Assembly: GCA_022844405.1 (NCBI GenBank)
Contig: JALHLV010000022.1
Location: 1 to 58,063 of the forward strand
Direction: 5' to 3'
From: Sphingomonadales bacterium
GTDB taxonomy: Bacteria; Pseudomonadota; Alphaproteobacteria; SMXS01
DNA length: 58,063 bases
The position numbers were made by a program, and so were the translations under genes. Positions 1 to 58,063 of this stretch are shown in pieces. Each line of letters starts with the position of its first letter. Position 1 is the first letter of the stretch. The notes below the pieces were generated by a model. It searched no databases. It was not told the origin of the DNA and saw nothing but the letters and a program-made list of their open reading frames with translations.

Positions 1-874
1 CGACCAGGGCGCCCGCGCCGGCAGCGCCGACACCTGCGACCGTCCCGGCGGCGGCGCCGGCGGAAAGCTGCGGGGCGCCGGAGACCAGGCCGGCGGCGAT
101 GCGCGGGCAGAAGATGGCAAGACCCATCAGGGTGAGGGCGCCCAGCACGACGGCGAAGGCCTGCTCGATGGTCATGTCGTCGGGCGAGAGCGCCGTCCGC
201 AGGGTAGAGAACATGGTCGAACCGATGCCGATGACGACGGCGATCACCAGGACCTTGATGCCCGAAGAGATCACGTTGCCGAGGACACGCTCGGCGAGGA
301 AGGTCGTCTGCTTCCAGAACGCGAAGGGGACGAGAACAAAGCCAGCCAGCGTCGTGAGCTTGAACTCGACGATAAGGACGAAGAGCTGGATCGACAGCAC
401 GAAGAAGGAGGCGATGACGATGATGCCGCCGAGGCAGAGCAGGATCACTTCGGCGAGATTGCCGAAGAACTCCAGCGGCCCTGGCGCGATAGTCCCGATG
501 TGGTCGAACATTGGCTGCGAAGCGGCCAGGCCCTCGGCCGCGACGAGGCCCGGCTTCAGCAGATCGGCGGGTGAGAAACTGGAGGCGGATGCATTGAGCC
601 CCAGCGTCGCAAAGCTGTCGAAGATGATCGTCGACAGCATGGCGAAGTTGCCGAAGATGAAGGCGAACGCGCCGACATACAGCGTCTTCTTCACCAGGCT
701 CTGGATGATGTCGGTGTTCTGACCCCAGGCCCAGAATAGAGCCGCCAGCGTCACGTCGATGACGATGAGGATCGCGGCGAGCGAGGTGACATCACCCGAG
801 ATCAGGCCGAAGCCCGAGTCGATGTAGGCGATGAAGGTGTTCAGGAAGCCGTCGATGGCGGAAAAGTCGTTCAT
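1..874 (-). CDS. trbL: TrbL, P-type conjugative transfer membrane protein (3' end outside window)
   Basis: Inner-membrane polytopic component (VirB6-like) of the Trb type IV secretion system. The minus strand reads from ATG at 874, starting MNDFSAIDGFLNTFIAYIDS, then hydrophobic segments and the family-typical stretches around FWAWGQNTDIIQSLVKK and FVLVPFAFWKQTTFLAERVL. The last visible residues are Ala/Gly-rich, and the gene continues past base 1, so only about 291 codons are seen. It is the last visible gene of the traF-virD4-copG-trbB-C-D-E-J-L operon and starts 33 bases after the trbJ stop. That gap is too short for the small trbK gene often found between trbJ and trbL. Confidence 0.9.
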   Translation of the reverse strand, partial: MNDFSAIDGFLNTFIAYIDSGFGLISGDVTSLAAILIVIDVTLAALFWAWGQNTDIIQSLVKKTLYVGAFAFIFGNFAMLSTIIFDSFATLGLNASASSFSPADLLKPGLVAAEGLAASQPMFDHIGTIAPGPLEFFGNLAEVILLCLGGIIVIASFFVLSIQLFVLIVEFKLTTLAGFVLVPFAFWKQTTFLAERVLGNVISSGIKVLVIAVVIGIGSTMFSTLRTALSPDDMTIEQAFAVVLGALTLMGLAIFCPRIAAGLVSGAPQLSAGAAAGTVAGVGAAGAGALV

Positions 875-907
875 GTCATCCCCCGTTGGTCATGGCCTGT
901 TGCGCGC

Positions 908-1648
908 TCAGTTCCACGGCGGCCGGTCGGGGTGCGCCGACTGCGCGCCCGAAAAGAAGTGCGCATGCTGCGCACGCGCCTGGGCAAGCGCTTCCATTTC
1001 GCGGGCGCGTTCGAGGGCTTCCGCGCGCGACTGCGCAACCAGCAGGGATTGCAGCCGCATGCTCTGCTGGACCTGAAAGGCGAGAAGCTCGTTGGTGGCC
1101 TGCTGGGCGGACAGGGCTCCGGTGGCGGTCGCACTGGCGTCGGAGAGGGCGGAGAGGATGCGCTCGTCCTCGCCAAGCTGCTCCATGATGCGCGCCTGCA
1201 CCAGGAGAGAGGTCTGGAGAGCCGATCGCGTGTTGTCGAGCTGTTGCGCCGCGAGACGCGCGCGCGACGACACATCTGTATTGCGGTAGTCGCCGGTGTA
1301 GAGGTTCTCCAGCGCATCGCGGGTGTCGGAGACCTGCAGAGCGAGGCCGCGCGCCTCATTGATCAGGGCGTCGAGCTCGCCGAGCTTGGCCATCAAGTCG
1401 GGCGCAAACGTCCGGCCAAGACTTGTCAGGTTACGGGCGTCGTTCTCCAGCTGCCGGATCTGGTTGGTGATCTGGGTCACCTGGTTGCGGATCTGCTCCA
1501 GCGCTCGCGCCGCATTGAGCGCGTTCTGGATGAGGTTGGATGGGTCAAGGACGGTGAGCTGCGCCTGGGCCGGCGGGGTTATGACTGGGGCCAACGCAAC
1601 GGAGCCCAGAAGTGCGCGGATAACAGCGTCGAGGGTTTTGCCGGTCAT
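908..1648 (-). CDS. trbJ: TrbJ, conjugative transfer periplasmic protein
   Basis: VirB5-like component of the mating-pair apparatus, 246 aa. An N-terminal signal peptide ends near residue 29 (PPAQA before QLTVLD). The rest is almost wholly helical, with the heptad-rich LIQNALNAARALEQIRNQVTQITNQ region that is typical of TrbJ. The start ATG shares one base with the trbE stop (TGATG), implying translational coupling. In RP4-type systems TrbJ is needed for pilus assembly; the product is assumed exported and linked to the pilus tip or envelope complex. The length is normal for the family. Confidence 0.92.
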   Translation of the reverse strand: MTGKTLDAVIRALLGSVALAPVITPPAQAQLTVLDPSNLIQNALNAARALEQIRNQVTQITNQIRQLENDARNLTSLGRTFAPDLMAKLGELDALINEARGLALQVSDTRDALENLYTGDYRNTDVSSRARLAAQQLDNTRSALQTSLLVQARIMEQLGEDERILSALSDASATATGALSAQQATNELLAFQVQQSMRLQSLLVAQSRAEALERAREMEALAQARAQHAHFFSGAQSAHPDRPPWN

Positions 1649-4173
1649 CAGACAGTCTCCAGAGATTGGGATGAGGCGGAGGTGGATCGGGCGGTTTCGG
1701 ATGCATCGATCGCGTCCAGCACCCAGCCGAGCTGCCGGGCGCGCAGGAATCGACGCCAGAAAGGTGTGTGCGACGGCTTGCCTTCGAGCGCTGTGATCAC
1801 GGTGCGTGCTGCCGGATCCGAAGCCGCCGCGAAGGCGAGTGCGACCGGCCCAAGCGCCAGTTCGAACAGGCGGCGGCCTTTTGGGCTGGCGTAGTAATAG
1901 TGCCGCTTGCGTTGAGCCGTCGCGATCAGGTCGATTTCGGTCTCGTTGAGGCCGAAGCGCTCATAGGCATGCCTCTGCTGCGGTTCGAAAGCCCGCTCGT
2001 TCGGCAGGTAGATGCGCGTCGGACAGGATTCGATCAGGGCGGGCGCGATCGCACTGTCGGCAATGTCGGCCAGCGACTGCGTGGCGAACACCACGGCGAC
2101 ATTCTTCTTGCGGAGCGTCTTCAGCCATTCGCGGATGCGCGCTGCGAAGATAGGCGAGTCGAGGAACAGCCATGCCTCGTCGAGGATGAGAAGCGTCGGC
2201 TTGCCGTCGAAGCGTTCCTCGAGCCGGTCGAAGAGATGCAGCAGGGCTGGCGCCGCCGCCTTGGGGCGCGCCATGATCTCCTCCATCTCGAACAGCACGA
2301 CGTCGGAAAGTTCAAGACGGTCCTCTGCGCCGTCGAAGACGCCGCCCATTGCGCCTTCCTGTGTGTAGGGGAGGAGCGCTGCCTGGACGGCGGCGTTCTG
2401 GACGAGCAGACGGAGGCCGGTGAGGTGACGTTGCTCGGGCGGGGCGGACTGCAGGCTGCCGAGCGCCGACCAGACCGGCTCCTTGATGTCGGGCGTGTCG
2501 GGCAGGCCCTCCTGCGCCAGGATCGTCATGATCCAATTGAGCGCGTCGGCGCGTCCCTGCGGGCTTTCGATGCGGGCGAGCGGCTGGAAGGCTGCAACGC
2601 CGTCGCCGCCAAGATCGATCGCGACGCCGCCCATGCCAAGCAGCGCCGCACGCGCCGAGCCGCCCTTGTCGAACACGAAGACCTTCGCGCCGGCGAAGCG
2701 ACGCCACTGCAGGGCGAGGAAGGAGAGCAGGACGGACTTGCCCGCGCCAGTCGGTCCGACCACCATCGTATGCCCGACATCGCCGACATGAAGATCGAGC
2801 CGGAACGGGGTCGACCCATCCGTGCGAACGATGGCGAGAGGAGGGCCGCCCAGATGACGGTTGCGGGTATCGCCTGCCCAGGCCGTCGAGAGCGGCGCGA
2901 CATGGGAAAGGTTGAGCGTCGAGACCATCGGGTGCCGGACATTGGCGTAGGGGTGGCCGGAGAGGCTCGACAGCCAGGCTTCGACGGCGTTGAGCGTTTC
3001 AGCGATGGCGACGAAGCCGCGCGAGGCGATGATCCGTTCGGCGACTCTCAGCTTCTCGTCCGCTTCCGCGGCGCTGGCGCCCATGACAACCAGCGTCGAC
3101 GTCAGATACCCGAACCCGATCAGCTCCGACCCGAGTTCCTGCAGCGCGTCGTCGACCTCTTCGGATTTTGCGATCGCGTCGGGGTTAGCGAAAGTCGCCG
3201 CCTCCTTGGTCAGCATCTCCTTGACCAGCGCGCCCATCGACTTGTGCTTGGAGAACCAGAGCCGCCGCCATTTGACGAGCTCGCGTTCGGACTCCTCGCG
3301 GTCGAGGCAGAGAAAGCGGGTCATCCAGCGATAGGTCATGGCCGCCGCGTTGAGATCATCGAGCACGCCGGGATGCGTGAAGGGCGGAAAGCCCTTTATG
3401 GTCAGGACGCGCAGATGCCTGTCTCCGAGCTGTGGCGAGACGCCGCCGACCAGCGGCGCGTCGCACAGGCATCCGTCCAGGAAAGCCGAGGCTGCGGGCG
3501 CGAGGACCTGTGTGCGGCGAGGTGAGACCTGGCCCTTCAGATAGGTCAGCGTCTCGTCATCGCTGAGGCGATTGAACTCTGCCACGATGCCTTCAAACAT
3601 GCCGAAGGCCTGAGACACGCTGCGTTGAAAAGATTCGAGCGCGTCGCGCGCGACACGACGGTCGAGATGGGCGCGGTCAGCGTCGCGTGAAGACCTGGTG
3701 GATTTCGCAGCGGGCCTGGACGAAGCGTCGCTGCGCTTCATGTGATCGACGTCGAAGAAGAAGGCAGAGGCTTTGCGGCTGGAATCCGGCGCGGGGATCC
3801 ATTGCAGCGTCAGATGGTGGATGGTCTCGAACTGCGTGTCCGTCTGTTCGAAGGCGGCGGCGCGCTCGGAGTCGATCAGGCGGGAAAGATCATCCTCGAA
3901 CTCGCCGCCTGGGTAGTCGGTGATCTCGCGGCGATCGGCCTCGATATAGACCGCCCAGCCCCTGCCAAGACGGCGGAAGACATTGTTGGCGCGGGCGGTG
4001 AACGAGACGAGCTCTTCGGGTGTCGACGATCGGACGTCCGGTCCCCGGAAACGGGCGGTCGTCTGGAAGGAGCCATCCTTGTTGAGAACGACGCCAGGCG
4101 CCACGAGCATCGCCCAGGGCAGGTAATCCTCGATGCGATTTGGCGTGTGAGCGTAGGGGGCGAAACTGAGCAT
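1648..4173 (-). CDS. trbE: TrbE, conjugative transfer ATPase (VirB4 family)
   Basis: Type IV secretion ATPase, 841 aa from the ATG at 4173 (MLSFAPYAHTPNRIEDYLPW, a standard TrbE N-terminus). An open frame extends much further upstream, but it only reads through trbC/trbD in another frame. The CagE/TrbE/VirB4 N-terminal domain is followed by a P-loop ATPase with Walker A GPTGAGKS at about residues 473-480, a Walker B-like TLLILDEAW, and the ATQSLADIADS region. A short Ser/Arg/Lys-rich insert (about residues 150-165) lies after the conserved FFFDVDHM. It energises pilus assembly or substrate transfer at the inner membrane. It starts 35 bases after trbD and its stop overlaps the trbJ start. Confidence 0.95.
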   Translation of the reverse strand: MLSFAPYAHTPNRIEDYLPWAMLVAPGVVLNKDGSFQTTARFRGPDVRSSTPEELVSFTARANNVFRRLGRGWAVYIEADRREITDYPGGEFEDDLSRLIDSERAAAFEQTDTQFETIHHLTLQWIPAPDSSRKASAFFFDVDHMKRSDASSRPAAKSTRSSRDADRAHLDRRVARDALESFQRSVSQAFGMFEGIVAEFNRLSDDETLTYLKGQVSPRRTQVLAPAASAFLDGCLCDAPLVGGVSPQLGDRHLRVLTIKGFPPFTHPGVLDDLNAAAMTYRWMTRFLCLDREESERELVKWRRLWFSKHKSMGALVKEMLTKEAATFANPDAIAKSEEVDDALQELGSELIGFGYLTSTLVVMGASAAEADEKLRVAERIIASRGFVAIAETLNAVEAWLSSLSGHPYANVRHPMVSTLNLSHVAPLSTAWAGDTRNRHLGGPPLAIVRTDGSTPFRLDLHVGDVGHTMVVGPTGAGKSVLLSFLALQWRRFAGAKVFVFDKGGSARAALLGMGGVAIDLGGDGVAAFQPLARIESPQGRADALNWIMTILAQEGLPDTPDIKEPVWSALGSLQSAPPEQRHLTGLRLLVQNAAVQAALLPYTQEGAMGGVFDGAEDRLELSDVVLFEMEEIMARPKAAAPALLHLFDRLEERFDGKPTLLILDEAWLFLDSPIFAARIREWLKTLRKKNVAVVFATQSLADIADSAIAPALIESCPTRIYLPNERAFEPQQRHAYERFGLNETEIDLIATAQRKRHYYYASPKGRRLFELALGPVALAFAAASDPAARTVITALEGKPSHTPFWRRFLRARQLGWVLDAIDASETARSTSASSQSLETV

Positions 4174-4208
4174 GTCTGGTGTCCGTGTTTGGTAAGCCTT
4201 GCGGCCGG

Positions 4209-4478
4209 TTAGTCCTCGAGGCGGTTGGGGATGCGCATGGCGCGTTGCAGGACCTCGACGGCATCGGGGTCTCTTCGGGCGAGGAGCACGCCAAGGATGT
4301 GCCCCGCGATGCCAATCACCAGACCCGGCACGATCGCGCCGGCGAAGGCGACGATGGCGGCAAGCGTGCCGTTGAGAATGGCGTAGGACCGTGGCGCGCC
4401 GCCCATGAGGATGGGAGCGGTGAGCGCCTGACGGACCGGCGCCAGATAGCCTGGAACATCGCGGGGATCTCGCATCAT
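4209..4478 (-). CDS. trbD: TrbD, conjugative transfer protein (VirB3-like)
   Basis: Small inner-membrane protein of 89 aa, with a polar N-terminus and a hydrophobic segment at about residues 33-65 (LNGTLAAIVAFAGAIVPGLV and following). It ends in a charged tail. VirB3/TrbD proteins work next to the VirB4/TrbE ATPase, and trbE follows directly. There are two consecutive start codons (ATGATG at 4478 and 4475). The trbC stop lies six bases upstream, so it is co-transcribed and probably coupled. Confidence 0.9.
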   Translation of the reverse strand: MMRDPRDVPGYLAPVRQALTAPILMGGAPRSYAILNGTLAAIVAFAGAIVPGLVIGIAGHILGVLLARRDPDAVEVLQRAMRIPNRLED

Positions 4479-4484
4479 GGTTTC

Positions 4485-4817
4485 CTAGGGGATGAGGGCG
4501 CCGCCGCCGCCGACGAGCGGCAGAAAGAAGCTCGCCGCGGCGAACGCGATCGCGAGGCCGAACAGGATCTGCAGCAGCTTCTTGAAGCCCTGACCGACGT
4601 CGCCGAAGGCGAGCGTCAGGCCTGTCGCCACGATGATCAGGATGGCGATGATCCGAGCGACCGGCCCGGTGATCGAATCCATCACCGCCGTCAGCGGTCC
4701 CTCCCAGGGCATGCCGCCGCCGCCGGTGGCGGCGTGAGCCGCGCCCGTCAGCAGCAACGCAGCCGCCCCCATGCCAGCCGTGCGCAGACACGCGCGCGAC
4801 ACCGTTTGCAGTTTCAT
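4485..4817 (-). CDS. trbC: TrbC, conjugative pilin precursor (VirB2-like)
   Basis: Pilin precursor of 110 aa. It has a long signal peptide (positively charged start, hydrophobic core, AHA cleavage near residue 29), a Gly-rich loop and two membrane helices (about residues 52-72 and 82-102). The short C-terminus is LVGGGGALIP. In RP4 the homologue is trimmed and head-to-tail cyclised by the TraF peptidase, and a traF gene opens this operon. The first bases overlap the trbB stop (4814-4817). Confidence 0.9.
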   Translation of the reverse strand: MKLQTVSRACLRTAGMGAAALLLTGAAHAATGGGGMPWEGPLTAVMDSITGPVARIIAILIIVATGLTLAFGDVGQGFKKLLQILFGLAIAFAAASFFLPLVGGGGALIP

Positions 4818-5800
4818 TTGTCTCTCCTGTTGCTTGGGTCATGCGCGTCACCCCCTCGCGCAGCGGGGTCCTGGCGCTGAGGCCGGGCGGCCTTCGGCGC
4901 GTAGATTTCAGGGATGCGCCGGCCGGCAGGCCCACCGCGCTCGACGAAGACGACGAGGTCGACGGCTTCCGCGATGAGGGCGCGGGGCGGCGTCTCGCAG
5001 ACCTCCATGGTGAGCTGCTCGAGTCGCGCGATCGCGGCCTGGGCCGAGTTGGCGTGCAGGGTCGCGATCCCGCCCGGATGTCCCGTATTCCAGGCCTTGA
5101 GGAGGTCGAGGGCTTCGGGCCCGCGGACCTCGCCAACGATGATCCGGTCGGGACGCAGTCTCAGCGTTGACCTGACGAGGTCGGACAGGGAGACGGCGCC
5201 GGGTTGTGTGCGCAGCGCGACCACATCTTCGGCGGCGCACTGGAGTTCGCGCGTGTCTTCGAGAATGACGACCCGCTCGCCCAGATGGGCGATTTCGTCG
5301 AGCAGCATGTTGGCGAGCGTCGTCTTGCCCGAGCCGGTGCCGCCCGCGACGATGATGTTGGCGCGCCGCGCCACGGCGGCACGTAGCTCAGCGGCCTGCT
5401 CGACCGTCATGACGCCCGAGTGGACATAGTCGTTGAGCGTGAAGACCCTGCTCGCCGGCTTGCGGATAGCAAAGCATGGACCCCGCGAGACAGGGGGCAG
5501 GACACCCTCGAACCGTTCACCTCGCGGCGGCAGCTCAGCCGAGACTATAGGCGTCTCACGATTGGCTTCGGCGCCTGTCAGGGTTGCGACCAGCCGGATG
5601 ACGCGCTCGGTTTCCGCAGCTTCAAGGCGATGCGGCGTCGGGATGCGGCCTTTGCCGACCTGTTCGAGCCAGAGACGGCCGTCCGGGTTGGCGATCACCT
5701 CGATGGTGTCGGGCGCATCGAGCATCGCGGCGATGGACGGCCCGAGCGCCGTCATCAACATCGCAAGGCCGCGGGCGGATTCGGGTGGCGACGCCGTCAT
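4814..5800 (-). CDS. trbB: TrbB, conjugative transfer ATPase (VirB11 family)
   Basis: Traffic ATPase of the VirB11/GspE superfamily, 328 aa. Walker A is GGTGSGKT at residues 153-160, followed by the Asp box VILEDTRELQC, a Walker B region in LRPDRIIVGEVRGPEAL, and the His box GHPGGIATLHANS. It is expected to form a hexamer at the cytoplasmic base of the secretion channel. The start overlaps the copG-like stop by four bases (ATGA) and the stop overlaps the trbC start. The C-terminal tail is short and Arg/Asp-rich. Confidence 0.95.
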   Translation of the reverse strand: MTASPPESARGLAMLMTALGPSIAAMLDAPDTIEVIANPDGRLWLEQVGKGRIPTPHRLEAAETERVIRLVATLTGAEANRETPIVSAELPPRGERFEGVLPPVSRGPCFAIRKPASRVFTLNDYVHSGVMTVEQAAELRAAVARRANIIVAGGTGSGKTTLANMLLDEIAHLGERVVILEDTRELQCAAEDVVALRTQPGAVSLSDLVRSTLRLRPDRIIVGEVRGPEALDLLKAWNTGHPGGIATLHANSAQAAIARLEQLTMEVCETPPRALIAEAVDLVVFVERGGPAGRRIPEIYAPKAARPQRQDPAARGGDAHDPSNRRDK

Positions 5801-6243
5801 TGGGTCGCTCCCTGAGGACGAGAGTCAGGCGCGTCCTCGCGTTCGGGCTGGTTATACGTGTCCTGCAGGGTGGAACGGCCGCCTGCGAGTTTGGCGATGA
5901 CCACCGAAAGCATGTTGTTGAGCCTGTCGCGCCCGCGCACACTCCAACTGACCCTGTCGGCTTCGGGAATCTCGGGCGTGACGCTGAGAAGGAAGCGTGT
6001 GGACTGGGCGCTGAGTTCGAACTGCGTTTCGAGATTACGCTCGACCGCAGTGAGCCGGCGCGTGACCTGGCCGAGGCTCGCGATGATCGCCGCCTGCTGG
6101 GCGCCGCGGTCGGTCGCCATCAGCTTCTGCACGATGGCGTCCTCGACGATATCGGACACGCTCCGGGATTCGACCACGGCGACGCGTTTCAGCGTCTCGG
6201 CGATGTCGGGGGTGACGTAAGCGGTGATCTTGCAGCGGCTCAT
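5797..6243 (-). CDS. CopG/ribbon-helix-helix family conjugation-linked protein
   Basis: Protein of 148 aa. The N-terminus SRCKITAYVTPDIAETLKRV then VAVVESRSVSDIVEDAIV matches a ribbon-helix-helix DNA-binding domain. The middle is helical and the tail disordered. RHH proteins of this kind are regularly found between virD4 and trbB in alphaproteobacterial Trb operons, where an oriT-binding relaxosome or regulatory role is presumed. It starts 3 bases after the virD4 stop and overlaps trbB by four bases. No DNA target can be read from the window. Confidence 0.8.
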   Translation of the reverse strand: MSRCKITAYVTPDIAETLKRVAVVESRSVSDIVEDAIVQKLMATDRGAQQAAIIASLGQVTRRLTAVERNLETQFELSAQSTRFLLSVTPEIPEADRVSWSVRGRDRLNNMLSVVIAKLAGGRSTLQDTYNQPEREDAPDSRPQGATQ

Positions 6244-6246
6244 GGG

Positions 6247-8223
6247 TCAGCGTCCGGAAGGATCGAGGAGATCGTCGTCGAAGCCGAACAGTGCGCGGGC
6301 GGGATCGGTCCCTTCCAGCACCTGTTCGTCGTGTGGTTCAGCCCGATCGGAAGCGGGCGCCGGCGTGGCGGGCTGGGCAGGTGTGGTGAAGTCAAAGGAC
6401 TTCTGGCTGGCGGCGGCGGCGGGCCGGCGGGGAGCGGGGCGGGTGGATGGGCGGGGTGTTCGCGGGGTGGCGGCGGGAGCGGGCGGGGGAGGGGCGACGA
6501 GCCCGTCCCAGCTTGTCGGAACCCCAGGACCGCGCGTCGGCAGAACAACGACCGCCGGACGTAGTCGCGAGCGAAACGCCGGCTCTTCGAAATATCGTAC
6601 CTTGTTTGCGCGGATCGGCGGCGAGCCGCCCATCAGTATGAGGGCGTCCGAAGCCGGCAGCTGCATCACTTCGCCGGGTGTGAGCAGAGCGCGCGGCACT
6701 TCCTGACGCGAGACCATGGTGTGTCCAAGCCAAGGCGCCATGCGCGAGCCCGCATAGTTCATCTGCGAGCGGGTTTCGGTGGTCTGACCCAGCATGTCGG
6801 AGATGCGTTTGGCGGTGCGCTCGTCATTGCAGGCGAAGGCGACGCGCACATGGGCGTTGTCGAGGATGGAGGAGTTTTCGCCATAGGCCTGCGCTATCTG
6901 GTTGAGCGATTGCGCAACGAGGCAGGCCTTGATGCCGTAGCCGCGGATGTAGGCGAGGGCGTGCTCGAAGAAGTCGAGTTTTCCAAGCTGGGGGAATTCG
7001 TCGAGCATCAGCAGCACGCGGCGCCCGGCGCCCTGACGTTGGCCGGCGATCTCCGTCAGCCGCTTGAGGATCTGATTGAGGACAAGCCGCAGCAGCGCCT
7101 TGAGGCGGGAGATTTCTTCGGGCGGAATGACAAGGTAGAGCGACACCGGGCGCGCGCCGGTAATGATGTCCTCGATGGAGAAGTCCGAGACCTCGGTTGC
7201 TCGGGCAAGGATCGGATCGCGGTAGAGCACGAGATAGCCCAGGGCGGTCGACACGACGCCGGACCGTTCGGCTTCGGCCATATCCAGCAGCTGGCGCGCG
7301 CCTGCGGCGACAACAGGGTGAGGCGCGCCGCCCTTGATCGGTCGCGCCAGCATTTCCTCCAGCAGGTCGGCGACCGGTCGCTGAGGGTCGGCAAGGAGCT
7401 CTGCCACGCGGGCAAGGGATTTCCGCTGCTCGGCATAAAGGGTCCAGAGGATGACCGCGACCAGGAGCTCGAAGGCGCGCAGCTGCCAGTGCGAGCGCTC
7501 GCGGAGCGATCCTTCCGGATCGACCAGCATGTCGGCGAGGATCTGGGTGTCGCGCACTTCGGCATCGCCGCGGCGGATCTGGGTCAGCGGGTTGAAGCGG
7601 TGCGCGCCTGTCTCGGTCGGCGCAAAACGGAATACCGGACCAAAGGACGAACGGAGCCCCGAGGTGATCGTCCAGTTCTCGCCCTTGAGGTCGAGCGCAA
7701 TGTAGGAGTGTCGCCATACCAGGCCGGTTGGTAGTGACACGCCGACGCTCTTTCCGGTGTTGGTGGGGGCGACGACGAGGACATGGTCGGCGCCGTCATG
7801 GCGCAGGACAGACTTGCCCCAGGCGCCGAGGATAACGCCGTCGCCGCGCGCGAGGCCGAGGCGTTTGACGTCGCGCCCGGTCGCCCAACGCGCCGTGCCG
7901 TAAGTGTCGGATTCTTGCGCTTCCCGGGAGCGCCAGAGCGAGAAGCCGAAAGCGGTCAGCACGGCGAGGGCAACGCCAGCGAGAAAGATCATCGCGCCGG
8001 CCTCGAAGATATCCCGCGCGTAGGCGTCGTAGTGATACCACCACAACAGGAACTTCCAGGGTGCGTAGAAACGCACGCCCCACAGTATGGCGTCAGGTTG
8101 TCCGAGCTGTGGCTGATAGCCGAGCGCGTCAGCTGTCCATTGCGTTGCAATGATTGCGCTGGCGACGACCGCGCAGAGCACGGTGAGGATTTGGCCCCAG
8201 TAGATCCGTCCCGCGCCCATCAC
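6247..8223 (-). CDS. traG: VirD4/TraG type IV coupling protein
   Basis: Coupling ATPase of 658 aa that hands the relaxase-DNA complex to the secretion channel. There are N-terminal membrane segments (about residues 8-28 and 75-97). Walker A is APTNTGKS at 152-159, followed by the typical SYIALDLKGENW stretch. Walker B lies in RRVLLMLDEFPQLGKL, and the conserved Gln-rich CLVAQSLNQIAQAYG follows. The last 110 residues are a Pro/Ala-rich disordered tail ending in acidic residues. It overlaps the traF stop by four bases. Confidence 0.95.
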   Translation of the reverse strand: MMGAGRIYWGQILTVLCAVVASAIIATQWTADALGYQPQLGQPDAILWGVRFYAPWKFLLWWYHYDAYARDIFEAGAMIFLAGVALAVLTAFGFSLWRSREAQESDTYGTARWATGRDVKRLGLARGDGVILGAWGKSVLRHDGADHVLVVAPTNTGKSVGVSLPTGLVWRHSYIALDLKGENWTITSGLRSSFGPVFRFAPTETGAHRFNPLTQIRRGDAEVRDTQILADMLVDPEGSLRERSHWQLRAFELLVAVILWTLYAEQRKSLARVAELLADPQRPVADLLEEMLARPIKGGAPHPVVAAGARQLLDMAEAERSGVVSTALGYLVLYRDPILARATEVSDFSIEDIITGARPVSLYLVIPPEEISRLKALLRLVLNQILKRLTEIAGQRQGAGRRVLLMLDEFPQLGKLDFFEHALAYIRGYGIKACLVAQSLNQIAQAYGENSSILDNAHVRVAFACNDERTAKRISDMLGQTTETRSQMNYAGSRMAPWLGHTMVSRQEVPRALLTPGEVMQLPASDALILMGGSPPIRANKVRYFEEPAFRSRLRPAVVVLPTRGPGVPTSWDGLVAPPPPAPAATPRTPRPSTRPAPRRPAAAASQKSFDFTTPAQPATPAPASDRAEPHDEQVLEGTDPARALFGFDDDLLDPSGR

Positions 8224-8813
8224 GGCGCTCCTTCATGCGGGAAGGTGAGGAGCGGGGTTGCGACGCCGATGATCTGGTTGATGTCGATCGGGCCGAAATA
8301 GCGTCCGTCGAAGGAGAGTGGATGCGGGGCAAGGACCAGGACTTCGTCTGGCCCGAGAGAGCGGCATTCACGCCAGACGGGGAGCGCACGTCCATCGTAT
8401 GATCTGAGTCTCGCGGTCGCGACCTCGGCGCCGTTGATTGTGATCGATGCGCCCGACCGACATACGACATCGCCAGCGACGGCTCGGAGCTGCTTCAGCA
8501 GAACCTTGCCGGCGGGCAGGGCGCCGTATGCATCCAGTGCCTCGCGGGCCGATCCTTTCGGAGCGATTGCAATGAGATCGCCCTTGGCCGGATGTCTTTG
8601 CGAAACGCCGTAAAGGCCGGCTGGGACGCTTGTCGTAAAATTCCAGACGAGGACGGGCGCATGGGCGCCCAGCGAGAGAAACCCGAGGGCGGCGCCCGCG
8701 AATGTGAGGAGAAGGTAGGCGCCTCCACGGCGCCCATGTCGGCGCCCGCGTCCGCGCGGCGGCATGACTGCCGCGGTAGATTGGTGCTTGAGATGGTCTG
8801 CTTGCGTGCCCAC
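8220..8813 (-). CDS. traF: TraF, S26 family conjugative maturation peptidase
   Basis: Serine-lysine signal-peptidase-like enzyme (S26), 197 aa. A membrane anchor (LLLTFAGAALGFLSLGAH) is followed by the catalytic Ser in NFTTSVPAGLY and the general-base Lys in GKVLLKQLRAVAGD. The C-terminal box SFDGRYFGPI is the usual last S26 motif. RP4 TraF cyclises the TrbC pilin, and trbC is encoded downstream in this operon. An internal ATG at 8765 (MPPRGRGRRH) could be the true start; neither start has a strong ribosome site that I can see. This is the first gene of the conjugation operon. Confidence 0.88.
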   Translation of the reverse strand: MGTQADHLKHQSTAAVMPPRGRGRRHGRRGGAYLLLTFAGAALGFLSLGAHAPVLVWNFTTSVPAGLYGVSQRHPAKGDLIAIAPKGSAREALDAYGALPAGKVLLKQLRAVAGDVVCRSGASITINGAEVATARLRSYDGRALPVWRECRSLGPDEVLVLAPHPLSFDGRYFGPIDINQIIGVATPLLTFPHEGAP

Positions 8814-8872
8814 GCTTGTCCCCTTGCGTGGACAACGAGGCGCAAGACCGCTGCCGGACCGGCGCCGAACAC

Positions 8873-8932
8873 AATTCGGATTTGGCGACCGGAGCCGAAT
8901 TGCGTTCCGGGTTCGCCGAACTTAATTCGGAT
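8873..8932. promoter_or_regulatory. Inverted/direct AATTCGG repeats upstream of traF
   Basis: Three copies of the heptamer occur in 60 bases: AATTCGGAT at 8873-8881, the inverted form CCGAATT at 8895-8901, and AATTCGGAT again at 8924-8932. They lie 60-120 bases upstream of traF, where the conjugation operon promoter should be. This looks like a multi-site operator for a transfer regulator. The protein is unknown. Confidence 0.45.
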
Positions 8933-9011
8933 GCCGTCCCGCCCGCTGCCCAGCGGCTCGTCATGGTGTGCCGTTCTGGGGCGGATCGGGCGCCAAGCGC
9001 TTGGTTGGGCA

Positions 9012-9123
9012 ACTGATCGATCAGTCCCCATATTCGGTGTTATGGCGTTATTCGCTGCGCAGTAAATATGGACATTTCACCGAATATTCGGTATTTGGGC
9101 GTTATTCACTGCGCAGTGAATAA
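9012..9123. promoter_or_regulatory. Tandem palindromic operator upstream of the AbiE toxin-antitoxin genes
   Basis: Two about 54-base direct repeats each carry ATATTCGGT and a palindrome. The second palindrome is perfect, with arm TTATTCACTGC and its exact complement (9102-9123). The first copy (9048-9068, TTATTCGCTGC then GCAGTAAATA) has one imperfect arm. Two further perfect palindromes are ACTGATCGATCAGT (9012-9025) and CGAATATTCG (9081-9090). The perfect palindrome ends 14 bases before the AbiEi start codon, so bound protein should block expression. AbiEi antitoxins are known to autorepress through inverted repeats; AbiEi binding here is an inference. Confidence 0.75.
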
Positions 9124-9137
9124 TACGAGTTCAGCGA

Positions 9138-10217
9138 ATGTCCGTCGAAAAATCATTGGAAAAACAGCAAATCCAGCTGCTCGTCGAAGCTCTTCGGGCA
9201 TTGCCGGGCATTAAGGAGCTTCAGGTCGACGAGACCCAAAAGGGCAGGATCTGGACCGACGCTAAAATCACCATCAAACCCGTTGGCGGCAAGTCAGTCG
9301 TCCTGATGGTCGAAGCCAAGAGCCGATCGCTGTTTCCACGCGATGTCCGCGACATGATCTGGACGGTGAATGGCGACAAACGCTTCCAGGTCACCAATCC
9401 GCCGCTTGCCCTTCTCGAAGCCTATTCATTGTCACAGGGCGCGAAGGAGATGCTTCACCAGAACAATATTGGCTACTTCGACAGCGGTGGAAGCCTCTTC
9501 ATCCCCGCGCCTGGCTTCTACGTCCTGGTCGACAAGCCGGAGCCGAAACCCATCGAGAAGAAAAACCGGGCGATGTTCCGGGGCAAGCGCGCGCAAGTCA
9601 TGCACGCAATGCTTCAGCGTCATCACCAGTGGGTCAGTCTCAAGGACATCGCCGAGGAAGCCAACGTGGCGCCGGCAACCGCGTCGGATGCCATGTCGAT
9701 GCTCGACCTATTTGACTGGGTCTCGGCACAGGGAAATGGCCCGTCGAAAGAGCGCTGCCTGAACAAGCCAGGCGCAATGCTCGATGCGTGGGTGGCGCAG
9801 GTCAAAACCGGCCGTCCACCTGTCTTTCGGCGCTACTATGTTCCGCGCGCCGAGTCAGAGGCTCTCGCACGTAAAGTCAGTACGATCTCAAAAGATCTAC
9901 AGCTGAAGTGTGTCGTAACCGGTGAGGTCGCGGCTCAACATTATACGCCGCATCTCTCGTCGATCTCGACGGTAAGATGTCGTGTCGAGGTCGGCGCGCG
10001 TGACAAGCTGGTCGAAGTGCTATCAGCGGAGCCGGTGGATGACGGAGCGAATCTCCTCATTCTGGAATCTCGCGAAGAGGCCGATTTCCTGTTCAGCCAG
10101 AAAAGGGATGGACTCAAGCTCGCGAGTCCGGTGATCGCTTATCTGGACCTGATCCGGGCGCCAGGCAGGGCGGCGGAACTGGCGGATCATTTGCGCAAGG
10201 AAGCGCTGGGCTACTGA
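9138..10217 (+). CDS. AbiEi-type antitoxin with N-terminal nuclease-fold domain
   Basis: Antitoxin of a type IV (AbiE) toxin-antitoxin pair, 359 aa. Residues 1-130 resemble a PD-(D/E)xK fold: a strand with TDAKITIKP followed by VVLMVEAKS, which has the ExK signature. Residues about 150-195 form a winged helix (VSLKDIAEEANVAPATASDA). The remainder is the C-terminal AbiEi-like region (YYVPRAESEALARKV). It acts as autorepressor and antagonises the nucleotidyltransferase encoded next. Its stop shares one base with the start of that gene (TGATG). The nuclease-like N-terminus distinguishes it from short classical AbiEi. Whether it is catalytic is unknown. Confidence 0.8.
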   Translation: MSVEKSLEKQQIQLLVEALRALPGIKELQVDETQKGRIWTDAKITIKPVGGKSVVLMVEAKSRSLFPRDVRDMIWTVNGDKRFQVTNPPLALLEAYSLSQGAKEMLHQNNIGYFDSGGSLFIPAPGFYVLVDKPEPKPIEKKNRAMFRGKRAQVMHAMLQRHHQWVSLKDIAEEANVAPATASDAMSMLDLFDWVSAQGNGPSKERCLNKPGAMLDAWVAQVKTGRPPVFRRYYVPRAESEALARKVSTISKDLQLKCVVTGEVAAQHYTPHLSSISTVRCRVEVGARDKLVEVLSAEPVDDGANLLILESREEADFLFSQKRDGLKLASPVIAYLDLIRAPGRAAELADHLRKEALGY

Positions 10218-11104
10218 TGACCAAGCCGAAGACGATCGACGAATACAATCCCGAAGTGACCGATCTGTGCGAGCGGGTGCTTGTGACGCTGCTGCGCCAT
10301 CTCGGTCCGTGGAAGAAGTCCATGTATCTCATCGGCGGCCTGGTTCCGCGCTACCTCGTCCACGACAAACCGCCCAAGATCCGCGCTCATGCCGGCACGG
10401 GCGACATTGATGTCGTGATCAAGATGGAAATGCTCGGAGAGACCGAAGCCTATCGGACCCTCGAAGAGAACCTTCAGAAGATCGGTTTCAAGCCGCGCCT
10501 CAACAAGAACGGCAACAACGACAAGTGGGGATGGTGGTTGCGAGACGGCAAGACCGTCATCGAACTGGAACTGCTGGCCGACGACCCGGATACAAAGGGC
10601 GGCAAGCTGACGGTTCTTCCGACGAAGGGCGAGATTTCTGCGATGAACATTCCGCACTCGTCCATGGTCTTCGACGCGCACATTGAGCGTGAAGTGACCG
10701 CCGAACTGCTCTCCGATGGCGGCAAGGCGACGGAAACAATCCGCCATGCGAACCTTCTCTGCTTCGTCTGCCTCAAGGCTTATGCGTTCGACAGTCGTGC
10801 CGCACGGAAAGACGCGCACGATATCCTCTACTGTATCGAATTCGCGCCCGGCGGCGTTACTGCCGCGGCGGCAGAGTTCCGCGCGGCGCTCAACGGGGAG
10901 CACGACGCAATCGTCAAGGGCGCTCTTCGCATTCTGCGCAGCAGGTTCCGGACGGACAAGCACTTACAGGGGTTCGAAAAGGATGGGCCCGTCGGCGTAG
11001 CCAGGTTCGAGCTCGGCGAAGACGTCGATAAAGACCAGCTCGTGCGAAAGCAACGTGATGCCGCCGCGCTGATGGAGGAGTTCTTGAAGGCGGTCGACGG
11101 CTAG
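10217..11104 (+). CDS. AbiEii-type nucleotidyltransferase toxin
   Basis: Toxin partner, 295 aa. The DNA polymerase beta-like nucleotidyltransferase signature is clear: GG in YLIGGLVPRYLV, then GTGDIDVVI with the paired metal-binding Asp residues. A later Lys/Asp motif (FVCLKAYAFDSRAARKDAHD) is typical of AbiEii/AbiGii toxins. Such enzymes block growth, in some cases by nucleotide addition to tRNA. The one-base overlap with the antitoxin gene implies coupled translation. It is placed next to the conjugation genes, so it could stabilise the element or provide abortive infection. Confidence 0.8.
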   Translation: MTKPKTIDEYNPEVTDLCERVLVTLLRHLGPWKKSMYLIGGLVPRYLVHDKPPKIRAHAGTGDIDVVIKMEMLGETEAYRTLEENLQKIGFKPRLNKNGNNDKWGWWLRDGKTVIELELLADDPDTKGGKLTVLPTKGEISAMNIPHSSMVFDAHIEREVTAELLSDGGKATETIRHANLLCFVCLKAYAFDSRAARKDAHDILYCIEFAPGGVTAAAAEFRAALNGEHDAIVKGALRILRSRFRTDKHLQGFEKDGPVGVARFELGEDVDKDQLVRKQRDAAALMEEFLKAVDG

Positions 11105-11129
11105 AATCGCCGGCGCCAAACGCGCTTTT

Positions 11130-11579
11130 CTATTTCACGGCCTCAACCAACAAGTTGAAATTTGCTTCGACATCTGCGCCAAGCGCATCAAGGCGCTCGC
11201 AAAATGCATTCCACGCCGTCATGTCGCCCCCGCAAAATCTGATCACATAGTCAGACCGTCCGGCGATGCGATGAGCCTCGACGATCTCAGGTGCGGCTTC
11301 GACAAGGCGGCTGAATTCGCGCGTCAACTCAGGCGTTACATGCCGGAAGCGGATATCGGCCCATCCCTCAAGACGAGCGCCCAGACCCGACCGCGCGACA
11401 ACAGCGCGATAGCCGACGATATAGCCGTTCTGTTCGAGGCGGCGCACTCGCATGTGGCACGTGCTTGGTGCAACACCTACGCGTCGCGCGAGGTCCTTGT
11501 TCTGCAAGCCTGCGTCCTGCGTCAGGAGCGAAAGGATGCGGTGGTCAGTCTCATCAAGGCGGATGCGCGCTCTGGACAT
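11130..11579 (-). CDS. Lrp/AsnC family transcriptional regulator
   Basis: Regulator of 149 aa from ATG 11579 (MSRARIRLDETDHRIL). The frame is open further upstream, but the Lrp homology starts at this Met. The N-terminal HTH (LQNKDLARRVGVAPSTCHMRVRRL) is followed by an RAM/ligand-binding domain with GRSDYVIRFCGGD. Lrp proteins bind DNA as octamers or dimers and respond to small effectors such as amino acids. It is convergent with the AbiE toxin gene and lies downstream of the GntR gene. No amino-acid transporter or catabolic gene is adjacent, so its target is unknown. Confidence 0.85.
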   Translation of the reverse strand: MSRARIRLDETDHRILSLLTQDAGLQNKDLARRVGVAPSTCHMRVRRLEQNGYIVGYRAVVARSGLGARLEGWADIRFRHVTPELTREFSRLVEAAPEIVEAHRIAGRSDYVIRFCGGDMTAWNAFCERLDALGADVEANFNLLVEAVK

Positions 11580-11743
11580 GAGATCAGCGTCTGGCAGTGC
11601 TGAGAGAAAAAATATCAGGAGCGGGGTAGGGAATAGCCATCGACGCGCGGCTATCGGGTCGAGGCGGCGCGACCCCCAAACCTCCAAGCTGCCTCAATGC
11701 CAATGACCATCCGATGACCTGACGACTCTCTCGCATGGTCCCT

Positions 11744-11773
11744 GGACGTCGCCGCTGAAAGGCGGCGACGTCC
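11744..11773. terminator. Strong hairpin between GntR and Lrp genes
   Basis: A perfect 12-bp stem (GGACGTCGCCGC and its complement) encloses the six-base loop TGAAAG and is followed on the plus strand by GTTTTCCC. It separates two minus-strand genes. The T-tract is on the plus side, so it is either a weak terminator for the GntR transcript or a plus-strand terminator with no visible gene before it. Confidence 0.6.
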
Positions 11774-11850
11774 GTTTTCCCTCGCGCGTTCAGGCGAACA
11801 CGCGCGCGTCGCTTCCTGCAATTTACGCCCTGCACATTCCCCCCCTTCGC

Positions 11851-12471
11851 CTACGCCTCGCCCGATTCCTCCAGAAGAAGCCGGGCAATAGCGTCGACCC
11901 TTACAAGACGCGTTCGATGATAGTCTCGTAGCCGCAACCGCAGGTCGCCTGCATTTCTGTTGGCCCACAATTCAACCCAGCCCGCCAACTCGTGGTCGGC
12001 GCCGGTAAATATCCGGGGCTCGCACCGGCGGGCCGCATACAACTGATCATTGAGGGACAGGATTGTTTCCGCGAGAGCGCCATTCGGTTGGTCGGCAGCG
12101 ATGTCGCCGATCAGAGCCGTAAGATCGGACGCATATGATCCCGCAAGCAGCAGGGGCGGAGCTGATACGGCCTTCGGCCGGCGTGATCTGCTCGCGCGCT
12201 CAAGACAGAGATGTACGAGAGCGCTTGAGAGTTCATACAGGTGTTCCAGCCGACGCGCGGATGCCGTTGCGACCACGTAGCCTTGATGAGGCGCCAGGCG
12301 AACGAGGCGCTCCGCATGCAGTCGCGCCAAAGCCTCCCGAACGGGTGTCACGCTCATGCGCAATCGATCACCAAGAAGCCGTATGTCCAACGGTCCAACC
12401 GGAATCGAGCCGCTCAGAATATCGATTTTCAACCTCTGGTATGCGCGCTCCCACGCTGACGCATCTGCCAT
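11851..12471 (-). CDS. GntR/FadR-type transcriptional regulator
   Basis: Regulator of 206 aa from ATG 12471. The N-terminal winged helix has the GntR signature (AYQRLKIDILSGSIPVGPL and VTPVREALARLHAERLV). The C-terminus is an all-helical FCD-like effector domain. It is divergent from the ABC transporter gene, with a ~240-base shared control region containing the dyad CCGGA-CAATT-TCCGG. GntR genes are recalled as neighbours of isopeptidase-type lasso clusters, so a role in lasso locus control is reasonable but inferred. Confidence 0.85.
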   Translation of the reverse strand: MADASAWERAYQRLKIDILSGSIPVGPLDIRLLGDRLRMSVTPVREALARLHAERLVRLAPHQGYVVATASARRLEHLYELSSALVHLCLERASRSRRPKAVSAPPLLLAGSYASDLTALIGDIAADQPNGALAETILSLNDQLYAARRCEPRIFTGADHELAGWVELWANRNAGDLRLRLRDYHRTRLVRVDAIARLLLEESGEA

Positions 12472-12612
12472 CGTTCTCGCCTCACCAAGAGTCGGATCGC
12501 ATTGTTGAGGGTTGAAACGCAGATAGCCTCCTCTAGGACGTCGCGAATCGCACATCGGCGGTCAGCTTGGCGCCGCAAAAACCCCAAGTCGTCGTCATTC
12601 CGAGGACGAGAG

Positions 12613-12627
12613 CCGGACAATTTCCGG
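12613..12627. promoter_or_regulatory. Possible GntR operator (CCGGA-N5-TCCGG)
   Basis: Perfect dyad with 5-base half sites and the spacer CAATT, in the divergent region between the GntR gene and the ABC exporter. The same region holds a 9-base inverted pair GCAAAAACC (12575-12583) / GGTTTTTGC (12682-12690). The assignment to GntR rests only on position. Confidence 0.35.
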
Positions 12628-12708
12628 TTAGAGTCGTAAACTGGGACGGTTCTCTCGTCGCAGGTTTGGCCGTTGTGGGGCGGTTTTTGCGCAATCGGGT
12701 TGGAGCGG

Positions 12709-14472
12709 ATGACGGCGATCCTTGATCGCAACCTTTGGACGGCGTTCGGTCGTACCTTGGACGCGCCGATCCTTGTCCGTGTCATGGCTTCACTCGTCCT
12801 TGCCGCCATCGTCGCGGTCTCCGCGGCGCTTGCTCCCATGTTCCTTGCGCAAATCGTAGACAGGCTTTCAGCTGGCAAAGTCGATCAGAGCGTCTTCGGT
12901 CTCGTTGTCGCGTATCTGGCTGCGCTCTGCGTTGGGAAGCTCTTGGGCCAGGTTCAATCATTTCACTACGCTAGCAGCGATCAGGCGCTTCAACGCCGTG
13001 TAAGTCAGCTGACCTTTGACCAGCTGATACGCCTTCCGGTGAGCTTCCATCTGAGCGCCAGTCCGGGCGCCCTAGTCCAGATTCACAGTCACGCCTTGCA
13101 AGGCGTTCGGATGGTGCTCTCGCTCGCGTGTGCGACCCTGTTTCCGATCATCGTGCAGATGATGGTGATCCTCTGGATCGTGAGCAACCATTTCGACCTG
13201 AAGATCTGGATCGTCGTCACTGCGACGATCGCGGCGTATTTCGGAGTTTTCGCCTGGGCTGTGCGTCACACCAGCAGCCCGATCAATCAAGCGCTTCGTC
13301 GGCAGGTTGAAGCATCGGGCCTTCTCTCGGAAGGCCTCGCAAATGTGGAGACCATCAAGAACTGCACAGCCGAACAACGTATTGGCCTGAAGTTCGCACG
13401 GGCTGCCCGCGAGGTTGAGGAAGGATGGCGAGCGGCATTCCTTCGCAGACTTGAGACGGGAATGGCGGCGGCAGCCGTCTTTCTCGTCAGCATGACCTGC
13501 GCGATCTGGCTTGGTCTCGATGGAGTACGGAACGGGCAGGTATCGGCAGGCGGCTTCCTGCTGCTGATCACTTACATGCTCCAGGTCATCGGACCACTTG
13601 AGATGACTGGCTACGCCGTACGCGATCTTACGCAAGGCGCGGCCTACCTGGCCGGCTGGATGGGGCTTTTCGCGGAGCGGGCCGAACAAGCCGTCCCAGA
13701 TCCCGCTGCGCCTATCGTGTCGCATTCTCGCGGCGGCCCTCCTGCGATCAGTTTTGAAAGAGTTTCACTCACCTACGATGGAGGCAGGCAAGTCCTCGAC
13801 GAGGTGGCGTTTTCAATCGCTCCTGGAACAGCCGTAGCTATCGTCGGTGCAACAGGGGAAGGGAAGACTTCGCTGCTCCGTATTCTTCAGAAGCACGTGC
13901 TGCCGGATTCCGGCGGCGTGCGGATCGACAACGTTCTCTTGCCGAACATTGAACTGCCGGCGCTGAGACGCCGCATCGCGGTCGTCTCGCAAGAGGTAAC
14001 GCTCTTCAACGGGTCTCTGCGGTACAACCTTCTGCTTGGGAATCCGTCATCGACTGAAGACGACATTTTGCGCGTCCTTCGCCTGACCCGGCTGGATCAG
14101 ACGGTTGCAGGGCTCGGGGAGGGCCTCGATACGCTTGTCGGCGACCGCGGGTTCAAGCTGTCAGGAGGAGAACGGCAGCGGGTAGCGATTGCGAGGGCGT
14201 TGCTGCGAGATGGCGATATCCTGCTTCTCGATGAAGCCACTGCAGCCCTCGATGTTAAAACGGAAAAGGCCCTGTGCGACGATCTCATGTCCATGGCGAT
14301 TGGTCGTACGACCTTGATCGTGACGCATCGTCTGGCGTTGGCCGCCATCGCGGCAAAGATCGTCGTTCTGCACAAGGGACGCGCGGTGGAGCAGGGCGGA
14401 CATCATCAGCTGATTGCCGCGAGAGGTTTCTATTATCGGCTTTGGTCAACTCAACGGGTTCAAGAGTCCTGA
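12709..14472 (+). CDS. ABC transporter, fused permease/ATPase (probable lasso peptide exporter)
   Basis: Half-transporter of 587 aa from ATG 12709, which has GGAG five bases upstream; the frame is open to a TTG at 12673 without a ribosome site. The N-terminal six-helix exporter domain is followed by an ATPase with Walker A VGATGEGKT (Lys at about 386), signature LSGGERQ (about 484-490), Walker B DILLLDEATAAL and the H-loop THR. There is no peptidase C39 domain. Position at the head of a lasso locus suggests the McjD-like 'D' exporter/immunity role. The family alone would also fit other exporters. Confidence 0.8.
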   Translation: MTAILDRNLWTAFGRTLDAPILVRVMASLVLAAIVAVSAALAPMFLAQIVDRLSAGKVDQSVFGLVVAYLAALCVGKLLGQVQSFHYASSDQALQRRVSQLTFDQLIRLPVSFHLSASPGALVQIHSHALQGVRMVLSLACATLFPIIVQMMVILWIVSNHFDLKIWIVVTATIAAYFGVFAWAVRHTSSPINQALRRQVEASGLLSEGLANVETIKNCTAEQRIGLKFARAAREVEEGWRAAFLRRLETGMAAAAVFLVSMTCAIWLGLDGVRNGQVSAGGFLLLITYMLQVIGPLEMTGYAVRDLTQGAAYLAGWMGLFAERAEQAVPDPAAPIVSHSRGGPPAISFERVSLTYDGGRQVLDEVAFSIAPGTAVAIVGATGEGKTSLLRILQKHVLPDSGGVRIDNVLLPNIELPALRRRIAVVSQEVTLFNGSLRYNLLLGNPSSTEDDILRVLRLTRLDQTVAGLGEGLDTLVGDRGFKLSGGERQRVAIARALLRDGDILLLDEATAALDVKTEKALCDDLMSMAIGRTTLIVTHRLALAAIAAKIVVLHKGRAVEQGGHHQLIAARGFYYRLWSTQRVQES

Positions 14473-14671
14473 ATTTGTGCCGCAGCTGCCATAGAGAATT
14501 GGGAAGCACGATCGCATGTTGACGAATCACACCCAAAAACTTCCCGTCATGGCTGACGATTTGCTTTGGGCGCGCTCGTCAGGGCGCGGAGGGGGGTCGA
14601 TGTCGGAGGCGCTGGCGGGTACGCCAATGCGGTTGGCGAAGCCCACGCCCAGTGTTCGAGTTGGCGTCTGA

Positions 14672-15421
14672 ATGCGCAGCTCTTACTGGACGTTTATCGA
14701 GGCGTGTGACGAAACGCAGTCGATCCGCTCCGTGAAGGATCTGGTCGGCGTAACCATGCGCGGCCTCGGGGTCGACGGTTTCGCCATCGTCACTCACGGC
14801 CGGATCGAGGACCTCCGAAGCCTTGGCGTGTTGCTCCATAACTGGCCGGTCGAGGCCGTCGAATGGATGTTTGCGCATCAGCTGGATTGCTCACCAAGCC
14901 CGCTGTTCGATGCTGTCGAAAAGAAGGCTGGGCCGGTCTATTGGCCACGGCACAATGCGCGGCGGGACGCTATCAGAATGCCGGAGCGACAGTGGTTTGA
15001 CCAACTGCGTAAGCGCTCTGGTCAAAGCGAAGGTGTATCGCAAGCGCTCAAGTCCGTTATCGTCGGCGCCTCGTGCTCTCTGACGTCGGCGGATCGGCTC
15101 GACCTGGACTGCGTCCGGCTCTGCATGCGGATAGGGAACTACGCCTATCAGCAAATCCTGGAACTGCAGAAACCGAAGCTGGGTGAAGCCGAACAGCTTA
15201 CCGCGCGGGAGCACGAGCTTCTCTATCGTGCAACAATCTTTGGGGAGCGGCCCGCCGACGTTGCAAGTCAGGTCGACGTCAAGATCTCGACAGTCCGCAC
15301 ACTCCGCCAGAAGGCGAGTGTCCGCCTGGACGCAGGAAGCCAGGAGCAGGCGGCCTGGCGAATGGTCGAGACCGGTCAGCTCTTTCGGGCGGGCCGCAAG
15401 ACCCGCCCCCGGGGGCGCTAG
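14672..15421 (+). CDS. LuxR-family regulator with autoinducer-binding-like domain
   Basis: Protein of 249 aa. Residues about 15-165 resemble the acyl-homoserine-lactone-binding fold (LGVDGFAIVTHGR, HNWPVEAVEWMFAHQLD, then SPLFDAV). Residues about 180-230 form a LuxR/GerE-like HTH (LTAREHELLYRATIFGERPADVASQVDVKISTVRTL) that is somewhat diverged. No luxI-type synthase is in the window, so it would be a LuxR solo. It sits between the exporter and the TonB-dependent receptor on the same strand, which suggests density- or signal-dependent control of the lasso locus. Ligand and targets are unknown. Confidence 0.75.
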   Translation: MRSSYWTFIEACDETQSIRSVKDLVGVTMRGLGVDGFAIVTHGRIEDLRSLGVLLHNWPVEAVEWMFAHQLDCSPSPLFDAVEKKAGPVYWPRHNARRDAIRMPERQWFDQLRKRSGQSEGVSQALKSVIVGASCSLTSADRLDLDCVRLCMRIGNYAYQQILELQKPKLGEAEQLTAREHELLYRATIFGERPADVASQVDVKISTVRTLRQKASVRLDAGSQEQAAWRMVETGQLFRAGRKTRPRGR

Positions 15422-15557
15422 AAAGCCTTTCTGCGCGATGGACGTTTTGCGGGCCAGGAGTCGCGCCTCGGTCTTTGACAGTTTTTTGAATTGCCGAGGT
15501 AGGGAAAGCGTCTGCTCGCGCGGCTAATCCAGCGTCACAGTTTTTTGCGAGGGCGGG

Positions 15558-18257
15558 ATGCAGCGGAACAGGGATCGGACAAAAAGCGGTGCTGGCGTTT
15601 TCAGAGCGGCCTTGCTGGCGGCAACGCCTCTCGCCGTCACTCTGTTGGCAACGCCTGCGGCCTGGGCGCAGACGCAAAGCTATGTGTTCAACATCGATAG
15701 CCAGCCACTTTCGTCGGCTTTGTTGGCTTTGGGCCGGCAAGCAGGTCTATCGGTGCTGGCGCCCACCGCGCTCGTCGAAGGCAAGCGCGGACCAGAAATC
15801 AAAGGGCAGATGAGCGCGGAAGGGGCGCTCGACCGGCTTCTGCAGGGGTCGGGCCTCAGCTACGTGTTCGTACAGTCGAGCGCGGTGAAGATTGTCGCCA
15901 AGGATGGAACGCGAACGGCGCCCTTGCCGACGAGTGTTCCTGCATCTGATGAAGCAAGCGACAGGGTTGTGGTGACGGGTACGAACATCCGCGGCGCGCA
16001 GCCAACTTCCTCATCGGTCGACGTATATACGCGCGAGGATATTGCACGAACAGGCGCGACCACCACCGAGCAGTTTGTCGCCAAGCTTCCGCAGAACCAG
16101 GCCACGTACTCCCAGTTCGCTCCAGCAGCGACGACCGTTCTCAACTTGGATGCCGTCACCTCTGTGGACCTTCGCGGCCTTGGTGTTGGAACAACGCTCA
16201 CGCTCCTCAACGGACGTCGCGTTTCGCTCTCGAACGGAGGGCAGAGCGCTGACGTGTCGATGATTCCTGCGTCTGCTCTCGAGCGGGTCGAAGTGCTGAC
16301 GGACGGAGCCTCGGCGATCTACGGCTCGGATGCCATCGGCGGGGTAATCAACTTCATTCTCCGTGATGACTTCGAAGGCGCCGAAACACGGTTGTCGTAT
16401 GGCGGCGTCACGAGCGGCGGCCTACGGCAGACAGATGCGAGTCAAACCTTCGGCGCCAGATGGGAAGGAGGGCGCGGTCTCGCTTCCTACAATTTCCACG
16501 CCGCTTCGGCGCTGGAGACATCGGACAGAACTTACGCTGCTGGATCAGGGCCAGGGACTTTGACGCCGACAGATACGCGGCACCATGTCTTCCTGACCGG
16601 CGAACAGGCTGTCGGCGAACGCCTTACGCTAAGTGCAGATTTCGGACAGAGCTGGAGGAAGGTGAAGAACAACTACTCTATTCTCCTGAGTCCGGTGCCA
16701 GCCGCTCACACCTTCACCCACTACACGAGCCAGACCGACCAGATCTTTGGCGCGCTCGCTGCCGAATATGAAGTCACGGGCGATCTCACCGCTGATTTCT
16801 CTGCCGCCTATTCCGAAGTCGACGTGGATGGCCTTGCCACCTTGGTCGAGCCCAATCTCGTCCCGCCGACGGCAACGAATGCCGATCTCGGCACGCGCAA
16901 CTCCCAACTCGATGTGATGGCAAAACTGGGCGGGACACTCTTCGCGTTGCCCGGTGGGGACCTTCAATTTTCTGTCGGGCTCAGCGTACTGGAGGAAGAG
17001 TACAAGGGCCGAAGCCCCATCACGAGCATTCAGAGCGCGGGTTCGCTTGGACGCCGCTCGACGTCTGCCTTCGCCGAGATCTGGGCGCCTCTGATTGGAC
17101 CGGAACAACAGATTCCGTTCGTCAAAGCGTTCGCTCTAAGCCTTGCCGCGCGTTACACGGATTACGAAGACACCAGCGAGGCCGCTGTAAGACGCGACTT
17201 TGGCGATTCCACCGATCCGAAAATCGCCTTTGCCTGGGAGCCCGTCGAGTCGCTTCGCGTCCGGGGCAGTTACGGGAGCTCGTTTCGCACGCCCTCGCTG
17301 ACCCAGCTCGATAACACGGGCGGACTTCACTATCTCACAACCACGGCTATCGGGGGACAGCCCTCGATCTATCTGGGCCTGACGGGATATGCCGATGCCG
17401 ATCTCGCGCCTGAGACGGCTGACACATACACGTTCGGTCTCGATTTTCAGCCCTTGTGGGACGAGGGCCTGCGCATTGCCGCCACCTACTACAGCATCAA
17501 CTACACCGATCGCATCGAAGTAGCGCCAACTGGCGGGCTCAACCCCTTCACGAGCCCGAACCTGCTGCCGGACGTGATGTATCGTCCGCCTTCGGCGGCG
17601 TTTCTGGAGGAAGCGCTGCGAGCGACACGACTGCTTTTCAACACGACAGGGATCAATGTCACCGATCCCGCCGCAGGTGCGGGGGCGCTGTTCGCCCGCT
17701 CAGACGTTTGGGTCTACGACCGGCGGTTCAAGAATCTCGCGCTTTCCAGCCAGGAAGGCATCGACTTCAACGCATCAAAGCGGCTCTCGACCGACTGGGG
17801 CGACCTTAATCTCGGTGCAAACGTTACCCACATCCTGAAGTACGAGAAGCGGCGATCGAGCGCCGGCGCCGTACTGCCTGCGACCGATGTTCCGGGGCAG
17901 CCAGCCAATTGGCGCGGTCGAGCCTTCGGCAGTCTCACAACGGGCGCCTTCAACGGCACGCTGAGCGTCAACTATGTTGACGACTACTCCAACCCGCAGG
18001 CGCCTGTTGGTCTGCAGCAAATCGACAGCTGGACGACTGTCGATCTTGCGCTGACCTACGACCTCGACGGGGCAGAGGCGTCCACTGCAAAGTCGGGGAC
18101 GCGGTTGAGCCTCAGCGTGCAGAATCTCTTCAACGAAGATCCACCAGAGGTCCGCACGGGTGCAGGCTCCAACCTCTTTCTTCCCGTTGGCTTCGACCCT
18201 TCCAACGCCAATCCACTTGGGACACTCGTCGTCCTGGGGATCACCAAGACATGGTGA
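15558..18257 (+). CDS. TonB-dependent receptor with signalling (STN) domain
   Basis: Outer-membrane receptor of 899 aa. The signal peptide ends near AWA before QTQ. An STN/secretin-TonB signalling domain follows at about residues 42-120 (IDSQPLSSALLALGRQAGLSV). Then come the plug (YTREDIARTGATTTEQF; GLGVGTTLTLLNGRRV; DAIGGVINFILRDDFEG) and a beta-barrel ending ...LGITKTW with the usual aromatic terminus. STN receptors pass a signal to a FecR anti-sigma factor, and fecR and fecI genes are nearby. The stop overlaps the isopeptidase start by seven bases. The likely role is to recognise and import the lasso peptide. Confidence 0.9.
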   Translation: MQRNRDRTKSGAGVFRAALLAATPLAVTLLATPAAWAQTQSYVFNIDSQPLSSALLALGRQAGLSVLAPTALVEGKRGPEIKGQMSAEGALDRLLQGSGLSYVFVQSSAVKIVAKDGTRTAPLPTSVPASDEASDRVVVTGTNIRGAQPTSSSVDVYTREDIARTGATTTEQFVAKLPQNQATYSQFAPAATTVLNLDAVTSVDLRGLGVGTTLTLLNGRRVSLSNGGQSADVSMIPASALERVEVLTDGASAIYGSDAIGGVINFILRDDFEGAETRLSYGGVTSGGLRQTDASQTFGARWEGGRGLASYNFHAASALETSDRTYAAGSGPGTLTPTDTRHHVFLTGEQAVGERLTLSADFGQSWRKVKNNYSILLSPVPAAHTFTHYTSQTDQIFGALAAEYEVTGDLTADFSAAYSEVDVDGLATLVEPNLVPPTATNADLGTRNSQLDVMAKLGGTLFALPGGDLQFSVGLSVLEEEYKGRSPITSIQSAGSLGRRSTSAFAEIWAPLIGPEQQIPFVKAFALSLAARYTDYEDTSEAAVRRDFGDSTDPKIAFAWEPVESLRVRGSYGSSFRTPSLTQLDNTGGLHYLTTTAIGGQPSIYLGLTGYADADLAPETADTYTFGLDFQPLWDEGLRIAATYYSINYTDRIEVAPTGGLNPFTSPNLLPDVMYRPPSAAFLEEALRATRLLFNTTGINVTDPAAGAGALFARSDVWVYDRRFKNLALSSQEGIDFNASKRLSTDWGDLNLGANVTHILKYEKRRSSAGAVLPATDVPGQPANWRGRAFGSLTTGAFNGTLSVNYVDDYSNPQAPVGLQQIDSWTTVDLALTYDLDGAEASTAKSGTRLSLSVQNLFNEDPPEVRTGAGSNLFLPVGFDPSNANPLGTLVVLGITKTW

Positions 18258-20530
18258 GTGGAGTGGCAGTCTGGAAACAGCACCACATCCCTCGGCGAAC
18301 AGCTCGGCCAAAATTCTTCCCTTCGCGGAAGACTCTAGCCGCGGCGTTGCCCATGTTGTTGCTGGCGAGTTGCGAAGCAAGCGGTCGCGTTCCCGACAGG
18401 AGTGCTGCGATACCGCTAGAATCTTCCGCGGGCGTGATTTCCACCCGGGAGTTGGTCGAGGTTACCACGCTTTCAGGCCTGCGCGTTTCCCCCAACCAAC
18501 GGCTCGCCGTTGTGAGAGAGGAACGCCAGGAAGTGTCGTCGAGCGCGACGATCCTTACATGGCGGATCATCGACCTTCAGACCGCCGAAACGACGGCCAT
18601 CATCGATGCGGGAGATCCCTTCTGGAACAACAACGGTGGCATCGCGCGCGAGGCTCCAGTCTGGTCGCCTGACAGCAAGCGGATCTACTTCCGGAAAGTC
18701 TCGGGGGAGGAGGTTCAGATCTGGGAGGCGCCGAGCGACGGGGGACAGCCACAGCAACTTACTCAAGAGGAAGCAGACATCGCCGCTTTTGAGGTTGGGC
18801 CTGACGACTCCATCACCTACGTAGCCGCTGGGGCCACGCGGACCGACATTAAACTCGCCGAGATTGAAGAACACAGTCGTGGCGTCTTGATGGGCCCTGC
18901 GATCATCGCGGGCCTCCGTATGGAGCGCGGCTTCCCGTTCAACGGCCGCATGGCGACCTACAGATATCTTGAAGGTGCTGATGGGGATCGCCGTGGAACG
19001 CTCCTGGCGAAGCGATATCCGCGGGTTATGAGATTGCCAGCCGGCCGAGGGCAAGCGATCCGGGTTTCAGAAGAATCGGCGCGGACGTTCCTGGATGGAA
19101 AGAACGTTCAGCTCGGCCCGACCCGATCCGCAGGCATGCCGGTTGTCTTCGATCACTCTGTTCAAAGCGGCGACCTGATCGCAACTGTGGACACGGGCGG
19201 CGAGCCGCGTCCCGTCCCTGCGACATCGATTGGCGCAAAACGGCGTGTGTTCTGGGGCCGCGTCGGCGCCAGCGCATCTCAACGCGTTCAGTGTCTGGAT
19301 CCACTCTGCATCAACGCCGACATGCTCCAGCTCGTCGGATGGAGATCTGGACAGCGTGAACTGATCCTCCAGGCGGAGAGCCTCGGTGTGTCCCAGTTGA
19401 TTGTGTGGGACATCTATTCAAACAAAATCCGCGTCGTCATGGAGAGAAACGGCGTCGTCGGTTCCGATGATTCTGGAACCGTTGGCGCATGCGGAGTGGC
19501 GGGGGATCGCGTCGTCTGCATCGCCTCCGCCTCAAACGAGCCGCCACACGTTGTCGCGATTGACCTGGTGTCTGGCCAGATCACCACACTGCACGACCCA
19601 AATCCTGGACTAACCCAGTTGAGGTTGGGTGATGCGATGCAAGTGCGGCTGGTCGACCGCTATGGGAACATCACAATCGGACGTGTGATTCTGCCAAGAA
19701 GCCGAACGGAACAGCATCGCTTACCCTTGGTGATCACGTCCTATTCCTGTCGCGGCCTCTTGCTGGGCGGTTCTGGAAGGGACGTTCCGGAGCATGTTTT
19801 GGCTTCACGCGGGTACGCGGCGGTTTGCGTCGATATGGGAGCCGGAACCGTACAGAAGGCTCCTGGTTTCAAGATGACATCCATCACCGGCGACAACAGC
19901 GCGCTCGACTTCGTGGAGGCGGCCGTCGATGTGCTGTCAGACGCAGGGATCGCGGATCCGAAGCGGGTAGCGATTTCCGGTTACAGCGCCTCTTCAACTT
20001 ACACGACCTCCGCCCTTGCCCGGTCGCGCAAATTCACGGCCGCGATTGTGACCACAGCCGGTTCGTTCGACGCCATCACCTGCTACCTGTCCGCAACCTA
20101 CCGCTCTTGCGAAACACTGGCGAAGCAAGAGGGCTTTGAGCGTCCGTACGATGCGCGGGAGGGTATTCTAAAAAACTCTCCGGCTTGGAACGCGGATAAA
20201 ATCCACACGCCGCTTTTGATGCAGCTTCCCGAGTCGGAATACCCGGAGATGATGCAGCTCTACGGCGCTCTGCTGGACTATGACAGAGCAGTCGAGATGT
20301 ATGTGTTCGCCGGCGCCTTTCACTACAAGAACGACCCAAAGCAACGGCTGACCGTGTATGATCGGAATGTGGAGTGGATAGAGTTCTGGCTGAAGGGATT
20401 GGAGTCGGCGCGCACGGACCTCACCGATCAGTACCTGCGATGGCGGGAGATGAGGGAAGGGCGATGCTCGCTCCCTGCAGGCGATCGAGACGACGAAGAT
20501 CCACCGTGGTTTTGCGCGCCGCGGCACTGA
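18251..20530 (+). CDS. Lasso peptide isopeptidase (AtxE2-like, S9 prolyl-oligopeptidase family)
   Basis: Serine hydrolase of 759 aa that should open the lasso isopeptide bond. A basic N-terminus is followed by a hydrophobic stretch and lipobox LASC (Cys about residue 41), so it is probably a lipoprotein. The middle is a beta-propeller (WSPDSKRIYFRK; IWEAPSDGG). The catalytic domain has the nucleophile Ser579 in SGYSASST and His691 in AGAFHYKN. Glu663 in QLPESEY lies 28 residues before the His, the spacing I recall for the acidic residue of AtxE2. The end GALLDYDRAVEMYVF...YDRNVEWIEFWL is very like known lasso isopeptidases. It is coupled to the receptor gene upstream. Confidence 0.88.
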   Translation: MVSGVAVWKQHHIPRRTARPKFFPSRKTLAAALPMLLLASCEASGRVPDRSAAIPLESSAGVISTRELVEVTTLSGLRVSPNQRLAVVREERQEVSSSATILTWRIIDLQTAETTAIIDAGDPFWNNNGGIAREAPVWSPDSKRIYFRKVSGEEVQIWEAPSDGGQPQQLTQEEADIAAFEVGPDDSITYVAAGATRTDIKLAEIEEHSRGVLMGPAIIAGLRMERGFPFNGRMATYRYLEGADGDRRGTLLAKRYPRVMRLPAGRGQAIRVSEESARTFLDGKNVQLGPTRSAGMPVVFDHSVQSGDLIATVDTGGEPRPVPATSIGAKRRVFWGRVGASASQRVQCLDPLCINADMLQLVGWRSGQRELILQAESLGVSQLIVWDIYSNKIRVVMERNGVVGSDDSGTVGACGVAGDRVVCIASASNEPPHVVAIDLVSGQITTLHDPNPGLTQLRLGDAMQVRLVDRYGNITIGRVILPRSRTEQHRLPLVITSYSCRGLLLGGSGRDVPEHVLASRGYAAVCVDMGAGTVQKAPGFKMTSITGDNSALDFVEAAVDVLSDAGIADPKRVAISGYSASSTYTTSALARSRKFTAAIVTTAGSFDAITCYLSATYRSCETLAKQEGFERPYDAREGILKNSPAWNADKIHTPLLMQLPESEYPEMMQLYGALLDYDRAVEMYVFAGAFHYKNDPKQRLTVYDRNVEWIEFWLKGLESARTDLTDQYLRWREMREGRCSLPAGDRDDEDPPWFCAPRH

Positions 20531-20567
20531 TCTGGCGTCGCTGCGCGGGCATCCCAGTCGTTGCGAG

Positions 20568-20681
20568 CTAAGCCGACGGAAAGGGAAAGAACTGGCCGTG
20601 AATACGGATTATCAGGTCTTCGAGGAAGTGAGGAGTAATGAGTCCTCGCGTGCATGTCGAAACGGCGCCAAGCTTGATCAT
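20568..20681 (-). CDS. Lasso peptide precursor A2 (predicted, 37 aa)
   Basis: Tiny gene with ribosome site GGAG five bases before ATG 20681. The leader is MIKLGAVSTCTR with Thr at -2, followed by core Gly1 and a ring segment GLITPHFLE in which Glu9 is the only acid at positions 7-9. A 16-residue tail begins DLII and ends PFPSA. Total, leader and core lengths (37, 12 and 25) equal those of the neighbouring A1, and the two share MIKLG, VS, TR and Glu9-Asp10-Leu11. The leader motif LG.xS...TR before Gly1 matches the astexin-1 precursor (LGKASAETR). A Cys in the leader and a hydrophobic tail are unusual. It converges with the isopeptidase gene. Confidence 0.78.
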   Translation of the reverse strand: MIKLGAVSTCTRGLITPHFLEDLIIRIHGQFFPFPSA

Positions 20682-20754
20682 ACCTACTCCTGCATTGAGA
20701 ACTGAGCGGAAACCGGAAGCGTCTTCACTGTCGAGCGACATGACCAGCGCGTGA

Positions 20755-20787
20755 CGCCAGGTGCGAGAGGAAGTCTTGCACCTGGCG
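20755..20787 (-). other. Inverted repeat between the two lasso precursor genes
   Basis: Arms CGCCAGGTGC (20755-20764) and GCACCTGGCG (20778-20787) are perfectly complementary across a 13-base loop, and a further G:U-type pair extends the stem. It begins 11 bases after the A1 stop and has no T-run. It is therefore better read as an mRNA stabiliser or partial attenuator of A1-A2 read-through than as a full terminator. Confidence 0.65.
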
Positions 20788-20798
20788 CCGGCTGCAGA

Positions 20799-20912
20799 TC
20801 AGCCCATCGCCTTCGGAATGTTCTCGCCGTCGCGTTTGAAGACGAGGTCTTCATAGTGAGTCACGAGCGGAGTGCCGCGTGTCTCTTTCGAAACCCGTCC
20901 GAGCTTGATCAT
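20799..20912 (-). CDS. Lasso peptide precursor A1 (predicted, 37 aa)
   Basis: Small gene with a good ribosome site (CAGGAG six bases before ATG 20912) and an in-frame TAG two codons upstream that fixes the start. The leader MIKLGRVSKETR ends with the ETR of astexin leaders (Thr -2). The core starts with Gly1 and its ring is GTPLVTHYE with acceptor Glu9. A 16-residue tail begins DLVFKR, with bulky Phe13-Lys14-Arg15 as plausible steric plugs, and ends KAMG. The predicted mature product is a class II lasso peptide of up to 25 residues with a nine-residue ring. The gene lies 125 bases after the cyclase stop on the same strand. Confidence 0.88.
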   Translation of the reverse strand: MIKLGRVSKETRGTPLVTHYEDLVFKRDGENIPKAMG

Positions 20913-20985
20913 GGTCTACTCCTGTTTGAGATGTCGCGGGGCTGCGACGAGGAGAGCGTGTCATGCGCGCTTAGGCGCGTGAAAG

Positions 20986-21002
20986 AATATTTCCGGAATA
21001 TT
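20986..21002. promoter_or_regulatory. AATATT-N5-AATATT dyad upstream of lasso precursor A1
   Basis: Two AATATT hexamers flank TCCGG in the 125-base gap between the cyclase stop and the A1 start. On the minus strand a TTGACG (21030-21025) lies just upstream, but no convincing -10 hexamer is correctly spaced. The AT-rich dyad in GC-rich DNA is the best candidate for a precursor promoter/operator. Confidence 0.4.
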
Positions 21003-21037
21003 TTCGCATAGCACAGGAGTGCCGCGTCAACGCGAAA

Positions 21038-22855
21038 TCAGCGCCGCCATGATGCGAGCCAGGATTCGACCGCGATCAGATCCATCACTGTCCCCAGGCC
21101 TTCTCCCTGCAACAGATGTTCAGGCGTAAGCATGCTGGCGACTCGTCCGCGATCAACAATGCCCCGGTTCATGCAAGCACCGTTCAGGATCAACTCGCGG
21201 ATATAGCCGAGGTCTCCGACAACGCCGGCGATCGTACTGTGATTGACGAAGCCCTTGTTGAATCTCTGCGCGACTGACTTTGGAAGGAGGTCGCCGAACG
21301 CGTCTCGTTCAAGCGCGCGATCTGTTCCTCCGGTCCCGAACACAAAGGTCGGCGTCCTCAACGAAAGCTCTATCAACGGTTGTGAAATGAGGGGTTGGAC
21401 GGCGTTGTGCGAAAGGACATGGCCGCGCGTTCCATGATAGTGTCGAAGAGCCAGAATGCTGCGCAACTGCTCCGCTTTTCCGTTGGGCAGGGCCCGCGCC
21501 TCGTTCAACCATGCTGATGACAGCGTGTCCTCCGGAAGCGCTGCAATGGCATCGGATGTCAGCACCTGGTGATCACTAACCCTGGCTCTTGCCAACGGCG
21601 CATAGGGGTCCCAGCGTCGGCCGCCGACCAATTTTACAGCGGCATCCTTCGCAAGGTACCAAAGCGAGGATTGAAGCAGCATGGCGGTGTCATAGGCGAC
21701 ATTCCAGGCGTCACGCCCCAAACCCTTCAACCGGACATAGTCGGCAAATGCGTCGCCCGCGATCGACCGTTGCAGAAAAATGCCATCCCCGCCGTGTCCA
21801 CTGAAAACGCTCTGGGTTCCGGTCGCCTGACAGGCCGCGACAAGCAAGGCGTCCACGTCGGCGCCGAGGAGCTCCCGCGTTGGACGAGCAAGGCGAGGCC
21901 CGGAGACAGCCCCACGAAAGCCCATAGCTTTTTGATCCAACTCTTGTTCGATCAAAGGAATGCCTGCGAAAGCTGCCGCCTCTCTCGCGTAGTTAAGCTC
22001 AGATGATTCATAGCCTTGGCTGACAAGATGCAAACCGAACACCGGAAGCGTGCGCGCACGGCTGACGAGGCTGGCGACGATCGATGAGTCCAACCCGCCG
22101 GACATTCTTACCAGGATGGCGCCGCACGATCGCGTCCACGCCTCAACGCAGCGCTCCGTCGTGGCGCGAAACTCGTCTCGCGCTGTGTCGTAGGATTGGC
22201 GATTCGGTTCGCCCGCAATCGCAACCGGGTTCCACATCCAGTTTCGCTCGGGCCTGCGGCCTGGCCGCCACGTCATGCGTTGACCGGGCAGCAGCTCGCT
22301 CAGTTCGGTAACTCCGGTGCGCTCGTTGAGCTGGTAGCCAGACAGAAAAAACGCGCCTACCGATGCCCAGTCGATGGAAAGCTTCACATCGGAAAGGTCG
22401 GCGATGTCGTCAACGAAGGCACACAGAATGTCGACGCTACCTGCATGAGTAAAATAGCAGGCGGCCGCACCACATGGGTCTCGAAGGACGTGTAGAAGCG
22501 AAGCGTCGGTGCCGCGAACAAAGGCGACGTAGCTGCCCCAATATGCCGAGATGAGCTCTTGGCCGCCGGTGGCGACGATCCGCGCGCTCGAGTTAAGGTC
22601 CAGCCGGGCGATCGGATCAGGACGGTCCGAGTTGGTGCTGAAGAGCGTCCCGACAACGACGCCAGAGTTTCCCTCAAGAGTAACCAGGCGCAGGTCAGTG
22701 GTCGGTGGCTTCAGCGCCAGGACCACAAGGCCCGGTTCATTGAAGGCATTGATCCAGCCCGCCGGCCTAGTTTTCAGTTCCGCAATCCAACGCGATACCT
22801 GAGCGTTGCTATCGCCGTGCTCTGGATCCCAGGCGAATGCAACAAAGCGATCCAA
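21038..22855 (-). CDS. Lasso peptide cyclase (asparagine-synthetase-like, 'B1/C' protein)
   Basis: ATP-dependent isopeptide-forming enzyme, 605 aa. An N-terminal glutaminase-like domain (MDRFVAFAWDPEHGD; no Cys2, so no amidotransferase activity is expected) precedes an asparagine-synthetase ATP-pyrophosphatase domain. That domain has the PP-loop SGGLDSS at residues 252-258 and a second block VFSGHGGDGIFLQ. It adenylates the ring acid (Glu9 of A1/A2) for attack by Gly1. The only in-frame start matching the family N-terminus is TTG at 22855. Unusually, the precursors lie after it rather than before it. It is divergent from fecR across 272 bases in which I see no clear promoter. Confidence 0.9.
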   Translation of the reverse strand: MDRFVAFAWDPEHGDSNAQVSRWIAELKTRPAGWINAFNEPGLVVLALKPPTTDLRLVTLEGNSGVVVGTLFSTNSDRPDPIARLDLNSSARIVATGGQELISAYWGSYVAFVRGTDASLLHVLRDPCGAAACYFTHAGSVDILCAFVDDIADLSDVKLSIDWASVGAFFLSGYQLNERTGVTELSELLPGQRMTWRPGRRPERNWMWNPVAIAGEPNRQSYDTARDEFRATTERCVEAWTRSCGAILVRMSGGLDSSIVASLVSRARTLPVFGLHLVSQGYESSELNYAREAAAFAGIPLIEQELDQKAMGFRGAVSGPRLARPTRELLGADVDALLVAACQATGTQSVFSGHGGDGIFLQRSIAGDAFADYVRLKGLGRDAWNVAYDTAMLLQSSLWYLAKDAAVKLVGGRRWDPYAPLARARVSDHQVLTSDAIAALPEDTLSSAWLNEARALPNGKAEQLRSILALRHYHGTRGHVLSHNAVQPLISQPLIELSLRTPTFVFGTGGTDRALERDAFGDLLPKSVAQRFNKGFVNHSTIAGVVGDLGYIRELILNGACMNRGIVDRGRVASMLTPEHLLQGEGLGTVMDLIAVESWLASWRR

Positions 22856-23127
22856 AGGGGCCTGCGCGCAAGGGTCCTCTCCTTGCGAGAAGGAGAGCGG
22901 GTGTGTTCGCAGCTTACACGCTGCAGCATCGCAGTTCGTCGTCGTTCCGATGACTACACGCGTGATTCAGTGTTAGCCGCGCGAGACAGCAAAAACCCTA
23001 CCTGCCTTTGAGCGAAAATATGTTTTTCTCGAATCCATGCGGGTTTGAATTTTATGACCTCCGATTCCGGCATATGTGACTCACCAATCGGATCGGCAGC
23101 TGGGCTGCGACAGGCTGGAGAGATGGG
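22856..23127. other. Divergent intergenic region between cyclase and fecR
   Basis: 272 bases that must hold the start signals of both the cyclase (minus) and fecR (plus). A polypurine ribosome site GGAGAGATGGG precedes fecR. I found no further precursor-like open frame here (no second copy of the MIKLG start) and no strong dyad. Confidence 0.5.
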
Positions 23128-24078
23128 ATGTCCTCCGACGCGATAAAACTCAGTCGCCAGGATCAGGCCGCCAATTGGTTTGCGGCGGAGCGGGCAGGCG
23201 TCATGCTCGTAGAGCAACGAGCCGAATTCGACGCGTGGAAAGCCGATCCTCGCAACATGGCCGCGCTCGAAGCCATGCGCGAGCTTTGGAACGATCTGTC
23301 TGTCTTGAAGGGTCGCGATCCGGCGCCTGCGAAGAAACCAGCGTCTCGATTCGTTCCCTTGGCGGCCGCGGTGGCCTTCTTTGTAGTGTGCGGACTTGCG
23401 GCTGCCAGCCTGATGTTGGCTCCAACGGAAACGCCGATCGTTACGGCAGAGGGGCAGCAGAAGACGCAATCGATGCCGGACGGTAGCGTCGTTGCGGTCA
23501 ACGTCGCATCCACCGTCAGCTACAGGTTCACTGAAACACAACGCCTCGTAACGCTTTCGGATGGAGAAGCGGCATTTTCCGTGAAGCCCGATCCCGACAA
23601 GCCCTTCGTGGTGCGAGTGGGGGACCTTGAGGTCCGGGCAGTCGGCACTTCATTCAATGTTCGGCGAAGAGATGGGGTACTCCAGGTCTCTGTCAGTGAG
23701 GGACAGGTCCAGCTTTGCCGCCTAACCAGTTCAGGGGAGTCGTTGGTGGCTAACCTCAGCGCGGGCCAGGTGCTGGAAATCCCGGCATCCATGCCTGCTG
23801 CCGCCAAGGCTCCGACGCCTATGGCAATCCAGCCTTCACAGGTCGCCGAATGGCGCATGCGCGTCGTCACGTACGAGGACGCGACGGTCCGCGAGCTAGT
23901 TGAAGATTTCAATCGGTACTTCGAGCGCAAGTTGCTGGTCGCTCAGCCCGAGCTTTTGGCTCGACGTGTCACGGTTCGGTTGCAAGTAGAGAACCGTGAA
24001 GAGGCAATAGAGACTTTGGCAGTGCTCCTCGACGCAAAGGTGTTGAGATCAGAAAGGGAGGATGCTCTGACCTATTGA
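23128..24078 (+). CDS. FecR-type anti-sigma / sigma regulator
   Basis: Membrane sensor of 316 aa. The N-terminal cytoplasmic domain has the FecR-N pattern with conserved Trp residues (AANWFAAERAG, FDAWKADPRNMAAL, LWNDL). One membrane helix spans about residues 75-97. The periplasmic FecR domain (MPDGSVVAVNVASTVSYRF; GEAAFSVKPDPDKPFVVRVGDLEVRAVGTSFNVR) and a C-terminal domain that contacts the receptor STN domain follow. It should relay receptor occupancy to the FecI-like sigma factor encoded 0.8 kb downstream. It is split from fecI by two reverse-strand XRE genes. Confidence 0.9.
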   Translation: MSSDAIKLSRQDQAANWFAAERAGVMLVEQRAEFDAWKADPRNMAALEAMRELWNDLSVLKGRDPAPAKKPASRFVPLAAAVAFFVVCGLAAASLMLAPTETPIVTAEGQQKTQSMPDGSVVAVNVASTVSYRFTETQRLVTLSDGEAAFSVKPDPDKPFVVRVGDLEVRAVGTSFNVRRRDGVLQVSVSEGQVQLCRLTSSGESLVANLSAGQVLEIPASMPAAAKAPTPMAIQPSQVAEWRMRVVTYEDATVRELVEDFNRYFERKLLVAQPELLARRVTVRLQVENREEAIETLAVLLDAKVLRSEREDALTY

Positions 24079-24104
24079 GCTCGGCGGAGCCGCATGCATC
24101 CAAT

Positions 24105-24374
24105 TCACTCTCGCATCAGTAGCTGTATGTCTTTAACAAGCCGACTGGCGTCGATTCCCAACACATTAGAGATTCGCACCAGTTCGATTACATCGAGCCG
24201 TCTTTGGACAGATTCTATCTTGGCGACGATTGACTGATTCCAGCCCAACTCATCGGCCAGCGATTGCTGGCTGAAGCCAGCTTTGATGCGCTTCTTCACC
24301 AGCTTCTCCACGAAGCTAGCGTATGCGGCATCATGCAACGACGCAGTCCGCGATTTGTATGGCGGGTTGCCCAT
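24105..24374 (-). CDS. XRE-family repressor, copy 1
   Basis: Cro/CI-type HTH protein of 89 aa (RIKAGFSQQSLADELGWNQSIVAKIESVQRRLDVIELVRI). It is a clear paralogue of the 93-aa protein encoded 72 bases upstream on the same strand (shared SLHDAAYASFV / SLHDPAYAAFV, and GWNQSIV). Its promoter region carries the same duplicated palindromic block. It is probably an autoregulated repressor within the lasso control region. Confidence 0.85.
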   Translation of the reverse strand: MGNPPYKSRTASLHDAAYASFVEKLVKKRIKAGFSQQSLADELGWNQSIVAKIESVQRRLDVIELVRISNVLGIDASRLVKDIQLLMRE

Positions 24375-24392
24375 GCCCGCCGGTTAAGTGCG

Positions 24393-24424
24393 TTATAGCA
24401 TTATGCCATAATCGGCTTGAGCCG
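24393..24424. promoter_or_regulatory. Duplicated operator block, copy 1 (XRE copy 1)
   Basis: The 19-base near-palindrome TTATAGCATTATGCCATAA (24393-24411) is followed by CGGCTTGAGCCG (24413-24424). The block is 19 bases upstream of the XRE copy 1 start and matches the second copy at 24747-24778 in 31 of 32 positions. A TATAAC -10-like hexamer on the minus strand overlaps it. Confidence 0.75.
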
Positions 24425-24445
24425 CACGCATCGCGTCCGAACCGT

Positions 24446-24727
24446 CTAATCGGCAGAATCTGAACTGAGTTTTCGTTGGATCTGTCGAACGAGGGCAATG
24501 GGATCTACGCCGATCGCCTCTGTAACTCTAATGAGCTCGACTACATCAATCCGTCGCTGGCGGGTTTCGATCTTCGACACGATCGACTGATTCCAACCGA
24601 GCGCTGCTGCAACATCACGCTGCTTCATCCCCGACTGGGATCGCAGCTCGACGAGCGTCGTCACGAACGCTGCGTAGGCAGGGTCGTGAAGTGACATCGT
24701 TCGAGTTTTGCGCGGCGCGCTTCCCAT
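24446..24727 (-). CDS. XRE-family repressor, copy 2
   Basis: Cro/CI-type HTH protein of 93 aa (SGMKQRDVAAALGWNQSIVSKIETRQRRIDVVELIRVTEAIGVDP). It is paralogous to the gene downstream, and both are preceded at nearly equal distance (19 and 20 bases) by the same 32-base operator block. It is divergent from the fecI-like sigma gene, so its operator also lies in front of that gene. It probably controls sigma factor expression as well as its own. Confidence 0.85.
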   Translation of the reverse strand: MGSAPRKTRTMSLHDPAYAAFVTTLVELRSQSGMKQRDVAAALGWNQSIVSKIETRQRRIDVVELIRVTEAIGVDPIALVRQIQRKLSSDSAD

Positions 24728-24746
24728 TGATTGGCGCGTAAGGGCA

Positions 24747-24778
24747 TTATAGCATTATGCCATAATCGGCTTAAGCCG
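24747..24778. promoter_or_regulatory. Duplicated operator block, copy 2 (between XRE copy 2 and the sigma factor gene)
   Basis: The 19-base element TTATAGCATTATGCCATAA (24747-24765) and the perfect palindrome CGGCTTAAGCCG (24767-24778). On the minus strand a perfect TATAAT -10 (24751-24746) lies in the block, with a weak -35 (TTAAGC) 17 bases away. Repressor binding would therefore cover the XRE copy 2 promoter. The divergent sigma gene starts 69 bases further on. Confidence 0.78.
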
Positions 24779-24846
24779 GATCGCGTGACCGAGCGGCTAC
24801 ATCGGCGATCTGGTCGCCGTCTCTAGGTCGGGTTTGGGGAAGTGCT

Positions 24847-25347
24847 TTGAAAGAACCCGGGTCAAAGCTGCGCGCTGTGGACGAAGCCTTTCGGCAGCGT
24901 GAGGCGAAGCTTCGCGACATCGGTCGGCGCGTTGGCCAGCAGGACGTTGAAGATCTATACCAGGATGCTTTTGTGAAGATCGTTGAGCGATCCCAAGCGG
25001 AAGACATACCCAAGCTTGACAACCTGCTTCGGCACGTTGTCCGCTGCCTCACCATCGATAGATCCCGGCTGAGGGATCGTCGCCAAACGTTCAATTCGGA
25101 CGAAGCAGGGGACAACGTCGTGGACGCGGTTGCCAATCCGGAACGGCAGATCATCGGCTCTCAGCGGCTGAAGAGGGTGATGGCGGCAATCGAAGCGATG
25201 CCGCCGAAGCGACGCGAAGTATTTCTGATGCATCGCGTGGACGAGCTGACTTACGCCCAGATTGCCCGCCGCCTCAACGTCAGCGCTAAGACCGTGGAGA
25301 AGCATTTTGCCCTGGCCATGCGCCAGCTCTCCGACACGGACGATTGA
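24847..25347 (+). CDS. FecI-like ECF sigma factor
   Basis: Extracytoplasmic-function sigma factor of 166 aa. Region 2 (VEDLYQDAFVKIVER; LRHVVRCLTIDRSRLRDR) and region 4 (IEAMPPKRREVFLMHRVDELTYAQIARRLNVSAKTVEKHF) are both clear. It starts at TTG 24847, with GGGGAAG upstream as ribosome site. It is partner of the FecR-like protein and the STN receptor, and likely activates lasso or receptor promoters. It precedes the B2 protease gene by 69 bases on the same strand, so the two may share a transcript. Confidence 0.88.
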   Translation: MKEPGSKLRAVDEAFRQREAKLRDIGRRVGQQDVEDLYQDAFVKIVERSQAEDIPKLDNLLRHVVRCLTIDRSRLRDRRQTFNSDEAGDNVVDAVANPERQIIGSQRLKRVMAAIEAMPPKRREVFLMHRVDELTYAQIARRLNVSAKTVEKHFALAMRQLSDTDD

Positions 25348-25416
25348 TCTAGTCTCTGCCTAGGTCTTCATCGGAATGATGACGATCCGAATGGCGTGAC
25401 GAGGTAGGCTAGGACT

Positions 25417-26163
25417 ATGGCCTCGTCGTCCGAATCTCCCAGACCGCCGACCCGCCGGCTCGCACTCAGTAGCGACGTCTTCTTTTGTGTCACCGAAGGT
25501 CAGGGCGTCTTTCTTGACCTGCGGCGGGACGACTACAGTGCTATTCCAATCGTCTTCGATCCTATAAACGCCGGTGAACCCGCGCTCGACGCCGCGATCG
25601 ACCGGGCCTTTGAAACGCATCGGCAGGATTTGCTCGAAGCCCAACTCGTCGAGGAGGTTTCGCAGAACAGAGGCGATGTTCAGGCCTTCAGGAGATTGGT
25701 GCGGCCGGAGTTGAACATCTTCCATCCCGACGATCAGCGCGCCTTCGGGATGGCCCGACCGTCAGGGCAGGGCACTCGGGTGGGTGTCTCAGACGTTTTG
25801 GACTTCTTCTTGGCTTCGTACCGCGCATCGAAGCTTCTCAAGAAGCGGCACATCCATCACATTGTCCGCGGAGTGCGTCGCAGGAAGGCGAGTGCCGCCA
25901 GCGGAACCAGCGACGTTGACGCGCTTCGAACGCACACAGCAATCTATCGCAAGCTGAGGCCTTGGTATCCGCGCGGATACTTGTGCCTCTATGACGGCCT
26001 GGCGCTGATCGAATTCCTGGCGCGGCGACAACTGTTTCCGGCCTGGGTCTTTGGTGTTCAAGCGCAGCCATTTGGAGCCCATTGTTGGGTACAGCAGGGT
26101 GACGTCTTGCTGAACGAGTCGACCGAGTATGCCGGTCAGTTCACGCCCATTCTGTCGGTGTAG
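25417..26163 (+). CDS. Lasso peptide leader protease (B2, transglutaminase-like, with RRE-like N-terminus)
   Basis: Protein of 248 aa. The N-terminal ~80 residues (LALSSDVFFCVTEGQGVFLDLRRDDY) resemble the leader-binding RRE domain fused to the protease, as in proteobacterial McjB. The C-terminal domain has Cys190 in GYLCLYDGLALIEFL and His222 in FGAHCWVQQGD. The 32-residue spacing equals that between the catalytic Cys and His of McjB. The third triad position, 12 after the His, is Glu234 (LLNES) rather than the usual Asp. It should cut precursors A1/A2 after the ETR/CTR. It is separated from the cyclase and precursors by the regulatory genes and lies on the opposite strand. Confidence 0.87.
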   Translation: MASSSESPRPPTRRLALSSDVFFCVTEGQGVFLDLRRDDYSAIPIVFDPINAGEPALDAAIDRAFETHRQDLLEAQLVEEVSQNRGDVQAFRRLVRPELNIFHPDDQRAFGMARPSGQGTRVGVSDVLDFFLASYRASKLLKKRHIHHIVRGVRRRKASAASGTSDVDALRTHTAIYRKLRPWYPRGYLCLYDGLALIEFLARRQLFPAWVFGVQAQPFGAHCWVQQGDVLLNESTEYAGQFTPILSV

Positions 26164-26207
26164 AGTTCAAAATCAACGCCAACTGGACCGAAGGTTACGG
26201 CGCAAAT

Positions 26208-27308
26208 TTAGGTGAGCCCCAGCACTTCCCTAAGTTGCGGGCGATCGAGACCTGGAAACAGTGGCTCTGGCGTGACGTCAAAGCTCATGTGTCGCCCAAC
26301 CACTCTGAATCTGGCGGCGTTGAGTCCAACCCAGAAGAGAGCGAGATCTTTGTCCCTGGTGCAAAGCATCGCCCGATCATGCGGATACATTGCAAAGAGA
26401 TGCATCAAGATACCAAGAGAGCGCAGGTCAGCCAGTGCATTGTAAGCGTCTCCTGCGCTGTAAGTGGGGCGAATTTTCAGGAGACGTTTCGCCGGGCTGG
26501 CGCCATTGGGGACGAACACAGTGCTCAAAGCCGCGACCAGGGCGAGAGAGGAGCGCTTGACGCCAAGATTGTTTGCAATGGCGATGATGTGGTTGCTTTT
26601 GTCGAAGCGGCGAGCATGAGCGACTGGCGAAACGAGGCCCGGTGCAACTTGCGAGAGGAACCTCTGCTCAAGTTGAAAGTCAGCCTGCGAACTTTGAAGA
26701 ATGCCAATCGTACCTGCCAGCAGCACCGGGTTGAGATCCAGTACTTTGGCCTTGGGGAGGCAAGCCGTAAGTTGTGCATGCGCCTCCCGCCATTGCTGTT
26801 CGATCTCATGCGGAGTCGGCGTGCGCTTGGTGTTTCCCTCAAGGGCAAAGAGGAATGGGTTTATCCGGATCTCCGATTCAGCAAAGAGATCGATAAAGTC
26901 AGGCTCCGGATTTGCGTTTCGCTGGCCGGCACTGAACCGACCGCGTAAATCAGAAACGACGCAGCGATCCGGCATCACGAGTGTGTCGCTGTGCGATGCT
27001 AGGGAGGAGGGCAGCCATCCACCGTTCACGAGCCCGATGGCGCGGCTGGCGAAGGGACTTTGAACGATCGCGTTGCCGCTAGCGACCCCTCCAACGTTCA
27101 CACCAGGAATGTCGGTTTCAAGGATTCGACCACTGTGAAATCGCAGATTGAACGTCGCGGGACCGTCAAGCGCGAGGAGTTCATCGTAGCCAAGTGGCTC
27201 GAACTGGGCGCCGACAACAGAAAATCTGCGCGGCGGTCCGCCATCCGGATCCTCGAGTTCCTGGAAGCTCAGAACATCGGTAGCCGTGTGAAGCGACGGG
27301 CGCGCCAT
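26208..27308 (-). CDS. Uncharacterised protein, possible PIN-like nuclease
   Basis: Protein of 366 aa from ATG 27308, which has GGAG five bases upstream; a GTG at 27332 in the same frame overlaps the preceding stop. I do not recognise a named family. The stretches TLVMPDRCVVSDLRGRF and, near the C-terminus, AMLCTRDKDLALFWVGL recall the first and last acidic motifs of PIN-fold RNases, but this is weak. Two central stretches are helical. It forms a likely two-gene operon with the 137-aa gene upstream and is divergent from the GHKL/PRTase gene, so it may be part of one conflict system. Confidence 0.6.
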   Translation of the reverse strand: MARPSLHTATDVLSFQELEDPDGGPPRRFSVVGAQFEPLGYDELLALDGPATFNLRFHSGRILETDIPGVNVGGVASGNAIVQSPFASRAIGLVNGGWLPSSLASHSDTLVMPDRCVVSDLRGRFSAGQRNANPEPDFIDLFAESEIRINPFLFALEGNTKRTPTPHEIEQQWREAHAQLTACLPKAKVLDLNPVLLAGTIGILQSSQADFQLEQRFLSQVAPGLVSPVAHARRFDKSNHIIAIANNLGVKRSSLALVAALSTVFVPNGASPAKRLLKIRPTYSAGDAYNALADLRSLGILMHLFAMYPHDRAMLCTRDKDLALFWVGLNAARFRVVGRHMSFDVTPEPLFPGLDRPQLREVLGLT

Positions 27309-27328
27309 GGGTACTCCGCGTGTGAAGC

Positions 27329-27742
27329 TCACGTAGCGACAGTGGCTTCGGAAGCAGGTTCAACAAAATTGACTGACGTCTGTGAATGAAGGCTAGCGAT
27401 AAAGTCGAACATGCGGCGTCCCGCTTCGCTGTCACCTAGTCCATGACTTGGCCAAGGCCGCGCGGGAAAGTCCCGGAATCTGGAAGTGGTCGGCCTGGCC
27501 AGTGGCGGCTTGCTCTTGGGTTTGCGAGGGCGAGGCGGCTTCGTGTTGGGGTCTTCGACCGAAATGCCCGATTCACCAGGATTGAATTCGTAGGTTTTGA
27601 TGAGGTCCTTTATGTCCTTGAGAGGCGCCCGGATCTGACCAAGCCACAGCTCGAGATCGTCCTCGTTCAGAAGCAGCAGCATTTCGCTCGCCAGGTAGAA
27701 GAATTGCCGCAGCGGCCAGACGCCTAACTTCGTACGTGTCAA
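27329..27742 (-). CDS. Uncharacterised small protein, partner of the PIN-like gene
   Basis: Up to 137 aa. The first residues (LRQFFYLASEMLLLLNEDDLELWLGQIRAPLKDIKDLIKTYEF) look helical; the middle is Pro/Lys-rich and disordered. The annotated start is TTG at 27742; ATG at 27685 with GAGCGA upstream is equally possible. Its stop lies just before the PIN-like gene, implying co-transcription and perhaps an antitoxin or adaptor role. No family was recognised. Confidence 0.5.
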   Translation of the reverse strand: MTRTKLGVWPLRQFFYLASEMLLLLNEDDLELWLGQIRAPLKDIKDLIKTYEFNPGESGISVEDPNTKPPRPRKPKSKPPLARPTTSRFRDFPARPWPSHGLGDSEAGRRMFDFIASLHSQTSVNFVEPASEATVAT

Positions 27743-27975
27743 TCCTGGGAGACCCGGCGGCGCGATAGCAACTCAAGCAATCGTCCGCCCTCATAGAGAT
27801 CCATCGCAAACAGGTCATTGCGGGCCTACAGTTGTCGAGGATACAAATTCTCAGCGTCGTGATTTTGGGGGAGGGGCGCATCAATGAGCGTGTGTGCTTA
27901 TCTGGTCTATGAAAGGGCCCGGGCGTTTCTGTGCGCAAGAAATTTGCCTGAGAATGCAGCGAACCTGTCGAACGA

Positions 27976-30900
27976 ATGCGATTGCGCTCCGATATGAAGC
28001 CATTCGCGATACGAAGAAGCCCTCCGGCCCTGTTTGTAAAATTTGGAGAGAGTGTCCGCGTCTCGGAGTGGACTGAACATGCCGGGAGCCTTGGTCCTGA
28101 AATCTCCTCCTTGTCTTGCGCAAGGCTGAGGCTGGACTTTTCCGAGACCAAGTGGGCCGACCCTCTTCCATTGCTTTGGCTGGCTTGTTCCATCGCGGAC
28201 CTGGAAGAACGAAATCCAAACGTGTCTTTGGAGATCGACCTTGGCAACGCGCGGCCCGTTGCAGACAACAGGTTCCTCGTTTTCTTGGCGAGCCAGAATT
28301 TTTTGGCCAGCCTTGGGCGGACTGCGCGCGTACGCTACGATGGTGAGACTTATCCTATCGAGCGCCAGAAAGAACTCATCGGGAAGCTGAGCCAGCTGAA
28401 AGCCGCGCTAGCCTTCTCAAATGCTGACGCCATTCATGCGAAGATATTTCGGAACTCATCGCTGCGTGAGCCGGCACTAAGTGCCTTGGTTGAAGAACTC
28501 TTGGATGAAAGTCATAAAGGGCGCGTCTCAAAGTGGCTCCCCAGCACCGACCGCGAACGTGGCCTGCTGCTGCAAAAACTCCGGGTCACGCTGCGAGAGG
28601 CGCTCGAAAACATCGCTGACCACGCATACCCGCCGGACTGCGTCGGTTTCGGCGCGATCTACGCCCGTATTCGTCTTGGCATGCCTGAAGGTTCAGAGCA
28701 GGCTAGTTGGCGCCTGAACTTTCAAGCCGAGCAGCGTGGGCAGAATTCGCTTTCCCGACGGCTTGTTGGGCGCAGGCCTGGCTGGTTGGAGCTGTTCGTC
28801 TGCGACCTTGGAGGGGGAATTGCTGCCTCGCTTCACAAGTCGTCGGCGCCGCTATTCGAACTGACCAACAAGATGTTCCGAGACCCGTTGTCTCGGTTCG
28901 AGAACAGGGCATCAGTTAGCCGAACCGACGTCACCGGCCTACAGCACGTCGGGTTCATGTTGTCCGCGCTCACTGGCGACCGTGGCGATTTCGTCAGGGT
29001 GTATTGCAACGGTGAATGGAACGGGGAGCATTTGCCTTGGCCAACCAAACAACAGCGGTCGGGCTACGACGCGCCCACTAAGGTTCGCGGCAGCGATATT
29101 GTGCGCGGCACAGCAATGCACTTCTGTTTTGAGCCGGCGACTTTTGGTGTCGCAGCTCAGCGACAGCATCTTCCCAAGTGCTTTGTAGTTCCTCAGTTCG
29201 AAGACCTCGCGATCGTTAGAGCCGCGCTCGCGCTCTCCGCCGAGAATCTTCTCGTAGAGGATGTCGCTTTTGTCGATCTGTTCAAAGGCGAGCATGCCAA
29301 CGACGCTCTTCGGGGAGTCAACCTCGCCAACTGGCTGTCAGACATCTTGACGAAGACTCTTGTAATTCGTCCTTCCCGGACCAGCCGAAAGATCGACGTC
29401 AAAGCCCAGGTCGAATACATCGCCGCAACCCATGATGGGGGTATCAGGACCCTGGTGTTCGCCGATTTGCCTGGAGCCCTCGCGGTAGACTTTTCTCACG
29501 TGCTGCAACACGAGACCTTTCGCTGGCCAAAGAAACGGGAAGCATTTCGGATCGTCTTGGTCACCCAAGATTGGTGTTGCGCTGTATTCAATGTGCCAGC
29601 CGTTTCGAAGGATCATGCGCCCGACGTACTGCAGCCCATAAAAGCTGTTGTTGATCTGGAGAGCGCGGTCGATTTTCTAAAGGACAAGACGTTGGGCGGC
29701 GTGGTCGCGCAGGTGCTCAAACAGTCCGACACGGATGTGTTTTGGGATGCGGTGAGCAATACGAAAGTCGAAGCGTTTTTGAACGAACAAGTAATCTGGA
29801 AGTCCGGTGGTGGTGAGGACATCGCTCCAATTACTTTGAACGGATATCTAGATCTTTCCACGGCACTGGCTGACCCGGACTGCGCGGACGCGGCTCGAAG
29901 GGCGTTGCGCCGCTGCATCAGTTCCTTTGCAATAGACGTTGCGCTTGGAACCGATGAACTTGCTGAGTCCGTAATTGACGAGGATTTTGAACGGCCGAGC
30001 GAAGTCGCGTCAACGGTCCGAGCCAAGCATGTGGTCTTGGCTGGTTCAGTCTTGATGACAGGCAGCACCGAGCGTCGCTTCATGAAGCGGCGCGATATCC
30101 GGGTGCTTGGATCGGTAGGCTTGGTCGCCCACCCCCAAGCGCCGCAAACAGCTCCTTCTCATCCACCGGTCATCGCACTGGATTGGCGAGGATCTGAGGA
30201 GCGGATGATAACGCCTGCGCTTCCGTACGAGCGTATTCCCAACACAGCGTACATCATTCGCGGGGGCGAGTCCTCTGTGCCGATCCCGAGATTCTCACCG
30301 CCCCAAGGATCAGCCAGGGGCGTAAGTTTGTATGGCGAGGCCCCCAACGACGCTTATCGCCGCTGGCAACAGAACGACCTCCTCAAGCTCGGTCACTGGG
30401 TATACCGGCACCACCATGACCTCCTGACCATCAAACTTCATGATGCGCTTCAGCATGATCGGCGGAGCGGCGCCGAGATGCTCAACTGGGTCCACCAGAA
30501 GTTGCTTAATTGGAAGCGAGCGGCTGAGAAGGAGGGAAGAGGGTTCGCAGTCGTATTTCCAAGGCATCGCGTTTCGGATTCGCTCGTCCGCTACCTCCGA
30601 CAGCTCGCGGACCCAATCGAGGCGTTCTTTCCCGTTCATTTTGTCGAAGGTGTAAGGGCCTCTCCGTTCATGGCGGCTCCGCTCAGTCGCGAAAAGCTCT
30701 GGCGACACTTCAACGAGTCGTTTCTGAGAGGCGGAACCGTGGCGTTGCTGGACGATGGCGTTCTGACGGGCAGCACGATGGAGCAACTCAAACAGCATGT
30801 CGAAGGGGTTTGGGACATCCCCGACGAGCACAGATCCAGAACCGGACAACTGGAAGTTCGTACCGTCGCTCTGATCGACAGGACGGGAATGCCAATGCAT

Positions 30901-32631
30901 CGCGACCTTGTGCAGAGGAGCGTTGAAAACAATCCTCGGTACTGGCGATGGGACGTCCCAACCCTTGGAGAGGAGGGAAGCTGTCGGCTATGTGCGGCTC
31001 TAACCCGACTTCGCGATCTGCGTCCACGGCTCGAACATGTGGATCTGGTTAGAAGACTTGACCAATGGCTCGAGCGTTGGGAACCAGTTTCCATCGCCGA
31101 TAGCCGGCCCGATCATGGCGTTACGCCCAAACGCCTGCCTGGCGGAGACTCGACAAGGTTCTGCATAGAGGAGGGCGTGGACTCATACCATGTGCAGCAT
31201 TCGATTTCGACCAGCCGAGCTTCGCTCGCTGCGGAGATAGCAAGAGCTACAACCCGCAAAGACTATCCGCTTGAAAAGGCGCAAGGCGGACTGACTGCGG
31301 CCGGGACTGAAATCGAACTGCAGACGCGAATGGAAATTCTGGCGACACACTGTCTTCTCTTCTGGCAGGAGTTCGATTTTCAAAGTCGAGTTGAGCGCCT
31401 TGAGGCGTGTCTCGATCTGCTCTGGCAGGAACCCGACTCTCCGAATGTCACAGCTCTCGTCGGAATGTGCCTTTTGCTCGATCCCACTGCTGCCAATGCG
31501 GTGTGGCCGAAAATTTGCGAGCTTGTCGAGAACGAGGGCTTCGGGAACGACGATGCGTTGATCGCTACTTTTGCGATCTATCGTTCCGCAACTACGCCTA
31601 TTCCTGACACCACACGCCGGCGGAACTGGTCGCTGCTGAGATTGCTTACGCAGCCGCGCGACTCGCTCAAAGGAGCGCTGGGGAGACTTTTCAGCGTCAT
31701 CGGTTGGGATGAAGGTTTGGTCCATCGCCCTTTGCTTGCCGACATGCTCCGCACAAAGACGCCCTCCGCCAGCCAAGTGGGTCAGATGCTCATGATGCTG
31801 ACGGCGTTGAAGGCATCGATCGAAGCGATCCAGACTGACGCAGTGGTAGCTGCAGTGCACGGGTACTCGCCAGCCGATGACATCGCGCTGACTGCCAAGC
31901 ACATCGCAGAAATCCGCAAGAGTTTGTTCGAAGCTGCCGGCTTGCCGAAGGGCTTTGACGACAGCGATGCGGCTCAAGTTTCTCTGGCGGGCCTTTCACT
32001 TATTGGCGACGAAGAGCACTCGATGGAGCCAGTTCTTAGCGCTGCGTATGATGATTTGTTTGGGACAACGGAGTGCCTGTCTCGGCGATATCGTCACACA
32101 TTCTCCCGTCAGAGCATCGGTCCCTCATTAGCTCATTCATTGCTTCACGACATCAAGGTGCACCTTAAGGCCAATTGGCCAAAAATCGTCGACCAGCGAC
32201 GTGACGCGGAGATTTTGGCGCGATGGCAGACGGAGACTCCCTTGATTGTGTTCGTCAAGGCAAGTGACGCTCCGGCGCGCCCTATTCTTGCGTACAGAGA
32301 TGCTCAAGTGGGTCGAGCGCTAATGGAAGTCATGATAAACGTCATGCACGCCGAAGGACGTATGGCATCGCCTTGGAATCCGGAAGGAAAGCTGCACGCT
32401 CACATGTGGATTCGCGCTACCATCATCAATGACGGAGCGGCGATAAGAATCGAGTTCGTCAACCGCGGCTCTGTCTCCGCAGATGCGGCTCGCATGCGTT
32501 TGACGAATTACAGCGCACATCTGAGTGCAATGGGTGGGAAGGTAAGCGTGGAACCGGAGGGCGAATTGGTACGAACAGTGGTCCAGTTGCCAACCTTGGG
32601 CGGAATCGTTGGGGTGGGAGAGCGGCAATGA
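27976..32631 (+). CDS. Giant GHKL ATPase - phosphoribosyltransferase - GHKL protein
   Basis: Protein of 1551 aa with an unusual architecture. Residues about 195-340 are a GHKL ATPase domain: N-box EALENIADHAY (Glu208, Asn212), G1 box CDLGGGI (Asp277) and a G2-like TGLQHVGFMLS. Residues about 790-940 look like a phosphoribosyltransferase, with the PRPP-binding signature VALLDDGVLTGST (paired Asp926/927). A CRLC motif follows near residue 1000. The C-terminus (about 1440-1545) is a second GHKL fold: N-box LMEVMINVMHAEG (Glu1451, Asn1455), then IEFVNRGS and MGGKVSVEPEGE. There is no His-kinase phosphoacceptor helix that I can see. The stop overlaps the next gene by four bases. The start lacks a clear ribosome site; ATG 27994 is an alternative. 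Function is unknown. Confidence 0.8.
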   Translation: MRLRSDMKPFAIRRSPPALFVKFGESVRVSEWTEHAGSLGPEISSLSCARLRLDFSETKWADPLPLLWLACSIADLEERNPNVSLEIDLGNARPVADNRFLVFLASQNFLASLGRTARVRYDGETYPIERQKELIGKLSQLKAALAFSNADAIHAKIFRNSSLREPALSALVEELLDESHKGRVSKWLPSTDRERGLLLQKLRVTLREALENIADHAYPPDCVGFGAIYARIRLGMPEGSEQASWRLNFQAEQRGQNSLSRRLVGRRPGWLELFVCDLGGGIAASLHKSSAPLFELTNKMFRDPLSRFENRASVSRTDVTGLQHVGFMLSALTGDRGDFVRVYCNGEWNGEHLPWPTKQQRSGYDAPTKVRGSDIVRGTAMHFCFEPATFGVAAQRQHLPKCFVVPQFEDLAIVRAALALSAENLLVEDVAFVDLFKGEHANDALRGVNLANWLSDILTKTLVIRPSRTSRKIDVKAQVEYIAATHDGGIRTLVFADLPGALAVDFSHVLQHETFRWPKKREAFRIVLVTQDWCCAVFNVPAVSKDHAPDVLQPIKAVVDLESAVDFLKDKTLGGVVAQVLKQSDTDVFWDAVSNTKVEAFLNEQVIWKSGGGEDIAPITLNGYLDLSTALADPDCADAARRALRRCISSFAIDVALGTDELAESVIDEDFERPSEVASTVRAKHVVLAGSVLMTGSTERRFMKRRDIRVLGSVGLVAHPQAPQTAPSHPPVIALDWRGSEERMITPALPYERIPNTAYIIRGGESSVPIPRFSPPQGSARGVSLYGEAPNDAYRRWQQNDLLKLGHWVYRHHHDLLTIKLHDALQHDRRSGAEMLNWVHQKLLNWKRAAEKEGRGFAVVFPRHRVSDSLVRYLRQLADPIEAFFPVHFVEGVRASPFMAAPLSREKLWRHFNESFLRGGTVALLDDGVLTGSTMEQLKQHVEGVWDIPDEHRSRTGQLEVRTVALIDRTGMPMHRDLVQRSVENNPRYWRWDVPTLGEEGSCRLCAALTRLRDLRPRLEHVDLVRRLDQWLERWEPVSIADSRPDHGVTPKRLPGGDSTRFCIEEGVDSYHVQHSISTSRASLAAEIARATTRKDYPLEKAQGGLTAAGTEIELQTRMEILATHCLLFWQEFDFQSRVERLEACLDLLWQEPDSPNVTALVGMCLLLDPTAANAVWPKICELVENEGFGNDDALIATFAIYRSATTPIPDTTRRRNWSLLRLLTQPRDSLKGALGRLFSVIGWDEGLVHRPLLADMLRTKTPSASQVGQMLMMLTALKASIEAIQTDAVVAAVHGYSPADDIALTAKHIAEIRKSLFEAAGLPKGFDDSDAAQVSLAGLSLIGDEEHSMEPVLSAAYDDLFGTTECLSRRYRHTFSRQSIGPSLAHSLLHDIKVHLKANWPKIVDQRRDAEILARWQTETPLIVFVKASDAPARPILAYRDAQVGRALMEVMINVMHAEGRMASPWNPEGKLHAHMWIRATIINDGAAIRIEFVNRGSVSADAARMRLTNYSAHLSAMGGKVSVEPEGELVRTVVQLPTLGGIVGVGERQ

Positions 32632-34088
32632 AGTATAATGTGCTGGTTGTTGATGATGAACTCGACTCGACAGTTCACGCCAAAAAGAGCGCGAGGCGAG
32701 AGTTTTACAACAAGCTCAACGGGACCTTTCAAATTTCGTTCCTTGAGGATCCGGCGCAGCTGCAGTCAACGATTGAAACCCAAAACATCCATGCTGTTCT
32801 TCTCGATTTCTTCTTGGAGCGCTGGAAGATTGATGCCCTGACAATCCTTCGAAAGCTGCCGGAAGGACTGCCGGTTGGGCTCATCAGCGGGCACTGGCAG
32901 CCCAATTTCGAGAAGCTTCGTCTCGCGACTGCTCCGCCTACAAAGGTGGCTTGTGTTTTCTCCTGGGAGGACTTTGAGAGTCCTGAGCGCCTCAGCATCG
33001 TGTCGATGTGGATGGAAAGCGTAATTGCCAAGTCGAGGGGTATTGCCATTACGAGGCTGGGGCCGGATGAGCCAATCCGCATCCTGCATCTCTCGGACAT
33101 CCAATTCGAGGCAAAGCCTTTCAAGAATCTCGAGGCAGATACCGGGAATTTGGCGCAGCTGATCTACGATCATTGGGGTGGCGGCCCGACTTTCATCGCG
33201 GTGACTGGCGACATCACAGAACACGCGCTTCCGTCTGAATACCAAGCAGCGAAGAAGTGGCTTCAGACTCTTGCGAAAGACCTCGACAACGCCTGGACCG
33301 ACGACAGATTTCTCGTGATACCTGGCAATCACGATGTCTGTTGGGGACTTGGAAAGGCTGCTCGCGTTCTGCCAACAAAGGATGTTCTCGTTCCGGAAGA
33401 CGCTCCCGATGACCAGCAGAGCATTTACAAGGAATTGAAGCCTTTTGCCTTTGCCCCTTTTCGTACGTTCGCCCGAGATTTGACCGGCGGTGCGACGTGG
33501 CAAGCGGAAGAGCACTCGTGGGTCTTGAGCCGCTACCGACATCTCGGTGTTGTGTTTGGCGGGCTGAATACCTCGGAGGAACTGGATGCGAAAAGTGCTC
33601 CAACCCGAAGGGTTCCTGACGCAACTCTAGCGGCTTACTTCAATGCGCTTCGTGCTGCGGCGCGCGAAAACGACGCGGTTGTTATTGGGATGACGCACCA
33701 CCCGATTTTTGTGGTTGCCGAAGATCCGAAAGAGGAACCCGGCATTGCCAACCCGAACGACTTTATCAAATCGCTCGCGAATTTTCCGGGGACCTATGTG
33801 AATCTCTGTGGCCACGTTCACGCATCGCTGTCCACAATGGTAGATAAAAAGACGTCGAGCATTCTCGAAATCGTCGCGTCTACTGCCACCAAGCCATCCC
33901 GTGCTCGACATGAAGATACTCTTCGTGGGTTCAACTTGATTGAGTTGACTCGTAGCAATGAGCGGGTGACTGGCCTGAAAGTTGTTAGCTGCAAGTACGA
34001 GCGTACGGGCCTCGTCGCTGACCGGGCGGATGTCTACGAGCGAGCGCTCGACAGCACTTTCCGCGTTGTACGACCTACCCGGACCTAG
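32628..34088 (+). CDS. Receiver domain - calcineurin-like metallophosphoesterase
   Basis: Protein of 486 aa. Residues 1-125 are a response-regulator receiver: acidic pair in VLVVDDE, phosphoacceptor Asp60 in AVLLDFFL, and LISGHW. Residues about 148-420 are a metallophosphoesterase: LHLSDIQF (Asp157, with Gln159 where His is usual in DxH), [22 protein letters not shown] and GHVHAS. It is translationally coupled to the GHKL-PRTase gene (ATGA overlap), so the ATPase partner may regulate the phosphoesterase. The substrate could be a nucleotide signal, nucleic acid or phosphoprotein. Its 3' end overlaps dnaE2 tail to tail by four bases. Confidence 0.85.
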
Positions 34089-37000
34089 CGGAAGTTTCGG
34101 CTCCTCAGCCGGATCGCTTCAAGGGAGAGGTCGGGAATGTAGATGTCGCGCGGCTTTGCCGACTGCTGTGTCTTCGAGCGACTGTCTGTTCCGGACCCGC
34201 CCGTGTGGCCTTCATCCCCACGGCCATGGGGGAGTGGGAAGGCGACGTCGCGGTCGCCGATTCCGGCAAGCTCACCAGATAGATCATAGAGATGCCGGGC
34301 GACCAGATGGACCACGTCGCCTTCGCGCTGAATGCGGCCGTCGACGCGCAGCATGCGGCTGCCAAGGACGACGCGGCGGTTCTGCTCGAAGATCTTCGGC
34401 CAGATGACGAGGTTGGCGACGCCCGTTTCGTCCTCGATCGTGATGAACATCACGCCCTTCGCGGAGCCGGGCATTTGCCGCACCAGGATCAAGCCTGCCG
34501 TGCGCACCCAGCGGCCGTTGCTGAGGTCGCCAGCCTCGCGGCATGTCACGATCTTCTGCTTCGTCAGATCTTCGCGCAGGAATGCCACCGGATGCTGCCG
34601 GAGCGTGAGGCCGACATGCCCATAGTCTTCCACCACTTCGCCGCCGGCCGTCATTGGCTTGAGGGCTACACTGGGCTCGCTAGCTTCCGGTTGGAAGCCT
34701 GCCTCGCGCTTGTCGGCTGCCGCGAACAAGGGAAGGGGATCGTCACGCAGCGGTTTGATTGCCCAGAGTGCTTCGCGCCGGGCAAGGCCGAGGCTGTCGC
34801 GGAAGGCGTCTGCCTGCGCCAGACGGACCAGGCTTCCAGTCGGGGCCGATGCGCGTCGCCATAGATCGTCCACGCTGGCGTAGGGTTCCTCGCCGCGCGC
34901 CGCGACAATGCGAGCCGCATCGAGATTGGCGAGGCCACGCGCCTGACGCATGCCCAGGCGGACGGCGAGTGCGCCATCACTGGCAGGTTCGAGCGTGCAG
35001 TCCCAGTGCGAGGCGTTGACGCAGATGGGACGCACCTCGACGCCATGCTCACGCGCATCACGCACGATCTGCGCAGGTGCGTAGAACCCCATGGGTTGCG
35101 CATTGAGCAGTGCGGCGCAGAAGACTTCAGGATGATGGCACTTCATCCAGGACGAGGCGTAGGCGATGAGCGCGAAGGACGCGGCGTGGCTTTCGGGGAA
35201 GCCGTACGAGCCGAACCCCTCCAGCTGGCTGAAGGTCCGCTCGGCGAACGCCTGCGTGTAGCCGCGCTCGACCATTCCGTCGACCAGCTTGTCTTTGAAG
35301 TGGCTGACGCCGCCGGTGAACTTGAAAGTCGCCATTGAGCGCCGGAGCTGGTCGGCCTCGCTGGCCGTGAAGCCCGCGCACTCGATTGCGACGCGCATCG
35401 CCTGTTCCTGAAAGAGCGGAACGCCGAGCGTCTTGCCGAGGACGCGCTCCAACTCGGGCGTTGGATAGATGACAGGTTCCCTGCCTTCACGCCGACGCAG
35501 GTAAGGATGGACCATGTCACCCTGGATCGGACCCGGCCGGACGATGGCGACCTCAATCACAAGGTCATAAAAGGTACGCGGTTTGAGGCGCGGCAGCATC
35601 GCCATCTGCGCCCGGCTTTCGATCTGGAACACCCCCAGCGTATCCGCCTTCCGGATCATGGCGTAGGTGCGCGGGTCTTCAGCCGGAATGGTTGAGAGGT
35701 CGAGGTCGATCCCCTTGTGCTCCTTCAGGAGATCGAACGAACGCTTCATGGCTGTCAGCATGCCGAGCGCGAGCACATCGACCTTCATGAACTTCAGGGC
35801 GTCGACGTCGTCCTTGTCCCACTCGATCACCTGTCGGTCCTTCATGGCGGCGGGCTCGATGGGAACGAGTTCGTCGAGGCGGTCCTGCGTGAGAACGAAC
35901 CCGCCTGGATGCTGGGAGAGATGGCGCGGTGTACCGATGAGCTGACGGGCGAGCACGAGCGCGAGGCGAAGGCGGCGGTCCTTGAGATTGAGGTTCAGGC
36001 CTGCGGCATGCTTTTCCTCGACGCCGCCATCGCTCCAGGCCCAGATCTGGCTGGAGAGGCCGGCGATCATGTCCTCGGGCAAGCCCAGCGCCTTGCCGAC
36101 GTCCCGCAAGGCGCCGCGCGCACGGTAACGGATGACAGTTGAGCAGAGGGCAGAGCGGTCCCGGCCGTAGGTGTTGTAAACCCACTGCATCACGATCTCG
36201 CGCCGCTCATGCTCGAAATCGACGTCGATGTCTGGAGGCTCCTTCCGCTCCTGGCTTACGAAGCGCTCGAACAACAGGTCGTTGCGGTCGGGGTCGATCG
36301 ACGTGATGCCGAGGACGAAGCACACAGCGGAGTTGGCGGCCGAGCCGCGGCCCTGGCAGAGGATGTCGCGGCTGCGCGCGAACCGGACGATCGAGTTCAC
36401 GGTGAGAAAGTAGGGCGCGTAGCCGAGGCTCTCGATCAGGGTGAGTTCGTGGTTCAGCGTCGCTCGGACCTTGTCGGGGAGCCCATCGGGATAGCGTTGC
36501 GTCGCGCCTTCCCACGTCAGCTGCTCCAGTGTCTGCTGGGGCGTCATTCCGGGTTCGCTGACTTCGTCGGGATACTGATAGGCGAGCTCGTTGAGGGAGA
36601 AACGGCAGGCGTCGGCAATCTTGGCCGAACGCGCCAGCGCCTCCGCGTAGCGGGGAAACAGCCTGTGCATTTCAACAGGCGGCTTGAGATGACGATCCGC
36701 ATAACGCTCACGCTTGAACCCCAGCTGGTCGATTGTGCATTTTTCGCGGACGCAGGTCATGACGTCCTGCAGGAGCCGGCGATCGGGCGAATGATAGAGG
36801 ACGTCGTTGGTGACGACCGTTGGAACCCTCGCGGTGATGGCGAGCGCCTGCAGGTCATGCAGGCGAAGCTGATCGCGCGGACGCCGGCGCAGGGTCAGGG
36901 CGAGATGAGCGCGGTCGCCGAAGATGTCGCGCATGCGCCGAAGGTTCTTGGCGCACGTGTCATCCGGTGCGTCGGGCACGAGGATCGCAATCAGGCCTTC

Positions 37001-37345
37001 TGCGTAATCGGGGAGATCACCCCAGTTCAGAACGCACTTCGCCTTGCCCCCGCGGCCTTTGCCCAATGACAGCAACCGGCATAGGCGGGCGTAGGCGGCG
37101 CGGTTGGTTGGGTAGACAAGAACTGATGCGCCATCGTCCAGATCGAGGCGGCATCCAACGATCAAGCGAACGCCCGTGACCCTGGCAGCTTCGTACGCGC
37201 GTACGATGCCTGACAGCGTGTTGCGATCGGTGATTGCCAGCGTGTCGTGGCCAAGGATCTTTGCCGCGGCGAACAACTCCTCAGCCGAACTGGCCCCGCG
37301 GAGAAATGAGAAGTGCGATGTGCATTGGAGTTCGACGTATTTCAT
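34085..37345 (-). CDS. dnaE2: Error-prone DNA polymerase DnaE2 (ImuC)
   Basis: C-family polymerase alpha paralogue of 1086 aa used for SOS mutagenesis. The N-terminal PHP domain ([30 protein letters not shown]), polymerase core ([59 protein letters not shown]) and C-terminal OB domain ([20 protein letters not shown]) are complete. A Gly/Ser-rich insert precedes the end [15 protein letters not shown]. The start overlaps the imuB stop by four bases (ATGA). It extends DNA past lesions together with ImuA/ImuB and the beta clamp. Confidence 0.97.
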
Positions 37346-38862
37346 CCGAACAGCCCGTGCAGATACCAGCGCTGGTCCCCGGTCCTTGGATCTTCGCCAT
37401 CGCCTGCGCGGAAAAGCCAGAAGCGCTCGCCGGCCTCGTCTTCGACGAGGAAATAGTCCCGTACTGATCGCAGCTCATGCCTGCTCCGGATCCATTCGCC
37501 GAAGATGCGCTCGGGCCCATCAGCGCGTTTGATCTTGCGGCGTTGGCCGCGCCACGTGAACTGGATTGGTGGATGATCGGGGAGAAGCGCGACAGTTTCG
37601 ACACGCTCTGGGTAGGGAAGAAGGCGGGACGGCCGCGGCCAGTCGATCTGCCAGCGGAGCTGCGTCGGCTCCGCCAGTGGCGGGATCCGCGTCACGGAGC
37701 GTTCGGGTATATCGCTCTCGACAGCGGCGAGCCGATACAGGCGGTCTTCGCCAACGCGGTTAGTCAGCGTGTCGATCAACTCGCCGATGTCCCGAACCGG
37801 TGTCTCGCCAAGAGCAGAGCCCGGGCGCCAGGGCAGGTCGTCCATGCGGGAGGCGACAAGCGTCATCCGCTCGACGCCGGGTCCGGGATCGATCGTCTCG
37901 ATGCGGTCGGTGAGGAGGCGAGAAATCCTGCGGGCTTCGCGCGTCGGTCGGGCGAGGCCAGCGCGAATAGACTCAATGCGGCTGTCGATCCGGAAGAACA
38001 GGAGATCGAGTTGCGAGGCTCCGGAGATCTTGTCCTCGAGCAGGGCTGCGAGTTCGCCTGCAAGTTTCTCGGTGTAACGGTGCAATGTCTCGGGTGCTGA
38101 GATCGGTTCGGGAAAACCACGCGTGACGCGCGGCAGTTCGGGCGGTTCCAGCGGAATGAAGGGTTCGCTCAGGCGGCCATAGGCCTGGTCGATGCGCTGC
38201 AGCAGACTTTGCCCGAATCTCAGCGTCAAAGGCGCGCGCGGTGTGGCGTTGAGTTCGCCAATGCTGGCGAAGCCCAGCGTTCGGAGATGCTGCACAATCT
38301 CCTGCGGCAGGCGAAGCGCGGCGACCGGCAGGGCAGCGAGCGCATCCGCTGTTTCCGATGCTTCGACGACGTTGAGGCGCGGCGCGGTGAAACGAGCAAC
38401 AGCATGCGCGGCGCCCCAGGTCGCCGCGCATGCCGCACGCATCGCGATGCTGGAAGACCTCAGCTTTTGTGAGAGGTCGTCCAGCATCGCGGCTTCGCCG
38501 CCGAACAGATGCGAAACGCCTGTCGCCTCGAACACCAGACCGTCGGGAGGGTCGATAGCAACGTGCGGTGAGTAGCGGCGTACGGCCCAGAGGCCGAGGC
38601 GTTCGAGTGCGGCTACGTCTTCTGCTGGATCGGCAAGCTGCGTCTCGAGGCCAGAGACGAGCGCTTGCGCCTGCGTTGCAGGCATGCCGACGCGAATGCC
38701 TGTCTTTCGTGCGGCCATGTTAGCCGCGTGAATCACCTTCGAGCGTCCGTCAGATCCGATGAGAACCAGCGGTCGATCACGAGGCGGCGCGGTATCGGGT
38801 CTCGCCCTGTAGTAGCGATCCGTCGGCCACGTCGGCAGGAAGAGCGAGACGACCCGTTTCAT
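37342..38862 (-). CDS. imuB: ImuB, Y-family polymerase homologue of the mutasome
   Basis: 506 aa from ATG 38862, chosen because GGAGG lies six bases upstream and [19 protein letters not shown] is the typical N-terminus. The Y-family fold lacks the usual acidic catalytic residues of DinB, as is known for ImuB, which acts as a scaffold binding the clamp, ImuA and DnaE2. Recognisable parts are [10 protein letters not shown], the little-finger region and the C-terminal block [20 protein letters not shown]. The first 86 bases overlap the imuA 3' end; the stop overlaps the dnaE2 start. Confidence 0.95.
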
Positions 38863-39529
38863 CACACGCCTCCACGATGAAGTCCGCACATTGACCGGCC
38901 TGGGATCGGATCAGTTCGACCAGCCAGCGGGGTCGACCGACGCCAGGAACAGGGAGTGGCGACGAGGGAAGGGCAGTGACACGCCATCGCGTTGTCGCTG
39001 CGGTTGGCTGTCCGAAGTCGAATGTGTCGCGATCGCGCTTCCAGCGGCGGAGTACTAACGCAAGCGTGCCGGATATCTCCGCGGCAAGCTTGAGGCGGCG
39101 TGAGGCTGTCATTGAGAGCTTGGCGATCTCGCCGACAACCGTCCCGAGGCCGCCATGGCGAAGGCCTTCCTCGCAGCAGGCAAGGAGAGAGGCTTCATCG
39201 CCAGCTTCGACGATGATGATGCGATCCGGGTCGAGACCGGCCTGGGCGAGTGCTGGCGCAAACAGATCCGGGCGGGTCATGCACCACAGGATTTGTCCGC
39301 GCGTGCGCGCCGCGATGCCGGCGGCGAAGAGAATGGCGGCCGCTCCGTGCAGGGCGCCGGAAGCGCCGCCAGCAATCTCATGCAGCGAGGCGAGCTCGAG
39401 ACCTTTGCGGGGAAGCGCGTGGTCGATCGCCGAAACGCCAAATGGGAGCGTCGCCGCATCGGCGCGCGCAGGCGTTCCGACGCGGGCGATGTCGTCTCGA
39501 AGCTTGCGCAACAGCGCTTCGTTTCGCAC
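38777..39529 (-). CDS. imuA: ImuA, RecA-like mutasome protein
   Basis: 250 aa from a GTG start at 39529 with GGAGG six bases upstream; an ATG at 39542 is out of frame. Contains the ImuA pattern LPFGVSAIDHALPRKGLELASLHEI and FAAGIAARTRGQILWCMTRPDLFAP, i.e. a degenerate RecA fold. It leads the imuA-imuB-dnaE2 operon and has an SOS box directly upstream. ImuA and ImuB activate DnaE2-dependent mutagenesis. Confidence 0.94.
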   Translation of the reverse strand: MRNEALLRKLRDDIARVGTPARADAATLPFGVSAIDHALPRKGLELASLHEIAGGASGALHGAAAILFAAGIAARTRGQILWCMTRPDLFAPALAQAGLDPDRIIIVEAGDEASLLACCEEGLRHGGLGTVVGEIAKLSMTASRRLKLAAEISGTLALVLRRWKRDRDTFDFGQPTAATTRWRVTALPSSPLPVPGVGRPRWLVELIRSQAGQCADFIVEACDETGRLALPADVADGSLLQGETRYRAAS

Positions 39530-39544
39530 GGCGGCCTCCCATGA

Positions 39545-39559
39545 GTTCCTGATTTGTTC
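39545..39559. promoter_or_regulatory. SOS box (GTTC-N7-GTTC) of the imuA operon
   Basis: GTTC-CTGATTT-GTTC is an exact match to the alphaproteobacterial LexA direct-repeat site. It is 15 bases upstream of the imuA start codon, so LexA would block the promoter until DNA damage. Confidence 0.88.
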
Positions 39560-39742
39560 TATTGGCCCAGAAGAGTCAAATCCGGGCGAATGAGCCTTCC
39601 TCTACGCGTGGAAGCTCTCAGAGTCAGACGTATATTCGAAAAATGTACGACGCGCATTCTTGACGCGACGGCTCTCCAGACACAATTCTTGCCTCGCCAA
39701 GCAATAATGTTGGTGATTCTGGCGCAGGATTTTTCGAAACTC

Positions 39743-40006
39743 ATGGATACGGGCACGAGCGGCGCGAACAAGTCAGCGTCGAGAGATTCGAAAAAGCGAG
39801 ATAAATTCAAAGATTTGGCTGAGAAGCGTACAAACAAGGCCCTTGAAACGATCCGGCTGATCGGCAACCTCTCCAACCGGCAGTCCTACGCATACGAAGA
39901 GGCCGAGGTGAAAAAGATCGTCAAGGCGCTCAAAGACGCGGTCTCCGAAGTAGAGGCCCGGTTCAACCCGCCGTCTGGCCGCCCCGGCGGCGAATTCAGA
40001 CTTTAG
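39743..40006 (+). CDS. Small charged protein, first gene of the GHKL ATPase/nuclease operon
   Basis: 87 aa from ATG 39743; an ATG at 39707 is also in frame, and neither has a strong ribosome site. Highly charged and helical: KKRDKFKDLAEKRTNKALET, IRLIGNLSNR, then VKKIVKALKDAVSEVEARF, ending in a Gly/Pro-rich tail. No family was recognised. It ends 17 bases before the GHKL ATPase gene, which has its own ribosome site GGTGGGGGG, so it probably encodes an accessory or inhibitory partner of that system. Confidence 0.6.
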   Translation: MDTGTSGANKSASRDSKKRDKFKDLAEKRTNKALETIRLIGNLSNRQSYAYEEAEVKKIVKALKDAVSEVEARFNPPSGRPGGEFRL

Positions 40007-40023
40007 ACGGGTGGGGGGACAAC

Positions 40024-41865
40024 ATGAGCGACGCCAAGAAGATCACGCCAATCCGTATTGCCAACATCGACTTCACGGTCGCTCGACAGATCGAGCAATG
40101 CCCAAAGACGATGATGCTCCGAGAACTTGTGATGAATGCGGCCGAGGCGGCGAGCCGCGCGCTGGAGGGCCGCCGGGTCGTCGAGATAAAGGGCAAGAAC
40201 ATCCCTGAATGCGGAGGCGCCCGAAAGCTTGCGATATGGAACACGGGCCCAGGCATGACCAGCGAGGAGCTGGATCACATCTGCGATCTCGCGGCCTCAC
40301 TCGGGAAGGACATGGCGCTCGACGGCAACTTCGGCATGGGCGCCAAGGTCGCATCGCTGCCCTCCAACACGCTCGGGATGAGATACCGCTCATGCCGCGA
40401 TGGCACCGTGAGCCAGGTCATCCTCGGTCAGCGAGATGACGTGTATGGCAAGATCCTCGTGTCTCTCGACGACGGCACGATGCATGAGGTCGTCGATGTC
40501 ACGGACCAGGTCGCCTCGGAAGGCGAACGCGCCCTGGACGAGGATTGGACCGAGGTTGTCCTCTTCGGTCGCCGACCTGAGCAGGATACCGTCGCTGATC
40601 CATATGACTCAAACCCCGTGCAGGAGCGGCAGTGGATCACCACCTACCTGTATCATCGATTCTATCACCTTCCGGACGGGGTCGAAATGATGATGGAAGA
40701 GGGCACGCATCCGCGGGACGGCCGTCGTCCCTTCAAGACGATCCCTCAGCGTGCAGACGCGTTTGGTCAAGTCGAGACGATGGATGCGGGCAATGGCATC
40801 TTGATCCACTATCTCTACGACCCCCCCTATCAGACGGCCGGCGGGCACAACAAATCGATCTCCGGTTCGCTCACGTCCTCTGTCAGCACCTGCGCTGTGG
40901 TTTTCCGCGGCGAGATGTACGATGTCCGTAAAAGCAAGAAGTGGGCGTCCGATGCGCCCATGTTCGGCATCCCGTTCGGGGCGAAACACATCTCCATCCA
41001 TATCGAGCTGCCTGACGACTTCGGGGTGCGCCTCGAACCCTATCGCCGCTTTCTGCAGCTGGTCGAAGGTGACCAGCGACAGGTCACCGTTGAAGATTTC
41101 AGCGAGATGGCGTTTGCGAACAGACCTGAATGGCTGATCGAGATCATCAACTCGCTGGCACCCAAAGCCTCGACGTCGACACAGGATCTCAAGAAACAGC
41201 TGCAGGACCTCCTCAATGAGCTGCGCGTGCGCACGCCGAGTCCCAGGGCCGAGCGCGAAGGCGACATTGTTGTGGAAGCCGGCGGCGCACGCGGCGCGGT
41301 GGCGTCTCGCGCGAACGGCGGATCTGGTGGAGATGGCCGAGCGCCTGACAAGCCAACTGAGCTGCTGCAGAACCCGGCAGGCGCCAAGCGGGCCAACATC
41401 GCCCGCAACATGGAACAGGCACCAGACATCATTCTCCTGCGCGATGACGAGCACATTGCCGAGAAGGAAATAGCGGGGAAAGCCGCCCGCTATTTCCGCG
41501 AGGCCAATCAGCTTTTCATCAACATGAAGTACTCTGCCGTCGCGTCCGCGGAGGATCATCTCCTTCGACGTTATGCAGGTCACGACGACCCCGAGCTTTT
41601 GCGCAGCGAGTGTCTTCGCTGGTCAGAGCAGATAATGATGGGGCGTGTCGGCTTCGCCGTTGTCTATGCGCAGGCGAAGCAACTCCTGCGCGAGTGGACG
41701 AGCGACGATGTGAAGAAAGCGCTGGAACCGGAAAGTCTGAGCTTGGCCGCGGACGGCTGGCGCGACGCGATCAGCAGCGCTTATCACAGCATTAGCCGTC
41801 GCCTGGGGACTTCGCAGGCGAAAATGAAGGAAGACCGTGAGGAAGGCGAATCCATCGGTGCCTGA
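40024..41865 (+). CDS. GHKL ATPase (HSP90/MORC-like)
   Basis: 613 aa. The N-terminal GHKL ATPase has the N-box LRELVMNAAEA (Glu34, Asn38), a G1 box IWNTGPGM in which Asn73 replaces the usual adenine-binding Asp, and a G2 box GNFGMGAKVASLPSN (about 101-115). A transducer-like region follows (RQWITTYLYHRFYHLPDG). The C-terminal half is a linker rich in Glu/Ala/Gly, then a helical domain. MORC-like ATPases in bacteria have been predicted in restriction-like systems. The next gene, which overlaps by 29 bases, encodes a nuclease-fold protein, so the two probably form one complex. Confidence 0.82.
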   Translation: MSDAKKITPIRIANIDFTVARQIEQCPKTMMLRELVMNAAEAASRALEGRRVVEIKGKNIPECGGARKLAIWNTGPGMTSEELDHICDLAASLGKDMALDGNFGMGAKVASLPSNTLGMRYRSCRDGTVSQVILGQRDDVYGKILVSLDDGTMHEVVDVTDQVASEGERALDEDWTEVVLFGRRPEQDTVADPYDSNPVQERQWITTYLYHRFYHLPDGVEMMMEEGTHPRDGRRPFKTIPQRADAFGQVETMDAGNGILIHYLYDPPYQTAGGHNKSISGSLTSSVSTCAVVFRGEMYDVRKSKKWASDAPMFGIPFGAKHISIHIELPDDFGVRLEPYRRFLQLVEGDQRQVTVEDFSEMAFANRPEWLIEIINSLAPKASTSTQDLKKQLQDLLNELRVRTPSPRAEREGDIVVEAGGARGAVASRANGGSGGDGRAPDKPTELLQNPAGAKRANIARNMEQAPDIILLRDDEHIAEKEIAGKAARYFREANQLFINMKYSAVASAEDHLLRRYAGHDDPELLRSECLRWSEQIMMGRVGFAVVYAQAKQLLREWTSDDVKKALEPESLSLAADGWRDAISSAYHSISRRLGTSQAKMKEDREEGESIGA

Positions 41866-44800
41866 AAGCGAGAATAGTCCCCCTGGCGAGCCGGCCAAGC
41901 CGACACCTCAATCGCCGTCGCGTGGTCGCCTTTCGCCCTCTGCCTATCTGCGGCAACGACGCCCTGAGCTCTACTCGGACAGCGCGCAGCGCGAGGCGTA
42001 TGTTTTGGACCGCCGCGTGTTCGACCATCATCTCGATACGCTGACCAGTCGGAATGAGACCCACGATTTCGAGCTTTTCAGCCGCAAGCTCTGCGAGCGT
42101 ACGATCTGCCCGAACTTGCGACCGAACTCCGGGCCAGAGGGGGGAGGAGACAGCAAGGTCGATACAGAAACCATTCCTGTCTCCGACGAAGTCGCGTCCA
42201 CGTACTTCGTGGGGCTAGCGAACAGCGGCAAGGAGCGCTGGGCGTTTGCGTTCAGCGCTAAGCGCACTTGGAAGCAGAAGGTGCGCGGCGACGTGGCGGG
42301 CATTGTCGGTACGGGTCGCGGTTACCAACGCATATACTGTGTCACAAGCCGCTATGCGCGCGCCGCCGATCGCGCTGCGCTAGAGAAGGAGCTTAGCGAG
42401 AAGTACGGCGTCCCCGTCACCATTCTCGACCGTTCGTGGATCATCGAGGAGGTCATCGACCAAGGGCGTAAGGATATCGCGTTCAACTATCTACATGTCG
42501 GAGAGCTGACCCAGGGCGCGCGGCTGGGCCCGAACGACTTTTCGCGACAGCAGGTGCTTGAGGACATTGAGAAGGAGATCGACGACCTCGCGAACTTCCA
42601 GGGCGCTGAGATGCAACTGGCCAGTGAAGCTCTCGTGGCGGCAAAGATGTCGCGCAATCTTGAGCGCCCGCGTACCGAGACCGACGGTCGTTTTGCCCGG
42701 GCAATCCGCTTGGCGGATAGGTACGGAACCGCCCGCCAACAAGTGGACGCGCGTTACGAGGCGACCTGGACAGCATTCTGGTACTTTGACGATCTCGATA
42801 TCCCGTTGCTCGATTACGACGAGTTCGAAGCGCGTGCCTCAACGAACGAGACTGCGCACACCCTGGAGCTGGTAGGAAATCTGTTCCAGCTACTGACGAT
42901 CGAGGTTCGCCATGCAATCGTCTCGGCTGATGATGCGAAGCTCGTGGAGCGTGGCGATCGCCTCGTCTCAACCCTTCAAGTAGTCGTCGATGACCGCTCG
43001 CGACCAAATGCTGCGCTGGAGGCGAAAGTCAGTCAGCTAACAGTTCGACTTAACCTCGCACTGATCGCAGAAGACTCAGAGGCGGTGTCTGCGCTCTGGT
43101 CGGCGCTTGAGTCGGTGTTGGATGAAGCTCGGGCCCTCGGAGAGTTCGACGCCCATCGCCTGCTTCGAATGATCGAGGCATTTGGCGAGGCGGCGGGCTC
43201 TGATCCAGGATACACCTCGCTGGTTGAAGCAACATCGACATTTGTGGCTGAGCGCACAAGTGAAGGCGAGGGCGCTCGGGTTCTGCTTCGCCGCGCTCAG
43301 CAGCTGGGTAACGAAGACATCTTCGATGTCATCCGTCTGCTGGGACGCGCGGCCCGCCTCCTGACAAAGAAGGAGTACGCCGGGGAGCTCATCGAGGCGA
43401 TGCAACAGCTAGGCATTGCCTATCGCGCAGCCGGGCTTTTCTGGGCCGCTCGCGCCAGCTTCATGTTTGCCGCTGCCGCGATTCTCATCGAAGCCGAGGC
43501 GGACGGCAGGCTCCAACCTCAAATCATACCCACGCTAAAAACCCTTGCTTGGATTTTACTCCAGCTCCGGCACATGCCGGATTTTATCGAGACGGTGCAG
43601 CTGATGCGCGGAGCGGGCGCCAGTCTCACGCTCAATGCCGAACAACGGCGACATTTTGCAAGGTCCACCCAAGAGCTTGACCTCGCAATGGCGAGCCAGC
43701 TGCTGAACATCACCGACAGCGAGTTGGGCCTTGTGCAGCTTCTCCCTGATTTACTCGATGCCGCTGGTCTCATTCATAGCCGATCGGCCTTGCTGTACCG
43801 ACTCGGCTACGAAACAGAGCTGCGGGCAGAGGGCTCGATACCGGAAACCGAAACTCCTCGACAGGTCCTGGATCTCTACAATCGCGCGGCAAGTCAGCCT
43901 GTCTCTGACGAGATCTGGGGGCCATTGCTTGTGAACGACACCGCGCCGCAGTCCTTTGCGACGAAGGTGCTCGGCGTTGAGATCGCCGTCGAAGTCGAAG
44001 GTACAATGAACTCCATTCTCGTCGCTGAGGCCGTACTGGGCACAATCGAGGCGTATTTTGCCACGACATTGGAATTGCGAATCCACCCTCACGCAGAGTC
44101 GGTCAACATTCAGGTTCGCGAACTTGACGGCGCTGTAGAACCGGTTTTCCAGTTCTCGCTCGACACGATGTCCGGAGACTTGGTCTGGCCAAAAGATGTT
44201 TCGCCGGCACAGTTCGGATTCCAGGAGCGCAGCGTACCAGCGCTGCTAGGAATCGCGGGCGAGATCCTCACGTCTATCAGCATTATCGAAGATGCCGAGG
44301 AGACTATTGCAACACTACGCAACAACGAGGCGGTGGCTGAACGCGTCATGATGATCTCCGTCGCCAGCAACAGCCGGAGTCGGGCATTCGGCGAAACTGT
44401 ACGCCGTTTAGACTATTGGCCCGGTATTACGCCTGAGAGGCATGCGGTGCGCCCCGTCCGACCTCAGATACGACGGACAAGACTGCCGCCGGTTCCCCAT
44501 GAGGACGCTGACAAGGAAGGCGAAGAACCAGCCTCACATCGAGGCACTGTAGTTAGGTCTATCATCAACCCGCACTTGTGGGATCGCGCGGGTTGGCTGG
44601 GCGCGGGCTACATTCAGGGATTAGACGGCATCCCAACCCTGGCGCTGCTATTCACTGATCGAGACGCAGCAGAAAAAATCTTCCAGGCTTGGCGCGAACG
44701 TTTTGGAGCGGTCGATGTCCAGCAGCAGATCTATATTGCTATCGTCACGGGTGTTGATGCCGCAAACCCGGCCGCCTACGACTTCGTCCTGACGTCGGCT

Positions 44801-45076
44801 CCGCCTCGCGATGAAGAGTGGGCTGACGGACCGGTTTCCTTCACAAAGCGCGGCAAGAGGATGGAGCCAGCAACGAATGCGGGCTTGCAGGCCTTCATCT
44901 CGAGCTACAGGCAGAGCGGCCAGTATAGGCTTATGCCAGCCATTCTAACATCGACGGGCCAACCGGAGCTTCTCGAACGCTTTGCGATACAGAAATCTCA
45001 TGTGTCGATAAAATCCGTTGACGAGATCGGCCCTCGCGATTTCGAACAGATCGCCCTCGAGCATGGCAGAGAATGA
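41837..45076 (+). CDS. Large protein with N-terminal restriction-endonuclease-like domain
   Basis: 1079 aa from GTG 41837, with AAGGAAG as ribosome site. Residues about 75-150 fit a PD-(D/E)xK nuclease: HDFELFSRKLCERTI (Glu79), GGGDSKVDTET (Asp105/Asp109) and FAFSAKRTWKQK (SxK, Lys142). The YCVTSRYAR / PVTILDRSWIIEEVID stretch that follows is like other Mrr-type proteins. The remaining ~850 residues are mainly helical repeats, perhaps a sensor, ending in a beta-rich domain. It is coupled to the GHKL ATPase. The convergent nuclease gene begins 33 bases after the stop. Role in DNA restriction is inferred. Confidence 0.75.
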   Translation: MRKANPSVPESENSPPGEPAKPTPQSPSRGRLSPSAYLRQRRPELYSDSAQREAYVLDRRVFDHHLDTLTSRNETHDFELFSRKLCERTICPNLRPNSGPEGGGDSKVDTETIPVSDEVASTYFVGLANSGKERWAFAFSAKRTWKQKVRGDVAGIVGTGRGYQRIYCVTSRYARAADRAALEKELSEKYGVPVTILDRSWIIEEVIDQGRKDIAFNYLHVGELTQGARLGPNDFSRQQVLEDIEKEIDDLANFQGAEMQLASEALVAAKMSRNLERPRTETDGRFARAIRLADRYGTARQQVDARYEATWTAFWYFDDLDIPLLDYDEFEARASTNETAHTLELVGNLFQLLTIEVRHAIVSADDAKLVERGDRLVSTLQVVVDDRSRPNAALEAKVSQLTVRLNLALIAEDSEAVSALWSALESVLDEARALGEFDAHRLLRMIEAFGEAAGSDPGYTSLVEATSTFVAERTSEGEGARVLLRRAQQLGNEDIFDVIRLLGRAARLLTKKEYAGELIEAMQQLGIAYRAAGLFWAARASFMFAAAAILIEAEADGRLQPQIIPTLKTLAWILLQLRHMPDFIETVQLMRGAGASLTLNAEQRRHFARSTQELDLAMASQLLNITDSELGLVQLLPDLLDAAGLIHSRSALLYRLGYETELRAEGSIPETETPRQVLDLYNRAASQPVSDEIWGPLLVNDTAPQSFATKVLGVEIAVEVEGTMNSILVAEAVLGTIEAYFATTLELRIHPHAESVNIQVRELDGAVEPVFQFSLDTMSGDLVWPKDVSPAQFGFQERSVPALLGIAGEILTSISIIEDAEETIATLRNNEAVAERVMMISVASNSRSRAFGETVRRLDYWPGITPERHAVRPVRPQIRRTRLPPVPHEDADKEGEEPASHRGTVVRSIINPHLWDRAGWLGAGYIQGLDGIPTLALLFTDRDAAEKIFQAWRERFGAVDVQQQIYIAIVTGVDAANPAAYDFVLTSAPPRDEEWADGPVSFTKRGKRMEPATNAGLQAFISSYRQSGQYRLMPAILTSTGQPELLERFAIQKSHVSIKSVDEIGPRDFEQIALEHGRE

Positions 45077-45109
45077 ATCAAATCGGGGCGATTGCGATTG
45101 CGAGCCAGG

Positions 45110-46789
45110 CTAGCGTGCGTGGCCCATAATCTGGTCGCCATCTACAAGCTCGATGCCTAGCTCGCAGGCCGTCTCGATCGCGGCGGGGGTGAAGGCAGAG
45201 CTTATCATCAACATAGCGCGATCGGCTCCGCGCAATCGGCGCGCGCCTTCGAGTTCTCGCACGACATCAGGGCCGATCTTCGCTTCCCAGTGTTTGCACT
45301 GAATCACCCATTTCACGGGCGGGGTCGAGCCCTTGAAGCCTACGATATCGACGCCGCGATCGACCGAGGCGCGAGCGACTTCATCGAATCCCGCTTTCGA
45401 TAGCCAACCAGTACAATGCAACTCGAATTCCAGCCAATTCAGCTCGGTGAGCGCCTTGCCCTTCGACGGAATCACGTCGAACAACGCCTGTGAAATGGAA
45501 CGACTACGATACACCCGCTCAACGTCAGCGCCCGCAACTGACGACCCGCGCACCCATGTATGGCCCTCAGGCGGCCGCTTCTTGAACTCGGAAGCAAGCG
45601 TAAGTTGCTTTACTGATACTGACTGCCCTGCCGGAAGCTTGCGGTAATGTTCCGAGCGCCAATGGGCTGCTCTGGCGACAAACGAACCGCTCCGCTCTGC
45701 CTGCGCAACCAGATCGCGTCCACCGACATAGCGGATACGAGGCAGATAAACTACGCGCCGTTCGACTTTGCCGCTCCGGGTGGGCGTCGACATCACGCGT
45801 GGTGGACCGAGAACTCTTTGCCTTTCCTCGATAATCCAGAAATCGCGAAGCGCGGAGGCGCCCATGAGGGCCAGGATGGCGGTGACATCATCGAAGCCTG
45901 CAGCACGACCATCGGGTCCGCATCCTGTCGAGGGAACGACCCATTTCTGCGCCGATGGGAAATAGTAGATCGGAAGCACACGACCAGCCTGATCCAGAGC
46001 CTCCATCATGACAAAGCCGGGCGTAAGTTCTTCAAAGGCCAGGAACGTGAACGGCGGAAAGTTGATCTCGACAAATGCACCGGGCGGGATCGATCCCGTT
46101 CGCAGGATATCTGCTTCCTGCAGGATGGATCGCGTTAGTGCGCGCAGATCGGCAGTCGATCGCTGAAACCCCGCCATAGTTCTGAGATCATAAACATAGC
46201 CCGTACCCAAGCGTTCGCGCCGACCATTGGGCCGATCGATGTGAATTGGGTGGGTCAACTTCCGGGTCCAGAACGCCCAGATCGATTGAGAATCCAGATC
46301 GCTGTATTCTGAAGCCGGTGCGTTTTGAGGCGAGGTGCGCATCCGCGGATCCAAGACCCAGAGGGCTAGTATCGACCGCAAAGCGGCGCCAACGGGCTCA
46401 TCAGTCTCGAAGTGTGCGTCCATGTAGAGGTGGAATTTCAGAGCATTCGGGTGGACGGGTCCCAACACATGATTCAATGCGCCGCTAATGAAAATGCGCG
46501 CAAACTCGAACGGCGAGACTTCAAAGTGCTCCTTGCCTGGTCCATGGACGAAAGCCAACAACGCTTCGCCACCCAGGGTCGTTGGCTGGGCGTCGGCTGG
46601 CAGGCTTGTGAAAGCCTCTACCGATTTCGGAAGATCCGAGGCTACGGCCTCGTAAGACGCTTCGTAGAGCTTGCGCTTTGGGACGTGCTTGATGCGGTCA
46701 AGGACATGCGCGCTTTCATCCGAGTGATACTTGCCAACCAGTTCCCAGAATCGCTCGAGGGAAGCGCGAGTTTGTTCGGGGTTTGTCAT
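45110..46789 (-). CDS. Mrr-like restriction endonuclease domain protein
   Basis: 559 aa. The C-terminal ~110 residues are a restriction-endonuclease-like Mrr_cat domain: LNWLEFELHCTGWL, VDRGVDIVGF (Asp about 481) and WVIQCKHWEAK (QxK, Gln497/Lys499), followed by AMLMISSAFTPAAIETA. The N-terminal 400 residues are not recognised and may be a recognition or sensor module. The start overlaps the preceding gene by four bases (ATGA), so it acts with the 396-aa protein. Possibly a type IV (modification-dependent) restriction or defence effector. Confidence 0.85.
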   Translation of the reverse strand: MTNPEQTRASLERFWELVGKYHSDESAHVLDRIKHVPKRKLYEASYEAVASDLPKSVEAFTSLPADAQPTTLGGEALLAFVHGPGKEHFEVSPFEFARIFISGALNHVLGPVHPNALKFHLYMDAHFETDEPVGAALRSILALWVLDPRMRTSPQNAPASEYSDLDSQSIWAFWTRKLTHPIHIDRPNGRRERLGTGYVYDLRTMAGFQRSTADLRALTRSILQEADILRTGSIPPGAFVEINFPPFTFLAFEELTPGFVMMEALDQAGRVLPIYYFPSAQKWVVPSTGCGPDGRAAGFDDVTAILALMGASALRDFWIIEERQRVLGPPRVMSTPTRSGKVERRVVYLPRIRYVGGRDLVAQAERSGSFVARAAHWRSEHYRKLPAGQSVSVKQLTLASEFKKRPPEGHTWVRGSSVAGADVERVYRSRSISQALFDVIPSKGKALTELNWLEFELHCTGWLSKAGFDEVARASVDRGVDIVGFKGSTPPVKWVIQCKHWEAKIGPDVVRELEGARRLRGADRAMLMISSAFTPAAIETACELGIELVDGDQIMGHAR

Positions 46790-47976
46790 TGTTTGCCGTC
46801 GGAGTAGGATGGCTGCTGTTCAAAAAGCCATAACGGTAGCTCCGAGGATTTCCGGTTGCCGCGAACTAACGGAGCGAACCAGTCGGGGCGCTGGGGCGCC
46901 AGTATTTGCACCACGCTTCCTTCCGACACCGTCTGGTCCCGATAGTACTGCGCGAACATCCGGCTCAGAGTGCCGATCATTTCGAAGCCTTCGTTGTGTC
47001 GTTCAGCAGGCGCAAACTCAAAATCGATCGAGAGGAGACGGTCGTCTTGTACAACGGGCTGTGCCTCCGCCCCCTCCCAGCTCCCATACTGAATTAGGAT
47101 CAGGGCAGTCTGACGGTCCGCCTCATCTGTCACCTCGACACCGTCGCATAGAACTTGGGTTGATCTTATCGTGACCTTGACTGTTCCATCGCTTTGGATG
47201 GGGCCGGTCTTCTCTTGATCCATTATCATCCGGAGTCGCAGCGGTAGCCGCGCGCCGACTGTTCGATCGCCAAGTTGAGCCATCTCGTTCGCTTGCATGG
47301 CTGCTGCCAAATCGATGTCGAGGTTACCCGCTTCGTCAATAAAGCGATGCGGCGACACCAGCGTCCAAATGGACCAAAGTGACCAGTAGATGGCTATCTT
47401 TAGCTCCGCGCCGGTTGCCTCCGCATAAGCCTGCAGCTTTTTGTAGTATGTCGAGTTGAAGACGCGACGGCGTTGTCGAGCTGGATTGGACTCGTGCACA
47501 TTCTTGACTTCGACTAGCCAGTGAGCTCCGTCTGGCAACACGATCCGGAAATCTGGCGCGATCATGTCGATTGTCGAGTGGAGCCGGCCAGCGTCTTCCG
47601 CCTTGATAAGCATGTAGCGTCCGAGGCTTACGACCAGACTTTCAAACATCGCCTCTATGCGCTGTCCGTGTACCAGCGTCGGATCCGACAACGCGTGTTG
47701 AAGCGACTCTCCGACCGACCTCTGGAAGTCCTCTAGGGTCTTTACCTCGCGCAGCGAGACCTTCTGGTCCGCGCCATAGCGCGCATACTGTGCGAACAGA
47801 TCGAATGGTTTTGCGATGTTGGCCCCCCTAGCTGAGAGCAAGTCTATTCCAGCACGACCTTCTGACCAAGCTACTATCGATCCGTAGTCGGTCGCCACCG
47901 ATCGACCTGAGGCCGGTGTTAGGCGTGAAATAGGCGCCAAGGTCTTCGGCCCAGCTCGCACGCGCACAGCTCTCAT
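46786..47976 (-). CDS. Nuclease-fold protein (PDx..ExK), partner of the Mrr-like protein
   Basis: 396 aa. Centre has APDFRIVLPDG followed by WLVEVKNVH: Asp142, Glu156 and Lys158 form a plausible PD-(D/E)xK site. The rest is unrecognised, with a beta-rich C-terminus (VLCDGVEVTDEADRQTALIL). It is first in a two-gene operon with the Mrr-like gene and divergent from parB. Two nuclease folds in one operon suggest a heteromeric restriction or defence enzyme. Confidence 0.72.
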   Translation of the reverse strand: MRAVRVRAGPKTLAPISRLTPASGRSVATDYGSIVAWSEGRAGIDLLSARGANIAKPFDLFAQYARYGADQKVSLREVKTLEDFQRSVGESLQHALSDPTLVHGQRIEAMFESLVVSLGRYMLIKAEDAGRLHSTIDMIAPDFRIVLPDGAHWLVEVKNVHESNPARQRRRVFNSTYYKKLQAYAEATGAELKIAIYWSLWSIWTLVSPHRFIDEAGNLDIDLAAAMQANEMAQLGDRTVGARLPLRLRMIMDQEKTGPIQSDGTVKVTIRSTQVLCDGVEVTDEADRQTALILIQYGSWEGAEAQPVVQDDRLLSIDFEFAPAERHNEGFEMIGTLSRMFAQYYRDQTVSEGSVVQILAPQRPDWFAPLVRGNRKSSELPLWLFEQQPSYSDGKQ

Positions 47977-48115
47977 CGCCTGTCACGCTCGCCGTTCAAG
48001 GGACGCTACGCTCTTCGCCCTTGAGCATCGAGCTCTTACGACAGGCGCTTTCGCTTCCTGTCGCGCATGCGACCCGGTTCGCATTCTGCAACCGCGAACA
48101 TCTTGGGAGCAAATA

Positions 48116-50047
48116 ATGCCTATCCAAAAATCCTCAATGCAGTTCGTCGCGCTGAACAAGCTCATCATTTCGCCGCGCAATGTGCGTCGCAAGGATCGGA
48201 AATCCGATATCGAGACCCTGTCGGCTTCCATTGCGTCTCGCGGTCTCCTCCAGAACCTGTGCGTTGTTCTTGTTGAAGACGGCCGTTACGAGGTCGTTGC
48301 TGGCGGTCGCAGACTCGGCGCACTCAAGCTTCTGGCGAAGAAGGGCGTCATCCCCAAGGACTGGCCGGTGCCCTGCAATGTTGTCGAGCGAGAAGCAGGG
48401 AAGGAGGTCTCGCTGACTGAAAACGTTCACCGCGTTGCTATGGATGCGATGGACGAAGTTGATGCGTTTGCCGCGCTCGTTTCCGAAGGCTCGACGCCAG
48501 ATGAGGTCGCACACCGGTTCGGTGTCACGCGCCGCCACGTCGACCAACGCCTCGCACTCTCGGGATTGTCTCCAAGGATCAAAGCCGCGTGGAAGCGCGG
48601 CGACGTCACATTGGACGCCGCGAAGGCGTTCTGTGTGGTTGATGATCACAGCAAACAGGATGCGGTTTTCCGCAGCCTTGGCCGGCCGGTCACGAACCCG
48701 TCCTCCGTAAGGGCCCGTCTGATGGATGGACGTGTCCGCGCATCTGATCGTCTCGCCGTCTTTGTAGGGCTGGATGCGTACGAAGCCGCCGGCGGCATGC
48801 TGCTGCGCGATCTCTTCGACGTCGAGGCAGTCTTTGTCGAGGATCCCGCGCTACTTGCGCAGCTGGCCGAGAGCAAACTGAACGGGTCGCGGGAAGTCTG
48901 GTTGCTGCAAGGGTGGAGCTGGGTAGAGTGCAACTTAGGCGGTGGGCGCCATCATGGCATCTCATCGACGCGCTTCTATCCGGAATGGCGTGATCCGACG
49001 TCCGAAGAGCAAGCTGAGCTCGACGCCCTTAAAGCAAAAATCGAGGTGCTCGACGCTGAGCTCGAAAGCAACAGTCAGGAGGATGACGATCGATGGTCCG
49101 CGCGAGACGATCTCGAAGCGGCCTATGAGACGATTCGCCAAGCCGGACGTGTCTGGACGCCCGAGCAAAGAGACATCGCCGGCGTCATGCTCGGTGTCGA
49201 TCACGACGGCGAGCTCGCCGTAACCGAGGGTCTAGTCAAGGTTGGCGATCAGAAGCAGGCGGATGCCTACCTCAGGAAATGCCGGGCAGGGGAGGATTCG
49301 ACCGATGAAAGGTATGAAGTCGAGAACCCTGAACAGCGTACCAGCGCGCTGCCGAAGGCCGTCAACCGCGACCTGACCTTGGTGCGTACCCGGGCGATCC
49401 GTTTAGCCCTGTCGGGTGACCTAGATGTCGCGCTGGCCGTATGCGTTGCTACGCTGATGCGGCGTAGCCTGCAGATCGGAGAGATGACTGGCGTCGCATT
49501 GTCAGCTCAAATGCGCGATGTCGATGATCACACAGCTCTCGTGGAAGCGCGTGCGGAGATCGAAGGCCGCCTCCCGACAGATGAGATTGAGCTTTTGGAA
49601 TGGGCGCTTGACCTTTCGCGTGAGCCTCTACTTGCAGTCTTGGCCGTACTGGTTGCGGGCGCGATTGATCTGACCCACGAGGACACATCACCCGCCGATC
49701 AGAGCAAGCAGGGCATAGGTGACCTGCTTGCTCAGCGCCTGGACATCGACATGACGCGATTCTGGAAGCCTGATCTCGCCTTCTGGGTTCGACTGCCGAA
49801 ATCCGCACTGATGCACGCGTTCGCGGAGTCGCCCGGAACCGAGAAGCGGAGCGTTCGCGCGCGGGAAGATTTGATCAAGGCTCATGCGAAGCTTCGCAAA
49901 GACGAGCTCGCGGCTAAGGTCTCGGTCGAGTACGAGGGGGCCGCGTATCTGCCAGATATTTTGGTTACGCCCGTTGCCGCTGGAGGCCTCGCGGTTACAG
50001 CGGAAGGCGTTGCAGCGGCCTCGCTACCCGCTGTCGCTGCAGAGTGA
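48116..50047 (+). CDS. parB: ParB/RepB-family partition protein (ICE/plasmid type)
   Basis: 643 aa. The N-terminal ParB/Srx fold has the box GRYEVVAGGRRLGALK and ENVHRVAMDAMDEVDAF, then a HTH (TPDEVAHRFGVTRRHVDQRLAL, SGLSPRIKAAWKRGDVT). The long C-terminal region (about residues 230-643) is characteristic of the large plasmid ParB-like proteins. ATG 48116 is preceded by GGGAGC. No parA is in the window. It suggests that the element can exist extrachromosomally or regulate itself, with CTP-dependent DNA clamping known for ParB. Confidence 0.88.
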   Translation: MPIQKSSMQFVALNKLIISPRNVRRKDRKSDIETLSASIASRGLLQNLCVVLVEDGRYEVVAGGRRLGALKLLAKKGVIPKDWPVPCNVVEREAGKEVSLTENVHRVAMDAMDEVDAFAALVSEGSTPDEVAHRFGVTRRHVDQRLALSGLSPRIKAAWKRGDVTLDAAKAFCVVDDHSKQDAVFRSLGRPVTNPSSVRARLMDGRVRASDRLAVFVGLDAYEAAGGMLLRDLFDVEAVFVEDPALLAQLAESKLNGSREVWLLQGWSWVECNLGGGRHHGISSTRFYPEWRDPTSEEQAELDALKAKIEVLDAELESNSQEDDDRWSARDDLEAAYETIRQAGRVWTPEQRDIAGVMLGVDHDGELAVTEGLVKVGDQKQADAYLRKCRAGEDSTDERYEVENPEQRTSALPKAVNRDLTLVRTRAIRLALSGDLDVALAVCVATLMRRSLQIGEMTGVALSAQMRDVDDHTALVEARAEIEGRLPTDEIELLEWALDLSREPLLAVLAVLVAGAIDLTHEDTSPADQSKQGIGDLLAQRLDIDMTRFWKPDLAFWVRLPKSALMHAFAESPGTEKRSVRAREDLIKAHAKLRKDELAAKVSVEYEGAAYLPDILVTPVAAGGLAVTAEGVAAASLPAVAAE

Positions 50048-50055
50048 GTGAACGA

Positions 50056-50090
50056 GAGATCCCACGCGGGACTGCCTTGCGTGGGATCTC
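50056..50090. terminator. Strong bidirectional hairpin after parB
   Basis: A perfect 12-bp stem (GAGATCCCACGC and its complement) with an 11-base loop lies 8 bases after the parB stop and covers the stop of the convergent 158-aa gene. It is followed by ATTGCTCC, which is only weakly T-rich. Likely a shared terminator. Confidence 0.7.
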
Positions 50091-50565
50091 ATTGCTCCTC
50101 ATCCCAATGATTTTCTTCATCGGTGAAATAGGGATGTCCACCCGAAAGCTCGCGCACGGCCTCTGCCATCTGATCGGGGTCGTGAAGGTAATATTCCTTT
50201 CCCCAATGTTCGCTCACCCCGCTGTCGAACTGATCGTCGCTGCCGGGGTGCTTGATGAAGGTCTTCGCAAGATCGCGAGTTCGAGCATCAAGGTACCGAG
50301 TTACATCCCACAACTCCCCTTCTGGACCTGCTGCGAGCGAATGAGCGATGAAGCCAATTCCGCCCGCGAATGGCGACACAAGCCAACCTCGAACACGTGT
50401 CCAGGCGGGATGGTCTGCGACCCATCTTTCGACGTTGGAGTGGCAGTACGATGGCTTCAAATGATGCTTCTCGAATTCGAGGTCGGGGCGATCGAACGGA
50501 ACGTCCCACACAGGGTCAGATATCAATCCTCGGAGATGCTCGAAGAACGCCCGATCGTAGACCAA
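50089..50565 (-). CDS. Uncharacterised small protein with Cys-His-Asp pattern
   Basis: 158 aa from TTG 50565, chosen because AGGAG lies six bases upstream. Residues SYCHSNVERWV (Cys41, Asn44), FIAHSLA (His75) and GELWDVT (Asp87) form a Cys-His-Asp order typical of papain-like or transglutaminase-like hydrolases, but no named family was recognised. The tail is acidic. It converges on parB and lies upstream of no obvious partner. Confidence 0.6.
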   Translation of the reverse strand: MVYDRAFFEHLRGLISDPVWDVPFDRPDLEFEKHHLKPSYCHSNVERWVADHPAWTRVRGWLVSPFAGGIGFIAHSLAAGPEGELWDVTRYLDARTRDLAKTFIKHPGSDDQFDSGVSEHWGKEYYLHDPDQMAEAVRELSGGHPYFTDEENHWDEEQ

Positions 50566-50614
50566 TAGAATCTCCTACCAGCATGCCGCGGAGTAGCGTC
50601 CACGTTGCACCTGT

Positions 50615-53600
50615 TCAATTTCCATCTTCTTCGGCTGCTTCAGCGGCCGCGATCTCTCTGGCTGCATCCCGGATCGCATCGATTGATCGTCCCTTTGCCC
50701 GGCACCAGGCGAAGAGTTGCTCTCGCGGTCCAGGAACGAGCTTGGTCGCCAGAAGCGCGGCCCAGTACGGCCACATGCCTTCCCGCTCATTAGTCATGAG
50801 GGCCGCGATGATGATTCCGGTAGCAGCTTCGACGCGCCCGTCCCGCGCAAGTGCGGTAGCCCATATCGTGTTGAGGAAGTTGGCCGCGAGCGCAGTGTGG
50901 GAAAGAGCGTCGGCTGTTTCGTGGCCCATGTATCGGCAGACGGCTGATAACCACAGCAATCTGGACGTGTCGTCCGATCTGTAGACCTTCAGAAGGGTCG
51001 CGAAGTCGAACACCACGACGCCATGTCGTAGGGCCGCGAGTTGGCGCAGCGCTCGAACGTACTCATCGAAAGGCATCGTCTTTGCGTCAAGCGCGACCAT
51101 TAGAACGGCTTGCAGCCACACGCCTTTGGTCTTGAAGAGTTGCGTGGAGAGTTGGCGGAAAGCCATGTCATCGCTCAGCAACAGCCGTGATTCTCCCGCC
51201 AGGATCGCAGGTGCAATGACATCCGAGCCCGGAGATTCGATCAGGGCCTCAGCGATCTCGGGCAGATTGTCTGGCATCGAGACCGCCGCAACGTCGCAGT
51301 GGGCTTCGATGTCCGCGAGGATTGCAGTGAATGTCTCGGCGGCGCGCCTCCGGTCATCCTGACTGATCTCCTCGCGATAGAACTGACCATCGCGATAAGA
51401 GGCAGACATGGACTGTCCAGCCCGGTCGGGCTTCTGCAGAGCTATGAGCTCGCGCAAGTCATCCAGCTCGGAACTCGGCACGCTTAGCGGCCCCAAGACT
51501 TCCTTCAGGAGCGGAAGAAGTCCGAGCTGGGCGGCGCGCCAGGCGGTAAAGCCGTCGAGGACTGCTCCCTTGCCCCCATTGGCGCGGATCGCCGCGATCG
51601 CCGCTCTCAGTTGCGCGGTTGAGCCCGAGTGCGTGCGAACGTCGTGTCCGCGCGAGGCCACAAAGTCGGCAAAACCAACAGCGCCGGCCCTGTGATTGGC
51701 GGCGAGGAAGGCAAGAGGGAAGGGGTTCTTAAGGTAGGTCTCGATCAGCTTCTCGTCGGCCTTACCCTTGCGCCGGATTTGTTCGAACACCTTCGACAGG
51801 TCGCCATCACCGACGTGGATGCGAACGACGCTTTTGACCGATGGAAATCTTGTTTCGATGTTTTCGAGCAGATCTTTGCCCGCCCGGAACCAAGGCGGCA
51901 AAATCGTCTCGATAGTCCAGGTCTTCTCAACGCCGAAGTTCGCCGTGTGAGTGAAGGACTCGCCGGCCTTCTTCCCCATCGCGGCTTGCACAAGCGGGTG
52001 ATCAATCGGGATGGGCTGCGCCCAGGGGAGATGCCGCGACTCGCCGACAATCCCCTCCAAACGGCCGCCTTCGCCGTCCACCATCTCGACCCATAGTCCG
52101 TTGGCCAAGGTATCAGGAAGACCCTCGAAGACGTCTTGGGCAGGTTCGATGATCAACCCAGCATACTTTTGCGCGACATCCGGGTTCTCTGGCGCGTTTC
52201 GAAGAGCGTCATATCCGATCATGATGGCGCGCTTGCCCAGGCCGCGCTCATTCAGAATCTGGGCAAACCGGACCCGGTCCCCAGGCAGCCCTGGAGTCGA
52301 ATCGATCGAAAGATCGCTTAGGAACGCGTCGAGCTCGGCGTATCGTCCGCTGCGTACGAGCGCGATGACCAGAGGCAGCGCGAAAGCCACTTCGCGCTGT
52401 TGAGCAAATGCGGAGGTAAGCAGGGGAATAGCCGCGCCGACATCGCCTCGGTTTAGTTCGACGATGCCAGCCGCGCGCTGATAAAAGGGCTTGGCCTTGA
52501 GGGCGTCGGGCAGGCTTGCGAAGAAATGCTCGGCGCGGACCCTGACAGGATAGTCGTTTAGCAGCGCATTTGCGAGCAAGCGCAGCTCAGGCGTGTCGAC
52601 TGTGAAGTCGAGATGGGCGAAGAACATGTCGGCGATCGTGCGCCAGTCCCCAAACGCAAACGCCTCATGAGCGACAGCATATCGGGCCGCGAAGCCATCA
52701 TCCTTCGATTCGATGCCGGCTCGCGCAGACTCGTAGCATGTCTGTGCAAGACCCATCAGACCATTGCGGCGGGAGCACTGGGCGAGCAATGCCAAAGCGC
52801 GCGGGTCGCCATCGGCCTCTGCGATGCCGCTCTTCAAGATCTCCGGCCGATCTGACGGCGCCGCCAGATTTGCGGTTGCGACAGCCCGTGCCGCCTTGAC
52901 TATGGTCCTCTCACCTTCCGGGAAAAGCGAGAGGTGTGTCGTGACAAGCTCAACGAGTTCGGCCCATGCGTCCTTCCGCATGAGAACGTGAAAGCGCATC
53001 ATCGACGTGTCGCGCGTAACAGGCAGCTGACCGAGGAGCGTCTCTGCCTCTGTCTCTCGGCCTGCCTCGAGAAGCGTCGCGGTAGTCTTCTCTTTCAACT
53101 GCTCGTCATCTGGGAAGGCCACTATGGCCTCCTGCCCAACGATCACGGCGCGGTCTTTCTCACCGAGCAGGCGCAGGACCACCATCAAGTTCGCGGGGAT
53201 TGCCACAGCGTCATGGCGCAAGCGCGTGGCTGAGGCCTTCATGGCTTGCCAGCGTTCATCCAAAATCGCCGCCGCCTGATTCAGGTCCGCTCGCTCGTCG
53301 GCCGTCAGACGATACCCAAACCTGGACGCCTTCGCCCCAATCACGCGAGCGGCCAGAGCGTGAGCGTATTGCTCCGCGATCTGGATGTTGTCCGGGTGCG
53401 CTGCGCGTGCCTTGATCGCTTGCGCGATCCAAAGTTCTTCTTCCTGCCTTTGAACGTGAAGTCGGGCGACGGCGAGGGCGACCGCGGGGGAGCCGCGCAC
53501 GGCTTCGGGCACGACAGCGGTCGGATCGGTGAATGACGGATCCTGCGCCATGCCTTGGATGAAATAGCAGGCGAGTAGAGCGTTGTCGGGTTGTTCGCCG

Positions 53601-54508
53601 AGCATCTTCTCAGCGAATGGGCGCAGTGCGGCCCAGTCGTTGTTTATCAGAAGACCGAGCGCCTTGTCTGCAACGGCCTTGGGGTTGAGTGGGTCGTGTT
53701 CGTAGGCGGCGATAAAACCCGCAGCGGCGGTCGCGTCGTCGCCGAGAGCGAAGTGGCAGGCGGCAATGTTGGCGTCGATCCGGAAGCGGATCCGACCAGA
53801 CGCGGTCGGGAACTGAGAGATCCTGAGCGTGCTGAAAAAATCCAACGCCATCTGTGGCGCTGTCTCAATTTTCTGCGCGTAGTTGGTGATCTGGCGATCG
53901 ATCTCGGATTCGGCGTTCGCAGCCGCGTCCGCGGGATCAGCTTGTACCGTCCGGCCGATCGCCTCGATCGCTTCCCGGGTCCGCGCAGACAGCTCGATGA
54001 GTGTGTTGACTTTCTCGACGACGATGTCGCCATGGGACGTATGCGTCGGATCGAATGCCTTGCGCGCCTCGGGGTGACGCTGGATACGATTCTGCATCGT
54101 TCCCCAGCCCCATATGCGGATGGTGAGGGGTTTCGCTCGTCCAGCGCTGAGTTCCTGGGAAAGCTGAAGCGCGATTGCCTGGAGGTCCGGGTCGTCGTCG
54201 GCCGTCGTGCAGATGATGTACTCAGACAGAAGCGGCTTGAACGTGAGCGCTTTCTTCACCTCGGCGCGGAGGCTGGCTTCGGACAGCTCCTTTCCGATCA
54301 TCATCTGCTTGCATTGGACACCGACCACGCGATTTGGGTCGCCATTCCGGATCCCGAAAAGATCGACCCCGTACTGGTTTTTACCGCGGCGTCCGTAGAG
54401 CTGAACGTTCGGGTCATCGAGCTCGCAGGACCACAGCACCCTACTCGCCCGCTCGAACGCTTGCTCGTCGGCCGGTCGATCAATCTGGATAGCTGGCAGT
54501 TCCGACAT
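50615..54508 (-). CDS. Nuclease-fold TPR protein (Cap4/Mrr-like N-terminus)
   Basis: 1297 aa. The N-terminus has FERASRVLW, then LYGRRGKNQYGVDLFG (Asp49) and VGVQCKQM (Gln65, Lys67), matching the restriction-endonuclease-like domain seen in Cap4-type effectors. Residues about 180-760 are tetratricopeptide-like repeats (e.g. ARLHVQRQEEELWIAQAIKA, then AHPDNIQIAEQYA). The C-terminal third (KGAVLDGFTAWRAAQLGLL) is unrecognised. It is a single gene with no upstream partner on the minus strand. A defence role is plausible; ring and cyclase genes of CBASS are absent. Confidence 0.75.
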   Translation of the reverse strand: MSELPAIQIDRPADEQAFERASRVLWSCELDDPNVQLYGRRGKNQYGVDLFGIRNGDPNRVVGVQCKQMMIGKELSEASLRAEVKKALTFKPLLSEYIICTTADDDPDLQAIALQLSQELSAGRAKPLTIRIWGWGTMQNRIQRHPEARKAFDPTHTSHGDIVVEKVNTLIELSARTREAIEAIGRTVQADPADAAANAESEIDRQITNYAQKIETAPQMALDFFSTLRISQFPTASGRIRFRIDANIAACHFALGDDATAAAGFIAAYEHDPLNPKAVADKALGLLINNDWAALRPFAEKMLGEQPDNALLACYFIQGMAQDPSFTDPTAVVPEAVRGSPAVALAVARLHVQRQEEELWIAQAIKARAAHPDNIQIAEQYAHALAARVIGAKASRFGYRLTADERADLNQAAAILDERWQAMKASATRLRHDAVAIPANLMVVLRLLGEKDRAVIVGQEAIVAFPDDEQLKEKTTATLLEAGRETEAETLLGQLPVTRDTSMMRFHVLMRKDAWAELVELVTTHLSLFPEGERTIVKAARAVATANLAAPSDRPEILKSGIAEADGDPRALALLAQCSRRNGLMGLAQTCYESARAGIESKDDGFAARYAVAHEAFAFGDWRTIADMFFAHLDFTVDTPELRLLANALLNDYPVRVRAEHFFASLPDALKAKPFYQRAAGIVELNRGDVGAAIPLLTSAFAQQREVAFALPLVIALVRSGRYAELDAFLSDLSIDSTPGLPGDRVRFAQILNERGLGKRAIMIGYDALRNAPENPDVAQKYAGLIIEPAQDVFEGLPDTLANGLWVEMVDGEGGRLEGIVGESRHLPWAQPIPIDHPLVQAAMGKKAGESFTHTANFGVEKTWTIETILPPWFRAGKDLLENIETRFPSVKSVVRIHVGDGDLSKVFEQIRRKGKADEKLIETYLKNPFPLAFLAANHRAGAVGFADFVASRGHDVRTHSGSTAQLRAAIAAIRANGGKGAVLDGFTAWRAAQLGLLPLLKEVLGPLSVPSSELDDLRELIALQKPDRAGQSMSASYRDGQFYREEISQDDRRRAAETFTAILADIEAHCDVAAVSMPDNLPEIAEALIESPGSDVIAPAILAGESRLLLSDDMAFRQLSTQLFKTKGVWLQAVLMVALDAKTMPFDEYVRALRQLAALRHGVVVFDFATLLKVYRSDDTSRLLWLSAVCRYMGHETADALSHTALAANFLNTIWATALARDGRVEAATGIIIAALMTNEREGMWPYWAALLATKLVPGPREQLFAWCRAKGRSIDAIRDAAREIAAAEAAEEDGN

Positions 54509-54861
54509 GCATCACCGATACGCCTCAACCTGTGATTTTGGCCCGAGTCTATGCAGCTGTTCAATTGGCGGTAGCGCGCTCGGATCGAGCCCAGCCGGCC
54601 TTTCAACGCGTTTCGGGATGACGCGCCGTCATGCCTACCTGCTACCCCTGAGGTGCAACCGCCGGCTTCACGTCTGCTTTTGACGCCCATCACGCGGCCG
54701 GCGCATGCCCGCTCAAGGGGCCGAGGCTTCGGGCTTCGCCCTGCAGGCCGCACCAACCCCTTGCGCGGTCACCGCTGCGCTTGCTTTCCGGCCGCTCCTG
54801 AGGGGCGTCGCAGACGCGACCCCGGCGGGGCTGATCTCGCGGGAGAGCAAGGAAGACCTAG
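54509..54861. other. Intergenic region between TPR-nuclease gene and ssb
   Basis: 353 bases without a supportable gene. A short open frame at 54705-54902 has no ribosome site and low-complexity content. The only clear signal is AAGGAAG seven bases before the ssb ATG. No promoter hexamers or long inverted repeats stood out. Near a relaxase and ssb such a gap could hold oriT, but I see no nic-like motif. Confidence 0.4.
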
Positions 54862-55272
54862 ATGGACCGCGCCTCATTCGAACTCATCGGCAATGTCGGT
54901 AAGCTCGAGATCAAGCCGACCAAGGGCGACAAGAAACTCGCCATCATCTCACTCGCCACCTCCGAACGGTGGAAAACTGACGGCGGTGAATGGACCGAGA
55001 AGACCTACTGGCATCGCGTAGTCGTTTTCGCTCCAGCGAAGGTCACGCTCATCGAGAAAGCCGTCCAGAAGGGCACCCGGCTCCGTCTCGTCGGCCAGAT
55101 CCGGCCCGGCTCCTGGGAGGATGAACGCGGTCAGACCCGGTACACGGTCGAGTTCGTCGTGACCGGATTCGGCGACGTCGAGATCATCGCTCGCGGAAAG
55201 CCAAAGGCCGAGGAAACCAGCCCTTCGGACGCCGAAGCGCCTAAAGGCGGCAAGCGGAAGAAAGCGGCTTGA
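54862..55272 (+). CDS. ssb: Single-stranded DNA-binding protein
   Basis: 136 aa with an OB fold (FELIGNVGKLEIKP; KKLAIISLATSERWKTDGGEW; TYWHRVVVF; GTRLRLVGQIRPGSWEDERGQTRYTVEFVVTGFGDVEII). The ribosome site AAGGAAG is seven bases upstream. The C-terminus (GGKRKKAA) is basic and lacks the acidic D-D-x-P-F tip of chromosomal SSB, so contacts with host repair partners may differ. Such ssb genes are common beside ardC in conjugative elements, where they coat entering strands. Confidence 0.93.
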   Translation: MDRASFELIGNVGKLEIKPTKGDKKLAIISLATSERWKTDGGEWTEKTYWHRVVVFAPAKVTLIEKAVQKGTRLRLVGQIRPGSWEDERGQTRYTVEFVVTGFGDVEIIARGKPKAEETSPSDAEAPKGGKRKKAA

Positions 55273-55279
55273 TCCGCCA

Positions 55280-55303
55280 GGCCGGCGGCTCAGGCCGCCG
55301 GCC
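55280..55303. terminator. GC hairpin between ssb and ardC
   Basis: A perfect 10-bp stem GGCCGGCGGC / GCCGCCGGCC with loop TCAG begins eight bases after the ssb stop, followed by the pyrimidine-rich TCTCTTCC. It is likely an attenuator or terminator limiting ardC expression relative to ssb. Confidence 0.65.
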
Positions 55304-55347
55304 TCTCTTCCTCCATCCAAAAATTTCAACCGAACAGGGAGGCCAGC

Positions 55348-56229
55348 ATGGCCGCCAACGCCGACACCGTGTCGCTGCATGACGCGGTCACCAACCGCAT
55401 CATCAGCGAACTTGAAGCCGGTCGAATCCCCTGGGTTCAACCCTGGGCGTCGTCCGGAACGACCCCTCTTGGCCTACCTCAGAATGCCGCGACAGGTCGT
55501 GCGTATTCGGGCGTCAACATCCTGCTGCTCTGGGCCGCAGCCCTGGAGCAGGGCAGGCCATCCCAGCGTTGGCTCACCTTCAAGCAGGCCCTTGGCCTCG
55601 GCGGAGCCGTGCGCAAGGGCGAGAAAGGGACGATGGTCGTCTATGCCGACACCTTCATCCCGAAGACGGAGCAAGAGAAAGCAAAATCGTCAGGTGACGA
55701 GGCCCGCCGCGTCGGCTTCCTGAAGCGCTTCACTGTATTTCATACCGACCAGTGCGACGGCATTCCGTGCGTCGAGCCGGTCGCTGCCCCGCCCGGGCGG
55801 TCTGAGGTGTTGCCCCACGTGGAAGCAGTCATCACGGCCACCGGCGCGGACTTCAGGGTGGGCGGGGACATGGCGTTTTATTCGCCGAGCCATGACTTCA
55901 TCCAGGTTCCGCCGCAGGAGTTCTACTTCGAGCCCATCAACTGGTATCGGACGAAGCTTCACGAGCTCGGCCACTGGACCGGTCACCCGTCTCGTCTCGA
56001 CCGCGACTTCTCTGGAAAGCGCGGAGGGGAAGGCTACGCCAGAGAGGAGCTGGTCGCGGAGCTCTGTTCGGCCTTTTTGTGCGCCGAACTTGGCGTTGTC
56101 CCAACCGTCCGCCATGCGGACTACGTGGGCGCCTGGCTGGAAGTCTTGAAGGGCGACAACCGGGCAATCTTCCAAGCTGCGTCGCTCGCGTCGAAAGCTG
56201 CCAGTTTCGTCATCGGTCGGGTGACGTAA
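55348..56229 (+). CDS. ardC: ArdC-like antirestriction protein with zincin domain
   Basis: 293 aa. The N-terminal ArdC ssDNA-binding domain (LHDAVTNRIISELEAGRIPW; RAYSGVNILLL; GGAVRKGEKGTMVVY; TVFHTDQCDGIP) is followed by a metallopeptidase-like domain with HELGH at residues 205-209 and the later Glu-rich EELVAELCSAF helix. ArdC proteins bind single-stranded DNA and protect entering plasmid DNA from restriction. It is located between ssb and the relaxase. The stop lies inside the 3' end of the convergent DUF4238 gene (20-base overlap). Confidence 0.92.
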   Translation: MAANADTVSLHDAVTNRIISELEAGRIPWVQPWASSGTTPLGLPQNAATGRAYSGVNILLLWAAALEQGRPSQRWLTFKQALGLGGAVRKGEKGTMVVYADTFIPKTEQEKAKSSGDEARRVGFLKRFTVFHTDQCDGIPCVEPVAAPPGRSEVLPHVEAVITATGADFRVGGDMAFYSPSHDFIQVPPQEFYFEPINWYRTKLHELGHWTGHPSRLDRDFSGKRGGEGYAREELVAELCSAFLCAELGVVPTVRHADYVGAWLEVLKGDNRAIFQAASLASKAASFVIGRVT

Positions 56230-57484
56230 CCGCAGCCTCGATATCCCGCAGCAGGTCAGCCAGGCTGACCGGCTGTGCGGCTGGGTTCACACTGAAATCG
56301 CGATGAGAGATGAATTCGCTTTCCGCGCTAGCGACGAGCAATGCCGAGATGCGGCTTGCGAGTTCATCTGAAGCCTTGATCCGATGCGGAAGCAGGGATT
56401 TCATTTTCTCTCTGCTGGGGAGCGTGACGAAGCATGTGAAGGGATCGAGTGGCGCGATGAGGCGCATCCCATCCCCAGTATCGGCCCGGACGCAGAACGT
56501 GTCGGGCAGCACAAAGACAGGGGACGTTGCCTTGACGAGCGCCCACTGGCTCCAGCGCACTGGCCGGGCAAGTTTGTCGTAGAACTCATTGTTTGAATAC
56601 AGCGTGTCGTACGCATCTGAGGGAAGTCTGGGGTCGTCCTGCAGCCCATGCTCGGCGATCAGCGATGCGAGGTTCGTTCTCAGGTGTTCCACGAGGAACG
56701 GGCTTCGCAGAATGCCTATGATCAGGAAGCCGACCAGCGCGTCGCGCTGCGGGTCGTTTAGCGGGCGGGTGTCAAACAGCATCTGGATTGGGGCTTTGGC
56801 GTCCCCATCGATGAGGCTAAAATAGGCCTCGCGTCGATCGCTGTAGAGGTTCTGGCGGTAACCCCACTCCGCGAAGCCCTTCTTCTTCGACGTCCAGACG
56901 GCATTCTCGCGGCGCCATCGCAGGATGCGGCCGTCGGTCGACCAGTGATCGCGGATGAACCACTTCGGAATAAAGTGGTTGTCGTTGACGGGCTTGGGCG
57001 ACAGCACCGTCTTGCGGGGGTTGGCGTCGCGCTCGATTTGCCTGAGTGACTTCGGCTTCCAGCGCTCATTCAACCGCTTGGCCCAGATACGCTCATGGGT
57101 GAGTTTCGCAGTCCCCGTGATCAACGTGGACCCCGCCGTGCCGAGACATTCCTCGCGTTCCGTGGACAGCTCGATCGCATCAATTTCGCGGTCTCCCAGC
57201 CTCTTCTTGACCACAGCTTCGGCTAGCCAGATTTGCAGGTTCGCCAGCTCGAAGATCATCTCTTCGCGCAGGTGGATGTGAAGCGGCGACTGGTCGGCTG
57301 ATGCCATGTCCATCATCTCGCCAACGATCCGGTGGACCACCTCATCCCATATCAGTGCAAGCGGATCGAGGAGTGCCAGGTCTGCACCGGGGCGATGCTT
57401 GAGCGCAGTCGAGCGGGTGAGGGGAGGTTCGCTCGCGACGAAGGGAAGGCGCGTTGATGCGGCCTTGGAGTTTGAATCGGTCAT
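56210..57484 (-). CDS. DUF4238-type uncharacterised protein
   Basis: 424 aa from ATG 57484; the frame continues upstream for 80 codons but those look non-coding. NDNHFIPKWFIRDHWSTDG matches the N-terminal 'H-[YF]-[IV]-P-x-x' core of DUF4238, followed by GILRSPFLVEHLRTNLASL and the conserved W/V-rich end (TSPVFVLPDTFCVR; IAPLDPFTCFVTLPS). DUF4238 genes are often in mobile or defence islands; biochemical function is unknown to me. It converges on ardC. Confidence 0.7.
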   Translation of the reverse strand: MTDSNSKAASTRLPFVASEPPLTRSTALKHRPGADLALLDPLALIWDEVVHRIVGEMMDMASADQSPLHIHLREEMIFELANLQIWLAEAVVKKRLGDREIDAIELSTEREECLGTAGSTLITGTAKLTHERIWAKRLNERWKPKSLRQIERDANPRKTVLSPKPVNDNHFIPKWFIRDHWSTDGRILRWRRENAVWTSKKKGFAEWGYRQNLYSDRREAYFSLIDGDAKAPIQMLFDTRPLNDPQRDALVGFLIIGILRSPFLVEHLRTNLASLIAEHGLQDDPRLPSDAYDTLYSNNEFYDKLARPVRWSQWALVKATSPVFVLPDTFCVRADTGDGMRLIAPLDPFTCFVTLPSREKMKSLLPHRIKASDELASRISALLVASAESEFISHRDFSVNPAAQPVSLADLLRDIEAAVTSPDR

Positions 57485-57708
57485 GGCGCGGGGGAGATAG
57501 CACCTGGCGGCCACCGCCGCCATCGGTGCATACAGACCGATCGTTGGTGATCGCGAGGGGAGGAGGGACAGGGCGGGCGGTGGATTACAAGATAAAGCAC
57601 GTGCCGTGCTGCGGGCCTTAAGGCCCTGTCTGCACATAGCTCTTTGCGCCGTGGATACGCCCCTCGCTTGCGGTGCGCGTCTTCTACTTCGTTGAGCGGG
57701 TGCAAGTG
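57485..57708. other. Intergenic region before the relaxase, with two hairpins
   Basis: About 220 bases holding GCACG-TGC-CGTGC (57597-57609) and the perfect palindrome GGGCCTTAAGGCCC (57613-57626), a few bases apart. Being directly upstream of the relaxase start, this is a candidate oriT or relaxase operator. No nick site was recognised. Confidence 0.4.
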
Positions 57709-58063
57709 ATGGACAGCTCAGCATTGCTTGCCAAGATCGGCGTCATGGCAATTCGCGAGAACGAGTTCGAGCCAAGGCTTGGCAAGCCACCTGCCGACCA
57801 CACACCCAAACTGAAGGGCGTGCGTTCTGCGGTGAGGCAGGCGACACGCCTGCCGCGCCCTTCAGGTCCCAAGCCAAAGCAGCCCAACGTGCGTGCGCAC
57901 TTCGCGAAGGGCGTAACAGCCCGCGCGCGCTCGGTCTCTCCGTCGATGCGTCGGGTGGTCGTGAAGGTCCGCTATGCTGCCAACGTCGGGGGCGGGGTGG
58001 CGCCGCTGCGAGCCCATGTCGGTTACCTCGCGCGAGAAACAAAGACCGTGGGGCAAGCCTCGA
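57709..58063 (+). CDS. VirD2-like relaxase (N-terminus only, runs off window)
   Basis: 118 codons from ATG 57709 are visible. FEPRLGKPPA near the start, then a basic linker, RRVVVKVRYA and APLRAHVGYLARETKT match the N-terminus of alphaproteobacterial VirD2/DUF3363-type relaxases (their RRVVVKARVV...AHLRYIQRDG block). The catalytic Tyr lies beyond or near the end (HVGYLA may hold it), so activity cannot be judged. It would nick oriT and be carried by the VirD4 protein of the left end. The ribosome site is weak; in-frame GTG codons at 57706 and 57700 are alternatives. Confidence 0.75.
   Translation, partial: MDSSALLAKIGVMAIRENEFEPRLGKPPADHTPKLKGVRSAVRQATRLPRPSGPKPKQPNVRAHFAKGVTARARSVSPSMRRVVVKVRYAANVGGGVAPLRAHVGYLARETKTVGQAS

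Follow-up and report, generated by a model that had tools for sequence, protein, structure and literature searches.

A predicted lasso peptide locus with two short-leader precursor genes, an ABC exporter and an isopeptidase on an alphaproteobacterial contig

Genes and features of the locus

The DNA analysed here is a stretch of 58,063 nucleotides (nt) from a Sphingomonadales bacterium (hereafter, the window), in which two short genes, A1 and A2, stand in tandem among the genes and features collected in Table 1. The cyclase gene C, A1 and A2 follow one another on the minus strand. On the plus strand, the genes for the ABC exporter, LuxR-like regulator, receptor and isopeptidase lie left of the precursors, and those for FecR, the sigma factor and B lie right of them; the GntR gene is on the minus strand at the far left of the lasso locus. 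C, FecR, the XRE pair and the sigma factor gene intervene between the precursors and B, and 6 kb separate the precursors from the end of the ABC gene. A search of genome contigs with the cyclase gave 16 related loci. One of these, L009 (contig JALHLR010000025.1, from a metagenome-assembled genome (MAG) labelled Hyphomonadaceae), has a cyclase of 96% identity and the same gene order as the window; the cyclases of the other 15 are 24-31% identical.

Table 1. Features of the window, with positions counted from its first nucleotide
Feature	Position	Strand	Description
GntR-family regulator	11851..12555	-	PF00392
ABC exporter (D-like)	12673..14472	+	599 aa from first TTG; true start may be downstream
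LuxR-like regulator	14672..15421	+	249 aa; weak autoinducer-binding match (PF03472, E 0.003, below cut-off)
TonB-dependent receptor	15558..18257	+	899 aa; overlaps start of isopeptidase gene; PF00593, PF07715, PF07660
Lasso isopeptidase, AtxE2-like	18251..20530	+	759 aa; lipobox-like LASC at residues 38-41
Lasso precursor A2	20568..20681	-	37 aa; leader MIKLGAVSTCTR, core GLITPHFLEDLIIRIHGQFFPFPSA; predicted ring Gly1-Glu9
Hairpin	20753..20789	-	just after A1 stop; 12-bp stem, 1x1 mismatch, 3 more pairs
Lasso precursor A1	20799..20912	-	37 aa; leader MIKLGRVSKETR, core GTPLVTHYEDLVFKRDGENIPKAMG; predicted ring Gly1-Glu9
Imperfect palindrome	20985..21004	-	AAAATATTCCGGAAATATTC; between C and A1
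Lasso cyclase C	21038..22855	-	605 aa; TTG start; asparagine-synthetase family, SGGLDSS motif; PF00733 (1.6e-18)
FecR-type anti-sigma factor	23128..24078	+	PF04773
Tandem XRE regulators	24105..24727 (24105-24374, 24446-24727)	-	between FecR and sigma factor
FecI-type ECF sigma factor	24847..25347	+	directly before B; PF08281, PF07638
Lasso B protein	25417..26163	+	248 aa; N-terminal RRE fused to cysteine protease (Cys190, His222)
hyp374	26208-27332		cargo absent from L009 contig
1551-aa protein	27976-32631		no Pfam match; cargo absent from L009 contig
Metallophosphoesterase-like protein	32628-34088		cargo absent from L009 contig

The starts of A1 and A2 are 231 bp apart, and each gene has 37 codons, of which 12 encode the leader (MIKLGxVSxxTR) and 25 a core that has Gly1 and Glu9. 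Both leaders end in Thr11 (position -2) and Arg12, Gly13 being the first core residue, and a GGAG ribosome site precedes the ATG of each gene; re-reading of the sequence and its open reading frames (ORFs) confirmed this layout as the initial annotation had described it. The A1 leader cannot exceed 12 residues because an in-frame TAG lies two codons 5′ of the ATG, which rules out a longer form. In an ungapped alignment, the two cores have G1, E9, D10, L11, G17 and P21 in common. The features generally expected of lasso precursors are present in A1 and A2, namely Thr at -2, a small first core residue and Asp or Glu at core position 7-9, and genes for both B and C lie in the same locus. When ORFs of 20-80 aa were scanned for the pattern [LIVM]Gxx[ST]xxT[RKQHNLF]-G-x5-7-[DE], A1 and A2 were the only matches in the window, and a direct sequence check found the leader motif to be common to A1, A2 and the precursors of relatives. 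The NCBIfam model lasso_benenodin (NF033522) scores A1 at 16.9 bits, below its cut-off of 33, and gives no match for A2; in a whole-genome search it yielded 18.5 bits (E 0.0086) with an alignment reading through a TAG, and it matched 8 of 398 genomes of the phylum, the host genome included at that E value. Calculated monoisotopic masses of the 25-residue lasso products are 2768.40 Da for A1 and 2846.53 Da for A2. In line with the earlier impression that the products look new, a search of the PMC library for the two ring strings, the full A1 core and two A1 leader strings found none of them.

The cyclase scores 67.9 bits against PF00733, over the cut-off of 21, and far under the cut-offs of the NCBIfam lasso-cyclase models NF033535 and NF033561 (40.3 of 525 and 79.9 of 300 bits, respectively); its G253, G254, D256 and S257 (GGxDS) are invariant in 17 sequences, as are Cys190 and His222 of B. 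The B protein exceeds the cut-off of the lasso B2 model NF033537 (66.4 bits versus 33). Its N-terminal part matches the lasso RRE protein TfuB1 (6jx3) at a profile E of 0.0025, and the best Foldseek match of its structure model (pLDDT 83.7) is TbiB1 (5v1v), with a probability of 0.97 but an E of 0.095, none reaching 0.001. Because these matches, although weak, are to lasso RREs, B is read as a fused protein with an RRE ahead of the protease. The neighbours named in the initial annotation were a cyclase, an isopeptidase and a B2 protease; the first two were borne out, but no B2 protease lies alongside the precursors, the protein in question being this fused RRE-protease, encoded 4.5 kb away on the opposite strand.

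The isopeptidase reaches 394.7 bits against the Atxe2-family model NF033523, narrowly under the cut-off of 400, and aligns with AtxE2 (5txc) at E 1.7e-41. The Ser-Glu/Asp-His set of the family is found as aligned Ser, Glu and His, the Ser being the residue that is Ala in 5txe and the Glu and His being those taken to be catalytic in AtxE2. The N-terminus is lipobox-like in both isopeptidase copies (LASC in the window, LVSC in L009), and the protein is probably periplasmic and lipid-anchored. Among the nine isopeptidase-like proteins of other loci, lipobox-like matches occur in L015 (LVAC, LSAC), and eight of the nine have none in the first 90 residues, as scanned from the first possible starts, some of these nine N-termini being unsure.

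An ABC match is present in six of the 15 other loci, an isopeptidase-like protein in nine, and both in three (L014, L022 and L023). Four of the nine isopeptidase-like proteins (L015, L016, L021 and L022) carry the serine motif GFSQG within a longer protein, and no such serine motif was found in that of L014; for these reasons, the five may not be true isopeptidases, which leaves L023 as the one firm further locus with both genes. In the window, exporter, isopeptidase, receptor and FecI/FecR genes occur together. In a tree of 12 ABC proteins, the eight lasso-adjacent ones fall apart from four ABC exporters of the host's own genome (95/99), three of these four being long branches.

Further regulators and two putative control elements accompany these genes. 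GntR-like matches occur in 8 of the 15 other loci, and the LuxR-like regulator is 98% identical in L009. The XRE pair is not clearly part of the lasso system, since L009 has a different tandem XRE pair in its place (29-37% protein identity); this swap, at 24035-24842, has sharp bounds and flanks of 89-94% identity, and a 40-nt direct repeat lies upstream of each XRE gene of the window (24385, 24739). The hairpin between A1 and A2 is a candidate transcript stabiliser or attenuator; the 91-nt stretch folds with a minimum free energy of -44.3 kcal/mol (z -2.7, 1 of 200 shuffles as good). The palindrome before A1 is unchanged in L009, even though the C-A1 intergenic stretch around it has 12 differences in 125 nt, and no further copy was found in the window at up to three mismatches, making it a candidate operator or promoter element for the A genes. 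Together, hairpin and palindrome suggest that the A genes are controlled separately; a search for sigma-70-like promoters near them returned none, against 0.6 expected by chance.

Related loci and the mobile setting

Comparison with L009 is informative on the precursors. The region as a whole is 93-94% identical; A1 differs at 0 of 114 nt, A2 at 6 of 114 and the spacer between them at 2 of 117. Five of the six differences in A2 fall at third codon positions and the sole amino-acid change is F to C in the core tail, which is the pattern of a coding gene. Since near-identity extends into the spacer, recent recombination could explain the conservation of A1 as well as selection does. The identification of A1 and A2 as lasso precursors, made in the initial annotation, is supported by the motif, the chance test described below, this codon-position pattern and the surrounding set of lasso genes.

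The window, which takes up its entire contig, encodes VirB4-like, VirB11-like and VirD4-like type IV secretion proteins, ParB and ArdC (1648-8223, 48116-50047 and 55348-56229), and reads as a conjugative plasmid or integrative element; neither a tRNA in the window nor an overlap of 12-399 nt between the contig ends was found. The L009 contig is co-linear with positions 1-24034 (93-94% identity), 24843-26162 (89%) and 34085-39582 (94%), and to the right of 39582 it matches only 47974-49931 (68%) and 54671-54994 (85%). The two contigs are thus versions of the same element, between which cargo has been exchanged. Position 11128 was rejected as the left border of the lasso module because it is only where the locus L009 ends, within a co-linearity that spans 1-24034. 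Directly after B, positions 26163-34084 have no DNA match in the L009 contig, which has other genes there. A DnaE-type polymerase and an ImuB/IMS-type gene form a pair at 34085-38889 that is 94% conserved in the L009 contig, and a 1297-aa protein (50615-54508) contains the PIN domain of the TPR-GreAB-C-PIN system (PF20698, 2.6e-23).

Searches of 7 genus, 10 family and 10 order genomes, own genome included and two of these genomes being 78-84% complete, returned only weak matches beyond the genes of the window: the cyclase matched weakly in five of six genus mates (best E 3.6e-9) and the isopeptidase model in all nine other family and order genomes (best E 3.7e-18), and at E 1e-30 the cyclase profile found the own genome only (1 of 10). 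At the same threshold, and with at most three candidates scored per genome, the profile matched 6 of 385 genomes of the class and 14 of 398 of the phylum, own included. Of 72,556 plasmid records, 26 match the window cyclase, the best at 31.7% identity, and the cyclase of L018 has no near relative among the plasmid records.

The leaders of A1 and A2 are shorter than the 20-40 aa given as the general range in the available part of PMC13352647. To place them, precursors were surveyed in 42 loci, many just 3-5 kb long, in which the window itself is L055 and L080 lies on the contig of L076. The motif picked out a convincing precursor in 24 loci and none in the other 18, a few of which (such as L058 and L067) yield candidates with looser motifs; the precursor-like ORF at 544-702 of L067 has LIELGxV twice in its leader, followed by a core starting with Ala. 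In 5 of the 24 (the window, L009, L012, L017 and L018), A follows C and has a 12-residue leader, the leaders of the last three being MINLGKISQVTK, MITLGIVSKATK and MIKLGKVSKATK, respectively. In the other 19, one of them unsure (L057) and two holding the same precursor (L019 and L024), A ends 706-1274 nt before the matched start of C, and leaders measure about 14-34 aa by the likeliest start. Since an alternative in-frame ATG would give a 12-residue leader also in L023 and in one of the two precursors of L072, 12 residues lie at the bottom of a range instead of being set apart by a wide gap. In L012, the precursor MINLGKISQVTK/VEKITPMRESLPFDMFFEIEF lies directly after the cyclase (6139-6240), and its core would start with Val and have Glu at position 9. 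B ends within about 20 nt of C in all 15 other loci from the cyclase search, but not in the window or L009.

L012, L017 and L018 group together in a single cyclase clade (100/100), and the Bacteroidetes label of L017 may therefore reflect mis-binning or transfer. In the cyclase tree (41 rows), the window and L009 do not join this clade, which asks for two changes, but a single clade of short-leader loci is not rejected by the AU test (p 0.079). The short leader may thus have arisen once or twice.

Proposed function and competing readings

We consider it likely that A1 and A2 are two lasso precursors served by one machinery, and that B, C, the exporter, the receptor, FecR with its sigma factor, and the isopeptidase act as a circuit. 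The sequence shows which genes are present and to which families they belong, as well as the precursor motif and a conservation pattern of the coding type; cleavage, threading, export, re-import, cargo and signalling are predicted from the families named. The RRE of B would bind the 12-residue leader, and the B protease would cut after Arg12. Cyclase C would then join the Gly1 amine to the Glu9 side chain around the tail, and the ABC exporter would send out the two resulting lasso peptides of 25 residues. The TonB-dependent receptor may re-import them, alone or with bound cargo, FecR and the ECF sigma factor would report the uptake, and the periplasmic isopeptidase would open the ring.

That the two genes could be chance ORFs adjoining a lasso cyclase deserves mention because short ORFs are plentiful in such GC-rich DNA, 291 of at least 30 aa overlapping 10000-34000. 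Two adjacent motif matches here compare, however, with two in total among 60 random windows matched to this one in length and dinucleotide composition (first-order Markov), a test that led us to reject chance; the leader start, spacing and ribosome site that A1 and A2 have in common point the same way, and, given also the codon-position pattern against L009, this explanation is extremely unlikely. It is likewise highly improbable that the short A2 leader is an artefact of start choice. An in-frame ATG does exist 20 codons upstream (20741) and would give a leader of 32 aa, but it has no evident ribosome site and is GTG in L009, and GGAG precedes MIKLG in A2 as it does in A1, for which the in-frame TAG leaves no room for more than 12 leader residues.

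Maturation of A1 alone, with A2 a decaying or diversifying duplicate, is rather improbable. The lack of an NCBIfam match for A2, the Cys in its leader, its very hydrophobic tail and its six changes from L009, against none in A1, would agree with it; five of these six changes, however, lie at third codon positions, and the ribosome site, leader motif, Gly1, Glu9 and 25-residue length of A2 are intact. A role of A1 and A2 as antimicrobial lasso microcins, setting element-bearing against element-free cells with the receptor as the entry gate and the ABC exporter and isopeptidase as self-protection, is conceivable, though we doubt it. The element has conjugation genes, the A2 core tail varies between two near-identical elements, and the accessible text of PMC7549694 treats the presence of an ABC gene as a hint that a cluster may be antibacterial. 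Against this, the available part of PMC9266682 describes isopeptidase-class lasso peptides, astexin-1 excepted, as being without antimicrobial activity, and FecR/sigma and GntR fit a regulated uptake system better.

A broader and distinctly speculative picture, which we regard as improbable in its entirety, would be of a conjugative element with a self-contained lasso circuit that makes, exports, re-imports, senses and opens its peptides. Its leader would have been pared to the stretch recognised by RRE and protease, two cyclase lineages would perhaps have reached the 12-residue leader and A behind C independently, and the peptides would serve as cargo carriers or as signals among holders of the element. 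In practical terms, the locus contributes two lasso cores that the search of the PMC library did not return, and its natural 12-residue leader would be a convenient minimal tag for making lasso peptides in vitro and for establishing what the RRE requires. It also adds a further locus combining the exporter of one class with the isopeptidase of the other, and could make the purpose of isopeptidase-class peptides, with their export, re-uptake and ring opening, approachable from one locus.

Comparison with known lasso peptide systems

The window locus resembles isopeptidase-class loci of the astexin, benenodin, sphingopyxin and caulosegnin type in its short precursors with Thr at -2, Gly1 and Glu9, its fused B, its asparagine-synthetase-type C, its AtxE2-like isopeptidase, and its TonB-dependent receptor, FecI/FecR and GntR genes. 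As far as PMC9266682 is available, such loci have an almost constant order, with GntR before A and the receptor and sigma/anti-sigma genes after the isopeptidase, and, rubrinodin excepted, no ABC gene; the accessible text of PMC5067487 speaks of an isopeptidase "instead of" an ABC gene, and that of PMC7549694 states that most proteobacterial lasso clusters without an ABC gene have an isopeptidase. The window has neither this constant order nor this absence of an ABC gene: unlike standard members, it places A after C and B 4.5 kb from the precursors, contains an ABC gene and has a 12-residue leader. The short leader, the position of A, the separation of B from C, the co-occurrence of ABC exporter and isopeptidase, and the element with conjugation genes had all been missed in the initial annotation. 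By its sequence, the locus works like the isopeptidase class but is not filed as a standard member, and it reads as a rearranged member that has kept, or gained, the exporter of the other class.

Three kinds of locus share parts of this arrangement. The rubrinodin locus, likened here by its description in the available part of PMC9266682 alone, has an exporter together with an isopeptidase, a receptor and FecI/FecR, as in the window. L012 (Emcibacter NORP245), L018 (Alphaproteobacteria NORP118) and L017 (the Bacteroidetes-labelled MAG) have the 12-residue leader form, A after C, a GntR gene and a related ABC gene; they differ in running GntR-ABC-B-C-A in one series, in cyclases only 24-26% identical and in cores of 20-21 residues, and no isopeptidase match was found in their available contigs, which for L012 and L017 span about 6 kb only. 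The third is the paeninodin locus, which comes from Firmicutes and is not known to have an isopeptidase. Described as padeC-A-B1-B2-D in the accessible text of PMC5067487, it has A after C and a D gene as in the window but differs by its split B1/B2 and a kinase gene; A after C is for this reason already known as such. The kind of system found here is a known one, and its short leader and gene order are what make it unusual.
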